From Selaginella tamariscina (Eukaryota; Streptophyta; Lycopodiopsida; Selaginellales; Selaginellaceae), in assembly GCA_003024785.1 (NCBI GenBank), contig PUQB01000299.1, positions 211,597-275,596 of the forward strand: 64,000 nt of DNA, in the 5' to 3' direction. The translations under genes were made by a program, and so were the position numbers. Positions 1 through 64,000 of this stretch are shown here, one piece after another. Every line of letters starts with the position of its first letter. Position 1 is the first letter of the stretch. The notes beneath the pieces were generated by a model. The model searched no databases. It was not told where the DNA came from and worked only from the letters and a program-made list of their open reading frames with translations.

Positions 1-187
1 ATAGACATCTTGCAGAAGTAAGATGGAGATGCATATGTACAGCTAATATTCAGAATTATGTTTAACATATAATAGTTATATGTCGTGCACAGAAATGGCG
101 TCTTATGTATTCTAGTGGGATCGGTCTTTCATAAATATATTGTATATACAAGTTTTGATTATTCATTTACTTATTTATTTCATTCAG

Positions 188-3100
188 GTGGATAAAATGC
201 TGTCATTTAGTGTTCTTACGCCTTACTATAGTGAGTCCGTTCTTTACAATAAGGACGACCTCGTCAGGGAAAATGAAGAGGGAGTTTCTATTCTGTTTTA
301 CCTTCAGAAAATCTTTCCGGGTTCGTTTTCTAATAACTCTATATACGTACATACATGCACAAACACAGATGTGAAACACTTCTATATATGCATATTTTGC
401 ACATGTTGATGTACACACATACACAGATGTATATCATATCTCATTTCATAATGAATTATCGTAGTCATTAATATCTCTTGTGGAAATGTTTGAACTAAAA
501 CCATTAAATTAATATATTGATGACGTACATCTCTTTGTATATATACACACAAATGTGACAATGTGCCGATGCGATATCGCTCCCCTATTCGAATATATAA
601 AACAATTTCAATAGTTCCCTACTAACGATTAAGAAAGATGTTATTATTGATAAACTATACATAATACCATAATTAACAGTATTACTTACGTTAACTTATG
701 CAGACGAATGGACCAATTTTTTAGAGAGAATTCTAGTTGACGGCATTAAAGAGGCTGATTTATGGACAACAGACAAGGGTTTAGAACTTCGTCTTTGGCC
801 TCTTACCGTGGGCAAACTCTTGCACGTACTGTACGTGGAATGATGTATTATAACAGGTAAGTTCTATATATTTCATAATAGGTCTGTCATTTATGGGGTA
901 AGTTATCTTTATATACGACGACTTATATTGAATTCACGATTTATCTAGGGCATTGCAAATGCTAGCCTTTCTGGATTCGGCATCGGAGAATGAGCTGAAA
1001 GGTTACCGTGAACTGCTGTCACGCGCTTCAAGCATGCAAGAGGGTACGCACTCTCTCTATCACACACACACACACACACACGTGTGAGTGTGTGTGCGTG
1101 TGGTATATAATGTACACATTTGTCCATATATGTATGTGTATACCAATCAATATAATAGTAAGAGAACAAATTACTGGCTGATATCTGAGTTCACTCTTTC
1201 AGATAGCATAAATACTACACACATTCAACGTGATTCATTTGGTAGTGGGGAACTATATAAACAGGAACAGTACCGTGCAACAGCCAACATGAAGTTCACG
1301 TACGTTGTAACTTGTCAGATATACGGTGCACAGAAAGCTAAAGGGTTGCAAGTAGCAGAAGATATACAATTCCTAATGAAGAAACACGAGCCTCTACGTA
1401 TTGCATATGTAGACGAAATTGGTGGGAGAGACTCCAAGTTGTTTTTTTCGGTCCTAGTGAAGTACGATCCAGTAACCATGAGGGAGGTGGAAATCTACAG
1501 GTGCATATTTTTACATGTATATGCACGTTCCTTTACATACTCAAATACTATACATAGGCATTTGGTGTCGTGAAAAGAAATTAATACATTTATGTCAGGA
1601 TTCAACTGCCTGGTCAATTGAAGCTTGGTGAAGGGAAACCGGAGAACCAGAACCATGCAATCATTTTCACGAGGGGTGATGCTGTCCAGACCATTGACAT
1701 GAATCAGGTCTGTCTACACGTAGTACAGATAGTATACAGCTGTATACTGTACTATTGTATGTGGAGAACGAAATACAGTTGACACACACAAAGATATGCA
1801 CGCATCTGCACACAGATTTATACAGCAGATATTCATCTGTAGTATCTCACACCATATACTAGAAACTGTTTTTGTATATTTGTATATATTACGTATATAC
1901 ACGTACCTATAGTTGTATATGCATCTAGGTTGATTTACGTGCATTTATAACAGGATAACTACTTCGAGGAGGCATTGAAGATGAGGAATTTACTACAAGA
2001 GTTCACTCGCTATTATGGAATGAGAAAGCCAACAATTCTTGGTGTTCGAGAACACGTCTTCACCGGATCAGTCTCCTCTCTTGCACACTTCATGTCTTCT
2101 CAAGAAATGAGGTATACATAGGGTTCTCGTAAAGTACACATATATGCATACACATACATAACGTGCATTATAGAGGCATGATTTCAATATACTGTATCCT
2201 TGATATCTGTTTATTGCAGCTTTGTGACACTTGGACAACGTGTATTAGCGAACCCTCTCAAAGTACGTATGCATTACGGGCATCCGGACGTCTTTGATAG
2301 GCTGTGGTTCCTCTCTCGTGGAGGTATTAGTAAAGCCTCGCGAGTTATCAACATCAGTGAAGACATTTTTGCTGGATTCAACTGCACTCTACGTGGTGGT
2401 AACGTTACGCACCACGAGTATATACAGGTAAAATACACGTTAGCCATAATACATACATATCAAATATGTATAGCTGTAGCGAGATGCTTTGAGGCTATAT
2501 ACGTAGTAATCTAATAGCATATGGAACTATTTAGGTAACGTTTATAAGCTTTTGGTATTATAGATATATTTTGTTGTATATAATACAAAACATCTCTCTT
2601 TCTCTTTTCTCTTTCTCAATGCTAATATATGTGGACAGGTTGGTAAAGGGCGAGACGTGGGCCTTAATCAGATTGCTTTGTTCGAAGCAAAAGTTGCAAG
2701 TGGAAACGGGGAACAGACACTAAGCCGGGATGTATACAGACTTGGACACAGGCTCGACTTCTTCCGTATGCTTTCCTTCTATTATACGACTGTGGGCTTT
2801 TACGTGAGCAACCTGCTTGTGGTGCTCACAGTTTACGCTTTTCTCTGGGGCCGTGTTTATCTTGCACTTAGCGGAGTTGAACGAGGTATGGTATAATGCA
2901 GCACTTCCATTTTTGTTACGAACGTGTTAGACTCGTGATAGCATAATGTATAGTATTTAATATACGAACCTTGTATAATAACGTATGATTACTTTACTGA
3001 CTTCCAGCGAATAGTCTTGTAAATCACGTACGGTAGGTGTATATGCTTATTAAGTACAACTAAATGGTATAGCATATTGTATACAGTTCTGATATATGTA

Positions 3101-5633
3101 CTTATAGAATAAGTAGAGAGGGTACTGTATATATATATATACTGCATATTATATATTATGCATTCTACATTCTATATACTAAGCGATTGTGTTGTATCTT
3201 TATTCGATAGGACTTTTATCCGATGCAAATAGCAATGCGGCGTTAACGGCAGCATTAAACCAGCAGTTTGTAGTTCAAATGGGAATATTCACAGCACTTC
3301 CCATGATCGTGGAGAATGCAATTGAGTTTGGTTTCTTGACGGCAATATGGGACTTCTTCACAATGCAGCTACAGCTCGCTTCTATGTTCTTTACTTTCTC
3401 TATGGGGACCAAGGCTCACTATTTTGGTAGAACTCTTCTTCACGGAGGTGCCAAGGTATGTATATATATATGTTTATGGGGTTTATGGCCATACATTGTA
3501 CACACACACAATATATATCGAGTACATAAGGTTTATTTATGTACATATGTTTTGCTACAGTACCGGGCAACAGGGCGAGGATTCGTGGTCCGACATGAGC
3601 GTTTTGCAGAATATACAGACTGTACTCCAGAAGCCACTTTGTAAAGGCACTCGAACTCATACTTCTTCTTGTCATATACCATGCGTACGGTTCCTTCAGT
3701 ACAGACACCGTCGTATACACTTCTCACCTTCTCCAGCTGGTTCATGGCATTAACATGGATTATGGCACCGTTTGTGTTTAACCCCTCGGGATTTGATTGG
3801 TTAAAGACAGTTGATGATTATGAAGATTTTGTCAACTGGATATTCTACAGAGGTGGGGTGTTAGACAAGGGTGAACAAAGCTGGGAGTCTTGGTGGGATG
3901 AAGAACAGGACCATCTTCGTACTACAGGTGTGCGTGCGTGCATGTGTGTGTTTACTTGTACTTGTTGGCTGAAGTATGGTACTTATATATGGTATATTAT
4001 GCACATTCCTTTACTGTAACGGGTGGGTAATATCACTTAAGTATTACATTGTTGTGTTTGGCTTGCATATAATGTAATATAAATATACCTACAAAATGTT
4101 ATAATTGTGGTTGTATATTATAGCTTTCTAGATATATAAAATATATGATTATTATCGTTAATGATCTATGTAAGGTGTGTAAGATATATTGTACATCGAT
4201 ATATGTTGTATACATGTTATCAGTTGCGCATTGTTAATAATATGTCTGACATATTTGTTGCATGTTATTAGGCTTCTGGGGAAAGGTTTTCGAAGTTGTT
4301 TTTGCACTACGGTTCTTTTTCTTCCAATATGGAATTGTGTACCAGCTGGGAATTGCCAACCATAGCACAAGCATATTGGTATATCTTCTTTCGTGGATTT
4401 ACGTCCTGGTGGCCTTTTTGCTGCACAAGATTTTATCATTCGCTCATGAGAAGTACGCTACTAAGGAACACTTGACTTACCGGGCAATCCAGGTATGTTT
4501 TCCAATGCACGGGTTATATTCATTTACAGAGTTATAACACTATATATGGTTGTCTTTATGAGGCTTACTCATATTGACTTATACATCTGTTGCATATAAT
4601 GTGTTTTCTTTATGTAGTTACTCCAGAATATTCTATAGTATGACTTTGCGTTTTATACATACTGGAAGGCTATACTATATGATATATGTAACATGTACAG
4701 CTATGTTATATAGATGCTCCTCTATTCTATATGACAATGGGGGAGATTATTTGATTGCGTAATATGTATAGTTATATTTTTGTTCTTGTATATTTTATTC
4801 AGTTCTGTTTATCGCTATATGACATTTATTGTATATTATATATTTATACGAGAAGCTACATATATCTTGTTACAGGCGTTGGCTCTGCTCTTCACTATCC
4901 TGGTGCTGCTTATTTTAATTGAGCTGACGAGCTTCAGATTCTCGGACTTAATTGTCAGTTTGATTGCATTTCTTCCCACTGGTTGGGGAATGCTGCAGAT
5001 TGCACAGGTAATAATTTATATTAGATACACATGGATATTGACATATAAATATGTAAAAAGCATCGTATATTATGTTTCTGTGTTGCCTAAATGTAATGTA
5101 CTTATGCACTCTACGTGTATATGTTTCGTTATTATATATATATATATATATATATATAATCGTCTTTATGTTATATGTACTTTTATGACAGTTATGCAAT
5201 GATCATTATGCACGTCTATTTATGTAAATCATTACCTTGGTTTATACAATGTAATGTTCGCGGCACCCCATTTTAAATGGATTTAATCAGCTGAAGAGAC
5301 ACAGTCACACACACGCACATACTCTTTCATTTAGTATGTCCGTTTATGCCGAAGAGAGAGCGAGAGACAGTATATGATTGTGTATATATATGTATTAAAT
5401 GTGTGTAGGTACTGAGGAGGCCGTATTTGGAGAAGACGGGAATGTGGCCAACAGTGGTGACAGTTGCCAGGCTATACGAGCTTGGAATTGGAGTGATAGT
5501 TTTACTACCCACTGCGATTCTATCGTGGTTGCCTGGCTTCCAAGCAATGCAAACAAGGATTCTATTCAACCAGGCATTTAGCAGAGGCCTTCAGATCTCC
5601 AGGATACTTGTTGGCAAGAGACCGAGTCATTAA
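188..5633 (+). CDS. Callose synthase (glucan synthase-like, GT48), C-terminal part, 13 exons
   Basis: A plasma-membrane 1,3-beta-glucan (callose) synthase that polymerises UDP-glucose. The window holds the C-terminal half, about 800 residues; the 5' exons lie upstream. Exons read by eye: 188-320, 704-855, 949-1043, 1203-1500, 1599-1707, 1954-2111, 2220-2427, 2639-2885, 3211-3455, 3561-3927, 4272-4492, 4876-5007, 5409-5633 (stop TAA), all with GT-AG introns. Family hallmarks include MLSFSVLTPYYSE, VTCQIYGAQK, IIFTRGDAVQTIDMNQDNYF, GVREHVFTGSVSSLAHFMS and LGQRVLANPLKVRMHYGHPD in the catalytic region. A run of hydrophobic membrane segments follows (for example NLLVVLTVYAFLWG and LLFTILVLLILIE). 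The protein ends in GKRPSH. Two apparent 1-nt deletions break the frame, near 797-799 (before SYRGQTL) and near 3609-3614 (before RLYSRSHF). Both are flanked by strongly conserved sequence, so sequencing error or a recent pseudogene is possible. Confidence 0.93.
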
Positions 5634-7552
5634 GCAGGTTAGTGCTACATGTGTATCTGTTCTCTCTTAGCGTGTCTCTCTCTTAAAGCTTTATATATGT
5701 GTGTGTGCGTGCTTGTATAGATGTATATGTATATATACATGCATATGATACATGAGTTCTCTAGTAAAAGTCAATATACATGCAATTCTGTATGTATTTA
5801 TGTGTGTGATATTTGTTTCCATAATTCATACCCACCGTGGGCAAACAAGCTACATGGAAACCTTTATATAAACTTTGTGTCAGTATATACATATTAATCC
5901 ATATTTTTTGCATTTGGTCTAATGGTCGACTGTGGGTGACACACACACACACACATATATATAATACACGAGAGGTCCTCTCTTTACACACAGATCCATG
6001 GATAACAAAACAGATACATAACATGCATATAGATAGATGAAGACACACACACATGCATATACTAGGTAGTATGTATATATATCACATTCATAGATATTTT
6101 GAAGTTTATCGAACGTTTTATATTTACAGATTGAGGACTTCAAAAAACTCGAACTCGGATGTTAAAGTTACGGTACACAGGATTACTTTATTTAAGTGGA
6201 TTATTCGTTGGTAACACGGTTTTGGACCAGTGTTTAAGGTATATTTAACAAAGTAATAATCGTTTTTCTTCTCACAATTTCATTTACGTATGCATTCAAA
6301 CAGGAGAGCACAATAAATCTAAATACATTGAAGAATTTACATCTTAATATGAATTCCTTCTCAAATTGAAGAGAATTTTTTTTTTTAAATTGATTTCATT
6401 AAAATTTTCTCACATGTCATAACACGTAATCATTCAAAATCTCTTTTAAAATGTATTGGATAAAAGAGGACTAAATACGGGACACTCGCAGAACTAAAAA
6501 CTGAAGTAAGTTAGAGTTTATAATATATAAGAGTTTTGATGTAAATACATTTTCCTTTAAAAAGTTTATTTTAAACTAATAAGAAATTATATGTGAATGA
6601 GATGCCTTTAACTCAATTTTAAAATAAAAATAAAAAGTTTTCATATGAAACGCATTCTACTTATTTAAGTGAAAAATCAGTATGAAAACAAACGATTAGA
6701 GAAACAAGGAAAAAATGTATACATGGATATGTAACTTACTATGTTTTTAAATTTCTATAAGTAACCTTAAGTAAACTCATTGTGATATAAAGAACTAATA
6801 GAGATGTATTAAATCAAATTAATGAATTTAATAGGTTTTATGAATTAATGAATTTAAATAGATAACTTATTTATTTTTAAAACATTGTTTACATAATGAA
6901 TGGATAAAAGCATTTAAATGAAAGTATCCGATTGATTACTGTAAATTAAATTAATGAATTTAAATGAATTATTAATGAATTTCTCATATGTTAAATGCAT
7001 TATTATTATTTAAATAACGTTTGCCACAATTATAAATTATTTATTCACGATATATAAATTATAAGGTTAAAACATAGGTTAAATAGAAGCATATAAAAAT
7101 ATATTCCTAGAATATTAGCTCCCTTGATGATATATGTACAATTTAAAGTATAAAGTGTATTTTGCGCCTTCGGGCCGCACTATGTGTTGTACACTTCCAT
7201 ATAGTTCCGTACCATTGTTCCTTAGTTTGAGGAGTCATTCGAGCACATGTTCATGGTGTAAAAATTTCTCTTGCTAAGCTCTACTGTACACATTCTTATT
7301 CTCATAAAAAAAAACTCCAGCTTGTCAAGTCAACAAAGATGCAATTGATTATACCACAGACACACAAGTTTAAAGAATATTTTGTTTTGCATTCTAACAA
7401 TAAAAAAAAATTGATATCATAATATCAACATATTATTATAAATATTATATACTATATAAAAATGTCTTTATTCAAGTCATGCAAACGGTCAAATGACCTT
7501 ATAAACACGTTGACTGACATGTACTTTTCTATATAGAGAGAGAAAATATATA
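5634..7552. other. AT-rich intergenic region
   Basis: About 1.9 kb downstream of the callose synthase stop. It holds the 3' flank of that gene, short CA and TA microsatellites (for example around 5939-5962) and long A/T-rich stretches with repeats of the type AATGAATTTAAAT near 6820-7000. I see no supported gene, RNA or terminal repeat in it. Confidence 0.7.
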
Positions 7553-8099
7553 TAGGGGTCGTTGGTCCCTCCCCACCAAGGCCTTTTGCTACTAGTCCTG
7601 CGCATCCCACCTCTGAGACTTCGTGCCCTACTTCTATTAAGGAATGTCCTTGCCAAGGCTCTTCCCTCCCCCATTGTTGTGGTTGATCTCCTATCAGCTA
7701 TGGCCGTGAGTATTCTCGGTTGAGGCCGGGGCTGGTACAAGGCTGCTGCTTCGATCCACTATCGGGCTTGGGTCGGGCTCGCTTAGTAGATGTGTTTTTG
7801 GCCATGGTGTATCCAGGTGGCTCCTCCAAAATTGCAAAGGTGATCGATGAATCGGTCCTTGTGCTCCCACATTGTGTTTGTATTGTTTTGGGCTTCGGGC
7901 GCTCCCCTTGCGACCCTTGGTCTACCCATGTGGTGCCTGCCTTGTTGGGGGTCCTCCCGCCTTATGTGGCCCAAACCTGGTGGACAAGCGCAAAAGGCCA
8001 TTGTTTCACTGTCGTCCAATCCTTCGTGCCTGCCTGGTGCAAAGTGTTTGAGAGCTCTGAATCGCTATGCATGTGCCTGGACTTGCCTTGCAGCCACAG

Positions 8100-8545
8100 A
8101 TCTTAGTCCCCTCTTGGTGCAAAATCTTATTTACTGGTGCTCCCAATCATGTTGTACCTTCACACTCTTGAGCCATGGGCGACCAAGAAACAGGTTGAAT
8201 CCCCCTCCGGTGTGCATGTCAAGGATGACAATGTTTACCCAAAATTTGACAGCTTGGATCTCAACTTCTACTGCCCTTAGGATACCCTTTGGTGTTACCT
8301 CGGCTTAATTTGCCATGTGTACATAGAAGGGAGTTGGCTTTGGGGTTGGCATACTCAGTTCATGATGGAGTCTCATTAACATAATGTTCATTGCCGACCC
8401 TCCGTCTATAATCACATCGTTGATTGTGTAGCTAGCCATCCAAATCGGAATGGATGGCACATCGTCCACAAAGTCCACTATGGTTGTGGTGCCTCTTGGC
8501 TGGGGCCAAACTAATCCTTGTGGCCGAGTCCCGTACAGCATGGTT
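8100..8545 (-). pseudogene. Gypsy aspartic protease region (family A), degraded
   Basis: Retroviral-type aspartic protease, which processes the polyprotein. On the minus strand the block MASYTINDVIIDGGSAMNIM gives the active-site D-G-G-S turn. Downstream, VNIVILDMHTGGGFN leads into FLGRPWLKSVKVQHDW, which resembles the LGRPWL motif at the protease C-terminus. The same order with the same wording occurs in the plus-strand copy at 48.49-48.78 kb, supporting the assignment to one family. Stop codons interrupt the frame. Confidence 0.65.
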
Positions 8546-8954
8546 GGAATAAGTGGCCCTTCTTATTCTGTCGATGCCCTGGCCTCTCCTATGCTGCGGG
8601 CAAGGAGTTCCCGCCTCCTCGATGTTCCCCTCGATCCTTGGCTCTAGTTGGGCTTCACCGGTCCTGGAGCGGTTAGTACGTTGGTTTGCTTTCTTACCCA
8701 CTGCTTCAACACTAAGGGTTTTGCTGCTCGTGCCTTCTTGTTCTCCTAGTTCCACGCCCGTGCAGTCGACTTATTTTGTTCGCTAGGGGGACCTGTGGTG
8801 TTATGGTCATCCCGTCATCTTGACATGGTAGTAATACCATTATTTGGTTTGCCTGCAATGTGGGGATTAGTGTCGAGCCGGCGGGGGTTTGGCCATTTGC
8901 CGCCCTTGCGATGTCGGGTGCTTGTGCTTCCAGCATGGGTTTGATTAATGATAC

Positions 8955-9930
8955 TCAGGAGCACCGGTAGAGTGGGTGCGAACCACCACATAGCGTGCAC
9001 GTCATCTCCTTGTGTTCTGGCCTCCTCTCTCTATTGTCGTACTTAGGTCTGTAGGGATGCCTCTCTCGGAAATGGGACATATGACTCTGGTCTCCTAACC
9101 ATGACCTCTTGCGAGGTTGGTTGCCTCCTTCTGCTCTACACCCATAACTCCTTAGGCCTTTTGCCTTCCGCTCCACCATCAATGTAGCTACCTATGGTAA
9201 CCTATTGCTTAGGAGTTCAGCCAGTTGATAGCAATTATCCGTGCTGTGGGATCCGCAGACATTACACACCTTGCAATATTTATCCCCATGCACAGAGTAT
9301 CCTAACTGGGTGAGAATTGTAGTTAGGTCTTCCTACTATGTTGTTGCCTTGTGGGCCTCCCTTCATTGTGATTGCTCGTGTCCCCTAGTTCCCAATCGTC
9401 TCTCCTTTCTAGTAAGCTTTGGGACATCTGAGAGGTTTTCCTCGTCCGTGGTGATATCATTTGCCCCCTCGGCATCTGATTTGTCATGCATCTTCTTCTC
9501 CTTGCATCTCTCCGACCGCAAGCCCTTTCAATACCACGTTGGGTCGACTAGGGCATCCCTTAGTTGGGCAATGTATCCCAGCATGCGAACCATGTATTCA
9601 TCAACTAACTTTCCCACTTTCTATTTTAAGCTAGTTAGCTTATGGATTACCTCTTCCTTGATCTTTTTCTCCCAAAAGATATCCAAAAATGCCCTTCGTG
9701 CGGTTTCCCAACGAGCTCCCTCGTTTACCTCATGGAATTGAATCCACCAGGTGTGTGCCTTTTTATCCAAAGTGCAAGCGAATGCACTTAGCTTCTTGTG
9801 GTTATCATTTATGCTCCTCAACTTGCATACTTGCTTGAACTTGTGTACATATTGATCTGTGTCTTCACCCTTTGCTCCACAAAACGCAGGTAAGGGCATT
9901 GTTAATGTGCTCTCCTACATCCGATTGAGC
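8955..9930 (-). pseudogene. Gypsy gag with zinc knuckle (family A), degraded
   Basis: Structural capsid/nucleocapsid protein of the family-A retroelement. The minus strand encodes a typical plant Gypsy gag core around 9,899-9,621: MPLPAFCGAKGEDTDQYVH, then KAHTWWIQFHEV, then ARRAFLDIFWEKKIKEEV. Further along, near 9,010-8,960, is a shortened zinc knuckle, CTLCGGSHPLYRC. Stop codons and frame changes separate these blocks, so the reading frame is not intact. Another minus-strand open stretch, 11,814-11,473, is rich in acidic residues and prolines and probably belongs to the gag leader, but I cannot assign it a domain. Confidence 0.7.
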
Positions 9931-10491
9931 GCGCGGGCTAGTAAGGTCACCAAATTGATTTCATAGCATCTCGTTGAGGCGGAGAGGTGCTCTAATCTGG
10001 GCCCTCCGCTTCGAATGTGCTATAGTCCATGTCCCGATATCTTACAGGTACCTTTTTCTTTCCTCACACCCCTACCCTCCGATTGAGGGTAGGTGACAAG
10101 GACGGGCTCCTCCCGGCTGTCCCTCGAGGGCCCCCTTTGCGAGACCAACCCAATGGCTAGTGGCGTAGCATACCTTAGATGGGCGGAATTCCATCGGCCA
10201 GCTGGTAACTTGGTAGGACCGTGCAACCCTGTGGGATCCCCTTGTGGTGTCGGAACGGTCGTGACTGTCGGGGCGGATTCTCCTCTCCCAGAGACAATAT
10301 CCCCTCGTCTCATGATGGTTGTGGCTCTATTGTGCGCCCCGGGTACGGTCTTGTTTGCCCAGGCGGATTTCCCTCGCCCTTGGATGGAATCCCCTCGTCA
10401 CTTGCCCAAAGTGACCACTATGTGGCCCCCCTTGTTGTTACCTCTTCTCAGTCTGTTAGCTTGTTGACATCCAATTGCCTTCACGTGGGTG

Positions 10492-11167
10492 TGGTTGACG
10501 GTGGTTTAACCACTGTTAGACCGCCAGCCGGAGTGGACAAGTGACGGGACGAAGCGCTGAGCAAGGAAGGTACCACATGTATGGACTGACTATGACAATT
10601 GTCAAGCGGTGGCGTAACTATACATAAATCCAATCGTCCGGATCAACTACCAAGGGTGCTTAGGACAACACATGTAAGGGAGGCACATAAATGTGACATA
10701 TAGGACTTTGTCACATGGTAGCAGACCAGTGAGGGAGTGCCACCTGTACCTAGGGTCTAGCACTAGGTGACCCACTATATAAGAAGGAAGGCTGGTAGTG
10801 GGTCGAGGTCCTTCTAGTGGAGTTTCATCTTGTATCTTGCTTCACCTCCCTAAGGTAGTTTGTACTCAAGCAGGCACCATATATAATACATATTTCCTTC
10901 TGATCACCATCTCTCCGGTGATACTTCTTTTACTCCGCTCCTAGGCCCAACATACTCTGCCACCAAGTGGCGGCACTGCTCCAAGAGAACTTCCCCCACC
11001 CCTGTACACGGATCCTCATGGCGCCATTCAGCACCTTCCAGTACTCCCGAGGTAAGGCTGGCTAGCCGGTGTAGACCCTCGAGATTGGACACTATCCACA
11101 ACATCTTGGCAACCACCGAGGCTTCATAAGAAACACCACATCTGGCCTGTGAAGTCCCCAACGACCA
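10492..11167 (+). repeat. Solo LTR of Gypsy family A, with 5-bp target-site duplication
   Basis: A 676-bp LTR in plus orientation starting TGGTTGACGG and ending CCCCAACGACCA. It aligns along its whole length with the 3' LTR at 54,143-54,817. It is flanked by the direct repeat GGGTG at 10,487-10,491 and 11,168-11,172, as expected for an integration duplication. No internal region is attached, so this is a solo LTR left by LTR-LTR recombination. A TATATAAG box lies near 10,772. It sits in opposite orientation inside the minus-strand family-A element. Confidence 0.88.
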
Positions 11168-12083
11168 GGGTGGTCATCCCATGTGTAACCTGTCCTTTTG
11201 GAGCACTCACCTTGGCATGCTGTGTCGCTCAATCAACTGAACTCCTGGTGTGAAGGTTGTTTTATTAGTAATAAGTGCCCCTCCCTGCAGGGTCCTTTTG
11301 GATGAGGCTCTTTCTCCCCTCTTTTCGGGCATCCATGGTCCACCTACCTTACCTTGGTGGGTGATGACGGCCTTGGGTTTCCTACCTTGCGTCCCTCATG
11401 ACGTTGGCCATGCAGGACCTTTGGCTGACGTCCCCTATTGCTATCTGTGCTAATTTTGCCACCTCGAGATTCCTACCTCCAGCACATGCCTTCCCTCTCC
11501 TGGGGTTCTCTTGTGTGGGGTCTCCTTCCTCGTGGGTACTCATAGAACATGGGTTCGGCTCTCCGGTGTGGGGGCTTGTCGTAGCCGTCACTTTCACCTA
11601 TGTCAAGAGGAGGTGGAGGGCTTCCATCATCTTGCCACCCATCCCACTCTACATCGTAGGTCATTGCCAGGCACGGTCGCCGGTCCAAGTGCTGCTCATT
11701 CCCGCACATATCTACACTTGGAATGGCATCTGAATGTGCTGTGAGTTCTTCATACCTTTCTTCGTCGTTTGTGGCTTGCGACCACCTCTGATGCTGCTGT
11801 GCTGGGTTTACCACTTCTTGGAGGTTCAGCCATTGTCATGTTTGTATCGTTTCCTTAAGTTGGCGAGGCAAGTGCTGACTACGGCAGTCGGGGTGCCTCT
11901 CTGCCCTCCATTAACCTTTCTCAGCCCACTTGATTCATCCTCCTAGCCAAGTAGTACTCGCTAATTTCCAATTGTTCAAACGAGTTAATCTTGGCTCTCC
12001 GGTCTCTCCTTTGAGTTGCAACTCTACTTGCTATGGTGAACTCCATCCGTGTGTAATTACAATCCCTTCGTGGTCATCACAAA

Positions 12084-12563
12084 TGGTCATCGGGGACTCT
12101 GCATGTCAGATGTGGGGTGACTTACAAAGCCTTGGTGGTCGCCAGGACACTATTACTAGTGTCAGTCCTAGGAGTCCGCGCCGGCTAGCTAGCCTTTGTC
12201 ACAGGAGCATTAGGAGGTGCTATGATGTCCTCTACCCGGATGCCACAAGGGCCCATATATAGGTGTATAGGAGTTCCATTATGTGCAAGGCTGTTGCCCC
12301 CTTGATAGTAGGAGAGTAATTAGGAGAGATCCATGGACATAAGGAATATAGAGATATATATATACTGCCTAACTGAATACAGTGTGGCCCCAAAGAAGGT
12401 GACGCAAGATACAAATAAGAATATTGATTAGAAGGACTCCGACCCACTACTAGCCTTCTTACTTATATAGTGGGTAGACCATAGTTCTAAGTGGCACTTT
12501 GTCACTAGTTTGCCACCCTATGACAATGTCTTGCATGTAGCATTTAAGCGCTTCCCTCACGTG
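12084..12563 (-). repeat. 5' LTR of family A, first fragment
   Basis: This is the 3' part of a minus-orientation family-A LTR. Its left edge TGGTCATCGGGG corresponds to the reverse complement of the LTR end, and it includes the conserved GACTTACAAAGCCTTGGTGGT block and a TATA box in reverse (TTATATAGTGGG, about 12,463-12,474). It stops at 12,563, where the Gypsy element at 12,564 begins. The remainder of the LTR resumes at 18,869. Confidence 0.85.
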
Positions 12564-13166
12564 TGTCACGACCCGATACAGGATACAGGATTTTGGATAC
12601 AGGATACGGGTTGTAGAACTTTCCTACAGGATATTCCTACCAGGATTTCGGATATAGGATACAGTTGCAGGATATTCCTACAAGATATGCCACAGGATAT
12701 GCCTAGAGGATAAGGGACATGTGGACTCATCTTAGCCTCTGCATGCATGCAGTCACTTTGCATGCATGCAACCACTTTTAGCACTCATGCCTAGATTAGC
12801 TCTTGGAGTTGTGAGCATAAAAGCTCCAACCTAATTGTTGTACAATCAGTTACTATCAACACCAGTCTTACTACGATCAATCTTGTCTTGTCTTGTTCTT
12901 GTTTTGCTTCTTGTTCTCTCCTTTGTTCCTGGATCCTGTCCTTGATCCTATCTTGTTCCCGGATCCTGCCTGTTCTTGTCTTGTTCTTAGATCCTGTCCT
13001 CCACCTTCCTGTCTTGCTCCCGGATCCTATCCTGATCCTGTCTTGCTCCTGGATCTGTCATGTTCCTGTTCCTAGTTCATGTCCTGCTCTCGGTCCTGCT
13101 CCTGAGTCAAGCCTTCTTATTCTTGGAATCCTACTCTCTTCCTAGTTCCTGGATCGTGACTTGACA
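12564..13166 (+). repeat. 5' LTR of Gypsy family B
   Basis: 603 bp. It begins with clustered GATACAGGATACAGGAT motifs and has a segment of repeated CTTGTTCCTGGATCCTGTC-like words towards its 3' end (about 12,890-13,150). The pair LTR at 18,248-18,868 has the same internal order, with small differences in the number of short repeat words. Confidence 0.9.
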
Positions 13167-13258
13167 ATTTGATAGTAACTGCTTTCATAGCTCTTTGTTT
13201 CCCAGCTACCTTTTTTTCCTTGATTTTCCTTCGTTTTCCTCCTTTTTTTTCATAGATC

Positions 13259-14217
13259 ATGGCTGATTTCGAGCACTTCCAACGTGAGCACTAAATGTTG
13301 CTTCATGAGCTGGCCACTTTGCGCCAAGTGGTCACCGATCTGCAAGGTTCCACCAATGCGGCACATGTAGCTATTGATGCATCCTCCAAAGTGCAGGCTC
13401 TCTCTCAGGCATCGGTGGTTCCTTCTTCATCGAACTTTTCTTCGGAACCAAAGATCAGCATGCCCGAAAAGTTCGGTGGCAATCGTGCAGATTTTCAAGG
13501 TTTCTTGAATCAGATCTGGCTCTTGATCCGCATGCAACCATGCCGCTACTCGATTGATGCACAAAAAGTTGGCCTTCTGGCATCCTACTAAGTGGATCTC
13601 CACGGGCTTGGGTTGCCCCCTTGCTAGAGCATGACGACCAATTGATGGAAGACTTTGAAGGTTTCGTGGCTGCCTTTGAAGCCTGCTTTGGAGATCATGA
13701 TAAGTACCGTTCCGCATGCACAAAGTTACGGAAGCTCACTCAAGGATCCCGACCAGCTTCCGTCTATACATCCGAATTTCAGCAACTTTGCACGAACATT
13801 CCATGGGACGAGACTGCATTGATTGAACACTTCCATTTTGGGTTGAGGGATGACGTGAAGGACCTTTCCTTACGTTACCGGATGCCCAAACATTAGCAGA
13901 GATCATGCTCGTTGCGACAACCGTCTGTTCGAGCGTCGTCAAGAAAGATCATGTCAGCAGTTCCTGCAAACCAATCCTACAGCTGTGGTACATGTTCCTG
14001 CACCACCTTCTGGAGTAGTTCCTATGGAGGTTGAGAAATCCAAACGTGGCTCTCTTTCTGCTGCTGAGAAGCAACGTCGCCGCAGTGAGAACCTATGCTT
14101 GTATTGTGGTGAAGCAGGACACAAGGTGGCAGAATGTCCTATTAAAGCTAGGAAGTTCAAGACGCGTGAAGTTGAAGCTGAAGTTCAGTCGGAAAACTTC
14201 AATGTCCACTTCGTCTA
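13259..14217 (+). pseudogene. Gypsy gag with CCHC zinc knuckle (family B), degraded
   Basis: Gag of the chromovirus. It probably starts at ATG 13,259 (frame MADFEHFQRE), but a stop follows quickly; a second ATG at 13,295 opens MLLHELATLRQVVTDLQ. The capsid region includes ISMPEKFGGNRADFQGFL, FEGFVAAFEACFGDHDKYR and TSEFQQLCTNIPWDETALI, as in chromovirus gag. The nucleocapsid knuckle is CLYCGEAGHKVAEC (about 14,095-14,136), a regular CX2CX4HX4C. Internal stops lie at about 13,589 and 13,893. Confidence 0.85.
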
Positions 14218-14229
14218 GGAGCCGCGAAG

Positions 14230-16844
14230 TTGGACGTAGGTGCAGGCTCCATTGGTGCTGCTCATACCATTTCATCACTTAAGTTTCCTGTACACATTCA
14301 TCTTAATAATCGAGAGCTCATGGAGTTTGCCTTGTTAAACACTGGTGCAAATGCATGCTTCATGGATGACACTTTTGCAACTCAACATGATTTCGGTGGT
14401 GAAGTTGAAAGCGTGCAGTTCCTGTAGAGGTGGCCGATGGGCGTCTAATTGCTTCTGGCGCAGTTACCCATGCTACCGAACCTCTCTTCTGCAGTTATGG
14501 CACATTCAACTGTTCAATTTCTTCAACTTGATCAAGACTCGATCGACTCCCATCATTTTGGGCATGCCATGGTTCGTTGTTGCAAATCCGCAAATCGACT
14601 GGAGGTCTAGGACGCTCACGTTTTCCTCTCCGACTACTAGGATCAATCCTGTACCTTCCTGTGTGCAGGATACATCCTTAGTATCTGAGGCAGTACAAGC
14701 TACAGGATTGACCGTGCCTGTTCCGTACCAGTGTTGAAGACTCCTCCTCACAGGATTCACCTCATGTCAGTTCCTCAGCATCCGCAGGCTCTCTCCACTC
14801 CTGTAAGTTTGCGTTTTCCTGTACAGGGTTCTTCCAATCCTGTATCAGTGTCGAAGGTTCCTCCTCAACAGGATCCACCTCTGTTGATTCGTCAGCACAT
14901 TCGCAGGCTTTCCCCACTCTGCGCAACCACGGACTCCTGTACAGGATTCTTCCAATCCTGTACACTCGTCAACATCCACACAGGTTTTTTCCAATCCTGC
15001 CTCTTTCTGTTACTCTGCTTCTGTTCCACCCCCCAAGATCCTTCCTCTTTTTAGTCACAGCTCCCTCCTTCTCCTCTCCGAGTTCTTACCACTACCATGC
15101 ATGAACTCGCCACTGATCCTGCTCTTTCCACCTTTTTGCCTTTCAAGTAACTCCTACGTCCTCTTCTACCTTTCCTGTATCCGACTCTCCTGTTTTTCAA
15201 TCTCCTTCTCCTACTCCTTCTCCTTCTCTCCTTCTTCCCTACCATCCAAGTATCATGCCTTTAAGGACGTTTTTGACAAGCACAAGGCTAGTTCTTCCTG
15301 TTCACAGGTCCTACGACTGTCCTATTGATCTTGCGGAAGGAAAGACTCCACCATTCGGACCGATTTATGCATTGTCACCCACAGAGTTGGAGGTTCTTCG
15401 TCAGTACATCGAGGACAACTTGGCATCCGGCTTCATTCGTCACTCAAAGTCCCCTGCAGGAGCCCTATCTTCTTTGTCAAGAAGAAGGATGGGAGTTTAC
15501 GTTTGGTTGTGGACTACAGGGGTTTGAATCAAGTCACCATTCGGAATCGGTACCCGTTGCCATTGATCCCGGAACTTCTCGATCGGCTGCAGGAGCAAAG
15601 GTGTTCAGAAGATTGACTTACGAGGGGCCTACAACCTTGTACGGATTCGTCCAGGCGATGAGTGGAAGACTGCCTTTCGTACAAGGTATGGACACTTCGA
15701 GTACACGGTGATGCCTTCGGCCTTACCAATGCCCCAGCCGTGTTCCAACACATGGTGAACACATCTTTCGTGACTTCTTGGACCAGTTTGTGGTGATCTA
15801 CCTCGACGACATTTTGATTTTCTCCAAGGACCAGGCGGCACATGACAAGCATGTACGACTAGTTCTAGAGCGGCTTCGCGAGCATGGCCTGTACGCGAAG
15901 TTGGAGAAGTGTTTTTTCGACAGGGATTCGGTGGAGTTCTTGGGCTACATCGTCTCTCCTGCTGGTGTTTCCATGGACATGCACAAGGTGAAGACCATCG
16001 TGGAGTGGGAGAGGCCCAAGTCTGTACGAGATGTACAATGTTTCCTTGGCTTTGCAAACTTCTATAGGCGGTTCATACAGGATTCTCCAAGCGTGTACTT
16101 CCACTCACGGAACTCACCAAGCACACAGGGGTTTTCTCCAAGCGTGTACTTCCACTCACGGAACTCACCAAGCACACAGGGGTTTTCTCTTGGTCCGACA
16201 AGGCGGAACATGCATTCACAACACTCAAGGACGCCTTCACGACAGCTCCAATTTTAGCACATCCTGACCCTTCTCGTCCTTTTTTCGTTGAAGCAGATGC
16301 CTCGAATTTTGCAGTAGGATCCGTCCTATCACAAGTTGGAGAAGACAAGTTGCTTCATCCTGTAGCTTTTCACTCTCGTAAGTTTCTTTCGGCGGAGATC
16401 AATTACGAGATTCATGACAAGGAACTTAAGGCCATTGTGGATTCGTTCGAGGAGTGGCGGCATTTCTTAGAAGGTGCTGCGCATCCTGTACAAGTTCTTA
16501 TGGATCACAAGAACCTGGAGTATTTCCAAACAGCTCAAGTTCTCAGTCGGCGACAGGCTAGGTGGGTGGAGTTCCTATCACGTTTTGATTTCGTCATCAT
16601 TTACAGGCCCGATTTTCGGAATGGCAAAGTGGACGCATTGTCTAGGCGCTCTTACCTTGCACTGATCCTAGGCGATCCTGCATATGACTGTCAAAGACAA
16701 GTGTTGTTGGATCCTGATTGTTTCCAACTTGCGGCACTACAGGTTCATCAGGTTCCAGCAAATTCAACACTCCTACAGGACATCCGTTTTGCAGTTGGTT
16801 ACAGACGATTTGGCAAAGAATGTGTTCTCACACATTCATCCTGA
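14230..16844 (+). pseudogene. Protease, reverse transcriptase and RNase H of family B, degraded
   Basis: Pol segment. The protease block reads FALLNTGANACFMDD, so the usual catalytic Asp of DTGA appears as Asn. RT: SKYHAFKDVFDKHKASS, then [17 protein letters not shown], then the catalytic box [14 protein letters not shown] (YLDD, about 15,797-15,815) and [15 protein letters not shown]. RNase H: PFFVEADASNFAVGSVLS, INYEIHDKELKAIVDSFEEW and VKVDALSRR-like ends at about 16,640. Frame changes occur throughout, and 14.75-15.25 kb between protease and RT is a long Ser/Pro-rich linker full of CCTGTACAGG words. The region cannot make a functional polyprotein as read. Confidence 0.88.
16085..16188 (+). 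repeat. 51-bp tandem duplication inside family-B pol
   Basis: Two consecutive copies of a 51-bp unit (starting at about 16,085 and 16,136; core GTGTACTTCCACTCACGGAA) lie at the RT-RNase H junction, after FANFYRRFI. The period is 17 codons, so the duplication itself keeps the frame. It looks like a local duplication after insertion or within the lineage. Confidence 0.9.
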
Positions 16845-18240
16845 CATTGCAAGTTCCTCTTCCTCCAGTTCCCGTCCAGACTACAAGTTGTTCGCCATAC
16901 AGGATGGACTCCTATACCGGGAAGGTCTCCTATACGTTCTTGTTGGTATTTCCAAGACTCGTGTGGTACAGGATTGTCATGATACCCCGGCTACAGGACA
17001 TTTTGGTGTGGCCAAGACAGTGGAATTGGCGACTCGCAACTATTGGTGGCCTGGGTTGCGAGGTTTTATGGAAAGGTTTATATGGAGCTGTGACACTTGT
17101 AACAGGTCGAAGATGCCTCATCATGCACCCTCTAGTCTTCTTCGTCCTCTTCCTGTTCCTTCTGCTCCTTGGAGATCCATTTCTATGGATTTCCTCATAG
17201 ATCTTCCTCCTCGTGGATTCGATGTAGTTCTTGTGGTGGTTAACCGTTTCACTAAGCATGCTCATTTCCTACCCTGCAACAAGACAGTTATAGGTCAGAC
17301 AACTGCTGAGTTGGTGATCCGTGAAGTGTTCCAACATCATGGTCTTCCTGAGAGCATTGTTTCCGATCGAGGTCCACAATTCATGTCCAAGTTTTGGCGA
17401 GAGCTTCTTCAGAGTCTATAGGTTAAAGCGATCCGCAAACTGATGGGCAGTCCAAATGCACAATTCAGACCTTGGAACAGTATCTTCGTTGCTTCATCAG
17501 TTACCAGCAGGACAACTGGTTGGACCTTCTTCCAATGGCAGAGTTTGCCTACAAAAACTCCGTTCACGCATCTACAAGACAAACACCTTTCTTTGCTCTT
17601 ACAGGGCACCATCCACGTTTTGACTTTGCTCCTCCCGCTTCTCCTTCTTCCGCTCCTATAGTACAGGATTGTTTCCAGCATCTTTGTCAAGTATAGGATG
17701 ATCTCCGAGTTCATCTTCAGCAGGCACAGGAACGATACAAGCATCATGTTGATGCTCACCGTCAGCCGGCACCTGCATACAAGATTGGTGATCTCGTGTG
17801 GTTTCTTCGTCGACATATTTGCACCAACAAGCCTTTTTCTAAGTTGGATTTTCAACGATTGGGCCCTTACAGGATTGTGGCAAAGGTCAATCCTGTAGCT
17901 TTCTGACTCGAGTTACCATCTACGGTGAAACTTCATCCTGTGTTTCACACCTCCTTGTTGGAGTCGTATCATCCTTCTTCTCTTCCCGGTCGTGCTTCTT
18001 CTCCTCCCCCTCCTGTGGTCATTGACACTGAACCTGAGTACGAAGTTGCAACCATCCTTAATTCTCGTCTTCATCGCCGCCAACTCCAATACTTGGTGGA
18101 TTGGAAAGGTTATTTGCCTACTGATCGCACTTGAGAACCTGCATCCAATTTACTCCATGCTTCTTCCAAAGTTGCTGCCTTCCATTGGCATTATCCTGCT
18201 AAATTAAGACCCAAGACTCGTGGAACTCGTCTTTAGGGAG
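16845..18240 (+). pseudogene. Integrase with C-terminal chromodomain (family B), degraded
   Basis: DDE integrase. The zinc-binding HHCC region ends in FIWSCDTCNRSKM (about 17,083-17,120). The catalytic core includes DFLIDLPPRGFDVVLVVVNR and ESIVSDRGPQFMSKFWREL. The tail contains LHPVFHTSLLESYHPSSL and a chromodomain, EVATILNSRLHRRQLQYLVD then WKGYLPTDRTWEP, which targets chromoviruses to heterochromatin marks. The Trp codon before EP reads as TGA at about 18,132, and a stop and frame change after FWRELLQSL (about 17,419) split the core. Confidence 0.87.
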
Positions 18241-18247
18241 GAGGTGC

Positions 18248-18868
18248 TGTCACGACCCGATACAGGATACAGGATTCCGGATACAAGATACGGGTTGCAG
18301 AACTTTCCTACAGAATATTCCTACCAAGATTCCGGATACAGGATATGGTTGCAAGATATTCCTACAGGATATGCCACAGGATATGCCTAGAGGATAAGGG
18401 ACATGTGGACTCATCTTAGCCTCTGCATGCATGCAGTCACTTTGCATGCATGTAACCACTTTTAGCACTCATGCCTAGATTAGCTCTTGGAGTTGTGAGC
18501 ATAAAAGCTCCAACCTAATTGTTGTACAATCAGTTACTATCAACACCAGTCTTACTACGATCAATCTTATCTTGTCTTGCTTCTTGTTCTCTCCTTGTCT
18601 TGTTCCTGGATCCTGTCATGCTCCTGTTCCCGGATCCTGTCTTATTCCCGGATCCTATCTTGTTCCCGGATCCTGTCCTGTTCCTGTCTTGTTCTTAGAT
18701 CCTGTCCTGCACCTTCCTGTCTTGCTCTCGGATCCTATCCTGATCTTGTCTTGCTCCTGGATCCGTCCTGTTCCTAGTTCCTGTCCTGCTCTCGGTCCTG
18801 TTCCTGAGTCAAGCCTTCCTGTTCTTGGAATCCTACTCTCTTCTTGGTTCCTGGATCATGGCTTGACA
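18248..18868 (+). repeat. 3' LTR of Gypsy family B
   Basis: 621 bp, homologous to the 5' LTR at 12,564-13,166 from TGTCACG to TTGACA. The differences between the pair are mostly point changes and variation in the TCCTG-word repeat, which indicates that time has passed since insertion. It is directly followed by the remaining piece of the disrupted family-A LTR. Confidence 0.9.
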
Positions 18869-19052
18869 ACGCGTGTTGTTCCGAGTACCTTGGTAGTTGA
18901 TTCGAACGATCAGATCTATGTTTGGGTTAAGCGCCACCTAACAAATGTCGTTGTCGATCAATACCTGCTATACCTTCCCCACTTGACCACTCTGTCTTGT
19001 CGCTAGTCCGCGCTAGCTAGCAGTTTGACGGTGGTCAACCCACCTTCAACCA
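18869..19052 (-). repeat. 5' LTR of family A, second fragment
   Basis: This is the other side of the LTR disrupted by family B. Reading in minus orientation from 19,052 it starts TGGTTGAAGG, as family-A LTRs do, and runs to the insertion point. The words GGTAGTTGATTCGAACGATC and ACGCGTGTTGTTCC match the corresponding stretch of the solo LTR in reverse. With 12,084-12,563 it gives about 664 bp, close to the 676 bp of the solo LTR. Confidence 0.85.
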
Positions 19053-22000
19053 ATGATAGAGTATGCTTTTCATGAGTGGCCAGTGGTAATGCCTTGGTGA
19101 AGAGGTCAGCTACCATCTCTACTATAGGACAATAAACCAGCTCCATCATTCCTATAGTTACTTGCTCCCTGATAAAATGAAATTGAACCTGGATGTGTTT
19201 TGTCCTCGCATGGAATCTTGGGTTCTTGGTAAGTGCAATGGCTCTTTGGTTGTCACAGTAGATCACTGTTTGTTCAACCTGTTTGTAGATCACTCCGTGA
19301 AGAAGCCTTGTAAGCCAAACACACTCTTGTTGTAGCCACATGTTCTACTTGCAAACTTGAAAGCGCTATTATTGGCTATCGCTTGACTCCACGTAACGGC
19401 TGCACTTCCAAGGTTAAAGTAATAACCTGAAGTTGATTTCATGGAATCAATTTTGCCTGCCCAATCTGTGTCGAACAAACCTTGTAGTTGGATGCCTCTC
19501 TGCATTTTCTAGTAGCATAAGCTAAGGTTGATGGTTCCCTTCAGATAATGAAAAATTCGTTTCACAACTGATCAGTGTTGCCTTCCCGGGTTCTTGAGAA
19601 ATTGAGAAACGACTCCCATTGAATATGCGATATCTGGTCTAGTGCACACAATTAGGTACACTAAGCTTCCAACCATCTGTCGGTAGGGAATCAACTTGAT
19701 CTTCTCATGCTCTGCTTTAGTTTGAGGCTCCATGTCTCTGGACCAGTGAAGATCACTTGCATAGGCGTACTTGCAGGATTCAAATCACCAAGGTAAAATT
19801 TATCTAGCATTTCTTGTACGTACCTCTTCTGAGACATCTCAAGTACTCCCTTCCTCCTATCTCAAAAGATTTGAATCCTAAGGCAATAGTGAATATTGCC
19901 TAAGTCCACCATTTCGAATTTTGCACTAAGTTCTTGCTTCAGTCGTTGAAGCATGCCACAATGATTAGAGAGTAGGATGCAATTGTCAACATATAGCACC
20001 ATGAGCACTTGGAACTTACCTATTGTTTTGCAGTAGACATTTGTGTTAGTTGAACTTCACAAAAATCCTAGCAATTGCAAGGAGGATTCGATCTTCTCAT
20101 ACCAGGCCCTCGGTGCTTGTTTTTAAGTCCATACAGCGCTTTCTTTAGCTTGCAAACATGTTGTTTTGCTCCATGTAATTCAAATCCTGCCGGCTGCTGA
20201 ATATAGATTTCTTCTTTCAAATGGCCATGTAAAAATGTTGTTTTTACATCCATCTGCTCGACTTCCCAATTTTCTTGAGCAACAATGTTGAGGAGGATTC
20301 AAACAAAAGTTAATTTCACCACTGGTGAAAAAGTTTCTGAGAAGTCTTAGCCTTCCACTTGAGAAATCCCCCTAGCCACAAAACGAGCCTTGTATCTCCC
20401 AGGTGTGTCATCAATTATTGACTTGATTCGAAACAACCATTTGGTGCTCACGACTTTTCTCCCAGCTGAAAGAGAACTAAATCCCAAGTTTCATTTTTCA
20501 GGAGAGAAGAATACTCCTCATCAATTGCTTGCTTCCACACTTATGCATCTGGTCCACTGAGAGCTTGCTGAATATTCTCAACATAAACACATCACAGCCT
20601 TGTGAATAGAATGTGAAGAATTCACCTCCAGCTCTCACTGCTTCATCCCAATCCGAATCCTGGACATCAGAACGTGTCCTGGTTATTCTTGGCTTGAGTC
20701 TCATTGCTTGAGGCTGCCTTGGCTGTGGCTTCCATGTGTGAACTCTAGCTGCACGTTTTACCACTTCTTGACGATATTGAGCACCTTTCTGAGTTAAGGT
20801 GATTGTGCGAGTAGATCGCCGTAATCCAATCTTCCCTCTACTGCTCATGCCAAGTAATCATGGTTCCTTTGTTTGTGCCCTAAATGGTGAACTGTGCATG
20901 CCTACTGCAGGTGCTGAAGTAGAAGATGATGATGCTATTATGACTAGAGGAGGAGGTTGAGTAGGCATTGGCAATGTGCTAAGAACTTGTGATCTCCTGC
21001 TTTCTTCTTCTTCATCGTCGTTGTAACTAAATTGACCACTTGTCAATGTTGAGGGTTGACCATCACCATGTCTTGTTTGGTAATTGTGAGATTCGTCAAA
21101 GATCACATCCCTGCTCACAACTACCTTCATGGTAGCTTGTAGCCCTTCATCTTGTCGCTATATCCAATGTGGATACATTTGTTTGCTTTTTGGTCCAATT
21201 TGACCCGCTCATCCTTTGGAACGTGAGAATAAGCGATGCATCCAAATATGTGGATGCTACTAACATCATGCTTGATGCCATACCACGCTTGGTACAATGT
21301 CATCCCCTTCACAGTAGAAGTAAGCTGACGATTTCTCATATAAGCCATTGTGGAAACAGCATCTCACCAAAAGCTCTTTGGTAGTCCCGAATCTTGCAGA
21401 AGTGTAGTTGCTCCTTCTTGCATCATCCTATTCATACGTTTTGCTATGCCATTTTGTTAAGGAGTTTTAGGCACTAAGAATTGTCATTGAGTTCCAGCTG
21501 AATCAATGTGACAAAGTACTTCTTCTTGTTCCTGGAAAGTATTGGCATAGGGCCACACACATTAGAGTGAACAAGATCAAGGATTTTGTTTCCTCTTTTA
21601 CTCCCTCAACCGAAAATGGAAAGCAATGCTTACCAAGTATGCAAGGCTCACAAAACTCCAAGTCGGTTGAAGTAATGTCTAGGCCTTCTATGTGTCCTTC
21701 TACTGCCAGCTTCTTGATTGAGTTTGCATGAGTATGACCAAGTCTCATGTGCCAAATCCTGAGACTCATTGGTTTTTTCAAACTAGCCATCATCAAAGCT
21801 CGATTTGGATAAAGAACTTTTGCGTTAAGTTGATAAAGACCTGTGAAGCGTTTCCTTGATGCTATCATGTTTTGCTTCTTGCTAATAGTACACCTCTGCT
21901 TGTCAAATTTGATCTAACAATATGTGTCTGCAATCTTCCCAACAGAAAACAAGGTTTTCTTAACTCCTGGAACATAGTAAACGTTTTGAATCTTTACTAA

Positions 22001-22130
22001 ATTGTCTCTAAACTTGATCCCAATGGGGAATTCACCGTTGTAACAGATGTCCTAGAGTTGACTATCTTTTTGAGGGTGTGTACTCTTCTGATTCTCTAAC
22101 CTTCAAATTTCTTCTATTGTCAAGAATGTA
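19053..22130 (-). pseudogene. Ty1/Copia pol relic (protease end, integrase, RT, RNase H), minus strand
   Basis: Reading leftwards on the minus strand: the post-protease block YVPGVKKTLFSVGKIAD (about 21.97 kb), GAG-pre-integrase MRLGHTHANSIKKLAVEGH and CEPCILGKHCFPF (about 21.75-21.64 kb), and integrase end SSIHIFGCIAYSHVPKDER (about 21.26 kb). RT follows with MDVKTTFLHGHLKEEIYIQQ and CKLKKALYGLK (about 20.25-20.12 kb), then a VLYVDN box (about 20.0 kb). RNase H has VIYCDNQRAIALTKNPRFH, TKHIQVQFHFIREQV and MVADLFTKALP (about 19.26-19.09 kb). Many stops break it. The gag and both LTRs are missing. The right end of the family-A LTR abuts its 3' coding end at 19,052, so the family-A insertion probably removed or separated the Copia LTR. 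Confidence 0.85.
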
Positions 22131-24139
22131 ATCAATAAGACACCCTCATTGCAGAATTGTCTTCATGCATTGTGAAACTACATCAGGAACAATTATAATC
22201 CCCATGGTCTATTTTTGGCAATGCCTCCCCATGACTTTTGTTCTTGGCATTGCTAAGTTGGGATTGCCACTTTTAAGAACCCCTTTTGCAAAGTGAAATG
22301 CATACCCCTCTTGTGAATTGTGCTATCAACTAAATGTCCAATCGGGTTTGCCTTTGCATACTATACACTGGAATTTAATTTCAGGCACGTACCTCAAAAC
22401 CCTAAACCATTGTATTTGCGTTATGCTAAAATAAATAAACCATGTTTGTAAATATTAAATGAAAATTATATACACCAATAATTAAAAAAACTAAACATAT
22501 TACTTCACTTTCATTTTGAAACACTAGACATATTATTCTATTTCCGTTTCAAAACACTAAACATATTACTTCACTTTTGTAAACATATTATTTTATTTCT
22601 ATTTCAAAACTAGAATAATATTACTTGTTCCATTCTCAAATAAACAAGTATGTTTATTGGAGTGTCATTTATATTAAATATAAAAAGAACTTGATCAATC
22701 AAGATTGAGTTTACCTAATAAATTTCTCTACCAAAGGCTTTGCCATGATAAATTATGCCAATGGTTTTTCTATTGGTTTGTGTGAAATTTGTCTAGTTGA
22801 CACATTGTCACCCTCCTTCGGAATTTATCATGCCGAGGCCAACAATGGATTTATCTAGCAAGACCAACAATGTATTTATCTAGCGACTCGTTGTCCTCCT
22901 TTGACCTCAATGGGATTTATCCTGCCAAGGCCAACAATGGGTGTTAATGAGGTTATCTAAGTTTTTGTTCACAAAAATTTACTTTCAAACATGTGCCTCA
23001 AAACCAGATTAGTATAAACATATTACTCTTGTTTGGTGTCAACCATCTATATATATTGCCCTCTCGATCATCCTTTAAGTTTTAACTTTATAAATCTTGC
23101 CTTTATATGATTTCTCACAAATATTTTATAAATGTCTGACTCTTGCATTGTATATTACTCAAAAATTAGATATTTATAAAATGTTTATAAAACATAACCT
23201 TTAAAGTATATATCAATGAACCATAATCTTTAAAAACAATGTTTAATCAAGCATGTGACATGAAAATAAAAATCAGTTGATTCTTTATGTAGTAAAACTA
23301 AGTTTATTAATAGAATTAGGCATAGCTAATAAGATTTTTAATAAAAAATTCTTTGTAAACTATTTATTAAAAGTTTGAATATCTTTTGTATGTTATCACA
23401 TTCATAAATATGGGCATCTATGCCGACCGAATTTGGATTGAAAGTTATTCAGGATCATTCAAGGAATATTCAAGGATTCTTTAATCTTTTAAGATTTCAT
23501 TAATCATATTTAGTTAAATATTTTTTAATAATTAATAATTATTAAGTATATAACTTAAAAAAAAAAAACTACAGTTACATGAAATAAGAAAACTTAATAT
23601 TCCAACTAAATAAAACACCTTTTTAAATTTGGTGTTCGATAGATAGTTTCGTTGCCAAATAAATCTATCTTTGACGAATGCTATTTATGATATTCTAAGT
23701 TTGATATATATGCTGATCTGGATTTTCAAAAGGGATCCATCTAAGACTTTTAAGCACCCTCAAACCAAAATGGGTAAAAGTCTAAAAGATCATAAAATAG
23801 GAATATATATATATATATATATAACATTTTCTTCATTTATAATCTTTATAATGGTGCCATAATCATCATAAATCATGCAAGAGGAGTTGGATGTTTTACT
23901 GGAGATTGAAAATGGTTCCTGAGGCTCCAAACCACTAACTGGTTGCATGTGTAACATGGCTATTAACAAAGGAAAACAGTTTCACACCTGTAAAAAATGA
24001 TATGCTCGAAGTCAGCTGTAATTGTACGGAATTTAACTGATCAAGAAGATATAACTTCAATGCTAGTAAAAAATCACACGTTAAAATAAACATTGTGCAA
24101 TTAACAATAATAATGAAAGCAAAAAACCTTGCATAGGCT
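22131..24139. other. Intergenic region with short imperfect repeats
   Basis: About 2 kb without a supported gene. From 22,480 to 22,620 there are three imperfect copies of a ~46-bp AT-rich unit with the word AACATATTACTTCACTTT. From 22,790 to 22,950 a motif around ACAATGGATTTATCTAGC recurs three to four times. A TA-rich microsatellite lies at about 23,802-23,822. The part nearest the Copia relic may be its decayed gag end, but I cannot show it. Confidence 0.6.
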
Positions 24140-25985
24140 TTATGGTCCGTCATGTTTAAGGGACGCAAACTGGAGCTTAAGCTCCTTTCGAAGAATTTTC
24201 CAGTTGCTGACTTGGGGATCCTGTCGAGAAATACCACCCTGCGGACCTGTTTTATGGACGACACCTGTCAAAGCACACACATTGTCAGCTTATATTGATA
24301 TGTTGTTTCGAAATCTATACCTGAGATGCAACAAAGTCCATGACTTGTTGGCTAGTGACCTCCTTCCCAACACTTTTGACAACACATGCGAGGGGAATTT
24401 CACCCGCTGTCTTGTCTGGGAACCTACACAAAAACAAACAGTGAATACGCACGTACACATATATCTAAAGCTGAGCGAACTTACGGGACCACAGCACAAT
24501 CTGCTATGTCTGGATGAGTGAGCAAGATAGCTTCTAACTCGGCTGGAGCAACCTGTTGAGCAGTTAGCTTAGATATGCATAGTAAGTTATACATACCTGA
24601 GAACCCTTATTTGATATACTCCTTCAAGCGTTCGACAACGTAGAGGTACCCTTTTTCATCAAAGTAGACGGCATCCCCCGTGTGAAGCCAACCGTTCGTA
24701 TCAATGGCTTGGGCTGTTGAGACTGGATTGTTGAGGTACCCCTGCATGATTGACGGTCCCCTAAGCAGCAACTCCCCTCTGTGATTAGGAGGCAAGGGTT
24801 TCCCAGTTTGTAAGTCAACAACTTTAGCCTCGGTGTAGGGGCTCAACCTTCCAACCGAACCCAGAGGCCCAGCACCACCACTTGCTAGCGTGGTCGATTC
24901 CGTCATTCCGTACAGCTGAGAAAATTCCACGGTTTGGTTGCAAAAACTGCTACTTATTAATAAGTGATGCGTACCTGAATGAACTTTGCGATGTGTGGGA
25001 ACTTGGACAACAGCTCCCATTGTATCTTTGCTCAGTGGAGCACCGGCACAAAGGAGCGTCCTCAGAGAAGAGAGATCGTAACCCTTATCAATGTTTGCAT
25101 TCAGCAGCTCTAAAGCAACAGGAGGTGCACATGTGATCTTGGTAACCTGTACTTGTGGATGGCATGCACCGCGCTGGAAATGTGGTAGTGCGGCAGGAAA
25201 ACAAGCTGTGGTCCGCCCAAAAGCGCGGCACAGGCCAGCCACACGAGGCCACCATGCTACACATGGGAAACAAGACGAGGATAACATCGTCTGGATCGTC
25301 CATCTCATCGGGGCATTTGCAGTAACAGTCATGGCGGCGATGAGATTCCCATGGGAGGTTATCACACCTTTGCTCACTCCAGTTGTGCCAGACGAGTATA
25401 AGAGAGCTGCTGGATCGCTCTGCCTAACTCTCACCAGCGTGTCCCCGTTGCTGCTGGACAGAGAAAGCTCCTCAGTCACATCGTTTTGGATTTGGAATAC
25501 CTCCTCGACTAAAACCACTGGAATGTATGGAGCAAAGGAACAACCCAGCCTATCTCTCACTGCCTTGTTGGTGAAGAGCAGCTTTGAACCGGACATGCAA
25601 CTTGAAGCATGTGTAACTGGTTGCATGTTCAAAGTTGCGGATCTGGATTGATAGCAGTGGCAAGTGCTCCAAGACTGATGATGGCGTGAAAGACGATGGG
25701 AAAATGCAGGGAATTTGGGAGGAGAATCATGACCACATCACCCTGCTTAATCTTCATTGACTGCTGCATTTTCGTTGCAAGGGACTGAATAAATGAGAAT
25801 ATTTGCTCGGCAGCGAGAGATTTCCCACTATCTCCGTCTACCAGCGAAACTTTCTTCATCGAAGCCGCTTGTGACTGTGACAACATGTGCTTCACAAAAT
25901 TGGTGTGTGGATACAATGGTAGCCGCATGGGTTGAGACAGATCTGCACGAGTATAGATTCCAGTCTGAGTGTTATAATGTGCCAT
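24140..25985 (-). CDS. 4-coumarate:CoA-ligase-like acyl-CoA synthetase (ANL superfamily), 5 exons, apparent frameshifts
   Basis: An adenylate-forming enzyme that activates a carboxylic acid to its CoA thioester. Exons on the minus strand: 25,985-24,975, 24,915-24,597, 24,552-24,485, 24,423-24,321, 24,264-24,140. The N-terminus starts MAHYNTQTGIYTRADLSQP. The AMP-binding box is LLYSSGTTGVSKGVITSHGN. Then come LYGMTESTTLASGGAGPLGS, GELLLRGPSIMQGYLNNP, TNGWLHTGDAVYFDEKGYLY, VAPAELEAILLTHPDIADCA, and the C-terminal lid with IPKSATGK. At least six 1-2-nt indels are needed to keep the frame (near 25,635, 25,310, 25,265, 25,145, 25,015, 24,613 and 24,205). The last is one A missing from a homopolymer just before the catalytic-Lys region, after which the frame closes at a natural stop. 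No peroxisomal SKL end is visible. The exact substrate cannot be told. Confidence 0.88.
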
Positions 25986-26371
25986 GGTGTGAGATGATCT
26001 CTATCTAACTCGTATATTTATAGAATCATTCCTCCAAACTAATCAAGCACGTTTTAGATTCGGAAGTGGAGTATCGATCTTCGTTTGAGTCGGTCAAAAA
26101 CGGTTGCATATGCCTTGATTTGACCACTGGAAACACACTAAACTTGACATATTAGCTTGAAACACGTGTACGTTTCAAAGTTGAATTTGTTAAAACGCAC
26201 GAGTTTGGAACCAATGGAACCTACGGGTGTGGCGTGTGCTTCCTACTATATATATCCAGTCCCGCCCCATCAATTATCCAAGCACAAAAAAGCAAAAGTT
26301 GCATACACTTGAAAAGTAAAATAAATAAATACAACTAGTACTCACGGTTACCTCTTCTGCAGAAAGATATC
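25986..26371. promoter_or_regulatory. Shared intergenic promoter region between the 4CL-like and isocyanide synthase genes
   Basis: Only 386 bp separate the two divergent start codons. On the minus strand a TATA-like CTATAAATA (about 26,013-26,022) lies ~30 nt before the 4CL-like ATG. On the plus strand CTACTATATATATCC (about 26,244-26,258) lies ~115 bp before the isocyanide synthase ATG. Palindromic ACACGTGT (about 26,163-26,170) resembles a G-box core. The left boundary of the large inverted repeat (26,051) falls within this region, so the second isocyanide synthase copy carries the gene-proximal part of this promoter but not the 4CL-like side. Confidence 0.6.
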
Positions 26372-27965
26372 ATGTCTTTTCCAAAAGATTGCATTGCATT
26401 CCTCTATGTCCACCGCGACAACGGTGAAGTAGTATTCACCTCCAAAGGTGCTTCACACTTCTGTCCAATCCCAAGGGGCAGCTTTGTGTTTGACGACCTC
26501 ATGGCGCCTGGGATGAACTCGAGAGCACACAAGGAGCAAACGCGTGCCCGATCCTCTAGCATTAACAAGTTTGTATTGCCACTTGTAGACGCACACAATG
26601 GTTCTTCTTGGAGTGCCCATGTGTACGAGATGTTCACCCAAGGCAGTTTCACGGTGTAGTTTTCACCAGGGACGACGAAGGAGTGGAGTACTTGGCAACA
26701 ATATTGCTAAACAAAGGTGCAGATGCTAGGTCCTCGCTCCTCCTTGCGCCTGCCACCACCCCAGGCAAACGAGTGCAGAAGCTACAACATCAAAGCTGCT
26801 CAAGGTGTTCGAAACAACATCTCATACACTTCCCAAAGCACGATCAGTGGTTCACAAGCGGTGGAAAACAAAGATTTGCCGAGCAAGTGAAGTACCATGT
26901 TGTGCGGAGCATTCCCTTGCACCTCGTGTTGCCAGCTTTTCCTGCTAAGTCGTGCAACAGAGGCAAGGTCTTGGGGAAACAGCCCGACAAAGGCGAGGAG
27001 CTCGCTATACACAGCATGAAGATTGTTGCCGACAGAGTAAAGCTCATTTATCCTCCAGGTGTTCACTTTAACATCGTCTCCGACGGACATGTCTTCTCCG
27101 ACTCAGGCAAGTGTTTAAAGCTGTTTGTTACACGCTGTCGCTAACACATAATAATTATGAATGACAGTGGGGATTGATGATGCTGACGTGGACACGTACG
27201 GCCACATGTTCAGGACAATGGCAGCCACTTTGTACCCGGGGCTGCTCACATTCTACGGCCTGGACGATTTCCTGTTTGACAAAATGGAAGACAAAACATC
27301 CAAGAAGATACAACGGACCACGTTAGAACACCCTGTGAAGACCGTGCTAACCGACCGTGCCGAGATGGCAAGGAAGATTCTGACCTTGTTGTTTGGGAGC
27401 GACGAGTCGTGCTTACAGTACGACATTAAGAATGACAAAGAGACTGCAGCACTTTACTGTGGTTTCAAGAGGTTTATGCTTGAAGACCTTGCCGGACACG
27501 AGAGCTACAAAAATCTGGCTACAAACGTTGCTAGGAGAAAGCTCTGCAGCCGAGTTGCGTTTCTTATGATTCAGAGAAACAGAGCCTACTCGACCATGGT
27601 GGAATGGCTCTTTCCCATCCAGATTCGCATCTCCATCCACCCGTAAGTGTGTGCGTGCGTGTGCGCCAATGTTTTCTTCTTGACGAATTTGATTATCTAT
27701 TAGGCATCCAAACAAAGGGCCAAAGTACGGGATCAACCTTATTCATCCATCGCTGGTTGCAATGCAGAGGGACTCCAATGAGAAGCTGTTTCACACACCA
27801 ACACCTTGGCATAATGCAGTTCTCGAGATGCCCAACGGGAAGTTCTTGCTTCTGCCTTGTGCAACAATTCTGAATGGATTTGTAATCGACGGTGAAGCCG
27901 TGGTCAAAGTTGAGCCTTCGTATTATCCGGATGGAAGACCTAGCCACTTCAAGGCAGTCCCATAA
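26372..27965 (+). CDS. Isocyanide synthase, DIT1/PvcA family, copy 1 (3 exons)
   Basis: DIT1/PvcA-family proteins convert an amino-acid amine into an isocyanide (isonitrile) group in bacteria and fungi, or make a formyl-tyrosine-type precursor in yeast. Exons: 26,372-27,106, 27,168-27,642, 27,704-27,965 (TAA). Intron 1 starts GC (CAG/GCAAGT), intron 2 is GT-AG. Core blocks: HFPKHDQWFTSGGKQRF, LHLVLPAFPAKSCNRGKVLG, DKGEELAIHSMK, YPPGVHFNIVSDGHVFSDS, VGIDDADVDTYGHMFRTM, and C-terminal IRISIHPHPNKGPKYGIN and PWHNAVLEMPNGKFLLLP. About 490 residues, with an N-terminal extension of ~140 residues before the core that I do not recognise. Compared with copy 2 it lacks one base near 26,645-26,652, which breaks the frame between FTQG and HGVVFTRDDEG; the rest is open. 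A second doubtful frame point is 26,765-26,815, where copy 1 has GAAAC and copy 2 GAAC. Confidence 0.87.
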
Positions 27966-28387
27966 ACGCCAAGCTACTTAAGCCTAGGCAGTTGAAAATG
28001 GCAAACATCTCGCTTGCTATAGCTACTTCTAGAAGTGTAGAATTCGTTTAACTGGAATGCACACGAGAAGTTTTGAAAGTTAATATTGTGTTTTACTATA
28101 TGTTTCAATTGCCTTTAGCATCTTTTCAATCTTGTTTATCAAGGCTCATCATCTTCTCATAACTGCATTCTTGAAGTAAAGGATATGTGATTTGAATATT
28201 AAGTCTTCTTTACTTCACATATCTCTCTTTTTTAAGCCATATACATATATAATGCAAGGAGCAATTAGCAACGCGGGGAGACAAAAGAAGCTTTGAAATA
28301 TGGAGAAGGAAGCCCAATGAAAGATGCTGGTAATGCTTTATGGATCTCTTTCTCTTGTTGCCTCCAGAGTTCTTCGGTGGCTGTTTT

Positions 28388-29515
28388 TGTTGGAGGTCAG
28401 TCACGCTATGCCACGTCACTACCACCACGTAGACATAGAGTCGTGTCCGCCCAGTTATCTTTTACCGGGATCATGTACATCTTTAATTACATAGAACACT
28501 TTCAGAGTTCTCTCACGTTCATCTCCTACATGGTATCAGAGCAATTGGGAGCATGAGTAAGAGAACCTGGAAACATAAAAAAACAGCGGAAGGCTGCTGC
28601 AGCAAGATGCCGGGAGATTGCTCAGAGCATTGCACGAGTCGAGAAGAGGCGAGCTCAAAGAGCACAGAAAGAGAAGCCGAAAATGAAATCCATTTGTGTT
28701 CGCATCACACCCTGTTGTGATGCTTGTGAACGAAACCTCTGAATCAAATTTTCTTTCTCAAAACACATACAGAAAGTAAGAAAAACTCAGAGCCATGAAT
28801 ACTCGGACGATCAATATCCCGCAGTATAATGGCAGAGATTTTTTACTTGGGAAAAAGAAATGGCTTACATTTTCTTACGAGATGGCTGCATGAAAATCGT
28901 CCTTGGTACTGAAGCATTGCCAACGGTTACAGCCACTCCTGAACTCCTGGCGGAGAAGGTGGAAAACTGGAACCTTCGGAATGACAAAGCAATATCCTCA
29001 ATAGGAATAGGCTTGGGGAAGTTGTTCCAGCACCACCTTGATCTAAAGAAAACGGCGGCCGAGAACTGGGATCTCCTCAAGAAAACGCTCGGCAACCAAG
29101 CTCATGTGATCTCCACTAGCGTGGAGTATAAAACACAATTCTTCGGCCTGCGATTCCGCCGCGGTGAAGCCTGTTCCACCCTGGTGGGACGGATGAGAGC
29201 TCTGGTGGCCCAGCTGGAAGCCCTGGCACCAGCCTCAAAACCAACAAGATGCCGGCGGATCTCCTGACCAAGCCACTGGCAAAGTTACTCTTCCAAGCAC
29301 ACCGGGACACACTAGGTATTCGACCTTTACATTCTGTTGAACCGGGGATCCACGAGCAGCGTGCCTGAGGAGGAGTGTTGGAGGTCCAGTCACGCTATGC
29401 CACGTCACTACCACCACGTAGACATAGAGTCGTGTCCGCCCAGTTATTTTTAGCGGGATCATGTACATCTTTAATTACATAGAACACTTTCAGAGTTCTC
29501 TCATCATCTCCTACA
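28388..29515 (+). mobile_element. TRIM-like short LTR retrotransposon with gag remnant
   Basis: 1,128 bp. LTRs of ~140 bp at 28,388-28,530 and 29,379-29,515 start TGTTGGAGGT and end CTCCTACA. The 5' LTR is followed by the primer-binding site TGGTATCAGAGC (tRNA-iMet type, about 28,531-28,542), and the 3' LTR is preceded by the polypurine tract TGAGGAGGAG. The target duplication GTTTT flanks it exactly (28,383-28,387 and 29,516-29,520). There is no pol, so the element depends on an autonomous Copia element for movement. Confidence 0.92.
28797..29267 (+). pseudogene. Copia-type gag fragment inside the TRIM-like element
   Basis: Starts as MNTRTINIPQYNGRD and continues (after a likely 1-nt frame change near 28,850) with MAYIFLRDGCMKIVLGTEAL, then ENWDLLKKTLGNQAHVISTS and FGLRFRRGEACSTLVGRMRA. 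This is the pattern of plant Copia gag polyproteins (UBN2/DUF4219 type). It stops at about 29,265 without a zinc knuckle or protease and then passes into a short untranslated stretch before the polypurine tract. Confidence 0.72.
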
Positions 29516-29520
29516 GTTTT

Positions 29521-32400
29521 CTACTACAAAGCACATGTTACCTCCACTGCAAATTGCGACATCCACCTCAGGTGTTAATCAACTCGCAACAAAGTGCAAA
29601 ACACGAGCGAATATAGAAAATGAGTTGGACAAAGACAATTTGGCTCAATTAAATCTTGTTATTTACTTCTATATCAAAGAAGATATCGGTGATTTGAAAA
29701 TAACAATGCCGCTTCCAATAAAGAGACGATGGAGCTCAACATTAAAGATCTACCTGCAGTAATACAAAGGAAAAAAATGATTTATATTTGTTTGATATAA
29801 TAGTGAACTCAAAAACTGGTAAGTTTTAACCTCATTTCATAACGCAAAAAATAATTTAATATGAAGATTAAATCACATGCATGTCATAAATACACAAAAT
29901 TTTTTGTACGGTTGATTCTACATGGGTTTTAGCTTAAGTGGCTATAAACCCCACCCCTTTAAGTATATTAGAAATCATATATTAAAATATATAATAAGTA
30001 TTTAATATTTATAAGTTTTGAATTTCACCTTACATCTTTATTAATTAAAACCTAGTATTCAGTAAATTTTAAATCTAATTATAAAAACACATAATTAGCA
30101 TGGATGGAAGTGTTTTAAATGCATTTCCATGTGACATCATATATATTATATAGTAGTTGCTATAGATTGTACATTATATATGAATTGTAATGTATAAAAT
30201 GACATTAATTTTAAATAAAAATGTTAAAGTTTATTAACTCATTTTTCTTTGGTAGTGTGTACGTATACTAAACATATATACGCATTAACCCAAACACTAT
30301 TATCTTATGTTCTTAAAAAAACATAACATATATACATTCTAATCTATATACATATGACTCTATATTGTAGTTGATTATTATTATTGCTGTGTAATCTTTT
30401 ATTTATCATTTTACATTAGTGAGTGACCAGTCAAATATCAACCCATATTATTTTCATTTAATTAAAACACACATACACATACACACAACACTTTATTTTT
30501 CATTATTAGTTTTCAATTTTTTTTTTAAAAAAATTGAATTAATAAAATTACAATTATATTTATTCCCTTGAATTTGAATTGGACGTCAATTTAAAATTTA
30601 AAATAATTATGCTAGAGTCTTATCTTCTTTCAATCCTAATTTATTTCTCATATAACATATTATATTTTTAAACCATCATCATCTCTTAAATATATAAATT
30701 TTTCATATACCTTATTAAAAGATTTTCTTAATTCCACGAGAAACAATTCTTGTAGTTGAAGTACAAATAAAAAATATATTATAATATATTTAATAATGCT
30801 CAAATATGCATATCCATTAAAATGATTATTCCCTTCAACTTTATAAAATTGTTAACAATAATTATTATAAAACTCATTTACATTCTAAAGTTGAAATAGA
30901 CGTTAAAGAGTTATTAACACTATATAAATTAAAATTTAATTATATTAAATTAATATTTATCATTGTCCAATTAGAATTAATAATTAAAAGTTATCACATT
31001 AAAACCAAGTAACCAAAAATTTAATGATCTTTATTTAGGATGTTATTTGTAAAATAAAAAGAAAAAATAAACCCTAACACTTTAAAGTATTTGGGTTCAA
31101 TATATATAATAACTTTAAACTTTTATATGATAATTTATTAAAAATGTAACATATGAAGAATGTCACATTAATAAAGCTTATTAACAAAGCCATGTAATTT
31201 ACATCTTATTTTAATGTTTTATAACATTTTAAAATAATATTTATATATTCTTAACGACTTTATACATTGTGTAACTTACTTTAATTATGATATTTTTATT
31301 GTTGATATTAATACATGATTTAACTTATGCTATACATTCTAAAATAGAATGAAAAGATAAAGTTAACGTTAAAAAATAAAAATACATTTCTTTTTTTAAA
31401 CAAAATGAGAATAATAAATTCATCACAAGAAGATTAAACAACAACAAACTCATTATAACATTAATGACATTTCATTATTTAATTTTAAGTTTATAAATTT
31501 TAATTTTTTAATTTTAATAATGAGATTTATATTTGAAGATAAAAAATCCATTGTAATTAGTTTTTATATCAATAATTGTTTTTTTAAAGTATTTTAATAT
31601 ATAGTTTCTAATATACTTGGAAGTTAAAATTATACAAAATCAACCATATAAATTATTTTGTGTACAAATCTAATTTTTAACATTCACATGATTTAATCTT
31701 CATGTTGTGCATTATGAAAGCGATTGTTAAGTATTGTTAACTAATCAAAATAGGGTTGTTATGTTAAAAAAACATTTAACATCCATCCATCCACTTTTGT
31801 TGCCCTAGTGAATTCACTATTAAATTTAACAATATAAATATTTGATGTAGATCTTTAATGTTCAGCTTCATCATCTCTTTGGTGAGGAGTGACAGGTGCA
31901 TTGTGTATGTTTTGAGTATTTCTTTAGTACTCATTTCATTTAACAACCGCATTGTATGGATTCTAAAGTAAAAAAGTAAGATCTAATTCATCCAAGTTGT
32001 AGTTGTTGCTTACGTGTTGTATAGGTTTCCACGTTTTATAACTTGTAAACACCTTCACTTTTGCTATGGAACTCTTGCAAGTCGAAGTTGTCTTGCACTT
32101 TGTTGTGAGCTGATTAACACCCTAGGTGGAGGTAGCAATTTGAGTGGTGCATGTAACATGTTCTCACCCATAGTGTTTTATGGATCTCTTCATATTTCTT
32201 CAGTGGCTTTTTTTTGTTGTAGAGCATCTTTTATTGAGCTTCCTTCTCCGTATTTTGAAGCTTCTTTGTCTCTCCGCAGCGCTAAGTGCTCCATATGTAT
32301 ATGACTTAAAAGAAAGAGATATGTGAAGTAAAGAAGACTTAATTCTCAAATCATATATCCTTTACTTGTAATAATGCAGTTATGCATCGGTACATTGAAT
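29521..32400. other. Inner part of the inverted repeat, AT-rich, no supported gene
   Basis: Very AT-rich, with weak symmetrical similarity between its two halves (for example 29,835-30,000 against 31,590-31,720, and 29,545-29,600 against 32,085-32,160). Open frames at 29,535-29,762 (+) and 32,014-32,304 (+) are not conserved as protein between the arms, so I do not call them genes. The similarity of the arms suggests the original duplicated unit was larger than the gene and that this part has decayed. Confidence 0.6.
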
Positions 32401-32625
32401 TTCAAAGATGACTTAAACATGAATTGATGAACAAGATTAACAAGATGCTAAAGGGAATTGAAACATATACTAAAACACAATATTAACTTTTTAATACTTG
32501 TGGTGTACACTCCAGTTAAACGAATGCTCAAGCTATCTACACGTCTATGTATAACTCATCAGAAGTAGCTATAGCAAGCGAGATGTTTGCCATTTTCAAC
32601 TGCCTAGGCTTAAGTAGCTTGGCGT

Positions 32626-34216
32626 TTATGGGACTGCCTTGAAGTGGCTAGGTCTTCCATCCGGATAATACGAAGGCTCAACTTTGACCACGGCTTCACC
32701 GTCGATTACAAATCCATTCAGAATTGTTGCACAAGGCAGAAGCAAGAACTTCCCGTTGGGCATCTCGAGAACTGCATTATGCCAAGGTGTTGGTGTGTGA
32801 AACAGCTTCTCATTGGAGTCCCTCTGCATTGCAACCAGCGATGGATGAATAAGGTTGATCCCGTACTTTGGCCCTTTGTTTGGATGCCTAATAGATAATC
32901 AAATTCGTCAAGAAGAAAACATTGGCGCACACGCACGCACACACTTACGGGTGGATGGAGATGCGAATCTGGATGGGAAAGAGCCATTCCACCATGGTCG
33001 AGTAGGCTCTGTTTCTCTGAATCATAAGAAACGCAACTCGGCTGCAGAGCTTTCTCCTAGCAACGTTTGTAGCCAGATTTTTGTAGCTCTCGTGTCCGGC
33101 AAGGTCTTCAAGCATAAACCTCTTGAAACCACAGTAAAGTGCTGCAGTCTCTTTGTCATTCTTAATGTCGTACTGTAAGCACGACTCGTCGCTCCCAAAC
33201 AACAAGGTCAGAATCTTCCTTGCCATCTCGGCACGGTCGGTTAGCACGGTCTTCACAGGGTGTTCTAACGTGGTCCGTTGTATCTTCTTGGATGTTTTGT
33301 CTTCCATTTTGTCAAACAGGAAATCGTCCAGGCCGTAGAATGTGAGCAGCCCCGGGTACAAAGTGGCTGCCATTGTCCTGAACATGTGGCCGTACGTGTC
33401 CACGTCAGCATCATCAATCCCCACTGTCATTCATAATTATTATGTGTTAGCGACAGCGTGTAACAAACAGCTTTAAACACTTGCCTGAGTCGGAGAAGAC
33501 ATGTCCGTCGGAGACGATGTTAAAGTGAACACCTGGGGATAAATGAGCTTTACTCTGTCGCAACAATCTTCATGCTGTGTATAGCGAGCTCCTCGCCTTT
33601 GTCGGGCTGTTTCCCCAAGACCTTGCCTCTGTTGCACGACTTAGCAGGAAAAGCTGGCAACACGAGGTGCAAGGGAATGCTCCGCACAACATGGTACTTC
33701 ACTTGCTCGGCAAATCTTTGTTTTCCACCGCTTGTGAACCACTGATCGTGCTTTGGGAAGTGTATGAGATGTTGTTCGAACACCTTGAGCAGCTTTGATG
33801 TTGTAGCTTCTGCACTCGTTTGCCTGGGGTGGTGGCAGGCGCAAGGAGGAGCGAGGACCTAGCATCTGCACCTTTGTTTAGCAATATTGTTGCCAAGTAC
33901 TCCACTCCTTCGTCGTCCCTGGTGAAAACTACACCGTGGAAACCGCCTTGGGTGAACATCTCGTACACATGGGCACTCCAAGAAGAACCATTGTGTGCGT
34001 CTACAAGTGGCAATACAAACTTGTTAATGCTAGAGGATCGGGCACGCGTTTGCTCCTTGTGTGCTCTCGAGTTCATCCCAGGCGCCATGAGGTCGTCAAA
34101 CACAAAGCTGCCCTTGGGATTGGACAGAAGTGTGAAGCACCTTTGGAGGTGAATACTACTTCACCGTTGTCGCGGTGGACATAGAGGAATGCAATGCAAT
34201 CTTTTGGAAAAGACAT
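32626..34216 (-). CDS. Isocyanide synthase, DIT1/PvcA family, copy 2 (inverted, apparent frameshifts)
   Basis: Mirror copy of the gene at 26,372-27,965. Exons on the minus strand: 34,216-33,485, 33,423-32,949, 32,887-32,626. Introns have the same sequences, including the GC-AG intron 1. Exons 2 and 3 encode the same protein as copy 1. Exon 1 differs by single-base losses: one G of the GGGG run near 34,118 (after CPIPR), one A near 33,777, one C near 33,563 and one T near 33,537. At about 33,952 it keeps the base missing from copy 1 (FTQGGFHGVVFTRDD). Either both copies have begun to decay separately, or the indels are consensus errors and both are functional. Copy 2 has no 4CL-like neighbour. 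Confidence 0.83.
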
Positions 34217-34531
34217 GATATCTTTCTGCAGAAGAGGTAACCGTGAGTACTAGTTGTTTTTATTTTACTTTTCAAGTGTATGCAACTTTTGCTTTTTTGT
34301 GTGCTTGATAATTGATGGGGCGGGACTGGATATATATAGTAGGAAGCACACGCCACACCCGTAGGTTCCATTGGTTTCAAACTCGTGCGTTTTAATAAAT
34401 TCAACTTTGAAACGTACACGTGTTTCAAGCTAATATGTCAAGTTTAGTGTGTTTCCAGTGGTCAAATCAAGGCATATGCAACCGTTTTTGACCGACTCAA
34501 ACGAAGATCGATACTCCACTTCCGAATCTAA

Positions 34532-35726
34532 AACATGCATCATTAATTCATTCAAAATTTGTGATAATTTTTCATAAATGTATTTTGTTTTGTATGCATA
34601 ATATAGTTTTTGAATGTGCATGAAATGAATATTTATTATTTTAATTTAAAGTTTAATTAACATATCATAATTAAACTTGAATCTCTTAATATAATTACAT
34701 TATGCATATTAACAAAATTTATTTTTGAATACGTTAAATAAATTTTGAACGTGAATTTATCTAAGTTTGTTCGTTGACTTACAATTTATTAATATAAACC
34801 TGAGAATTCACAAAAATTAGTGATAATTTTTCATTTTCACAACAGAATTTTTTGAATGAAACATTAATTTTCATGTTCTTAAAAAATAAAAATGTAATAG
34901 TAAATAGCAATTTTAAATAACATATCATAATTAAACCTTTAATCTCTTATGATTAATTATGTATACATAACAAACTTTGTTTTTCGCACCTTTATACTAT
35001 GAGAATATGCATAGATTATTATTTCAATAAAATACGTATGGAAGTTTATTATGAACTAAAGAGAAAAAAGAAAAAAGTTAATTAATAAGACAAAAATTGA
35101 ATATGATTAACTCGCAAATTGTGTTAAACTATAAATGCTTGAATTATAATCCTAATTTTCTTATACAGAGGTTTTGGTATAAAATATTTTTAAATTTAAT
35201 ATATTTCTTACTTTAATATACGTTTGTTGCACCGTTTGTTATAAAAACATCCTTAAAGTATGAGCATCAACATCATCTAACATATTATTACTTTGATTCA
35301 TGACAAGCCCTCTGCATTGCATACGTAAATGTTATGTATATTATAATGTCAATATTATAATCCCAATACATTGTTTGCAAATATGAACGGACTATCGATT
35401 GATTTTCGTGTTTTATTTCAAACTCATTAATACAAACTTCAGTTTTAAGAAAATGAAAAATAAAAATAACCAGTTACTATGTACAGTGATCGGCACGTAC
35501 ATAGGCCATCGGGCAATCAATGACAAGCAACAACATAAGTCAAATTACTATTCATTCCAAACCAACACAAAGTAACACATATTGTTGGAAGTCATTATGT
35601 ACGTACTGCAAATATGAAATACTGGTCTTAGTATACAAAATTAAAATCATGTTTTTTTCTTTTAAATATACCATACATATTGACTATATTGTTTTAATAA
35701 ACAAAACTGCAAAATCATTTACAGAC
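34532..35726. other. AT-rich intergenic region
   Basis: About 1.2 kb between the outer end of the inverted repeat and the 3' end of the TBL gene. It contains two imperfect copies of a block with AACATATCATAATTAAAC (near 34,659 and 34,919) about 260 bp apart. I see no gene or terminal repeats. Confidence 0.6.
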
Positions 35727-36155
35727 TTAAATTTCTTCAAGTAACATTTTTAAGATGATCTCGTTCCACGTATCAATAGGACCTGGTAAGCACCAATGGA
35801 GACACACTTTGTATCGGACCGCTTAAGTCCGGGTGAAATGTCCTAAAAAACCCTGGGTGTCCATCGGGTCTAAGATATGCACTGTATGTAATATCCACCA
35901 ACTTTACCCTTGAACCATTTGGTTTAGGGTTTGAATCCCACTTAGCAAACTCCTCTGCTTGTATCCTATAATTTCCAAGTTCTTAATTAATATGTATAAC
36001 AAATAGTATCTATAGCTAGTTAATGATTCCATAACCTATAAATCGCTATATATGTACATGCCTACATGTTATATCATCCTGATAATCACATTTAATTACT
36101 CAATTCAAAACAGCTTTAGCGATTCTGTTTGTGCGTATGTGTGTAGTCATATGCA

Positions 36156-36209
<54 letters not shown>

Positions 36210-38339
36210 CAATGTGTTTACCTATGCATCTCGCTGGCCATCCAAGGCATCTCAAGAGTCTGGTTTTCAAAAGGCCTGGTCCTATTACAGTTTCCGCCGT
36301 TCCACCATTCCCCGTTCTCGAAGTGTTCTACAGAGAATGTTCTAAATACGGTTGTGCCTTTATAACCCTCGTGCTTCGTCATGAAGTCCAACACATTATT
36401 CAATGCCATCTTATATGCATTTGTAAACCCCAGTTGTATCATGTTCTCCCTTGGTGGCATGCAATGGTGACACCCAATTATCTGCATACAACAACACTTG
36501 TCATACAGTCGCTTGTGCAAGCGTGCGCACACACCCACAAGAGAGATACAGTGAATCTAATGTTTAACGCATACGCACGCATACACACAGGCACACACCT
36601 CGTTGTTCACGTAGTAAATGTGCCCTTGAAATACCAGGGACCAGTTGACAATACTGTGACGTCGTATTCAGATAAGCAGCTCTTCCAGATCTCCTCAGGA
36701 GAGTCAAGGTGAATATGAATAAGTGTGGTCCCATTTTCCACAACTGGCTTGTGCTTGACAAGGAAAGTGACCAAAATATTGTCAGTGTGAAATTGTATGA
36801 AGGAAACAGCCATATTACATCCTTGTCAAGAGGGTGCCTGAATATGTTCTTTGGCTTTTCTATCTGTTGTTAATAAACAACTTGATTAATATATATTAAT
36901 CAGCTATATAATACTTGTTTTATACCATGACAAGAAAGACATTCTTTACAACAAATCATGTTAAAGTAACTGCTTGATGTTATTACATTTATTAAAGAAC
37001 ATTCTATATAATTTACATAATATAATGGTTCTTTACATCTGATTATAAGTTTCTATCAAAACCACGTTGTATAATTCTCAAATCTTAACTAGCATTTTAA
37101 CACACACACCTCTAATTATATATATAGATATATAAAGTCTACATAAAGTACAGTACAATGTAATTTAATGTTTTTATGACAATACATATATATGCAGCTG
37201 ACTTGAGATACTATTTAATAAGGCATGTTAGCTTACTTCTTTCAAGACTTGAACGAGACAGTGCCAGCTAGCTAGTGTATTCAACTTTTTAAGGTTAAAC
37301 AAAAAAGGGTTAAGGTTAAAATGCTACCTGGGAAATCGCGCACAGAAGGGACTGCATATGGTTCCTTGCAATGGAGTCTCCAATAAACATCATTTTCTGT
37401 TCCTCATGAGATCCAGAAACTGGTGGGAATTGAACTTTGGCAGGTTACACTCCTCAGGTTGCCATCTCCAGTTAAGAAAGTCCCTGTCTGGCTCCCATTC
37501 TTCATTGCAGTTTTGATGCCCTTGAATACTGGCATGTGTCATTTGTATATAATGGAGGTTGTGGATCATATACCCATTTCCCCTTTGATATATCACACCT
37601 CTCTGCAAATAAATATGTGTGTGTGGTGTATATATAATATATGCACAAAGATATAATTTATGTATAAATGTGTGTGTGCCTTAGAAGAATGTAAATGATA
37701 TTTAAATGATATATTTACAAAAAGAAAAATACAATCAAAGTCCAATGATATGAATGTTCACAAATTTGCAATGTACAAGCCAAGGTGTGTATACACATTA
37801 AATTGTGTATACATAAATTTTACACTAACTTGAACTCTAAGAATCCATGTGCAATATATATATATATATATATACATACACACACACACTAATTTTGTTT
37901 TTTTATTTGTATGTATATAGATATACATAGCCGATATGTAGAAGAAATCAATGTTTGTTTTCTTGTCAATTGAGTGTCAAACTACATGAACATGAAATAC
38001 AAAAGTTCTAAGATCACAACGAAGAAGAAAGAGAAACCCCTCTTTCTCTCTCTACGTACACACATACACCTCGACAGACACACACATATACACGCACAAT
38101 GTGTATAAATAAATACCTGGAGTATACTGCTGGGCAGAAATATTGGTGCCTGAGGAAGAGTGTAGGTAGTATAGAGCAGCTTCATCATCCACAAAGGAAG
38201 AGTAAATAAGAAAGAAGTAACAATTTATCAAAGCAATCGGAACAAGAGACGCCAGGACGGAGAAACATAGGCAATTTACAACATTGCTCGCACTGGATTT
38301 CTCCTTCTTCTTCTTGATTTCTTCATACAAATGTGTCAT
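35727..38339 (-). CDS. Trichome-birefringence-like (TBL/PMR5) polysaccharide O-acetyltransferase, 5 exons, apparent frameshifts
   Basis: TBL proteins acetylate xylan, pectin or other wall polysaccharides in the Golgi. Exons on the minus strand: 38,339-38,117, 37,602-37,328, 36,863-36,599, 36,481-36,222, 35,881-35,727. The N-terminus is a type II membrane anchor ([20 protein letters not shown]). Exon 2 has [33 protein letters not shown] and the catalytic GDS box [18 protein letters not shown]. Exon 4 has [19 protein letters not shown] then NCNRTRPFE. The last exon has LRPDGHPG and [15 protein letters not shown], where the usual Asp of DCLHWC reads as Val in the present frame. Several 1-2-nt indels are needed (near 37,535, 37,393 in an A run, 36,770, 36,615 and 35,810). 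Confidence 0.87.
36157..36206. repeat. Compound (TC)n(AC)n microsatellite
   Basis: About 22 bp of TC dinucleotides directly followed by about 28 bp of CA dinucleotides, in the last intron of the TBL gene next to the donor of exon 4. Similar CA and TA dinucleotide runs occur at about 1,063-1,082, 5,136-5,158, 37,855-37,873 and 38,713-38,753, and a CATA tetranucleotide run at about 39,278-39,295. Confidence 0.9.
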
Positions 38340-39417
38340 GATAGGACCTCTGTAAAATAAAACTTCAGAAGTTTCTGTTCACACCATCTATAAACTGTCC
38401 GATAAAAATTTATTGATAATTTTATAATGGTCATAAAAATTCAAGTCAATTATTACATTTCAATATTATATTTTTACAGCTAAATTTAATATTTGATTAC
38501 ATATATATATTAATTTTGGGATGGTTATACAATGTGTACTGGATATAACAAACAGTATTAGATTCTCCTGAACAAAGATCCATGTGAAGGAGCTGTAAAA
38601 CATCCCATTAATAAACCGGAAGGGGCCTTTCAGACCGCTTATTTTTTCTTACGAAAGTGCATTAAGTATTAAGAGTGAATTATGTTCACATCAGATTTTA
38701 CAAATATACATACACACACACACAACACACACACACACACACATATATATATGCACCCACGCAATTCACTTATAACCTTTTCTAATTTTAAAGAGTATTA
38801 ATTTGTTGTGAATGACATAATCATTAAAAGAAATGACTGATGTCTTATGTAAGAGTTTAGTGTGAATGGGTTTTCTCTTAAAATTTAAATTTTATTGTAA
38901 GAAAGAGTCGGTGTGAATGGCCCGTTGGAAGTACTTCGCTGTCGAGTGCGTCTTCTTCAACTCCAAAACGCAAGTTTGTTGGGATCTCACTACATATATG
39001 TGTGTGTGTAAATGTGTACAAAATAGGCACACATACACACACACACACCTAGACGTCGCTATAGCTTAGGTAGATAGAACACGAGAATTGACTCATCGGC
39101 AGCTATAGAAGTTGACAAGTTACTGTCTCAACAAACCTTGAAAGCTTTATATATATAAACTGTCTTAATATAATTTGCTAATTACCGTGGCACCTACAAT
39201 TTCGGCAATATAAGTATTATATGAAGTCAACACGGCATGTGTTGCCAATAAAGTATTTAAAATGTTAATAAACTCCATACATACATACATACATACACAC
39301 ACACATATATAAAAGAAGTTCTATATATAAATATATTTGTGGTGATCCCAAAGTATGTATGATACTTATGTATGTAGGATACATGCCCACACGCACAAAC
39401 ACATGTACAACAAACCT
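38340..39417. other. AT-rich intergenic region with microsatellites
   Basis: Separates the TBL start from the 3' end of the DUF167 gene. It includes CA/TA microsatellites and probably the TBL promoter, although no clear TATA element can be assigned. No gene supported. Confidence 0.6.
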
Positions 39418-40174
39418 TCATTTTAAACAAGCAAATTTGTGAATAGCTGCTGCTACTGCTTGCACAGAAGAGCGTTCCACATTTATAACTTTCTCCCTTG
39501 AACGGCTCCCAGCAGCAAGACTAACATCTCGTCTTTTCACACCAATAACCTGTTTAATAATTACATATTATTGCTTATTCATATGCAATATGAAACCTAG
39601 AAGGTTTTGCTGACCATTAACAGATATTGCATATTTATTAAAAGGATCAACCCATTTGGTACATGAACAGATGTACACGTATCTAACGGATGAGAAAGGT
39701 ATATACACATATATGCACAAATAGCCAGTTATAGCATAATGTATATATGTTCACGTGTGCATAAACTAGTATTAGAGAAATACCTCTGCCATGAAATCGA
39801 GAAGAGCTGAGTTTGCCTCTCCGTCTCGAGGTGGAGCATTTATTTGCACACCCACAGCATGCTCACTAACATCTGCATTTGTTGTTATGTATATATACGC
39901 ATGCATATTATGTATTGAATTATATATAAGTATACTAATACATTCTTAAGTATTTTGCATCACATAACATTTGACTAAATGTAACAATATTTATATTGAT
40001 GGGTGCGTAAATGAAATATGTATACGAATAAATACCTGTTATGCTGCACTGTTTTGAGCCGGGCTTGGCATGAACTGAGATCGACACCGTACAAGAATCT
40101 GCAAGAGATCGTATCGGACCACAGGGGATTTGCTCTTCCTGCTCTTTCTTCTCTTCTTTCTTCTTCTTGCCCAT
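39418..40174 (-). CDS. DUF167 / YggU (UPF0235) family small protein, 3 exons, intact
   Basis: Exons on the minus strand: 40,174-40,036, 39,872-39,784, 39,549-39,418, giving a continuous protein of about 119 residues with normal GT-AG introns. The N-terminus is strongly Lys/Glu-rich ([15 protein letters not shown]). Then come the family blocks [37 protein letters not shown], the [18 protein letters not shown] stretch, and VQAVAAAI near the end. The family is found from bacteria to eukaryotes and its biochemical role is not settled. This is the only long host gene here without an apparent frameshift. It ends at TGA 39,418-39,420. Confidence 0.88.
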
Positions 40175-43023
40175 TAAGAACCCTAAAACAAAGCATATTG
40201 CCCTAATTTCGTTGATTTAGGACTGAGTTAATAATATACATTATTAATATTTAATTCTTTTGGAATGCCTAACTTTCTATTTTTATATATTTACAATAAT
40301 ATAGGAAAAATATTTGTAAAGAAGAGAAATATACTTTTAACTTTATTAAATTTACCAAAATGTTAATGTAACAATGAGCTTTTACAAATTGGCCCTCTAA
40401 TAATAATGATTTAAACTTCCAAAGTTCTATTATAGAATTTAAACTTAATACTATATATAAATTATTAAATGCTTCTTGGACACTTTGACACTTGTAATAA
40501 TTTCATTTTTATATTAAAATATAACATGTTACATATTAACTGTTTTAGAAAACTGGTCTTCACAAAAGGCTAAATGCAAAAGCTATATAAAGTAATTTCT
40601 AAATTCACATTCGAGTTACTTAAAATTTTGGATTCTATTAGACTTGTACTATGTGGTAATTTCTTTCTTTTTTTTAAATTTATTATATTCAAAATCATTA
40701 ACCAAATATCTTATAAAATTTATTGTGACACCTCATCCACAGTTATTTTAAATTTGATTTAACGAATTATTTTAAATTCAATCTGATCATTATTGTGAAT
40801 TCACTAAGTTAATATAAGTTAATGTGTCAGTTTAAGAGATAAATACATTAAAAGTTAAGAATAATAATTAAGTTATAAGTCTGACTTACTATAATAATTA
40901 AATAAAAAGTTATTAAATATTAATTTTAAACATAAGGTTAATGATATAATTCATTTATAAGAATAAATTTATTAAATTAAAAAAATTAATTAAGTTAAGG
41001 GTCCAATTTAAAAATAAACTCACTATTTTAATAATAACATGTTCATTAATTTTAACCCTAAACTAAGTAGAATTTATTATAGTTTTTTTAATTCTGGTTT
41101 TTATTCGCTCGCATTAAATTGTAATTGGAAATTTTTAATTCGCTTTCTAATATCAAGATCATCAATATCATATTTGTTGTTGAACAAGTTAAAAATGTGC
41201 ATATTGATTATATAAATGTTAATTTTATTATTAAAAAAAGTTACACGGTGATTATTTCTTTTTTATTATCTGAGTGTTGCTTTTATTATATAAATCAAAA
41301 CATGAACATTGATTGTTTGTATAAACAATATTATTTTGATTGAATCAACTTAAAAATGCATGTTGATTATTTATGTATTTTGAAAATCATTAACATGAAC
41401 AAAGATACAGTTTAAAAGCACATTTATGTTATTAAATAAATGGTGTTTTTATAAAATAAATATGCATTTTATCTTAAATCAAAATTAAATTATAAACTAC
41501 ATATTTCATTATTGAATATTTGAATAAAAACATTATTAAGTTGTATACATGTTTGCTTTTCTTCAGACAATAAATATTAATTAGGTCCAATATTCATTTT
41601 TCATAGTATGCAGTAAAGAACTAGGTGATACCTGTATCTGTTTACAATGCTAAAACAGCGTCTCTTTCTCGACAGTACACATGTATATATCTCGGTCGAC
41701 ATGTCTTGGTGCAGTACATACAAAGTTATATTGGCTATTTGGTAGGATCAATTTAAATAAATAAATAAATAATTATATAAATATATGTGTGTGTGTATAC
41801 ATATATAAAGCTTTCTCCAAGTAATTAAATGCATTTATATTAATAACTTATTTATTTAATTTTATATATAGATATTTTATGTAATTATTTATAAATATTT
41901 CACACATATATATTTAAGTGTATGTATAAAACCTTTTATCAATAAATTATATATATAGAGTCCAAAGCTACCATAAAGATTAAATATATAGATTTATTTA
42001 TATTATAATTAAATATAGTCGGTTTTTCATATATAGTTTTTTCCTATTTATATCCTCCAAAATGCACTAAAATAACATAGCTGTGATTAGAAGAGGGAGG
42101 ATAGAACCTAGCCACATACATGTATACGTATGTGTTATGTGTGTGTAGTTGATTTCACATGTATAACATGTGCGTGTGTGTGTATTGCAATGTAACAATG
42201 TCTAGTTAAGTTTCTCCATGCTCCATATATAAATTGACATTTATAGAAGAATCTCCACAACCCACACAAAGTGTGCCAAACGCATATATGTATATAAATG
42301 ACTCTGTCATTGCTAGAGTTTATATAATTGAGTTAAAAAACTAATTATTAAAAAAATTATTTAAATTAAATTAAATTATTAGAACATGAACACACATTAA
42401 TATTCTATTCCAATCAGGTAATCAAAACAAAACCTACTTTATAATTTAATTTAACAAGCCTGAATCTCATATCATAAATATAATGAGTTATATATTAAAA
42501 GATTGAGGTTTTATTTATGAGAAATGAAATATATAATCATATATATATGTGTAATTTATATATGTAGTTAAAAAAAGGATGGTTTATATGTGTGTATATA
42601 TATATATATATTTAAAACTATGACCATATATATATTCTTCGTATCTCTTTAACATATACATTAACAATTAATTAATTATAATTTATAATTACTATGTATC
42701 TATAAACAAAATATTACCTGTATATATAATACAGTCTTTCTCTATATATAATAGTCAATGTGTTTATAATTTTATATATGTATGTATACGTTTGGATAAA
42801 TATATATGTTTTTTCATCAGCTTATAATTTGTTAATATATGATAAATTTACTAAACATTTAATTTTTAAATATTCTTATGATGTTAACCTCAGATTAGAT
42901 TCTCTAAGTATATTATTTTCCTCCGTTAATTTTTTTTGAATCATCCTTAGTTGATTTAAACTTAAACTTAACATATTTATACTATTAGGTTTCACACTTT
43001 TAAGTGAATCGTTCAAAAATCAC
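40175..43023. other. AT-rich intergenic region
   Basis: Nearly 2.9 kb of very AT-rich DNA with TA-rich low-complexity runs (for example 42,596-42,610) and no recognisable gene, RNA or mobile-element end. The first part presumably contains the DUF167 promoter. Short open frames at 40,574-40,762 and 41,125-41,343 have the composition of random AT-rich sequence. Confidence 0.65.
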
Positions 43024-43199
43024 GTGCTGTGAGAGCTCGGAATATAAATGTGTATATCTATTAGTTCAGAAACCCTAACTTATATACAAGAACGAGTGGT
43101 CCAGATTGAATCCAATCCGACGGCTATCAAAATCCACTACGCTAATAATAGTATGTGCACATGCAGCCGTACACGTGGATCTTACATCATCCCCTCCTC

Positions 43200-46100
43200 T
43201 CGGAAGGGTGTAAGTTGGTTAGGGTTCTCTTGTAGACGGGCCCGGATCTGGAGGAACATCAGGAGGAGGTACTGGTGGATCTGTAGGCGGCACAACTTGT
43301 TCCCGTTGCACAAAATGCTTCAACCGTTGCACATGTACAATCTCTGGAGGATCGGGTTGAATGTCGTGCCGAACCTCATAAACCTGTGGCCCTACTTGCC
43401 GTAGCACTCGATACGGTCCTTTCCACTGAGGAAGGAGACTCTTAGCTAAACCACGTACCGTAAGCTTGGGAAAACGAACCAACACCAGTTCATCAACCTT
43501 GTACTCCGTAGGAGGACGATGATGCGAGTTGTAGCGTTGTTGTTGTCCTACTTGTACGCGGCCCAAGTGTTCTGCTGACTCCGCACGACCAATGGAAGAA
43601 TGCTCGTCAGATACCGATCCCACGACCTAGCATCAGCAGCTCGCGGTAACCGAGAAGGCAAACCCAACTCCGTTGGCAACACCGGGTCATGACCATACAA
43701 GAGCTTATATGGGGAAGTACCAATGGAACTTTGAACTCCAGTGACATAAGCATATCGGAGAGACGGCAGATAACCATCCCAATCCGAATGTTGAAAGTTC
43801 ACATACTTCGCGATCATCCCCTTGAAGGTTCTGACGAGCCGTTCCACTAAACCATCCGTCTGAGGATGATAAGCACTTGTGAAAGTGTGGCGTATCCCTA
43901 GTCGAGACGTCAAAACATGAAATGCCTCAGCCATAAATGCAGGACCATTATCCGAGAGAATTCGCTCCGGACAAGAATGCTGAAACACGACCCGATTAAG
44001 GAGAAACTGACCAACAGCAGAAGCAGTCGCACTAGCAAGAGCACCAACTTCTACCCAACGAGTTAGGTAATCAGAAGCAATAATAACGTACTCGTTACCA
44101 GTAGTTGACCGGAAAAGGTCCCATTAAATCAAATGCCACCAACTCAAATGGACGAAAAACTGCAATTGACTCCAACCGTCCTTCCGAAGCACATGGGGGA
44201 GTATTGCGAGCTTGGCACCACACACAAGCTACGCACATACCGAATCACATCTCCTCGCAACTCCGGCCAGAAAGATCTGCGCAGCTTCTCCATCACCCGA
44301 CGATGTCCCATGTGCCCACCAAGAATAGGAGAGTCATGGTAAGCATGGAGGAAGCGTGGAATGAATTGAAGGCACCACCAACCGCAAAGGATCATCTGGA
44401 TCAGTCCCCACAAAATAAAGAAGGTCATCCTGAAGGCGATACTGTGAATGTAAATGCCTGAAAGGCAAGTCATCAGCAAGTGATGCAGGATTCTCAAACC
44501 CATCACGAAGCCTTCGAATCCACGGCTCAACCTTTTGAGCTTCCCGAACCTCATCCAAGACGGCAAATCTAACTCTGCATTCTGCGGACACTGAACGTCA
44601 AGCACAGCAACTGCTGATGGTACGGAATCTTCATCCAAAAAGTCCACTGAAGCTGGAACAACTGGTTCCTCTGGGGCAACAAGAGAGAGAAGGTGGAAGA
44701 GGAGCCCGAGAAAGAGCATCAGCATCAGCCATGGAACTCCCTGGACGATGAACAACTTCAAAGTCGTAAATTTGAAGTTTCAAGGCCCACCGAGCAGTAC
44801 GACCAATCAAATTCTTCGCTTAACAACGAAGTGACTGCTGCATGATCGCCTTCCAACAACGTCCGCGAACCATGCAAGTAGGCATGGAGCTTCTAAAACC
44901 CCAAACTGCTGCTAGACACTCCTTTTCTGTCGTGGAGTAATTCACCTCTGCTGGCTGCAATGTACGGCTGATGTACGCAATGGGATGTCGTTGGCCAGGA
45001 ACACTCGTACTCTCCTGCATCAATACCCCGAGGCCGATGTCAGAAGCATCTACACGCAAGATGAAAGGACGGTGTAATCCGGGTACGCCAAAACTGGAGG
45101 AGTCGTCAACAACTCTTTGAGATCTGCAAATGCCTGCTTGCAATCCTTAGACCAAACAAAAGAAGTCATTGACGATTTCAACAACGGCGCAACGGTGCAG
45201 TACGATCTGAAAGATGATCCACAAAACGACCCAGATATTGTACCTTGCCAAGAAAGCGTTGCACATCATTCACACACTTTGGCGTAGGGAACTTCAAAAC
45301 TGCAACTAGTTTGATCGACTTGCAAACACGTGAAATGCGATAACCCAGATAAGTGGTGTCCTTTGATCCAAACACACTTAGATGGCTTCAACTTCAAACC
45401 AACTTCCCGCAGTCGATCCAAAACCTTACGTACATCACCGACATGCTCCTCCCACGTTCCATCCGAATGGATCAAAACATCATCGATGAAATCGGCAGTC
45501 ACCTCCGGCATGTCGCAAAGAACCTCGTCCATCATACGTTGGAAAGTTGCTGGAGCATTGCTCAAACCGAAAGGCATCACCAAGAACTCGTACAGGCCAA
45601 ATGGTGTCGAAAAGCAGTCTTGGGAATGTCCATGTCAGCCATCGGAACTTGCCAATATCCAGATGCGAGATCTAACTTGGTGAACCAACGGCTCCGCCCC
45701 ATCGATCCAAAAGGTCTGCAGTATGAGGAAGTGGGTACACATCTGAGACGGTTACCTCATTTAACGGGCGATAGTCAATGCAGAATCGAACGCTCCCATC
45801 AGGCTTCGTCACAAGGTGAGGTTCGCACGCCCAAGGACTTCGAGATTTCCGGATAACACCCTTCTCCAACATCTCTTTGACATTCGCTCGTAAGATCTTG
45901 AGCTCCTTTGGTGATCGACGCCGAACAGGTACCTTGATTGGCCTAGCTTCTCCAGTTGGAATAGGGTGGCGTGTCGCAATCTTGGCCCCAGATGACAAGT
46001 CGAAGTTGAAAAGATCAGCATACTCCTTCTTGAGTTGATCAACAACTACAGCACGACGATCATCTGATGGATCCAGAAAGGAAAGGAAGAGCATGAAGGA

Positions 46101-46520
46101 AAATGGTTGGAAACAGGGTGAGACAAAAGTGATGGAAGCAGAGGTGGAAGTAGATGGACGAAGTGGAATAGAAGTAAGAGGAATGGGAAGAAATACGAGG
46201 GAGAGTCAAACAAGGGGGAGACTTTTCAAAGTCACACTTGGCATGATTGCGAGTTAACCAATCCATACCAAGAATAAGGTGAAAAGCTTGACTCGGCACC
46301 ACCCGCAAAGATTGAAGCTCGAGCTCACGATCATCCACACGAACAACAATGTCCACTTCATCGCGAACAAGCATGAGTATGTCCGTTGCCGTACAGAATG
46401 AAGACTGGTTCTTCCGCACGACGCAAATGAAGGCTACAACGTGTAGCAACAGATTGAGAAACAGAGGACAAACTTGAACCTGTATCCACCAATACTGAAA
46501 GGAAAACAGGACGTGGCGTG
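43200..46520 (-). pseudogene. Pol of Gypsy family C (protease, RT, RNase H, integrase), frameshifted
   Basis: Protease: VLVDTGSSLSSVSQSV (about 46,497-46,450). RT: EMLEKGVIRKSRSPWACEP, SVRFCIDYRPLNEVTVSDVY, MPFGLSNAPATFQRMMDEVL and the catalytic box ADFIDDVLIHSDGTW, so the usual YxDD is FIDD. RNase H: PFILRVDASDIGLGVLMQE and NYSTTEKECLAAVWGFR. Integrase: zinc part near 44.3 kb (GGHMGHRRVMEKLRRSFWP), core ERILSDNGPAFMAEAFHVL and TFTSAYHPQTDGLVERLVR, and a GPY/F-type tail KSLLPQWKGPYRVLRQVGPQ. The segments lie in different frames and carry some stops, so no full polyprotein is encoded as read. No chromodomain is seen after the GPY/F region. Confidence 0.88.
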
Positions 46521-46599
46521 ATTAAAACGAGCTTGAAAAGTGAAAACCGGATGATTTGGTGCCGAGTGAACCCCTTGATGATACTGAAAGAAAGACGGA

Positions 46600-47572
46600 G
46601 GGGTCACTAATTTATTCGCACGAGGACCCTCCTCTACTCGTGCGATTCGTCGTTTCCCGGAAGATCCACTGCATCACAACCTTCCACTGCAGCAGCACCA
46701 ATCGGACGTTGTTGACGCCATGGCCTCCATCCTGGAAATGGGGGACCAATCGGGAAACCGTTGACAGCGCCGATACGTGTGTCCAACCTCATCACACGCC
46801 CAACAACGAACTGCACGTCCACGTCCTCGTCCACGGGCCCACCTTGTGCTGGTACACGAGCGGCAACAGCCTCAACCTCCATCGGAGCAGGTCCATCCCC
46901 AACATGAAGTGGAACAAGAGCACGTGAAGGCGCAAGTGGGAGAGGTGACGACTCATATCGTTGTGCCAGCCTCAAAGCATCATCAAGAGTCACTGGAGCT
47001 AGTGCATGCACAAGCCCCACAAGGTCTTGACGAAGTGCTGGCCACAACATACCTAACTTGATGCGTTCCGACATGTTAGGTTCTGCACGCAGCAAAAGGC
47101 TTCGAAAGCGAACACCAAACTGCATCACCGACTCAGATGGCTCCTGACGAATACGATGCAACTGCTGAAAAGCATCATCACAGTCGTCCGCATGCCCAAA
47201 TGCACGTTTGAAGATCTCTGGAAGAATATTCCAATCTCCACGAGTTGCAACGTCCAGACCATTGTACCACTGCAACGCCGTCCCTTGAAGACAAGTAGGA
47301 AACTCGCGCAAACACTGAGCACCGTCCCACGAATGATATGTGGCAACCAAATGAAGTGGTCAAACCAATGGTACACATCATCTCCAGGATTTCCGCGAAA
47401 GAAATCCGGCCGGACACGGGGTTTGCAACATGAGTAGGAGGAGTACCCCCTGTGAATGAGAATGATTGTTCAGTTGCACACGCATGGCATCCAACAACTG
47501 CATGAGTAACTGCTCCACAGACAAGGGATTTGCCTGTTGTGGATTCATGGACGAAGAAGAGACAAAATCCAC
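46600..47572 (-). pseudogene. Gag of Gypsy family C, one apparent frameshift
   Basis: Starts MDFVSSSSMNPQQANPLSVE at 47,572. After a frame change near 47,360-47,400 the capsid continues with LREFPTCLQGTALQWYNGLD, FKRAFGHADDCDDAFQQL and SESVMQFGVRFRSLLLRAEP, then APMEVEAVAARVPAQGG. The order and the ALQWYNGL/QEPSESVMQF blocks are those of plant Gypsy gag. No clear CCHC knuckle is present; the tail is Arg/Trp/Gly-rich (FPGWRPWRQQRP), which could serve as the nucleic-acid-binding part. Confidence 0.85.
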
Positions 47573-47850
47573 AAGAAAGGAATAGATCTAGACAATGGAA
47601 AAGCTAGACCTAAGAAGACAAAGAAAAAAGACACAAATCCGAGCACTCCGTAGGGACAATTAGAGGTGCCCCTCACCTCCACCAATGTGAGAGCTCGGAA
47701 TATAGAAATGTGTATATCCATTAGTTCAGAAACCCTAACTTATATACAAGAGCGAGTGGTCCAGATTGAATCCAATCCGACGGCTATCAAAATCCACTAC
47801 GCTAATAATAGTATGTGCACATGCAGCCGTACACGTGGATCTTACAGTGC

Positions 47851-48435
47851 TAATTTAATCATTATCATTATAGAATAATATATTTTATTGGTTCAGATTC
47901 CTTCTATCTTCACCAGTTTAATTTACATGTCGTAATTAATATAAATGAATTACCTTTAAGATGAGATTAACTTTTAATTCCGTAATAAATATAGTCCTAG
48001 GATTCTGGGAGGTAATGGAAGCTGCAGCTGCAATTGAAGAACCCTCTGGCAGATGGAGAACAGGAAAGGAGGTGTTTGTTTTGGCCTAGTTTGGATGAGC
48101 TACCGGAGGGGTGGGTGTTGGACCGGACCAGAATGGGATCAATTCTTGGAGGGTTTTCGATAATTTTGGGAAGATCCGGACTGGTTTACTCATATATGGC
48201 AGGAATCCGTCTCGGATTTGTGACCGGCAACAAGGAATTCTATGAGCGATATCTGGTCGGCTGGCGCACCCTTCATCACCTGCTAAACCGCGACAACCAG
48301 ACTGTAGTTTGGTGCTGCGACAGCATGGAGTTTCCTCTTGGATATTGTACGTGTGGATCCACTGAGAGCACCTTGTCCTCCAGGCTAACTGGAGTTCAAC
48401 AGCATGTGGGTCTATATTATGGATCAACATGGTGA
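47851..48435. other. Short spacer with an unrecognised open frame
   Basis: Between the Gypsy family-C element and the truncated family-A element. An open frame on the plus strand (48,034-48,435, 133 codons; with in-frame codons upstream to about 48,013) encodes WPSLDELPEGWVLDRTRMG and SGLVYSYMAGIRLGFVTG. I do not recognise it. It could be a piece of a host gene, part of the family-A gag end, or chance. The family-A protease similarity begins just after it, at about 48,480. Confidence 0.3.
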
Positions 48436-48479
48436 AACCATCAAGTTAGAAAGGGGATCAGATGAGTCCATGCCTTTAC

Positions 48480-51400
48480 CTGTCATACGGTGAGCCACAC
48501 AATCCATAACGTGATTATAGATGGGGATCTAGCGTAAACATCACGTTGGCAGAACTCCATTAAGAGTTAGGGATGCCACCCCCGTAGCCCTCACCTTCCT
48601 CATATGTATGGCGAACCAAGCCAATGTGGTGCCCAAGGGCATCATGAGGAAGGTAGAGATTAGGATTTAAAGAGTCAAGTTTCTGATAAATATGGTCATC
48701 CTCGACATGCATGCAAAAGTAGGATTTGACTTACTCTTGGGTTGGCCATGGCTCAGAGGTGCGAGGGTACAACATGACTAGAAGAATCAGCAGGTCTGTT
48801 TCCTTGCCAATGGAGGACTAATATTTGTTATTACGAAACAGGTCTGGGCACCACCATCAAAATCCCGACCCCAGGAGTACCACCTCTCAGACTAGAGCGA
48901 GGGGTTGGACGATGAGGAAAAAGCAACTATCCTGACATGCTTGCTAGACCTATTCGTCGTAGGAGAGGTAGACCCTGGCAGGAAGTACGGGAGTCCGCCG
49001 CCATGTACTTAATGATTCGGCTAGAGGACGGAGCAAAACCTTAGAAGCACAAATCTTGAGGTGGCCCGTCTTGTGGAAGGAAATGCGGAGTGTTGCCCTG
49101 CCTACCCAAGAAGAGTATTGTGACAAGCCAATGCATGGGTGGAACATGACACTATAAATGGTGATCAAGCAGGTCAACATAGGCACCGACGAAGACCCCG
49201 GCTTGTGATTGTCAATGCCCACATAGGCTCAAAATTAAGAGAGCAGGTTGCCGACTGCCTCCATAGGCATATGGAAGTGTTCGCCTGGACCTATCACGAC
49301 CTAAGGGGAGTACCACTAGAGTTGTGCTAGCACATAATTAAGTTAAAACCCGACATCTAACCTAGCCACCAACAACGGTATTGCATCAACCCGAACTACG
49401 CCCGAAAGGCCAAACAGAAGATTGACAAGTGGCTAGAAGCGGACTTCGTCTACCCTATCGAGAACCCAGAATGGCTTTCACCAATTGTCATCGTAAGGCG
49501 GCTGAGAATCTGCATAGACTATTGGTGACTGAATGCCACCATAGAGAAGGACACGTTCCCATCGTATTTACGGAGGCCATCTTAGAAGATGTAGCAAGAT
49601 GAGATGTACTCGTTCATGGACAGCTTCAGCGGGTACAACCAAGTGACGATCATAGTGGAAGACTGAGCCAAGACTGCGTTCATCATGGATTGGGGAGCTG
49701 TGCATTTAGGGTCATGCCATTCAGACTCTGCAATGCCCTGGCTGCATTCTAGAGATTGGTCCAGTGTATATTTCCGAACAACCTCACAGACTTTGTCTAG
49801 GCATTCTTGGACGACTTCACAACTTATGGACCAGCAGAGGACCACATAACAAGCCTGGAATGGGTGTTCCGGTGCTACTAGGAATACGGAATATCTCTTA
49901 ACCCTTCAAAATGTGTATTTGGCATAACCACAGGGAAACTATTAGGACACATAATCTCCAAGGAGGGCATCACTGTGGACCCAGGATCGGTATGAGCACT
50001 AGCCAAAATGCCACCCCCATAGAATGTCACGGAGCTCCGACAGTTCCTAGGGAAGGCATGGTTCTACCACAAGTTCATCCAACAGTACGCTAATAGGGCC
50101 CAACCAATAACTGAATTACTCACTAAGGAGACGCCTTACAAATTGACCGCCAACCGTCAAGCAGCCTTCAAGGACATCAAGTGCCAACTAGTAGAAGCAC
50201 CTATTCTCATCCCACCAAATTGGAATCAATAGTTCCACTTGTAGACAGATGGTTCCAGTGTAATAGCAGGTGCAGTTTTGTCCCAAGAGAATGACGAGTG
50301 GATGTTCCGACCCATAGCATACGGAAGCCGGCTCATGACACCGGCCAAACGAAACTACTCGGCGACCAATAAAGAGTGCATGGCAGTCATCTATGGAGTA
50401 TCTAAGGTTTACCACTACCTCCTGGGTAACCACTTCATGCTGATTGTGGATCATCACGCCCTACTCTACCTCATTAACCACAGCTCACTGGGCAGCTGGC
50501 ATGGTGGATCCTCCTCCTACATGAGTTGAGTTCACCGTGGTCCATCAGGCTGGTAAACTGCATGTATCACCAGATCGATAATGAACGGCAACGGCCCGAA
50601 GCCACACCCTTGCTTGACATATCAGACGCCGACCTCTTCAAAGCAACTGTTGAACATGGCACCCCATCGCGAACCACCGAGCTGGCAGCCGGCACATACA
50701 TCCCAGTATGGCAGCAACCAATACGGTGCTACCTCGCCAATGGGTTGAGTGGTCTCTCAGGAATATTGGCTACACACAGGCAAAGCCTCGCTCGAAGGGC
50801 TAATTGGGGATCAGCTATACAAGCGGGGAGAGATGACATACTTCTTAGATGTCCCATGGCATGGGAAATCCCCAAGATTGTCACACAGTCCATGCAGGAC
50901 CAAGGGCAAGACACTTTAGGGGGGGCAAATCGGCCAGGAAAATCCTATAGATAGAACTTTGGTGGCCGACGATCTTTCAAGACGCCACCAAGGCAACAAG
51001 GAGCTACATCGATTGTCAACGGATAGGCAAACCCATGATGGGCCAAGGCATGAAGTACCACCCCTCAATAGGAGAATGGTGGTGTTTAAGAAGTGAGGCC
51101 TAGACTTCGTGGGTCCAATCAACCCAAGGGCCCACACGACACACTCTAGGTACTTCATGGTGGCAACAGACTATGCCACAAAGTGGGTAGAGGTGAAGGC
51201 ACTTAGGGAGGCAACAAAAGGGTAGACAGCAAGGTTTATCTATACAAACATCTTGACAAGGTTTGGTTGCCCACTAGAGTTAGTATCAGACCATGGGAGC
51301 CACTTCATCAATAAGATTGTTCGGGAATTGGTACGCACGTTCATTATCAAGCATCATACATCAATAGCCTACTACCCACAGGGGAGGAAGCTCTGCCATA

Positions 51401-51930
51401 GTGAACCCAGGCAATGGGAGGAAATGTTACCATCTGTGTTATGGGGATACTGGACAACATTTGAAACCGCAACGCCTTTCCATCTAGCCTATGGCATGGA
51501 GGCCATCATGCCATATGAATTCACCATACCCAACTTATGGACAAGCCTAGATCACAGGATCATGGATGAATCGGCGGTTACACGGAGAAGATTGGAGCAA
51601 CTGGAACAGTTGGATGAGGATTGATTCCTAGTATAGTTGACGAGAGAGAACCGCTAACAACAAACCAAATGACCCAAGGACATGAAAAAAAAACTCAAGA
51701 AGTACGAGCTGAGGCAGTGGTCTAGTGTACAAGAAGCCGCAATTACTCCGAAAGGGCAAGTTTCGGCCAGGATGGAAAGAACCATATAAGGTACTTGAGA
51801 CCTTCAACAATGGTACGGTGCTACTAGGAGCCAATGGGCAGTTGTTACGACATAAGGTCAACAAAAATCACCTCAAGTTGTACATTCACCCGGCTGAAGC
51901 CCCACTCAGAAGGACCGAACGAAGAAGGTG
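48480..51930 (+). pseudogene. Pol of Gypsy family A (protease end, RT, RNase H, integrase), degraded
   Basis: Protease end: SHTIHNVIIDGDLA then ILDMHAKVGFDLLLGWPWL. RT N-terminus: DCLHRHMEVFAWTYHDLRGV (about 49,250-49,310), then KQKIDKWLEADFVYPIENPE and ICIDYW, after which stops become dense. RNase H: RPIAYGSRLMTPAKRNYSAT and VYHYLLGNHFMLIVDHHALL (about 50,307-50,470). Integrase: FWWPTIF-type block and SYIDCQRIGKPMM near 50,960-51,035, then FGCPLELVSDHGSHFINKIV (about 51,259-51,318) and FHLAYGMEAIMPYEF. The C-terminal tail at 51,725-51,930 has GPNGQLLRHKVNKNHLKLYI-like sequence. Not functional as read. Confidence 0.83.
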
Positions 51931-54142
51931 AACCCCACGGAATGTCGGCGCAAAGGCGTGGTCAAAGCAGCTGCATTGAGGGCCAAAGGAAGGGGCACCC
52001 AACGGAGGAGCTGGTATCCTAGTGCTTCACATGTGGCCAACTCACAGGGTCCATGGTCCACGAGGGTGGACCACACACATGAGCACCTAATAATGGCAAG
52101 CAACGCCATTAATACCTTGTTACGGCACTCACCGATCACATTAGATGAGGTTGGCTGCCACATCAAAATCATCCTAATAGAGACAACAGGGGTAAACAAG
52201 GGCACACCCCGCTCACACCCTCGCAGGATAGTTCGACTACTCCTTAGCATCAGGATGATAAAATGAACCAAGTGTAACAAGCCGATACTCCAAGTACTGT
52301 ATGAGGCCATGAGTGATCACGGAGCTTGTGGCACCTAGATTTTCCAAGTTTAAGGAATTGATTGACCAACCCGACGTTCGACGGGTCCAAAAATCGATGC
52401 GGTTGTTCGGGCTCTATGATGTCCGTGGGGAGAAGTGGAGAGGCTAGAATTGTTGAGCGAGCATGCCAACTCATCCAGATGGCACAGCTGGAGACGGGGA
52501 AGACCAAGCTAGCGGACATCTGGTTCCAATTGGGTGGCTGGTATTTTTTGCATCAACTTGAACCAGCTGGCAGCCGTGTTCGGACTACCAAAGGACGGCA
52601 TACCCCTGGAAGAGCTACAAGACCCCAAACACTAATAGTTTCATGCTAATCAAGATGAGATAGCACTGTCCAGGCTCACTATACAAGAAGGAGAGGACGT
52701 GGATGAGTTCTTGGCGCTCATAGCCTTCATGTTCACTAGAAGAACGGAGAGGCGTGTTGCCACTTAACTGGCAAATGCTCTATGTAGCACCTAGAAAGGA
52801 GTTGCCATGGATTGGGCGGACTGCCTTAGGCACTACATGATCTCGACCCTGACCCAAGGCATTAATGGGATTTGGAAGGGGTCAGAACGGAGGCTCACCA
52901 CAGCCGGCCACCTCAATGTAATGCTCTCTTGGATTATTAGTCGAGTCCTAGCTCCCCTGCCAGCATAGCTCCCATCGAACGGGAAGTAGTTGGCCACACC
53001 GGAGTCATCATGAAAACGGGCAAGAGGAGACTCCCGCCAGAACATGCTGGGGGAAGGAGACCGTGGGAAAAGGAGCAGAGGCCCCAGTCAAGGGGTCGAT
53101 ACCGGTAGTTCCCTAGCGGAAGGCCCCGAAATACCATAAGACCTGGCATAGGGACCACAGGGTGCGGGGGAGCACCCGATTGGCCCATCACAGGCAGCCA
53201 ACCCAGTCGGCAAAGAGGAGGACAAAGTGATGTGTTGGGTGAGACTTACCAACACTACCATGTCAATGGGCAATGGGCCACCCCGGCTGATCTCAAACTA
53301 GCCAAGGCCTTCAATTGGATCAGGAAGGCAGTGGCAATGTACAATGACTTAGACCTCCCCGAAGTATCCACAGAGCACGATGTCATAATAAAGAAGCTCA
53401 CGGACCGCTGCCAGACTACTCAAAAGGAAGCCAAGGGGTATGTAGAACAACTTCTTTAAGGAGTTCAACTATGGGAGACTGTGGAGGAAGCAAGCAGAAT
53501 AGACATGCCAACAGCTAGCCAACAGCTTGGACCAACTATAGGGCAAGTACAATGGCCTCCAACAGCTCCATGATCAACTCGGACAGGACCATGAGTGGGC
53601 ACAGCGGAAAGGGAACAGTAAGCTTTCGAGCTTGGCACTGAGCTCAAGTGACGGGAGGTAGAGCTCATGAAGCCCAATAAGAGTTGGCAACAGCCAAGGA
53701 AGAATTGCACTAGCAACCAGTCTCGCAGAAGTCAAAGCCACTCTCACGTCCTCCTTGGCAAAGCCCATGCTAGAGGCACAATGGGTAATAGTCCCGCTCC
53801 AGCCAAGTGAGGAACGTGGACCTGTCAAGGCCTTGCAGGACCCACCATGGAGTTAGAGGTACACACCCAGTTACAAGCCAACTCCTCGCAGTAAGGGAAT
53901 AGGAGTTATAACTCTCACAAGAGCGAATGCGGGAGATGGAGGTCTAGTTTAAGCAAATCCAGGAGTAACAGGTAGGGTTTGAGGCAAGGCTACAGAGGGC
54001 GAGCGCTACGGATGGGACCATCGTGGCCTTGAAGCTGAAATTGACCATTATAGAGAGTGAGATCACCATATACCGCCAGCACTATGGGGTCGATGGCTAA
54101 GAGCATGGCTCGAGGACGTGCCAATGAATAAGTCTGGGCATT
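51931..54142 (+). other. Post-integrase region of family A
   Basis: About 2.2 kb between the end of integrase and the 3' LTR, unusually long for a Gypsy element. The plus strand has broken but protein-like stretches, for example NQLAAVFGLPKDGIPLEELQ (about 52,566-52,625), IQEGEDVDEFLALIAFMFTR (about 52,680-52,740) and a frame at 53,232-53,459 with AKAFNWIRKAVAMYNDLDLP. The 53.6-54.1 kb part reads as Glu/Gln-rich, coiled-coil-like sequence with stops. This may be an additional 3' reading frame, as some plant Gypsy lineages have, or an older insertion. I cannot name a domain. Confidence 0.5.
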
Positions 54143-54817
54143 TGGTTGACAGTGGTTTGACCACCATCAAACCGCGAATGAGCGACGGGACGGAGCGGCC
54201 AGGTGGGAGAGGTACAACAAGTACTAACTGACAACGACAACTGTCAGGCGGTGCTTATCACAAGCATAGATCTGATCGTTCGGATCAACTACCAAGGTAC
54301 TCGGGACAACATGTGTGTGGGAGGCACATAAATGCTACAGGCAGGACATTGTCACAGGGTGGTTGACCAATGACAGAGTGCCACCTGGAACTAGGATGAA
54401 GCATTGGCCAACCCATTATATAAGCTAGTAATGAGTCGGGGTCCTTCTAGTCCATCTTCTTCTTTGTATCTTGCTCCACTTTCTCTAGGGGGCCACATTG
54501 TATCCGGACAGGTAATATATGTATATCTCTAGATTCCTTTTGTCCCCGCCTCTCCCGATTACTCTCCTCTTGTTTGCTCCCATTCCAATGCTATACTAAC
54601 AAGGGGGCAATAGCACTGCACATAGTGGAACTCCTACCCACCTATACACAACCCCATGGCATTTGGGTAGAGGCCATTACATCACCTTCCAGTGCTCCGA
54701 GGTAAAGGCTGGCTCATCAGTGTGGACCACCAAGACTAGACATTGGTAACAGTGTCTTGGCGACCACCAAGGCTTTGAAAGTCACCCCACATTTAACATG
54801 CAAGTCCCCAACGACCA
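54143..54817 (+). repeat. 3' LTR of Gypsy family A
   Basis: 675 bp, starting TGGTTGACAGTGG and ending CCCCAACGACCA, homologous throughout to 10,492-11,167. A TATATAAG box lies at about 54,417-54,424. Identity with the solo LTR is moderate, with many point differences, so the two insertions are not recent sisters. Confidence 0.88.
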
Positions 54818-55402
54818 ATCCTTGACGTGGAAAAGGATTTTTAATATCAAGAAAGGATATTGTTAAGGATATGAATCTTATGTTTTAGGTCGGTTGTGAA
54901 AAGAAGTGTTCCTTCTAATTACTTTACTGTGGTATTCAAAAACATGTGGAAAAAGTTTTTAAGGACTATTTGACCCTTGGTTTATTGCAAAATATACAAA
55001 TTTGACATCATGAATTTTTTACATGAAGAAGGGTTTTATGTTTGTACAGTGTCTATTTCTTCTGTTCAAACACTTACTAAATTGCCCCATAAGCATCATG
55101 TTGAATATATCAATTACACTCCTTCACCTTTAGACACGTCCCAACAATGAAAGAGGCCAAATAAATTAGAAGTATTAGACACGTCCCAACAATGAAAAAG
55201 GCCAAATAAATTAGAAGAAGTATTAGACAAGACAAGAGAACATTGCATATATGGAAATTTGATTAAGGACGAGATAATTAATCACAAGGTAAGGGATCGC
55301 TTGAGTAAGTATTCCATTTGTCCACTCCCATGTCGAAGTCAGTAAAATTTAAAGATTTTAAAAAGAATATCTTTCAAATATTTTGTACGGTCACACAATT
55401 CA
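54818..55402. other. Spacer with a 45-bp tandem duplication and a possible gag relic
   Basis: Two copies of a ~45-49-bp unit with TTAGACACGTCCCAACAATG lie at about 55,128-55,210. Broken plus-strand codons near 55,215-55,290 (CIYGNLIKDEIINHKVRDRL) look a little like a retroelement gag segment, but the match is too short to classify. It ends at the left target duplication of the next element. Confidence 0.4.
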
Positions 55403-55410
55403 AATGTGTA

Positions 55411-55580
55411 GGGGTCTCGGTGAAAAGGAGGCTCCGGCTCATGAGGCTTCATATTATTCTAGTATATTCGTGGATATTCTAGGGTTATTCTAGCATATTC
55501 TAGAATATTCTTAAGAATATTCTATAATATATAAGTTTTTTTAATATGCCGACTGGCTTAATATGCCGATTGGCTTAATA
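55411..55580 (+). repeat. Left terminal/subterminal region of the MULE
   Basis: Terminal GGGGTCTCGG, then GGAGGCTCCGG, then at 55,452-55,535 a run of near-palindromic TATTCTAG and GAATATTC words (including TAGAATATTCTTAAGAATAT), then TGCCGACTGG (55,547-55,556) and TGCCGATTGG (55,564-55,573). The same word types in the same order from the outside inwards occur at the right end. These are good candidates for transposase-binding sites. Confidence 0.7.
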
Positions 55581-55673
55581 AAGCATTATCCTAAACCCTA
55601 AACCATTTATCCTTGTAGCACCGGTGGGTCATGAACTTTGCTGCAATTCACCAGCAAACGGTGGACCTCCATC

Positions 55674-58600
55674 TCACTGAGCGATCGCCTTTGTAGAAAA
55701 TATGTGACGTCCGGGTTCAAGCCAAGCACACGGCTGTAGACGAAGTACATGTGTACACATGGGCTCCAACTTTTGCTCTTTCTGAAATGTAGAACAACTG
55801 CATGAAGGATAAGTATTAATAGTCACCTTTGCAGAGTCATTTCCTGCCGACACAACGAAAGCCTCCTTCCGTCCTCTAGCTGTCACTTCAACATTTCGCA
55901 CACAACCTAAAAACGTCTTGGCCTTGCGGAAATTCTTCTCTTGTTCCTTAGACATTTTTGTTGGAGTCCGAACCATACGTCCTTCGAAAGGTGGAATTGT
56001 TGTAGATCCAGCTCCACGTGGTGGCGATGGTGTTTTGTCCTTCTGACCCTCATCTACTCTTCCTGCCATCCCCTGTAAACCTTCCAGAACAAAGCCTGCA
56101 TCCTGTAGTTCTCTGACCTCCTCACTTGTCAGCTTCGTTTCCTTGAGCACAGGCCAAACCGTTGGTGGTGTTGGAATACGTGACCGAAGAATTTTGCCGT
56201 TTGGCCGCGTGAAACACCCTGAATCTTTTGGGCAGAACCACATCATCTGTTGTACATACTCCTCATTCCCCAAGGCATCAATGTACATTCGTTTTCCATA
56301 GAATCCTGGTGCTGGCACTCTGCTTGGATAACCGATTGGTTTTCCACACAGAGCAGTTCCTTCCTGATTCATCCCCAAACACTTAACCTTACTGGATGCT
56401 CCGATTCGTCTGATGGCCCACTCTGTTTGAGCAATCTCTCTCTCCGAAACCTCTTCGAACCTTAACCTCTTTCTCCTGTTGTTTTGGACCACCCGCTCTG
56501 TGTACTCTACATCATGTCTGTGTGAACGTCGAGCATCAGACTGTTCTGTTCCTGTGACTGTTCTCCTAACAGTTTGCACTCGAACGTTAGTGGTACACGT
56601 GAACTCCGGGCTGGTCAAGTGTTCCTCGCCTTCCACCAGATTAATAATTGTTGATGGAGATACACTTTTCCCCTCAGAGAGTTTGCGTTGCACTCGTTTC
56701 AACAGAGTTTCCTTCGAAGGCCCTGACCCTGTATACCTCCCTTCTATTGCCGCTTTCACCTTCGCACTCTGCATAACTGCATCGGTGAGGTCTAACATTG
56801 TCGCCTCCAGCAGTGGTACTCTTTTGGCCAATCTTGCTCTTCTTGCTCTCGCGTGAATCACTTCAGCATTGTTTGTAGTTGGAACGCTCGCGAGTCCTTC
56901 TTCTGTCATGTCTCCCAGTTCCGCCATGGAGATGTGGTCCTCATGCCTGATCCACCAAGACAGCCATGTCTTCAAAGCTCGAATGTTTGACGCTCGTCCT
57001 TCCCAAAAGACTCGAGAATTGCCAGTTGTTCTTTCTTAGATTGTTCATTCAGTGCTGCAGGCCAGGCACGAGCAAGCTTCATGTGTTCTTCGCGATGTTC
57101 TTCTGCGATCCATTTCTTTGTCACCTGACGCACAGATTGCATAAAGTGAAACAGACAGCTTCTTTCCCTCCCTTTCATCTTTGCTCCGTTGTTGAATACT
57201 TGGCGCAAGGCTATCCATATCGCTCCAGCCTCATCCGACATGAAACCAGCAAAGTTGACATTCTCCAAACCCTGCTTCTTACAAACCTCTAGCATTGTGT
57301 TCAAGAACTTCAGCACTGCAACATTATCTTCGCGGCACATATCTGCGTAAGCTATAGTCACCATGGATCTGACACTGCAAGAGAGCGTTAGATAACGAAG
57401 ATTAGAAAGTGTTATGAAGAGTTTTACAACTTACAATGGGTCATAAAGGTGTATTCCAATTGTCGCCCAGTCTGGTATGCGGTGCGTGTGGTCCAGAACA
57501 ACCCATTGATCATGAAGGTCTCCTCCACTTTGACACCTTCTGATGTACTCAACTCCTGAACCCGGTCCCTCAACTGTCATTTTGAAGATCAGAGGCTGCT
57601 CCTCAGCACCATGCAGTTCCATCCCTGGAACATGTATGACGTGAATGAAAGGTATTGGCAGCTTTGTCTTCAGCTCCAGAAGACCCTCGTAACCCTCTCT
57701 AAAGTGTGTCTCCTTCTGTCTTGATTGTGTAATCCAGTCCCGAGTCCTAAAGAAAAGGTCACGTCAGTGTGTAGAGATCTAAAAAAAATACCTTCGATGG
57801 TTTGTTAGAGGTTCAAGTTTTGAGAGTAAACCAGTGTACGAGACTTCTCCTTCTTCCTTGAAAAGTTCTTCAAAGATGAGCTCACGCGCGGCTTGAAACT
57901 CAATCACTCGTTGATTGGTTCGCGGACTGCTCTTTACCACGTTGCTGACACTAGATCTGGCTCGCTGAACGTTTGAAGCTGACACTGAGGGGCTGACTGG
58001 ATGCTGATGAACACCTCTGTGAATGAACAACCTTGTAAAAGAAATGTCGTCTGGCAGAATGTAGTACACATAAGCCGGACAAGTGTGCACCAGCAATGGC
58101 TCCTCTCCACAATGCTTACATTTTATGCCTATTACTTTGCCTGTCTCAGTTGTCTTTGCCTTCTCCACAGCACCCTTGAAGTGACATTCATTTGCTTTCT
58201 TCTCAAAAGCCAAGTAGGGGCAAGTAGGATTGATGCATTGGAGATGTCCGACACATGAACTTCGACTGACTCGCGCCGGAACATGCCAGTGTGTTGTGCT
58301 CGGGTGTGTCCAATGGTAGCAGCCATCCTTGCGATTCATCCCCGAGTACTTCTCTGTGCTTTCTGTCTTAGGGGGAAGTTCGAAAATGACATTTCCATTG
58401 TATATCTGCGGTAGTTCAGAGACTCGTTTAACTTCAGACGAACCAATGAGATCCTTCCCTATCCTACATTTGTCTGCTCTTAGAAGACACACCAGCATGG
58501 ATTCCTCACGCTCCTCTGTCCGCAACCTGAACAACGGGCCCTTTGCCGGGCACAATGTGTAAAAGACAAACTGGTTTGATGCATTGCCTTCTGGTAACAA

Positions 58601-58771
58601 CTCCACATCTTCTCCAGAACTCGCAGAAACTGACATCAATTGAACCACATGTATACTGAACCAACAAGGAATGTTGAAAGCAATGTGAAGATCATGTTCA
58701 AACACAAAAGCATTTCCATCTTCATCGACTGGGAAATCTTTGTCAATGCCTTCATAGGTAACTCTGGCCAT
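55674..58771 (-). CDS. Mutator-like transposase with zinc-binding N-terminus and C-terminal SWIM finger, 3 exons
   Basis: A DDE transposase for the element it lies in. Exons on the minus strand: 58,771-57,791, 57,746-57,435, 57,374-55,674; about 1,000 residues. The N-terminal third (residues ~165-260) has Cys/His blocks CVGHLQCINPTCPYL, IGIKCKHCGEEPLLVHTC and FIHRGVHQHP, resembling a DNA-binding zinc domain of the WRKY-GCM1/FLYWCH kind. The core has WVVLDHTHRIPDW (first Asp, ~409), FAGFMSDEAGAIWIALRQVF (second Asp, ~475) and SCLFHFMQSV, the CxxH-type block of MULEs. The C-terminus has the SWIM finger SCSCSTFQKEQKLEPMCTH (CXC...CXH, ~956). Introns are short (44 and 60 nt). One 1-nt shift is needed near 56,975-57,000 (before NIRALKTWLSWW). 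It diverges from the methyltransferase gene. Confidence 0.83.
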
Positions 58772-59233
58772 GACAACGCAAGGAGAAAGCTCGGTGGTTT
58801 AGGAAAGCAAAGCAAAAGATTAAACACACTTTCCCTCGCCAAAAAAAATTACAATCGTTAACAATAAACGTGAATACACGTTTGTATATAATTAATTCTA
58901 TTGCCCAGTTCACAGTGTTCTTAATGATGTCCTCTCTAGTATCACCGATTTAATTTAATTTCTACCTTTTATGATTTGAAATATCTTCACATTTACCAAT
59001 TATTCACATATTTTAAAATAAACCCTAAATATTAATGTCACATTTATTCCGTAGGGTTCACTGTTTTCATTGCGGCTAGGGTTTTTTGGTAGATAGGGTT
59101 TACTGTTTCCATTGCGGCTAGGGTTCTTTCAATCTCAGATCTGTTTCCACTGCGGTAGATCCAGAGGGTTTCTTTAATCTCAGATCTCAGAGTTACGGTT
59201 TCCACTGCGGCGCCATCCATTTCGACTCGATTC
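58772..59233. promoter_or_regulatory. Divergent intergenic region of the MULE
   Basis: Between the transposase start codon and the leader array. The first part is AT-rich. From 59,050 to 59,210 a ~50-bp unit with ACTGTTTCCATTGCGGCTAG recurs about four times with increasing divergence, some copies with AATCTCAGATCT. By position it should contain promoters for both genes; no TATA box is obvious on the plus side. Confidence 0.5.
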
Positions 59234-60353
59234 GTGCAGCGCCCAAGTATACAATGGAGATTTCTGTGCCGATTTAGATTCTCGGCACCATCCTGCTCAG
59301 CCGGCGGCCACAAGGTATGTGTAATTTCTGTATTTTATGATTTGCTGCTCAAGTATTTCTTTTTCCAGAGATATAGGGTCTTCTTATTTGTGCCGACTGA
59401 GAGCAACGGCACCATCCTGGTTCAGTCGGCAAACACAAGGTATCGTCGATTTATTTATTTTTTTCCTTGCGGCTCAAGTATACGTGTCACAATGTTTTTT
59501 TTCAGAGTTAATGGGTCTTTCCATTTGTGCCGACTGAGAGTGACGGCACCATCCTGGTTCAGTCGGCAAAAACAAGGTATTTTCGATTTTTTTTTTTTGC
59601 TTTCTGGCTCAAGTATTCGTATCACAAGGTTTTTTTTTCAGAGTTAATGGGTCTTCCCATTTGTGCCGACTGAGAGTGACGGCACCATCCTAGTTCAGTC
59701 GGCAGCCACAAGGTATTTCGATTATTTATTTTTTGCTTTCTGGATCAGTATTCGTATCACATTGTTTTTTTTCAGAGTTAATGTGTCTTCTCATTTGTGC
59801 CGACTGAGAGTGACGGCACCATCCTTCTTCAGTCGGCAGCCACAAGGTATTTGATTATTTATTTTTTGCTTTGGCTCAAGTATCGTATACAATTGTTTTT
59901 TTTCAGAGTTAAGTGTCTTCCATTTGTGCCGACTGAGAGTGACGGCACCATCCTTCTTCAGTCGGCAGCCACAAGGTATTTTGAATTGTTTTTATATTTT
60001 GCTCTGCGGCTCAAGTATCCGTATAACAATGTTTTTTTTCAGAGTTATAGTGTCTTCCCATTTGTGCCGACTGAGAGTGACGGCACCATCCTTCTTCAGT
60101 CGGCAGCCACAAGGTATTTTGAATTAGTTTTTTTTTTCTTTGCGTCTCAAGTATTTCTTTTAAAACAGTTAATGGGTCTTCCCATTTGTGCCGTCTGAGA
60201 GGGACGGCACCATCCTATCTCAGTCGGCACCATTATCTCTTCTGTGCCGTCTGACAGAGTCGGCAAACTATCTCAGTCGGCAGGTTTTTTCTTCTACATC
60301 TCTCTGCCGACTGAGAGGGTCGGCAGCATCTAGCTTGAGTCGGCAGCCACAAG
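59234..60353 (+). repeat. Tandem array of mini-exon-like hairpin units (5' leader of the methyltransferase gene)
   Basis: After a first unit ending CCACAAG/GTATGT at 59,314, seven further units follow at 59,369-59,439, 59,506-59,576, 59,642-59,712, 59,776-59,846, 59,907-59,975, 60,043-60,113 and 60,169-60,353. Each is preceded by a T-tract and CAG and followed by AAG/GTAT or AAG/GTTAG, with spacers of 54-67 nt. Each unit carries the inverted pair TGCCGACTGA...TCAGTCGGCA around a conserved GACGGCACCATCC (for example 59,664-59,673 with 59,695-59,704); the last unit has three such hairpins. Units contain upstream ATGs (AATGGGTC) and have mostly 71 nt, so they are not multiples of three. The next acceptor (CAG, 60,417-60,419) leads into the exon with the start codon at 60,430. 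Confidence 0.82.
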
Positions 60354-60429
60354 GTTAGTCATCTTTGTTTGTTTTTTTATTTTTCTCCTCATCAATTGAC
60401 TTGTGTGTTTACTTTCCAGAGTTCCCAAA

Positions 60430-63400
60430 ATGGTGAGAGCTTCAAAACGTCTACTAGAGACTGCGCCTGATGAAGAGCCACGGGAAGAGAAGAGGATATC
60501 GAAGCAGAAGCGAGGCAAGAGAGGAGAACCATCTAATGTACCAAAGGAGGATCCTCCAGTGACTCAGTCTGGAGTAGTAGCAGTTGAGCAAGAACAGCCT
60601 CCACCAACAATCACAGATTTCCCGGAGAGCTCGTCGCAGTTGCCTCCTTCATCCGCTGAGGTTGCAGTCCTGAACGAGCAAGTGCAGATGACAGAGGCAG
60701 CTGAAGCTAGCGAGGACGACTTGGAGGAGGCAGTCAGCAAAAAGAGAGGCCGCGGGAAAGCTGATTCAAAAGGCAAGAAGGCGAAGAGCGATAAGGAGCC
60801 GAAGGAGTTATACAGCATACCGGCGAGCCTGCATTTGGAGAGCTCAGCAAACCTGCTCGACAAAATTACTATCAAGGGACTTGGTGATCCTCCTGATGTG
60901 CCCATCTGCAGAATACATTCCAACGAGGTGGTTCGACGAGTGAACCCAGGGGACTTGGACAGGCTGGTGTCATCGTTGAAGAAGGCTGGTTATCTACGCA
61001 ACACGGCCATGTTCATTCTGTCCATCGGAGATCGACTCACTGCTGAGGAGCTATCGGAGCTGTCGAAGGACACGATTCAGTACGAGCAGCACCGGTCTTT
61101 CGAGCAAGCTCTTACTCAGCCGGAGTACAAACAGTGGGCTTCAAGGCTCTCAAACAGGAAGTTTAGGCTGGGACGGGAACCATAGGCTACAGGCTTTGCA
61201 GAAGCTGTACCGAGAGGATGCAGAGGACAACCAGCGATGGGCTATTCGCGTTCGATCGAGTTTCATCTCCACGGAGAACCTCGACATTCTTCAATTGGTT
61301 TCGATGTTCCAATCGATTAACATGTGAGTATTTTCTTTTCTTTTTGTTAAGAGTTTAGACTTACAGTTTCGTTGAACAGATCTTCAGCAACATCTGTGGA
61401 AACAACGCTACCACATATTCTCCTCGCTGTAAAGGCGGTCTGCACTAGTACAGAAGGAACTCAGAAAATCCTCGAGTCACTCACGGAGGTTGATCGTCTT
61501 GAGGTGCGGAAGTGGAAGGAGAGTTCATCAGGAAAGACGGCTTGGCATCCTCTTCCGAACCTGATCTGCGCAAAGATACTTTTCAAGGTAACCTCCGATT
61601 TAATTTATAGGAAAGAAATTTTTAACTTGTTCTATGTGCAGAACGAGATCGACGATGATCTCGACAGAGCAGTCACCAGTGCTAAGGGCAATCCACAGGT
61701 TGAGGTGAACCTGAAGCAGCTAGTATACAAGAAGCATGACAAGCGTATGCACAAGTTCCTCTCCATCATAGACCCAGACTTGGGGGAGGAGTGGTTCCAG
61801 AAGGTGACAAACATCTCTCATAAGCAGTGTCGCTGGATGGGCATTGAGAAGCTGTATGCGATGTCAAGGGCGAAGATTCCAAACATGCTGCGACTCCGAT
61901 ACCTCAACAAGCTCACCCGTCTCGAATCCAAGGCAGAACAACAGACACTTGGGCTACCGGGCATGCAGGACAAAGAGTGGATCAAGTGGTTCACCTTGGA
62001 CTTATATTGGAAGGCTGTGCGCGAGGAAGCCATTCAGATCCTTAAGGGGTTGCGAGAGGATGGTGAAGAAGTTGGAACGGATGTCGACTTCATGAGCTGG
62101 TTTGACGAGATGAGAATTCGGAGCAAGTGCCTGGTCTTTCAGCCCTTCCATGACTGCATACGGTTCACTTATTCGATGGAGCCGAATGATGGAGCGTGAG
62201 GAATCTGCGCGTCGGATGATATGGAGGTAAGCTTTCAATCCAGCATTGCTACTGTCTGACTTTGTTGCAGGTTCATACTGGCGAAGCAAATGACACCGTC
62301 CCATACGATGAAGCTGTGGACAGATCATACAAGCGAGCCTCACATGTGGTCGAAGAGCAGAGGAGCTCTAACACCGTTCGAACGGGAGCATGTTCCATTC
62401 TGGCTCGACTGTCCGTCGCAACAGCCACCAGCTTGGGAGAGCACACTATTCGACATGCACGCCAATGATCTACCAGCGATTCTTTGGGAGCCAGAAGTAG
62501 AGGCTATCAAGAAGAGCAAGATGAAGAAGACGGTGCGGAAGACAACTACACCTGCAAAGGGATCGGGAGCGGGACCAAGCTCTTCTACAGCACCTCCGCC
62601 AGCATTCGACTTTACAATCAATGAGGTACAGCCACTTGTAGCTAGTTTGGACATCAAGGACGACCTGATGACCTTCATCCCGACCCTGGCTGCATCCCGT
62701 GGATCCTACGACCTAGCTGTGTGCGACATGGAGGAGATGAGCAGGTCTTTCTTCGAGCCAGGTGCTTCCCAGACAGAGGTGTACACCAAGCTCCGAGAAC
62801 AGGTTGACAGACTACATACGGTTGAGTCACAAACGTTGTTCCAGGAAGTGGTAGGTGAATACGGCTTCAACCTCATCATCCTCGACTTGCCCAATGAGCT
62901 TGTATATGGAGGTGCTAGCATCAACAAGGACATTGTGCAGCTAGATCCGGTGAAGTTTGAGGAGGCCTTGCAGTTCAGTGGAATGCACTTGGCAGCGAGT
63001 GGTTTCATGGTCGTCTTCGCGAGTTCTCCTTCTGTTTCGGCGGTGATTCAGGCGGCTGCAGTAATCAACTTGGAGGTTGCAGGGACTTACAGCGTCTACC
63101 GTGCACGAGGCTGGGGATACCGTGACAAAATTAAGGTAAGCTAGCTATTCAAGTTCAAGTTTAACTTGGTCTATGTGGCAGGATAACTTGTTAGTTCTCT
63201 TGGTGCTGCAAAGCTCTGAGAAGAAGTCGAAGAGGCCAAACCCTCTGGCGTTGACGAACACGATCCTCGTCGACACTGCCGACCGTTATCAGGAGGCTTG
63301 GTAAGGAAGTGCTTTGCTATGTTTATCCTAATGGAAGATTGTGCAGGATTATGATTCAACCGAAGAGTGTTCGACTCATGCAGCTTTTGATCGAGCGTCT

Positions 63401-63644
63401 CAGTAGACCTGGCGACCTAGTCTGGGATATTGGTTCCGGAACCGGGTCATCATTGTTAGCTGCCGTCGAGCTCGGAAGGAATATTATAGGAACCGAGAAG
63501 AGTTTCGAACTCTCTAGGTTGGCAACAAACAAGCTTGCAGAGAACATTAGACCAGAAGAGTTACCTACTCAAACACCTCCACGTCCAAGCGTAACTGGTG
63601 GTTCGAGAACTGCAGCTTTACTTAAGATGAAGAAGAAACTTTAG
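60430..63644 (+). CDS. ParB-like domain / beta-class DNA (N4/N6-type) methyltransferase fusion, 6 coding exons
   Basis: Exons: 60,430-61,323, 61,380-61,587, 61,642-62,226, 62,271-63,135, 63,182-63,300, 63,347-63,644; about 990 residues; introns 44-56 nt. Residues 1-130 are charged and Lys/Glu-rich (KKRGRGKADSKGKKAKSDKE), probably nuclear-localising. Residues ~150-260 look ParB-like: VPICRIHSNEVVRRVNP, a helix with LVSSLKKAGYLRNT, and WDGNHRLQALQKL, the G-x-HR turn. The middle is helical and unassigned. The C-terminal third is a methyltransferase in beta order: motif IV region GFNLIILDLPNELVYGG (~760) before motif I PGDLVWDIGSGTGSSLLAAV (~910) and LGRNIIGTEKSFELSRLATN. Motif IV reads DLPN rather than the usual D/N-PP-Y/F/W. 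Two small indels are needed (near 61,165-61,172 and 62,180). The start ATG is the first after the last leader splice site. Confidence 0.78.
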
Positions 63645-63714
63645 CTAATGTATATTGAGTAATAAATTAAGCTAATATAAAAAAAAATTAAAAAGAAATA
63701 CAACAGTTTTAATA

Positions 63715-63836
63715 GAATTTTTTTTGCCGACTGAGGCCAATACTGCCGACCAGAAAGAATATTCCAAAATATTCTAGAATATTCTTGAATATTCGAGCCA
63801 GGCCTCCTGGCCCAATCCTCCAAAACGGCGGCACTC
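63715..63836 (-). repeat. Right terminal/subterminal region of the MULE
   Basis: Reading from inside out: TGCCGACTGAG (63,725-63,735), TGCCGAC (63,744-63,750), a GAATATTC-type array at 63,756-63,795 (AGAATATTCTTGAATATTC), then GCCAGGCCTCCTGG and the end CGGCGGCACTC. In reverse this mirrors the left end, although identity is loose outside the short motifs. Confidence 0.7.
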
Positions 63837-63844
63837 AATGTGTA

Positions 63845-64000
63845 GCACATGTACTGATCCGCATGCATTAGTCACTCTTCTATAGATTAAATTAGTGAAT
63901 TTAAGTAAATTAAATGAAAATCTCTTACATGGAATGAAACATTGAATATAAATGCATATCCCTATATCAGAAGTTTGTTATGAATGTGCATTTGAAACTC
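63845..64000. other. AT-rich flank right of the MULE
   Basis: 156 bp after the right target duplication. It returns to AT-rich host sequence; nothing recognised. Confidence 0.6.

Follow-up and report, generated by a model that had tools for sequence, protein, structure and literature searches.

A methyltransferase-like gene lying beside a Mutator-like transposase raises two questions: does the gene belong to the transposon, and what might its protein do there? We addressed both in the window, a 64,000-nucleotide stretch of Selaginella tamariscina DNA, and in further copies from the 300.7-Mb host genome. They reveal a recently amplified MULE-like family with a divergent second gene, whose 992-aa product carries a C-terminal beta-class methyltransferase-like domain with an altered motif. 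Eukaryotic transposon-borne methyltransferase genes are a recently noticed class, for which the portions of the literature consulted give no tested function; here they come as a young, high-copy family with intact accessory genes and a candidate target motif, TGCCGACTG.

Boundaries, copies and age of the element

The window holds one member of a DNA transposon family that is very young and high in copy number. Direct reading and alignment of other copies place the whole transposon at 55412–63836 (8,425 bp). Its target-site duplication, AATGTGTAG, was read directly on the left (55403–55411) and right (63837–63845); the sequence-only reading had recognized this duplication but called it 8 bp, and the exact repeat is 9 bp. 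A 9/9 match at the element's spacing occurs at 5 of 55,557 window positions, the element included among the five. The terminal inverted repeat is weak (GGGTCTCGG... / ...CACTC); in the commonest end sequences, a count by eye gives about 14 agreements over the first 22 bases, and some MULEs lack terminal inverted repeats.

The family recurs across the genome with its ends preserved. Besides the one in the window, the genome has at least 38 copies of the methyltransferase-like gene that are nearly full-length and 99–100% identical, and we fetched 20 element copies with flanks, chosen by their match to this accessory gene. In 19 of the 20, the alignment to the window element starts at base 1 or 2 and runs to base 8418–8425; the repeat array splits several of these alignments into two overlapping pieces. 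The remaining copy, L012, begins at element base 39. Perfect 8–10-bp duplications, differing in sequence and lying no more than 3 bases from the predicted ends, flank 16 of the 20, which led us to reject a chance repeat at the window element's flanks and bears out the shared ends and duplications that the sequence-only reading had wanted checked. These lengths, and the 9 bp of the window copy, lie within the 8–11 bp given for MULE target-site duplications in the excerpted text of PMC6446971. The duplication of L009 has one mismatch, that of L023 is doubtful only and at shifted ends, and L012 and L020 have none. Mean divergence among copies is 0.23%, pointing to a very recent burst.

Both genes travel with the element. 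The pair is present in all 20 young copies, with both ends in 19, supporting a Mutator-like transposon with an integral beta-class methyltransferase-like gene. Three of four older copies also have the pair, and in one of them, L044, the genes are still adjacent at ~85% DNA identity. A methyltransferase gene standing without the transposase had been named as evidence against this arrangement; the older copy L043 comes closest: the 4.6 kb retrieved on the relevant side contained no transposase, which fits truncation.

Integrity varies among the copies. Both genes are broken in the window copy, an uninterrupted accessory protein is encoded by 12 of 21 copies, and 15 of 21 lack one base at 57005, a shared transposase frameshift. 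Many transposase indels are private to single copies, perhaps reflecting assembly noise. The copies were chosen by their accessory gene, and we therefore make no claim that it outlasts the transposase in intactness.

A MULE-like transposase and a methyltransferase-like protein

The transposase is encoded on the minus strand in three exons. Exon 1 (57792–58771) holds a Cys/His-rich region to which the homologue P0009 aligns; exon 2 (57435–57746) holds the first catalytic D (WVVLDHTHR), read by eye and in the P0009 alignment; exon 3 (55674–57374) holds the second D (FMSDEAG), CLFHF, the E (TTNNAE) and a SWIM-like CxC...CxH. In the window copy two breaks, near 57005 and 55779, disrupt the exon 3 frame; the stop it reaches at 55674 therefore differs from that of copy L013, where reading continues further. 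The DDE residues and the CxxH between the second D and the E, assigned by eye, are D412, D478, C504-x2-H507 and E602; P0009 keeps both D residues and the CxxH, and the E falls outside its aligned part. The earlier description of a MULE-type DDE/SWIM transposase fits these by-eye motifs tentatively; Pfam's MULE model was listed neither for the window transposase nor for P0009, and SWIM (PF04434) reached E 0.0034 and 17.3 bits, beneath the Pfam cut-off of 19.6.

The accessory gene occupies six exons on the plus strand. Exon 1 (60430–61323, broken near 61166 in the window copy) encodes a charged N-terminus and the ParB-like region with its DGNHR motif. Exons 2 (61380–61587) and 3 (61642–62226, broken near 62189 in the window copy) lead to exon 4 (62271–63135), the first half of the methyltransferase-like domain, where motif IV reads DLPN. 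Exon 5 (63182–63300) is followed by exon 6 (63347–63644), with motif I (DIGSGTGSS) and the LGRNIIGTE block. Profile searches and alignment to bacterial relatives uphold the beta-class order of motif IV followed by motif I, the SAM site: Pfam PF01555 (N6_N4_Mtase) matches at E 4.3e-9 over model positions 164–219 of 221, and a PHROG DNA methyltransferase at 4.8e-11.

The ParB assignment stands at the level of motifs only. By eye, DGNHR and its flanking pattern are present, but profiles lend no support: a Pfam search with the intact region returned no ParB family at E up to 10, NCBIfam and PHROGs gave none up to an E of 1, and a Pfam search with a protein fragment gave only PF18763 (E 0.067). A single-sequence structure model of the region was useless (pLDDT 35), and the best match in a search of solved structures (E 0.63) was to unrelated proteins.

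Motif IV is altered throughout the family. The beta-class consensus is (D/N/S)PP(Y/F/W). Bacterial relatives P0001–P0006 align across motifs IV and I and all read DPPY at motif IV; DLPN stands at this position in every one of the 12 intact proteins, as it does in 10 of 12 older relatives, and the two exceptions among the latter are both decayed. DLPN keeps the first acidic residue and loses the first proline and the aromatic residue, and the pattern [DNSE]P[PAI][YFWHL] occurs nowhere in the 12 intact proteins. We rejected decay confined to the window copy, since DLPN is common to all 12. These changes pose the question of whether such proteins mark DNA or merely read it. Judging by sequence, the accessory protein is conserved and possibly non-catalytic; the missing PPY is not in itself proof of lost activity. 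Ka/Ks for the gene is 0.24–0.41 (13 comparisons, 12 loci), a range that mixes constrained and neutral branches because the older copies are dead.

Several wider searches were unproductive. When 5.8 billion sequences were searched with the full-length protein, none of the 7,999 candidates scored reached E 10 or better, and viral contigs gave four pattern matches and no confirmed relative. Five phage methyltransferase genes, taken from 30 listed matches out of 142 records and inspected for ParB fusions, are all short (636–810 bases) and lack a fusion. Separately, the PF01555 matches include a second group with a 106-aa frame; by an eye count, 109 of the 150 matches listed belong to it.

Motif arrays and described relatives

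Short motifs mark both ends and the center of the element. TTCTAGAATATTC-type repeats form a left subterminal array (55455–55530), mirrored on the right (63756–63794); all nine window matches to TTCTAGAATATTC, allowing at most one mismatch, lie at the element's two ends, in keeping with the mirrored arrays first read from the sequence. On the plus strand, a TGCCGACTG / TGCCGATTG motif pair in a 17-bp tandem unit lies at left (55541–55580), TGCCGACTG and TGCCGAC motifs at right (63725–63750), and between the genes a central array of ~136-bp tandem units (59265–60380), in most of which TGCCGACTG...CAGTCGGCA form an inverted pair. Seventeen of 19 exact TGCCGACTG matches in the window are inside the element. 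The 9-bp motif occurs 14–21 times per copy in 21 of 21 copies, versus 0.03 expected from shuffling, and the flanks of all 20 fetched copies together hold one match. The central units also contain, by eye, polypyrimidine-CAG and AAG/GTAT signals resembling splice sites, and the methyltransferase-like gene may thus have these units as repeated leader exons.

Related gene pairings have been described in algae. The sequence-only reading knew of no described plant element with such a gene pair, a statement that needs correcting in view of PMC12477816, the one paper in the literature searched that describes a ParB-methyltransferase/transposon pairing. Its excerpted text reports that Sola1-1_Ec32 of Ectocarpus has a ParB plus N4/N6 methyltransferase gene running opposite to its transposase, and refers to further cases in green and red algae (Iyer 2011, Petroll 2025); ParB-methyltransferase accessory genes of algal transposons are, on that text, already published. 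Both elements share the opposed accessory gene and the N4/N6 methyltransferase domain (1,104 aa there, 992 aa here), whereas the Ectocarpus element is 21.5 kb with a Sola1 transposase and a reported ParB-like domain, and ours is 8.4 kb, MULE-like and ParB-like at motif level only. What is new is the MULE as carrier, the altered catalytic motif and the motif arrays.

Two other systems offer partial parallels. The bdelloid N4CMT and a Marchantia 4mC methyltransferase, also mentioned in PMC8885841, are likewise bacterial-type amino-methyltransferases in eukaryotes tied to transposons or DNA marking, but these enzymes act on transposons or the whole genome and are not described as transposon-carried in the available part of that paper. 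VANDAL MULEs, according to excerpts, carry VANC anti-silencing proteins (PMC5735166, PMC10398659), and VANC targets a 9-base motif that is tandemly repeated in non-coding regions (PMC5735166). The window element likewise pairs a MULE with an accessory protein and is enriched for a short motif in non-coding tandem arrays; an anti-silencing role for its protein is putative. VANC is not known to have a methyltransferase fold.

Possible roles of the accessory protein

We tentatively favor, as somewhat short of probable, a self-made sequence reader that would bind the TGCCGACTG arrays in the manner of VANC. Its N-terminal part, perhaps ParB-like, and its methyltransferase fold would bind the 9-bp repeats at the two ends and within the intergenic array; once bound, the protein would keep the element transcribed or transposition-competent, much as VANC does for VANDAL MULEs. 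Such a reader would need no base methylation. TGCCGACTG could equally be a transposase binding site. We regard as possible, with some doubt, an evolutionary account in which loss of the catalytic motif preceded the family's radiation and selection keeps the resulting pseudo-methyltransferase as a sequence-specific reader of the element's own repeat arrays, an anti-silencing or transposition-licensing system made from a bacterial-type enzyme.

Methylation by the element of its own ends, as first suggested, runs against DLPN at the DPPY position. The view that the protein is enzymatically active, methylating N4-cytosine or N6-adenine despite its unusual motif IV and marking the element's repeats so as to hide them from host silencing or to time transposition, nonetheless draws on the well-kept SAM motif I and LGR-IG-E block, the retained acidic residue and purifying selection on the gene, and the authors of PMC12477816 read the Ectocarpus protein likewise in the text available; with the aromatic residue and first proline gone from every intact protein and no substitute motif elsewhere, we judge it fairly unlikely. 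That TGCCGACTG is common to both ends and center would suit a transposition co-factor that binds them with the transposase, bridging them or promoting integration, as would accessory genes left intact where shared frameshifts break a transposase acting in trans. Selection of copies by accessory-gene match inflates that intactness, however, and with many private indels perhaps reflecting assembly noise, a co-factor seems rather unlikely. Very improbable is a Pack-MULE-like capture, in which the gene would be a passenger from the host or a bacterium and do nothing for the element: MULEs often gain additional genes, according to the excerpt of PMC6446971, but the persisting adjacency in L044 and the Ka/Ks values, well below 1, led us to reject it.

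A young transposon family

The last 8.6 kb of the window hold one complete transposon (55412-63836), in which a transposase gene and a methyltransferase-like accessory gene diverge from a central repeat array. An exact 9-bp target-site duplication, AATGTGTAG, was read directly on both sides; the sequence-only reading was right about the duplication and one base short on its length, which it gave as 8 bp. Both genes of the window copy are disrupted: the transposase gene has breaks near 57005 and 55779, its partner near 61166 and 62189.

The family is real and young. When the accessory gene was used to search the window's assembly (300.7 Mb, 1,391 contigs, the window being C614:211597-275596), 40 of 886 candidates were scored, giving 41 matches. 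At least 38 besides the window span no less than positions 3-3215 of the 3215-base query at 99-100% identity, and one further place was split in two. Of the 38 copies we fetched 20 together with their flanking sequence, working down from the best match and skipping one near a contig start (C1181), so the fetched copies are not a random sample. With the repeat array left out, the 21 copies, window included, differ pairwise by a mean of 0.23% (0.01-0.73%), and four copies have a nearest-neighbor difference of 0.014%.

Looking for the same ends and duplications in other copies, a check proposed with the original reading, bore it out. Nineteen of the 20 fetched copies align to the window element end to end; in the remaining copy, L012, the alignment begins at base 39. 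We scanned for 8-10-bp duplications within 6 bases of each end, tolerating one mismatch. Sixteen copies carry a perfect duplication no more than 3 bases from the ends, and in 8 of these it is 9 bp and lies exactly at both predicted ends. The duplication of L009 has one mismatch, L023 has only a doubtful 8-bp duplication with shifted ends, and L012 and L020 have none within these limits. The duplicated sequence varies from copy to copy, as expected for independent insertions.

A divergent transposase and its methyltransferase-like partner

The transposase gene runs on the minus strand from 58771 to about 55674 in three exons. By eye, its product carries D412 (WVVLDHTHR), D478 (FMSDEAG), C504-x2-H507 (CLFHF), E602 (TTNNAE) and a C-terminal CxC...CxH. 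A SWIM match (E 0.0034) falls under the curated cut-off, and the Pfam MULE model is not among its matches. One protein relative (P0009; E 1.3e-56, 31% identity over 500 aligned positions) keeps both aspartates and CLFH and likewise has no Pfam MULE match listed. The available text of PMC6446971 describes MULEs as having 8-11-bp duplications, SWIM in many clades and, in some cases, no terminal repeats. As sequence features, the transposase and the 8-10-bp duplications are consistent with a divergent MULE.

The transposase frame is open through 1,019 codons in one of the 21 copies (L013); in L009 it ends at codon 952, beside a private insertion. One-base gaps are common to 15 copies at 57005 and to five at 58222. 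Many remaining indels are private, most of them of one base, and could reflect noise in the assembly. The transposase regions of L010, L011 and L014 hold 7, 32 and 19 indel events, while their accessory genes hold none; the contrast may stem from such noise, from recombination among copies or from a biological cause.

The accessory gene (60430-63644, plus strand, six exons) encodes an uninterrupted protein in 12 of the 21 copies (992 aa in 11, 995 aa in L027), at most three substitutions from the commonest form. The beta-class methyltransferase C-terminus claimed from sequence was upheld by PF01555 (domain E 4.3e-9, whole-protein E 1.1e-8), PHROG methyltransferases (4.8e-11) and bacterial-type DNA modification methylases (eight matches at E ≤1 among 6,549 candidates, best 4.1e-4). 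In alignment with six of those eight, DLPN falls opposite the DPPY of motif IV and DIGSGTGSSLLAA opposite DPF-x-GSGSSLLAA. CcrM motif IV aligns to DLPN likewise, that segment alone scoring negative. The 12 intact proteins contain no other motif-IV-like tetrapeptide. Among 12 older relatives picked from more divergent accessory-gene matches, 10 have DLPN; the other two (L039 and L040), which differ at motif IV, are both decayed. The motif IV change was therefore most likely in place before the family radiated in this genome.

The N-terminal region carries WDGNHR together with a stretch resembling R-x-NPGDLDRLVSSLKKAGYL, which we take to be similar to ParB/Srx domains. Of the ParB signature first proposed here, the motif DGNHR stands, but the intact region matches no ParB profile in Pfam (E up to 10), and NCBIfam and PHROGs yielded none; a 51-residue fragment gave 0.067 against PF18763. 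ParB-like identity is a candidate lead.

Compared with the young copies, four whole older accessory genes have Ka/Ks values of 0.24-0.36 and nine C-terminal pieces values of 0.30-0.41 (these 13 comparisons cover 12 loci, because L033 and L044 are one locus); three transposase comparisons gave 0.22-0.52. Any codon containing a gap, a stop or three differences was left out. Neutral decay of dead older copies raises these values, yet all are well under 1.

Homologous loci with the methyltransferase gene but lacking the transposase and ends had been named as evidence against the sequence-only reading. A further accessory-gene search gave 172 matches (136 scored of 2,404 candidates), and we read the pairing in four older copies, at about 97 to 85% DNA identity. 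The genes adjoin in three; in the fourth, L043, no transposase was found in 4.6 kb on that side. A PF01555 search (150 scored of 739 candidates) gave a 106-aa frame in 109 of the 150 matches listed, counted by eye, versus 129 aa in the window family. The 106-aa matches have nearly equal scores (for example C982:535977-536144 and C726:1256917-1257084 in G000, the assembly searched) and probably represent a second group, another methyltransferase-carrying repeat.

Precedents and a possible reader of the repeat arrays

The closest precedent, described in the available text of PMC12477816, is the Ectocarpus Sola1 element, 21.5 kb long, with a 1,104-aa ParB and N4/N6 methyltransferase gene opposite its transposase. 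That text also points to cases in green and red algae and suggests that proteins of this sort bind the transposon that encodes them and modify it. A transposon-carried methyltransferase gene is therefore not new in kind, and the window family is a variant. The initial impression that no described plant element has this gene pair holds for MULEs, none having been found with such a gene in a literature search of partial coverage, but not beyond them, given the algal transposons.

All 21 copies contain TGCCGACTG, 14-21 times each with the count differing among copies, chiefly as inverted pairs within central units; the mean in 200 shuffles of the window element is 0.03. One or two TGCCGAC lie within 250 bases of each end. 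In VANDAL21 and VANDAL6, according to the available text of PMC5735166 and PMC10398659, VANC anti-silencing proteins target a short motif that is tandemly repeated in the element's non-coding parts, the VANC21 motif having nine bases (PMC5735166). The window family has similar arrays of a repeated short motif. By this analogy, our working mechanism is that the element would make its own reader protein for the TGCCGACTG arrays; we infer both binding and effect.

The central units (59265-60380) resemble a small exon repeated many times over, each unit bordered by splice sites at either edge. If they are transcribed, the leader RNA could carry a series of TGCCGACTG hairpins. The leader also contains TAGGGTTT repeats.

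Other features of the window

A glucan synthase-like open frame lies at 3183-3641; along with the spliced genes and the TAGGGTTT repeats of the leader, it suggests that the host is a plant. An inverted 2.3-kb duplication (26037-28328 versus 32223-34548, 95% identity) carries in its first unit two open frames matching DIT1_PvcA (pyoverdine/dityrosine biosynthesis) in Pfam, at 27161-27643 (7.6e-32) and 26566-27141 (2.1e-26). In the second unit, 32948-33430 has a translation identical to that of 27161-27643, and the open frame at 33702-34160 has no match. Adjoining the DIT1_PvcA pieces is an AMP-binding (acyl-CoA ligase-like) frame on the minus strand (24610-25737), together possibly a small gene cluster. 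LTR-retrotransposon pieces (RT RNase H, gag, integrase core) occupy 16068-16841 and 43551-47359.
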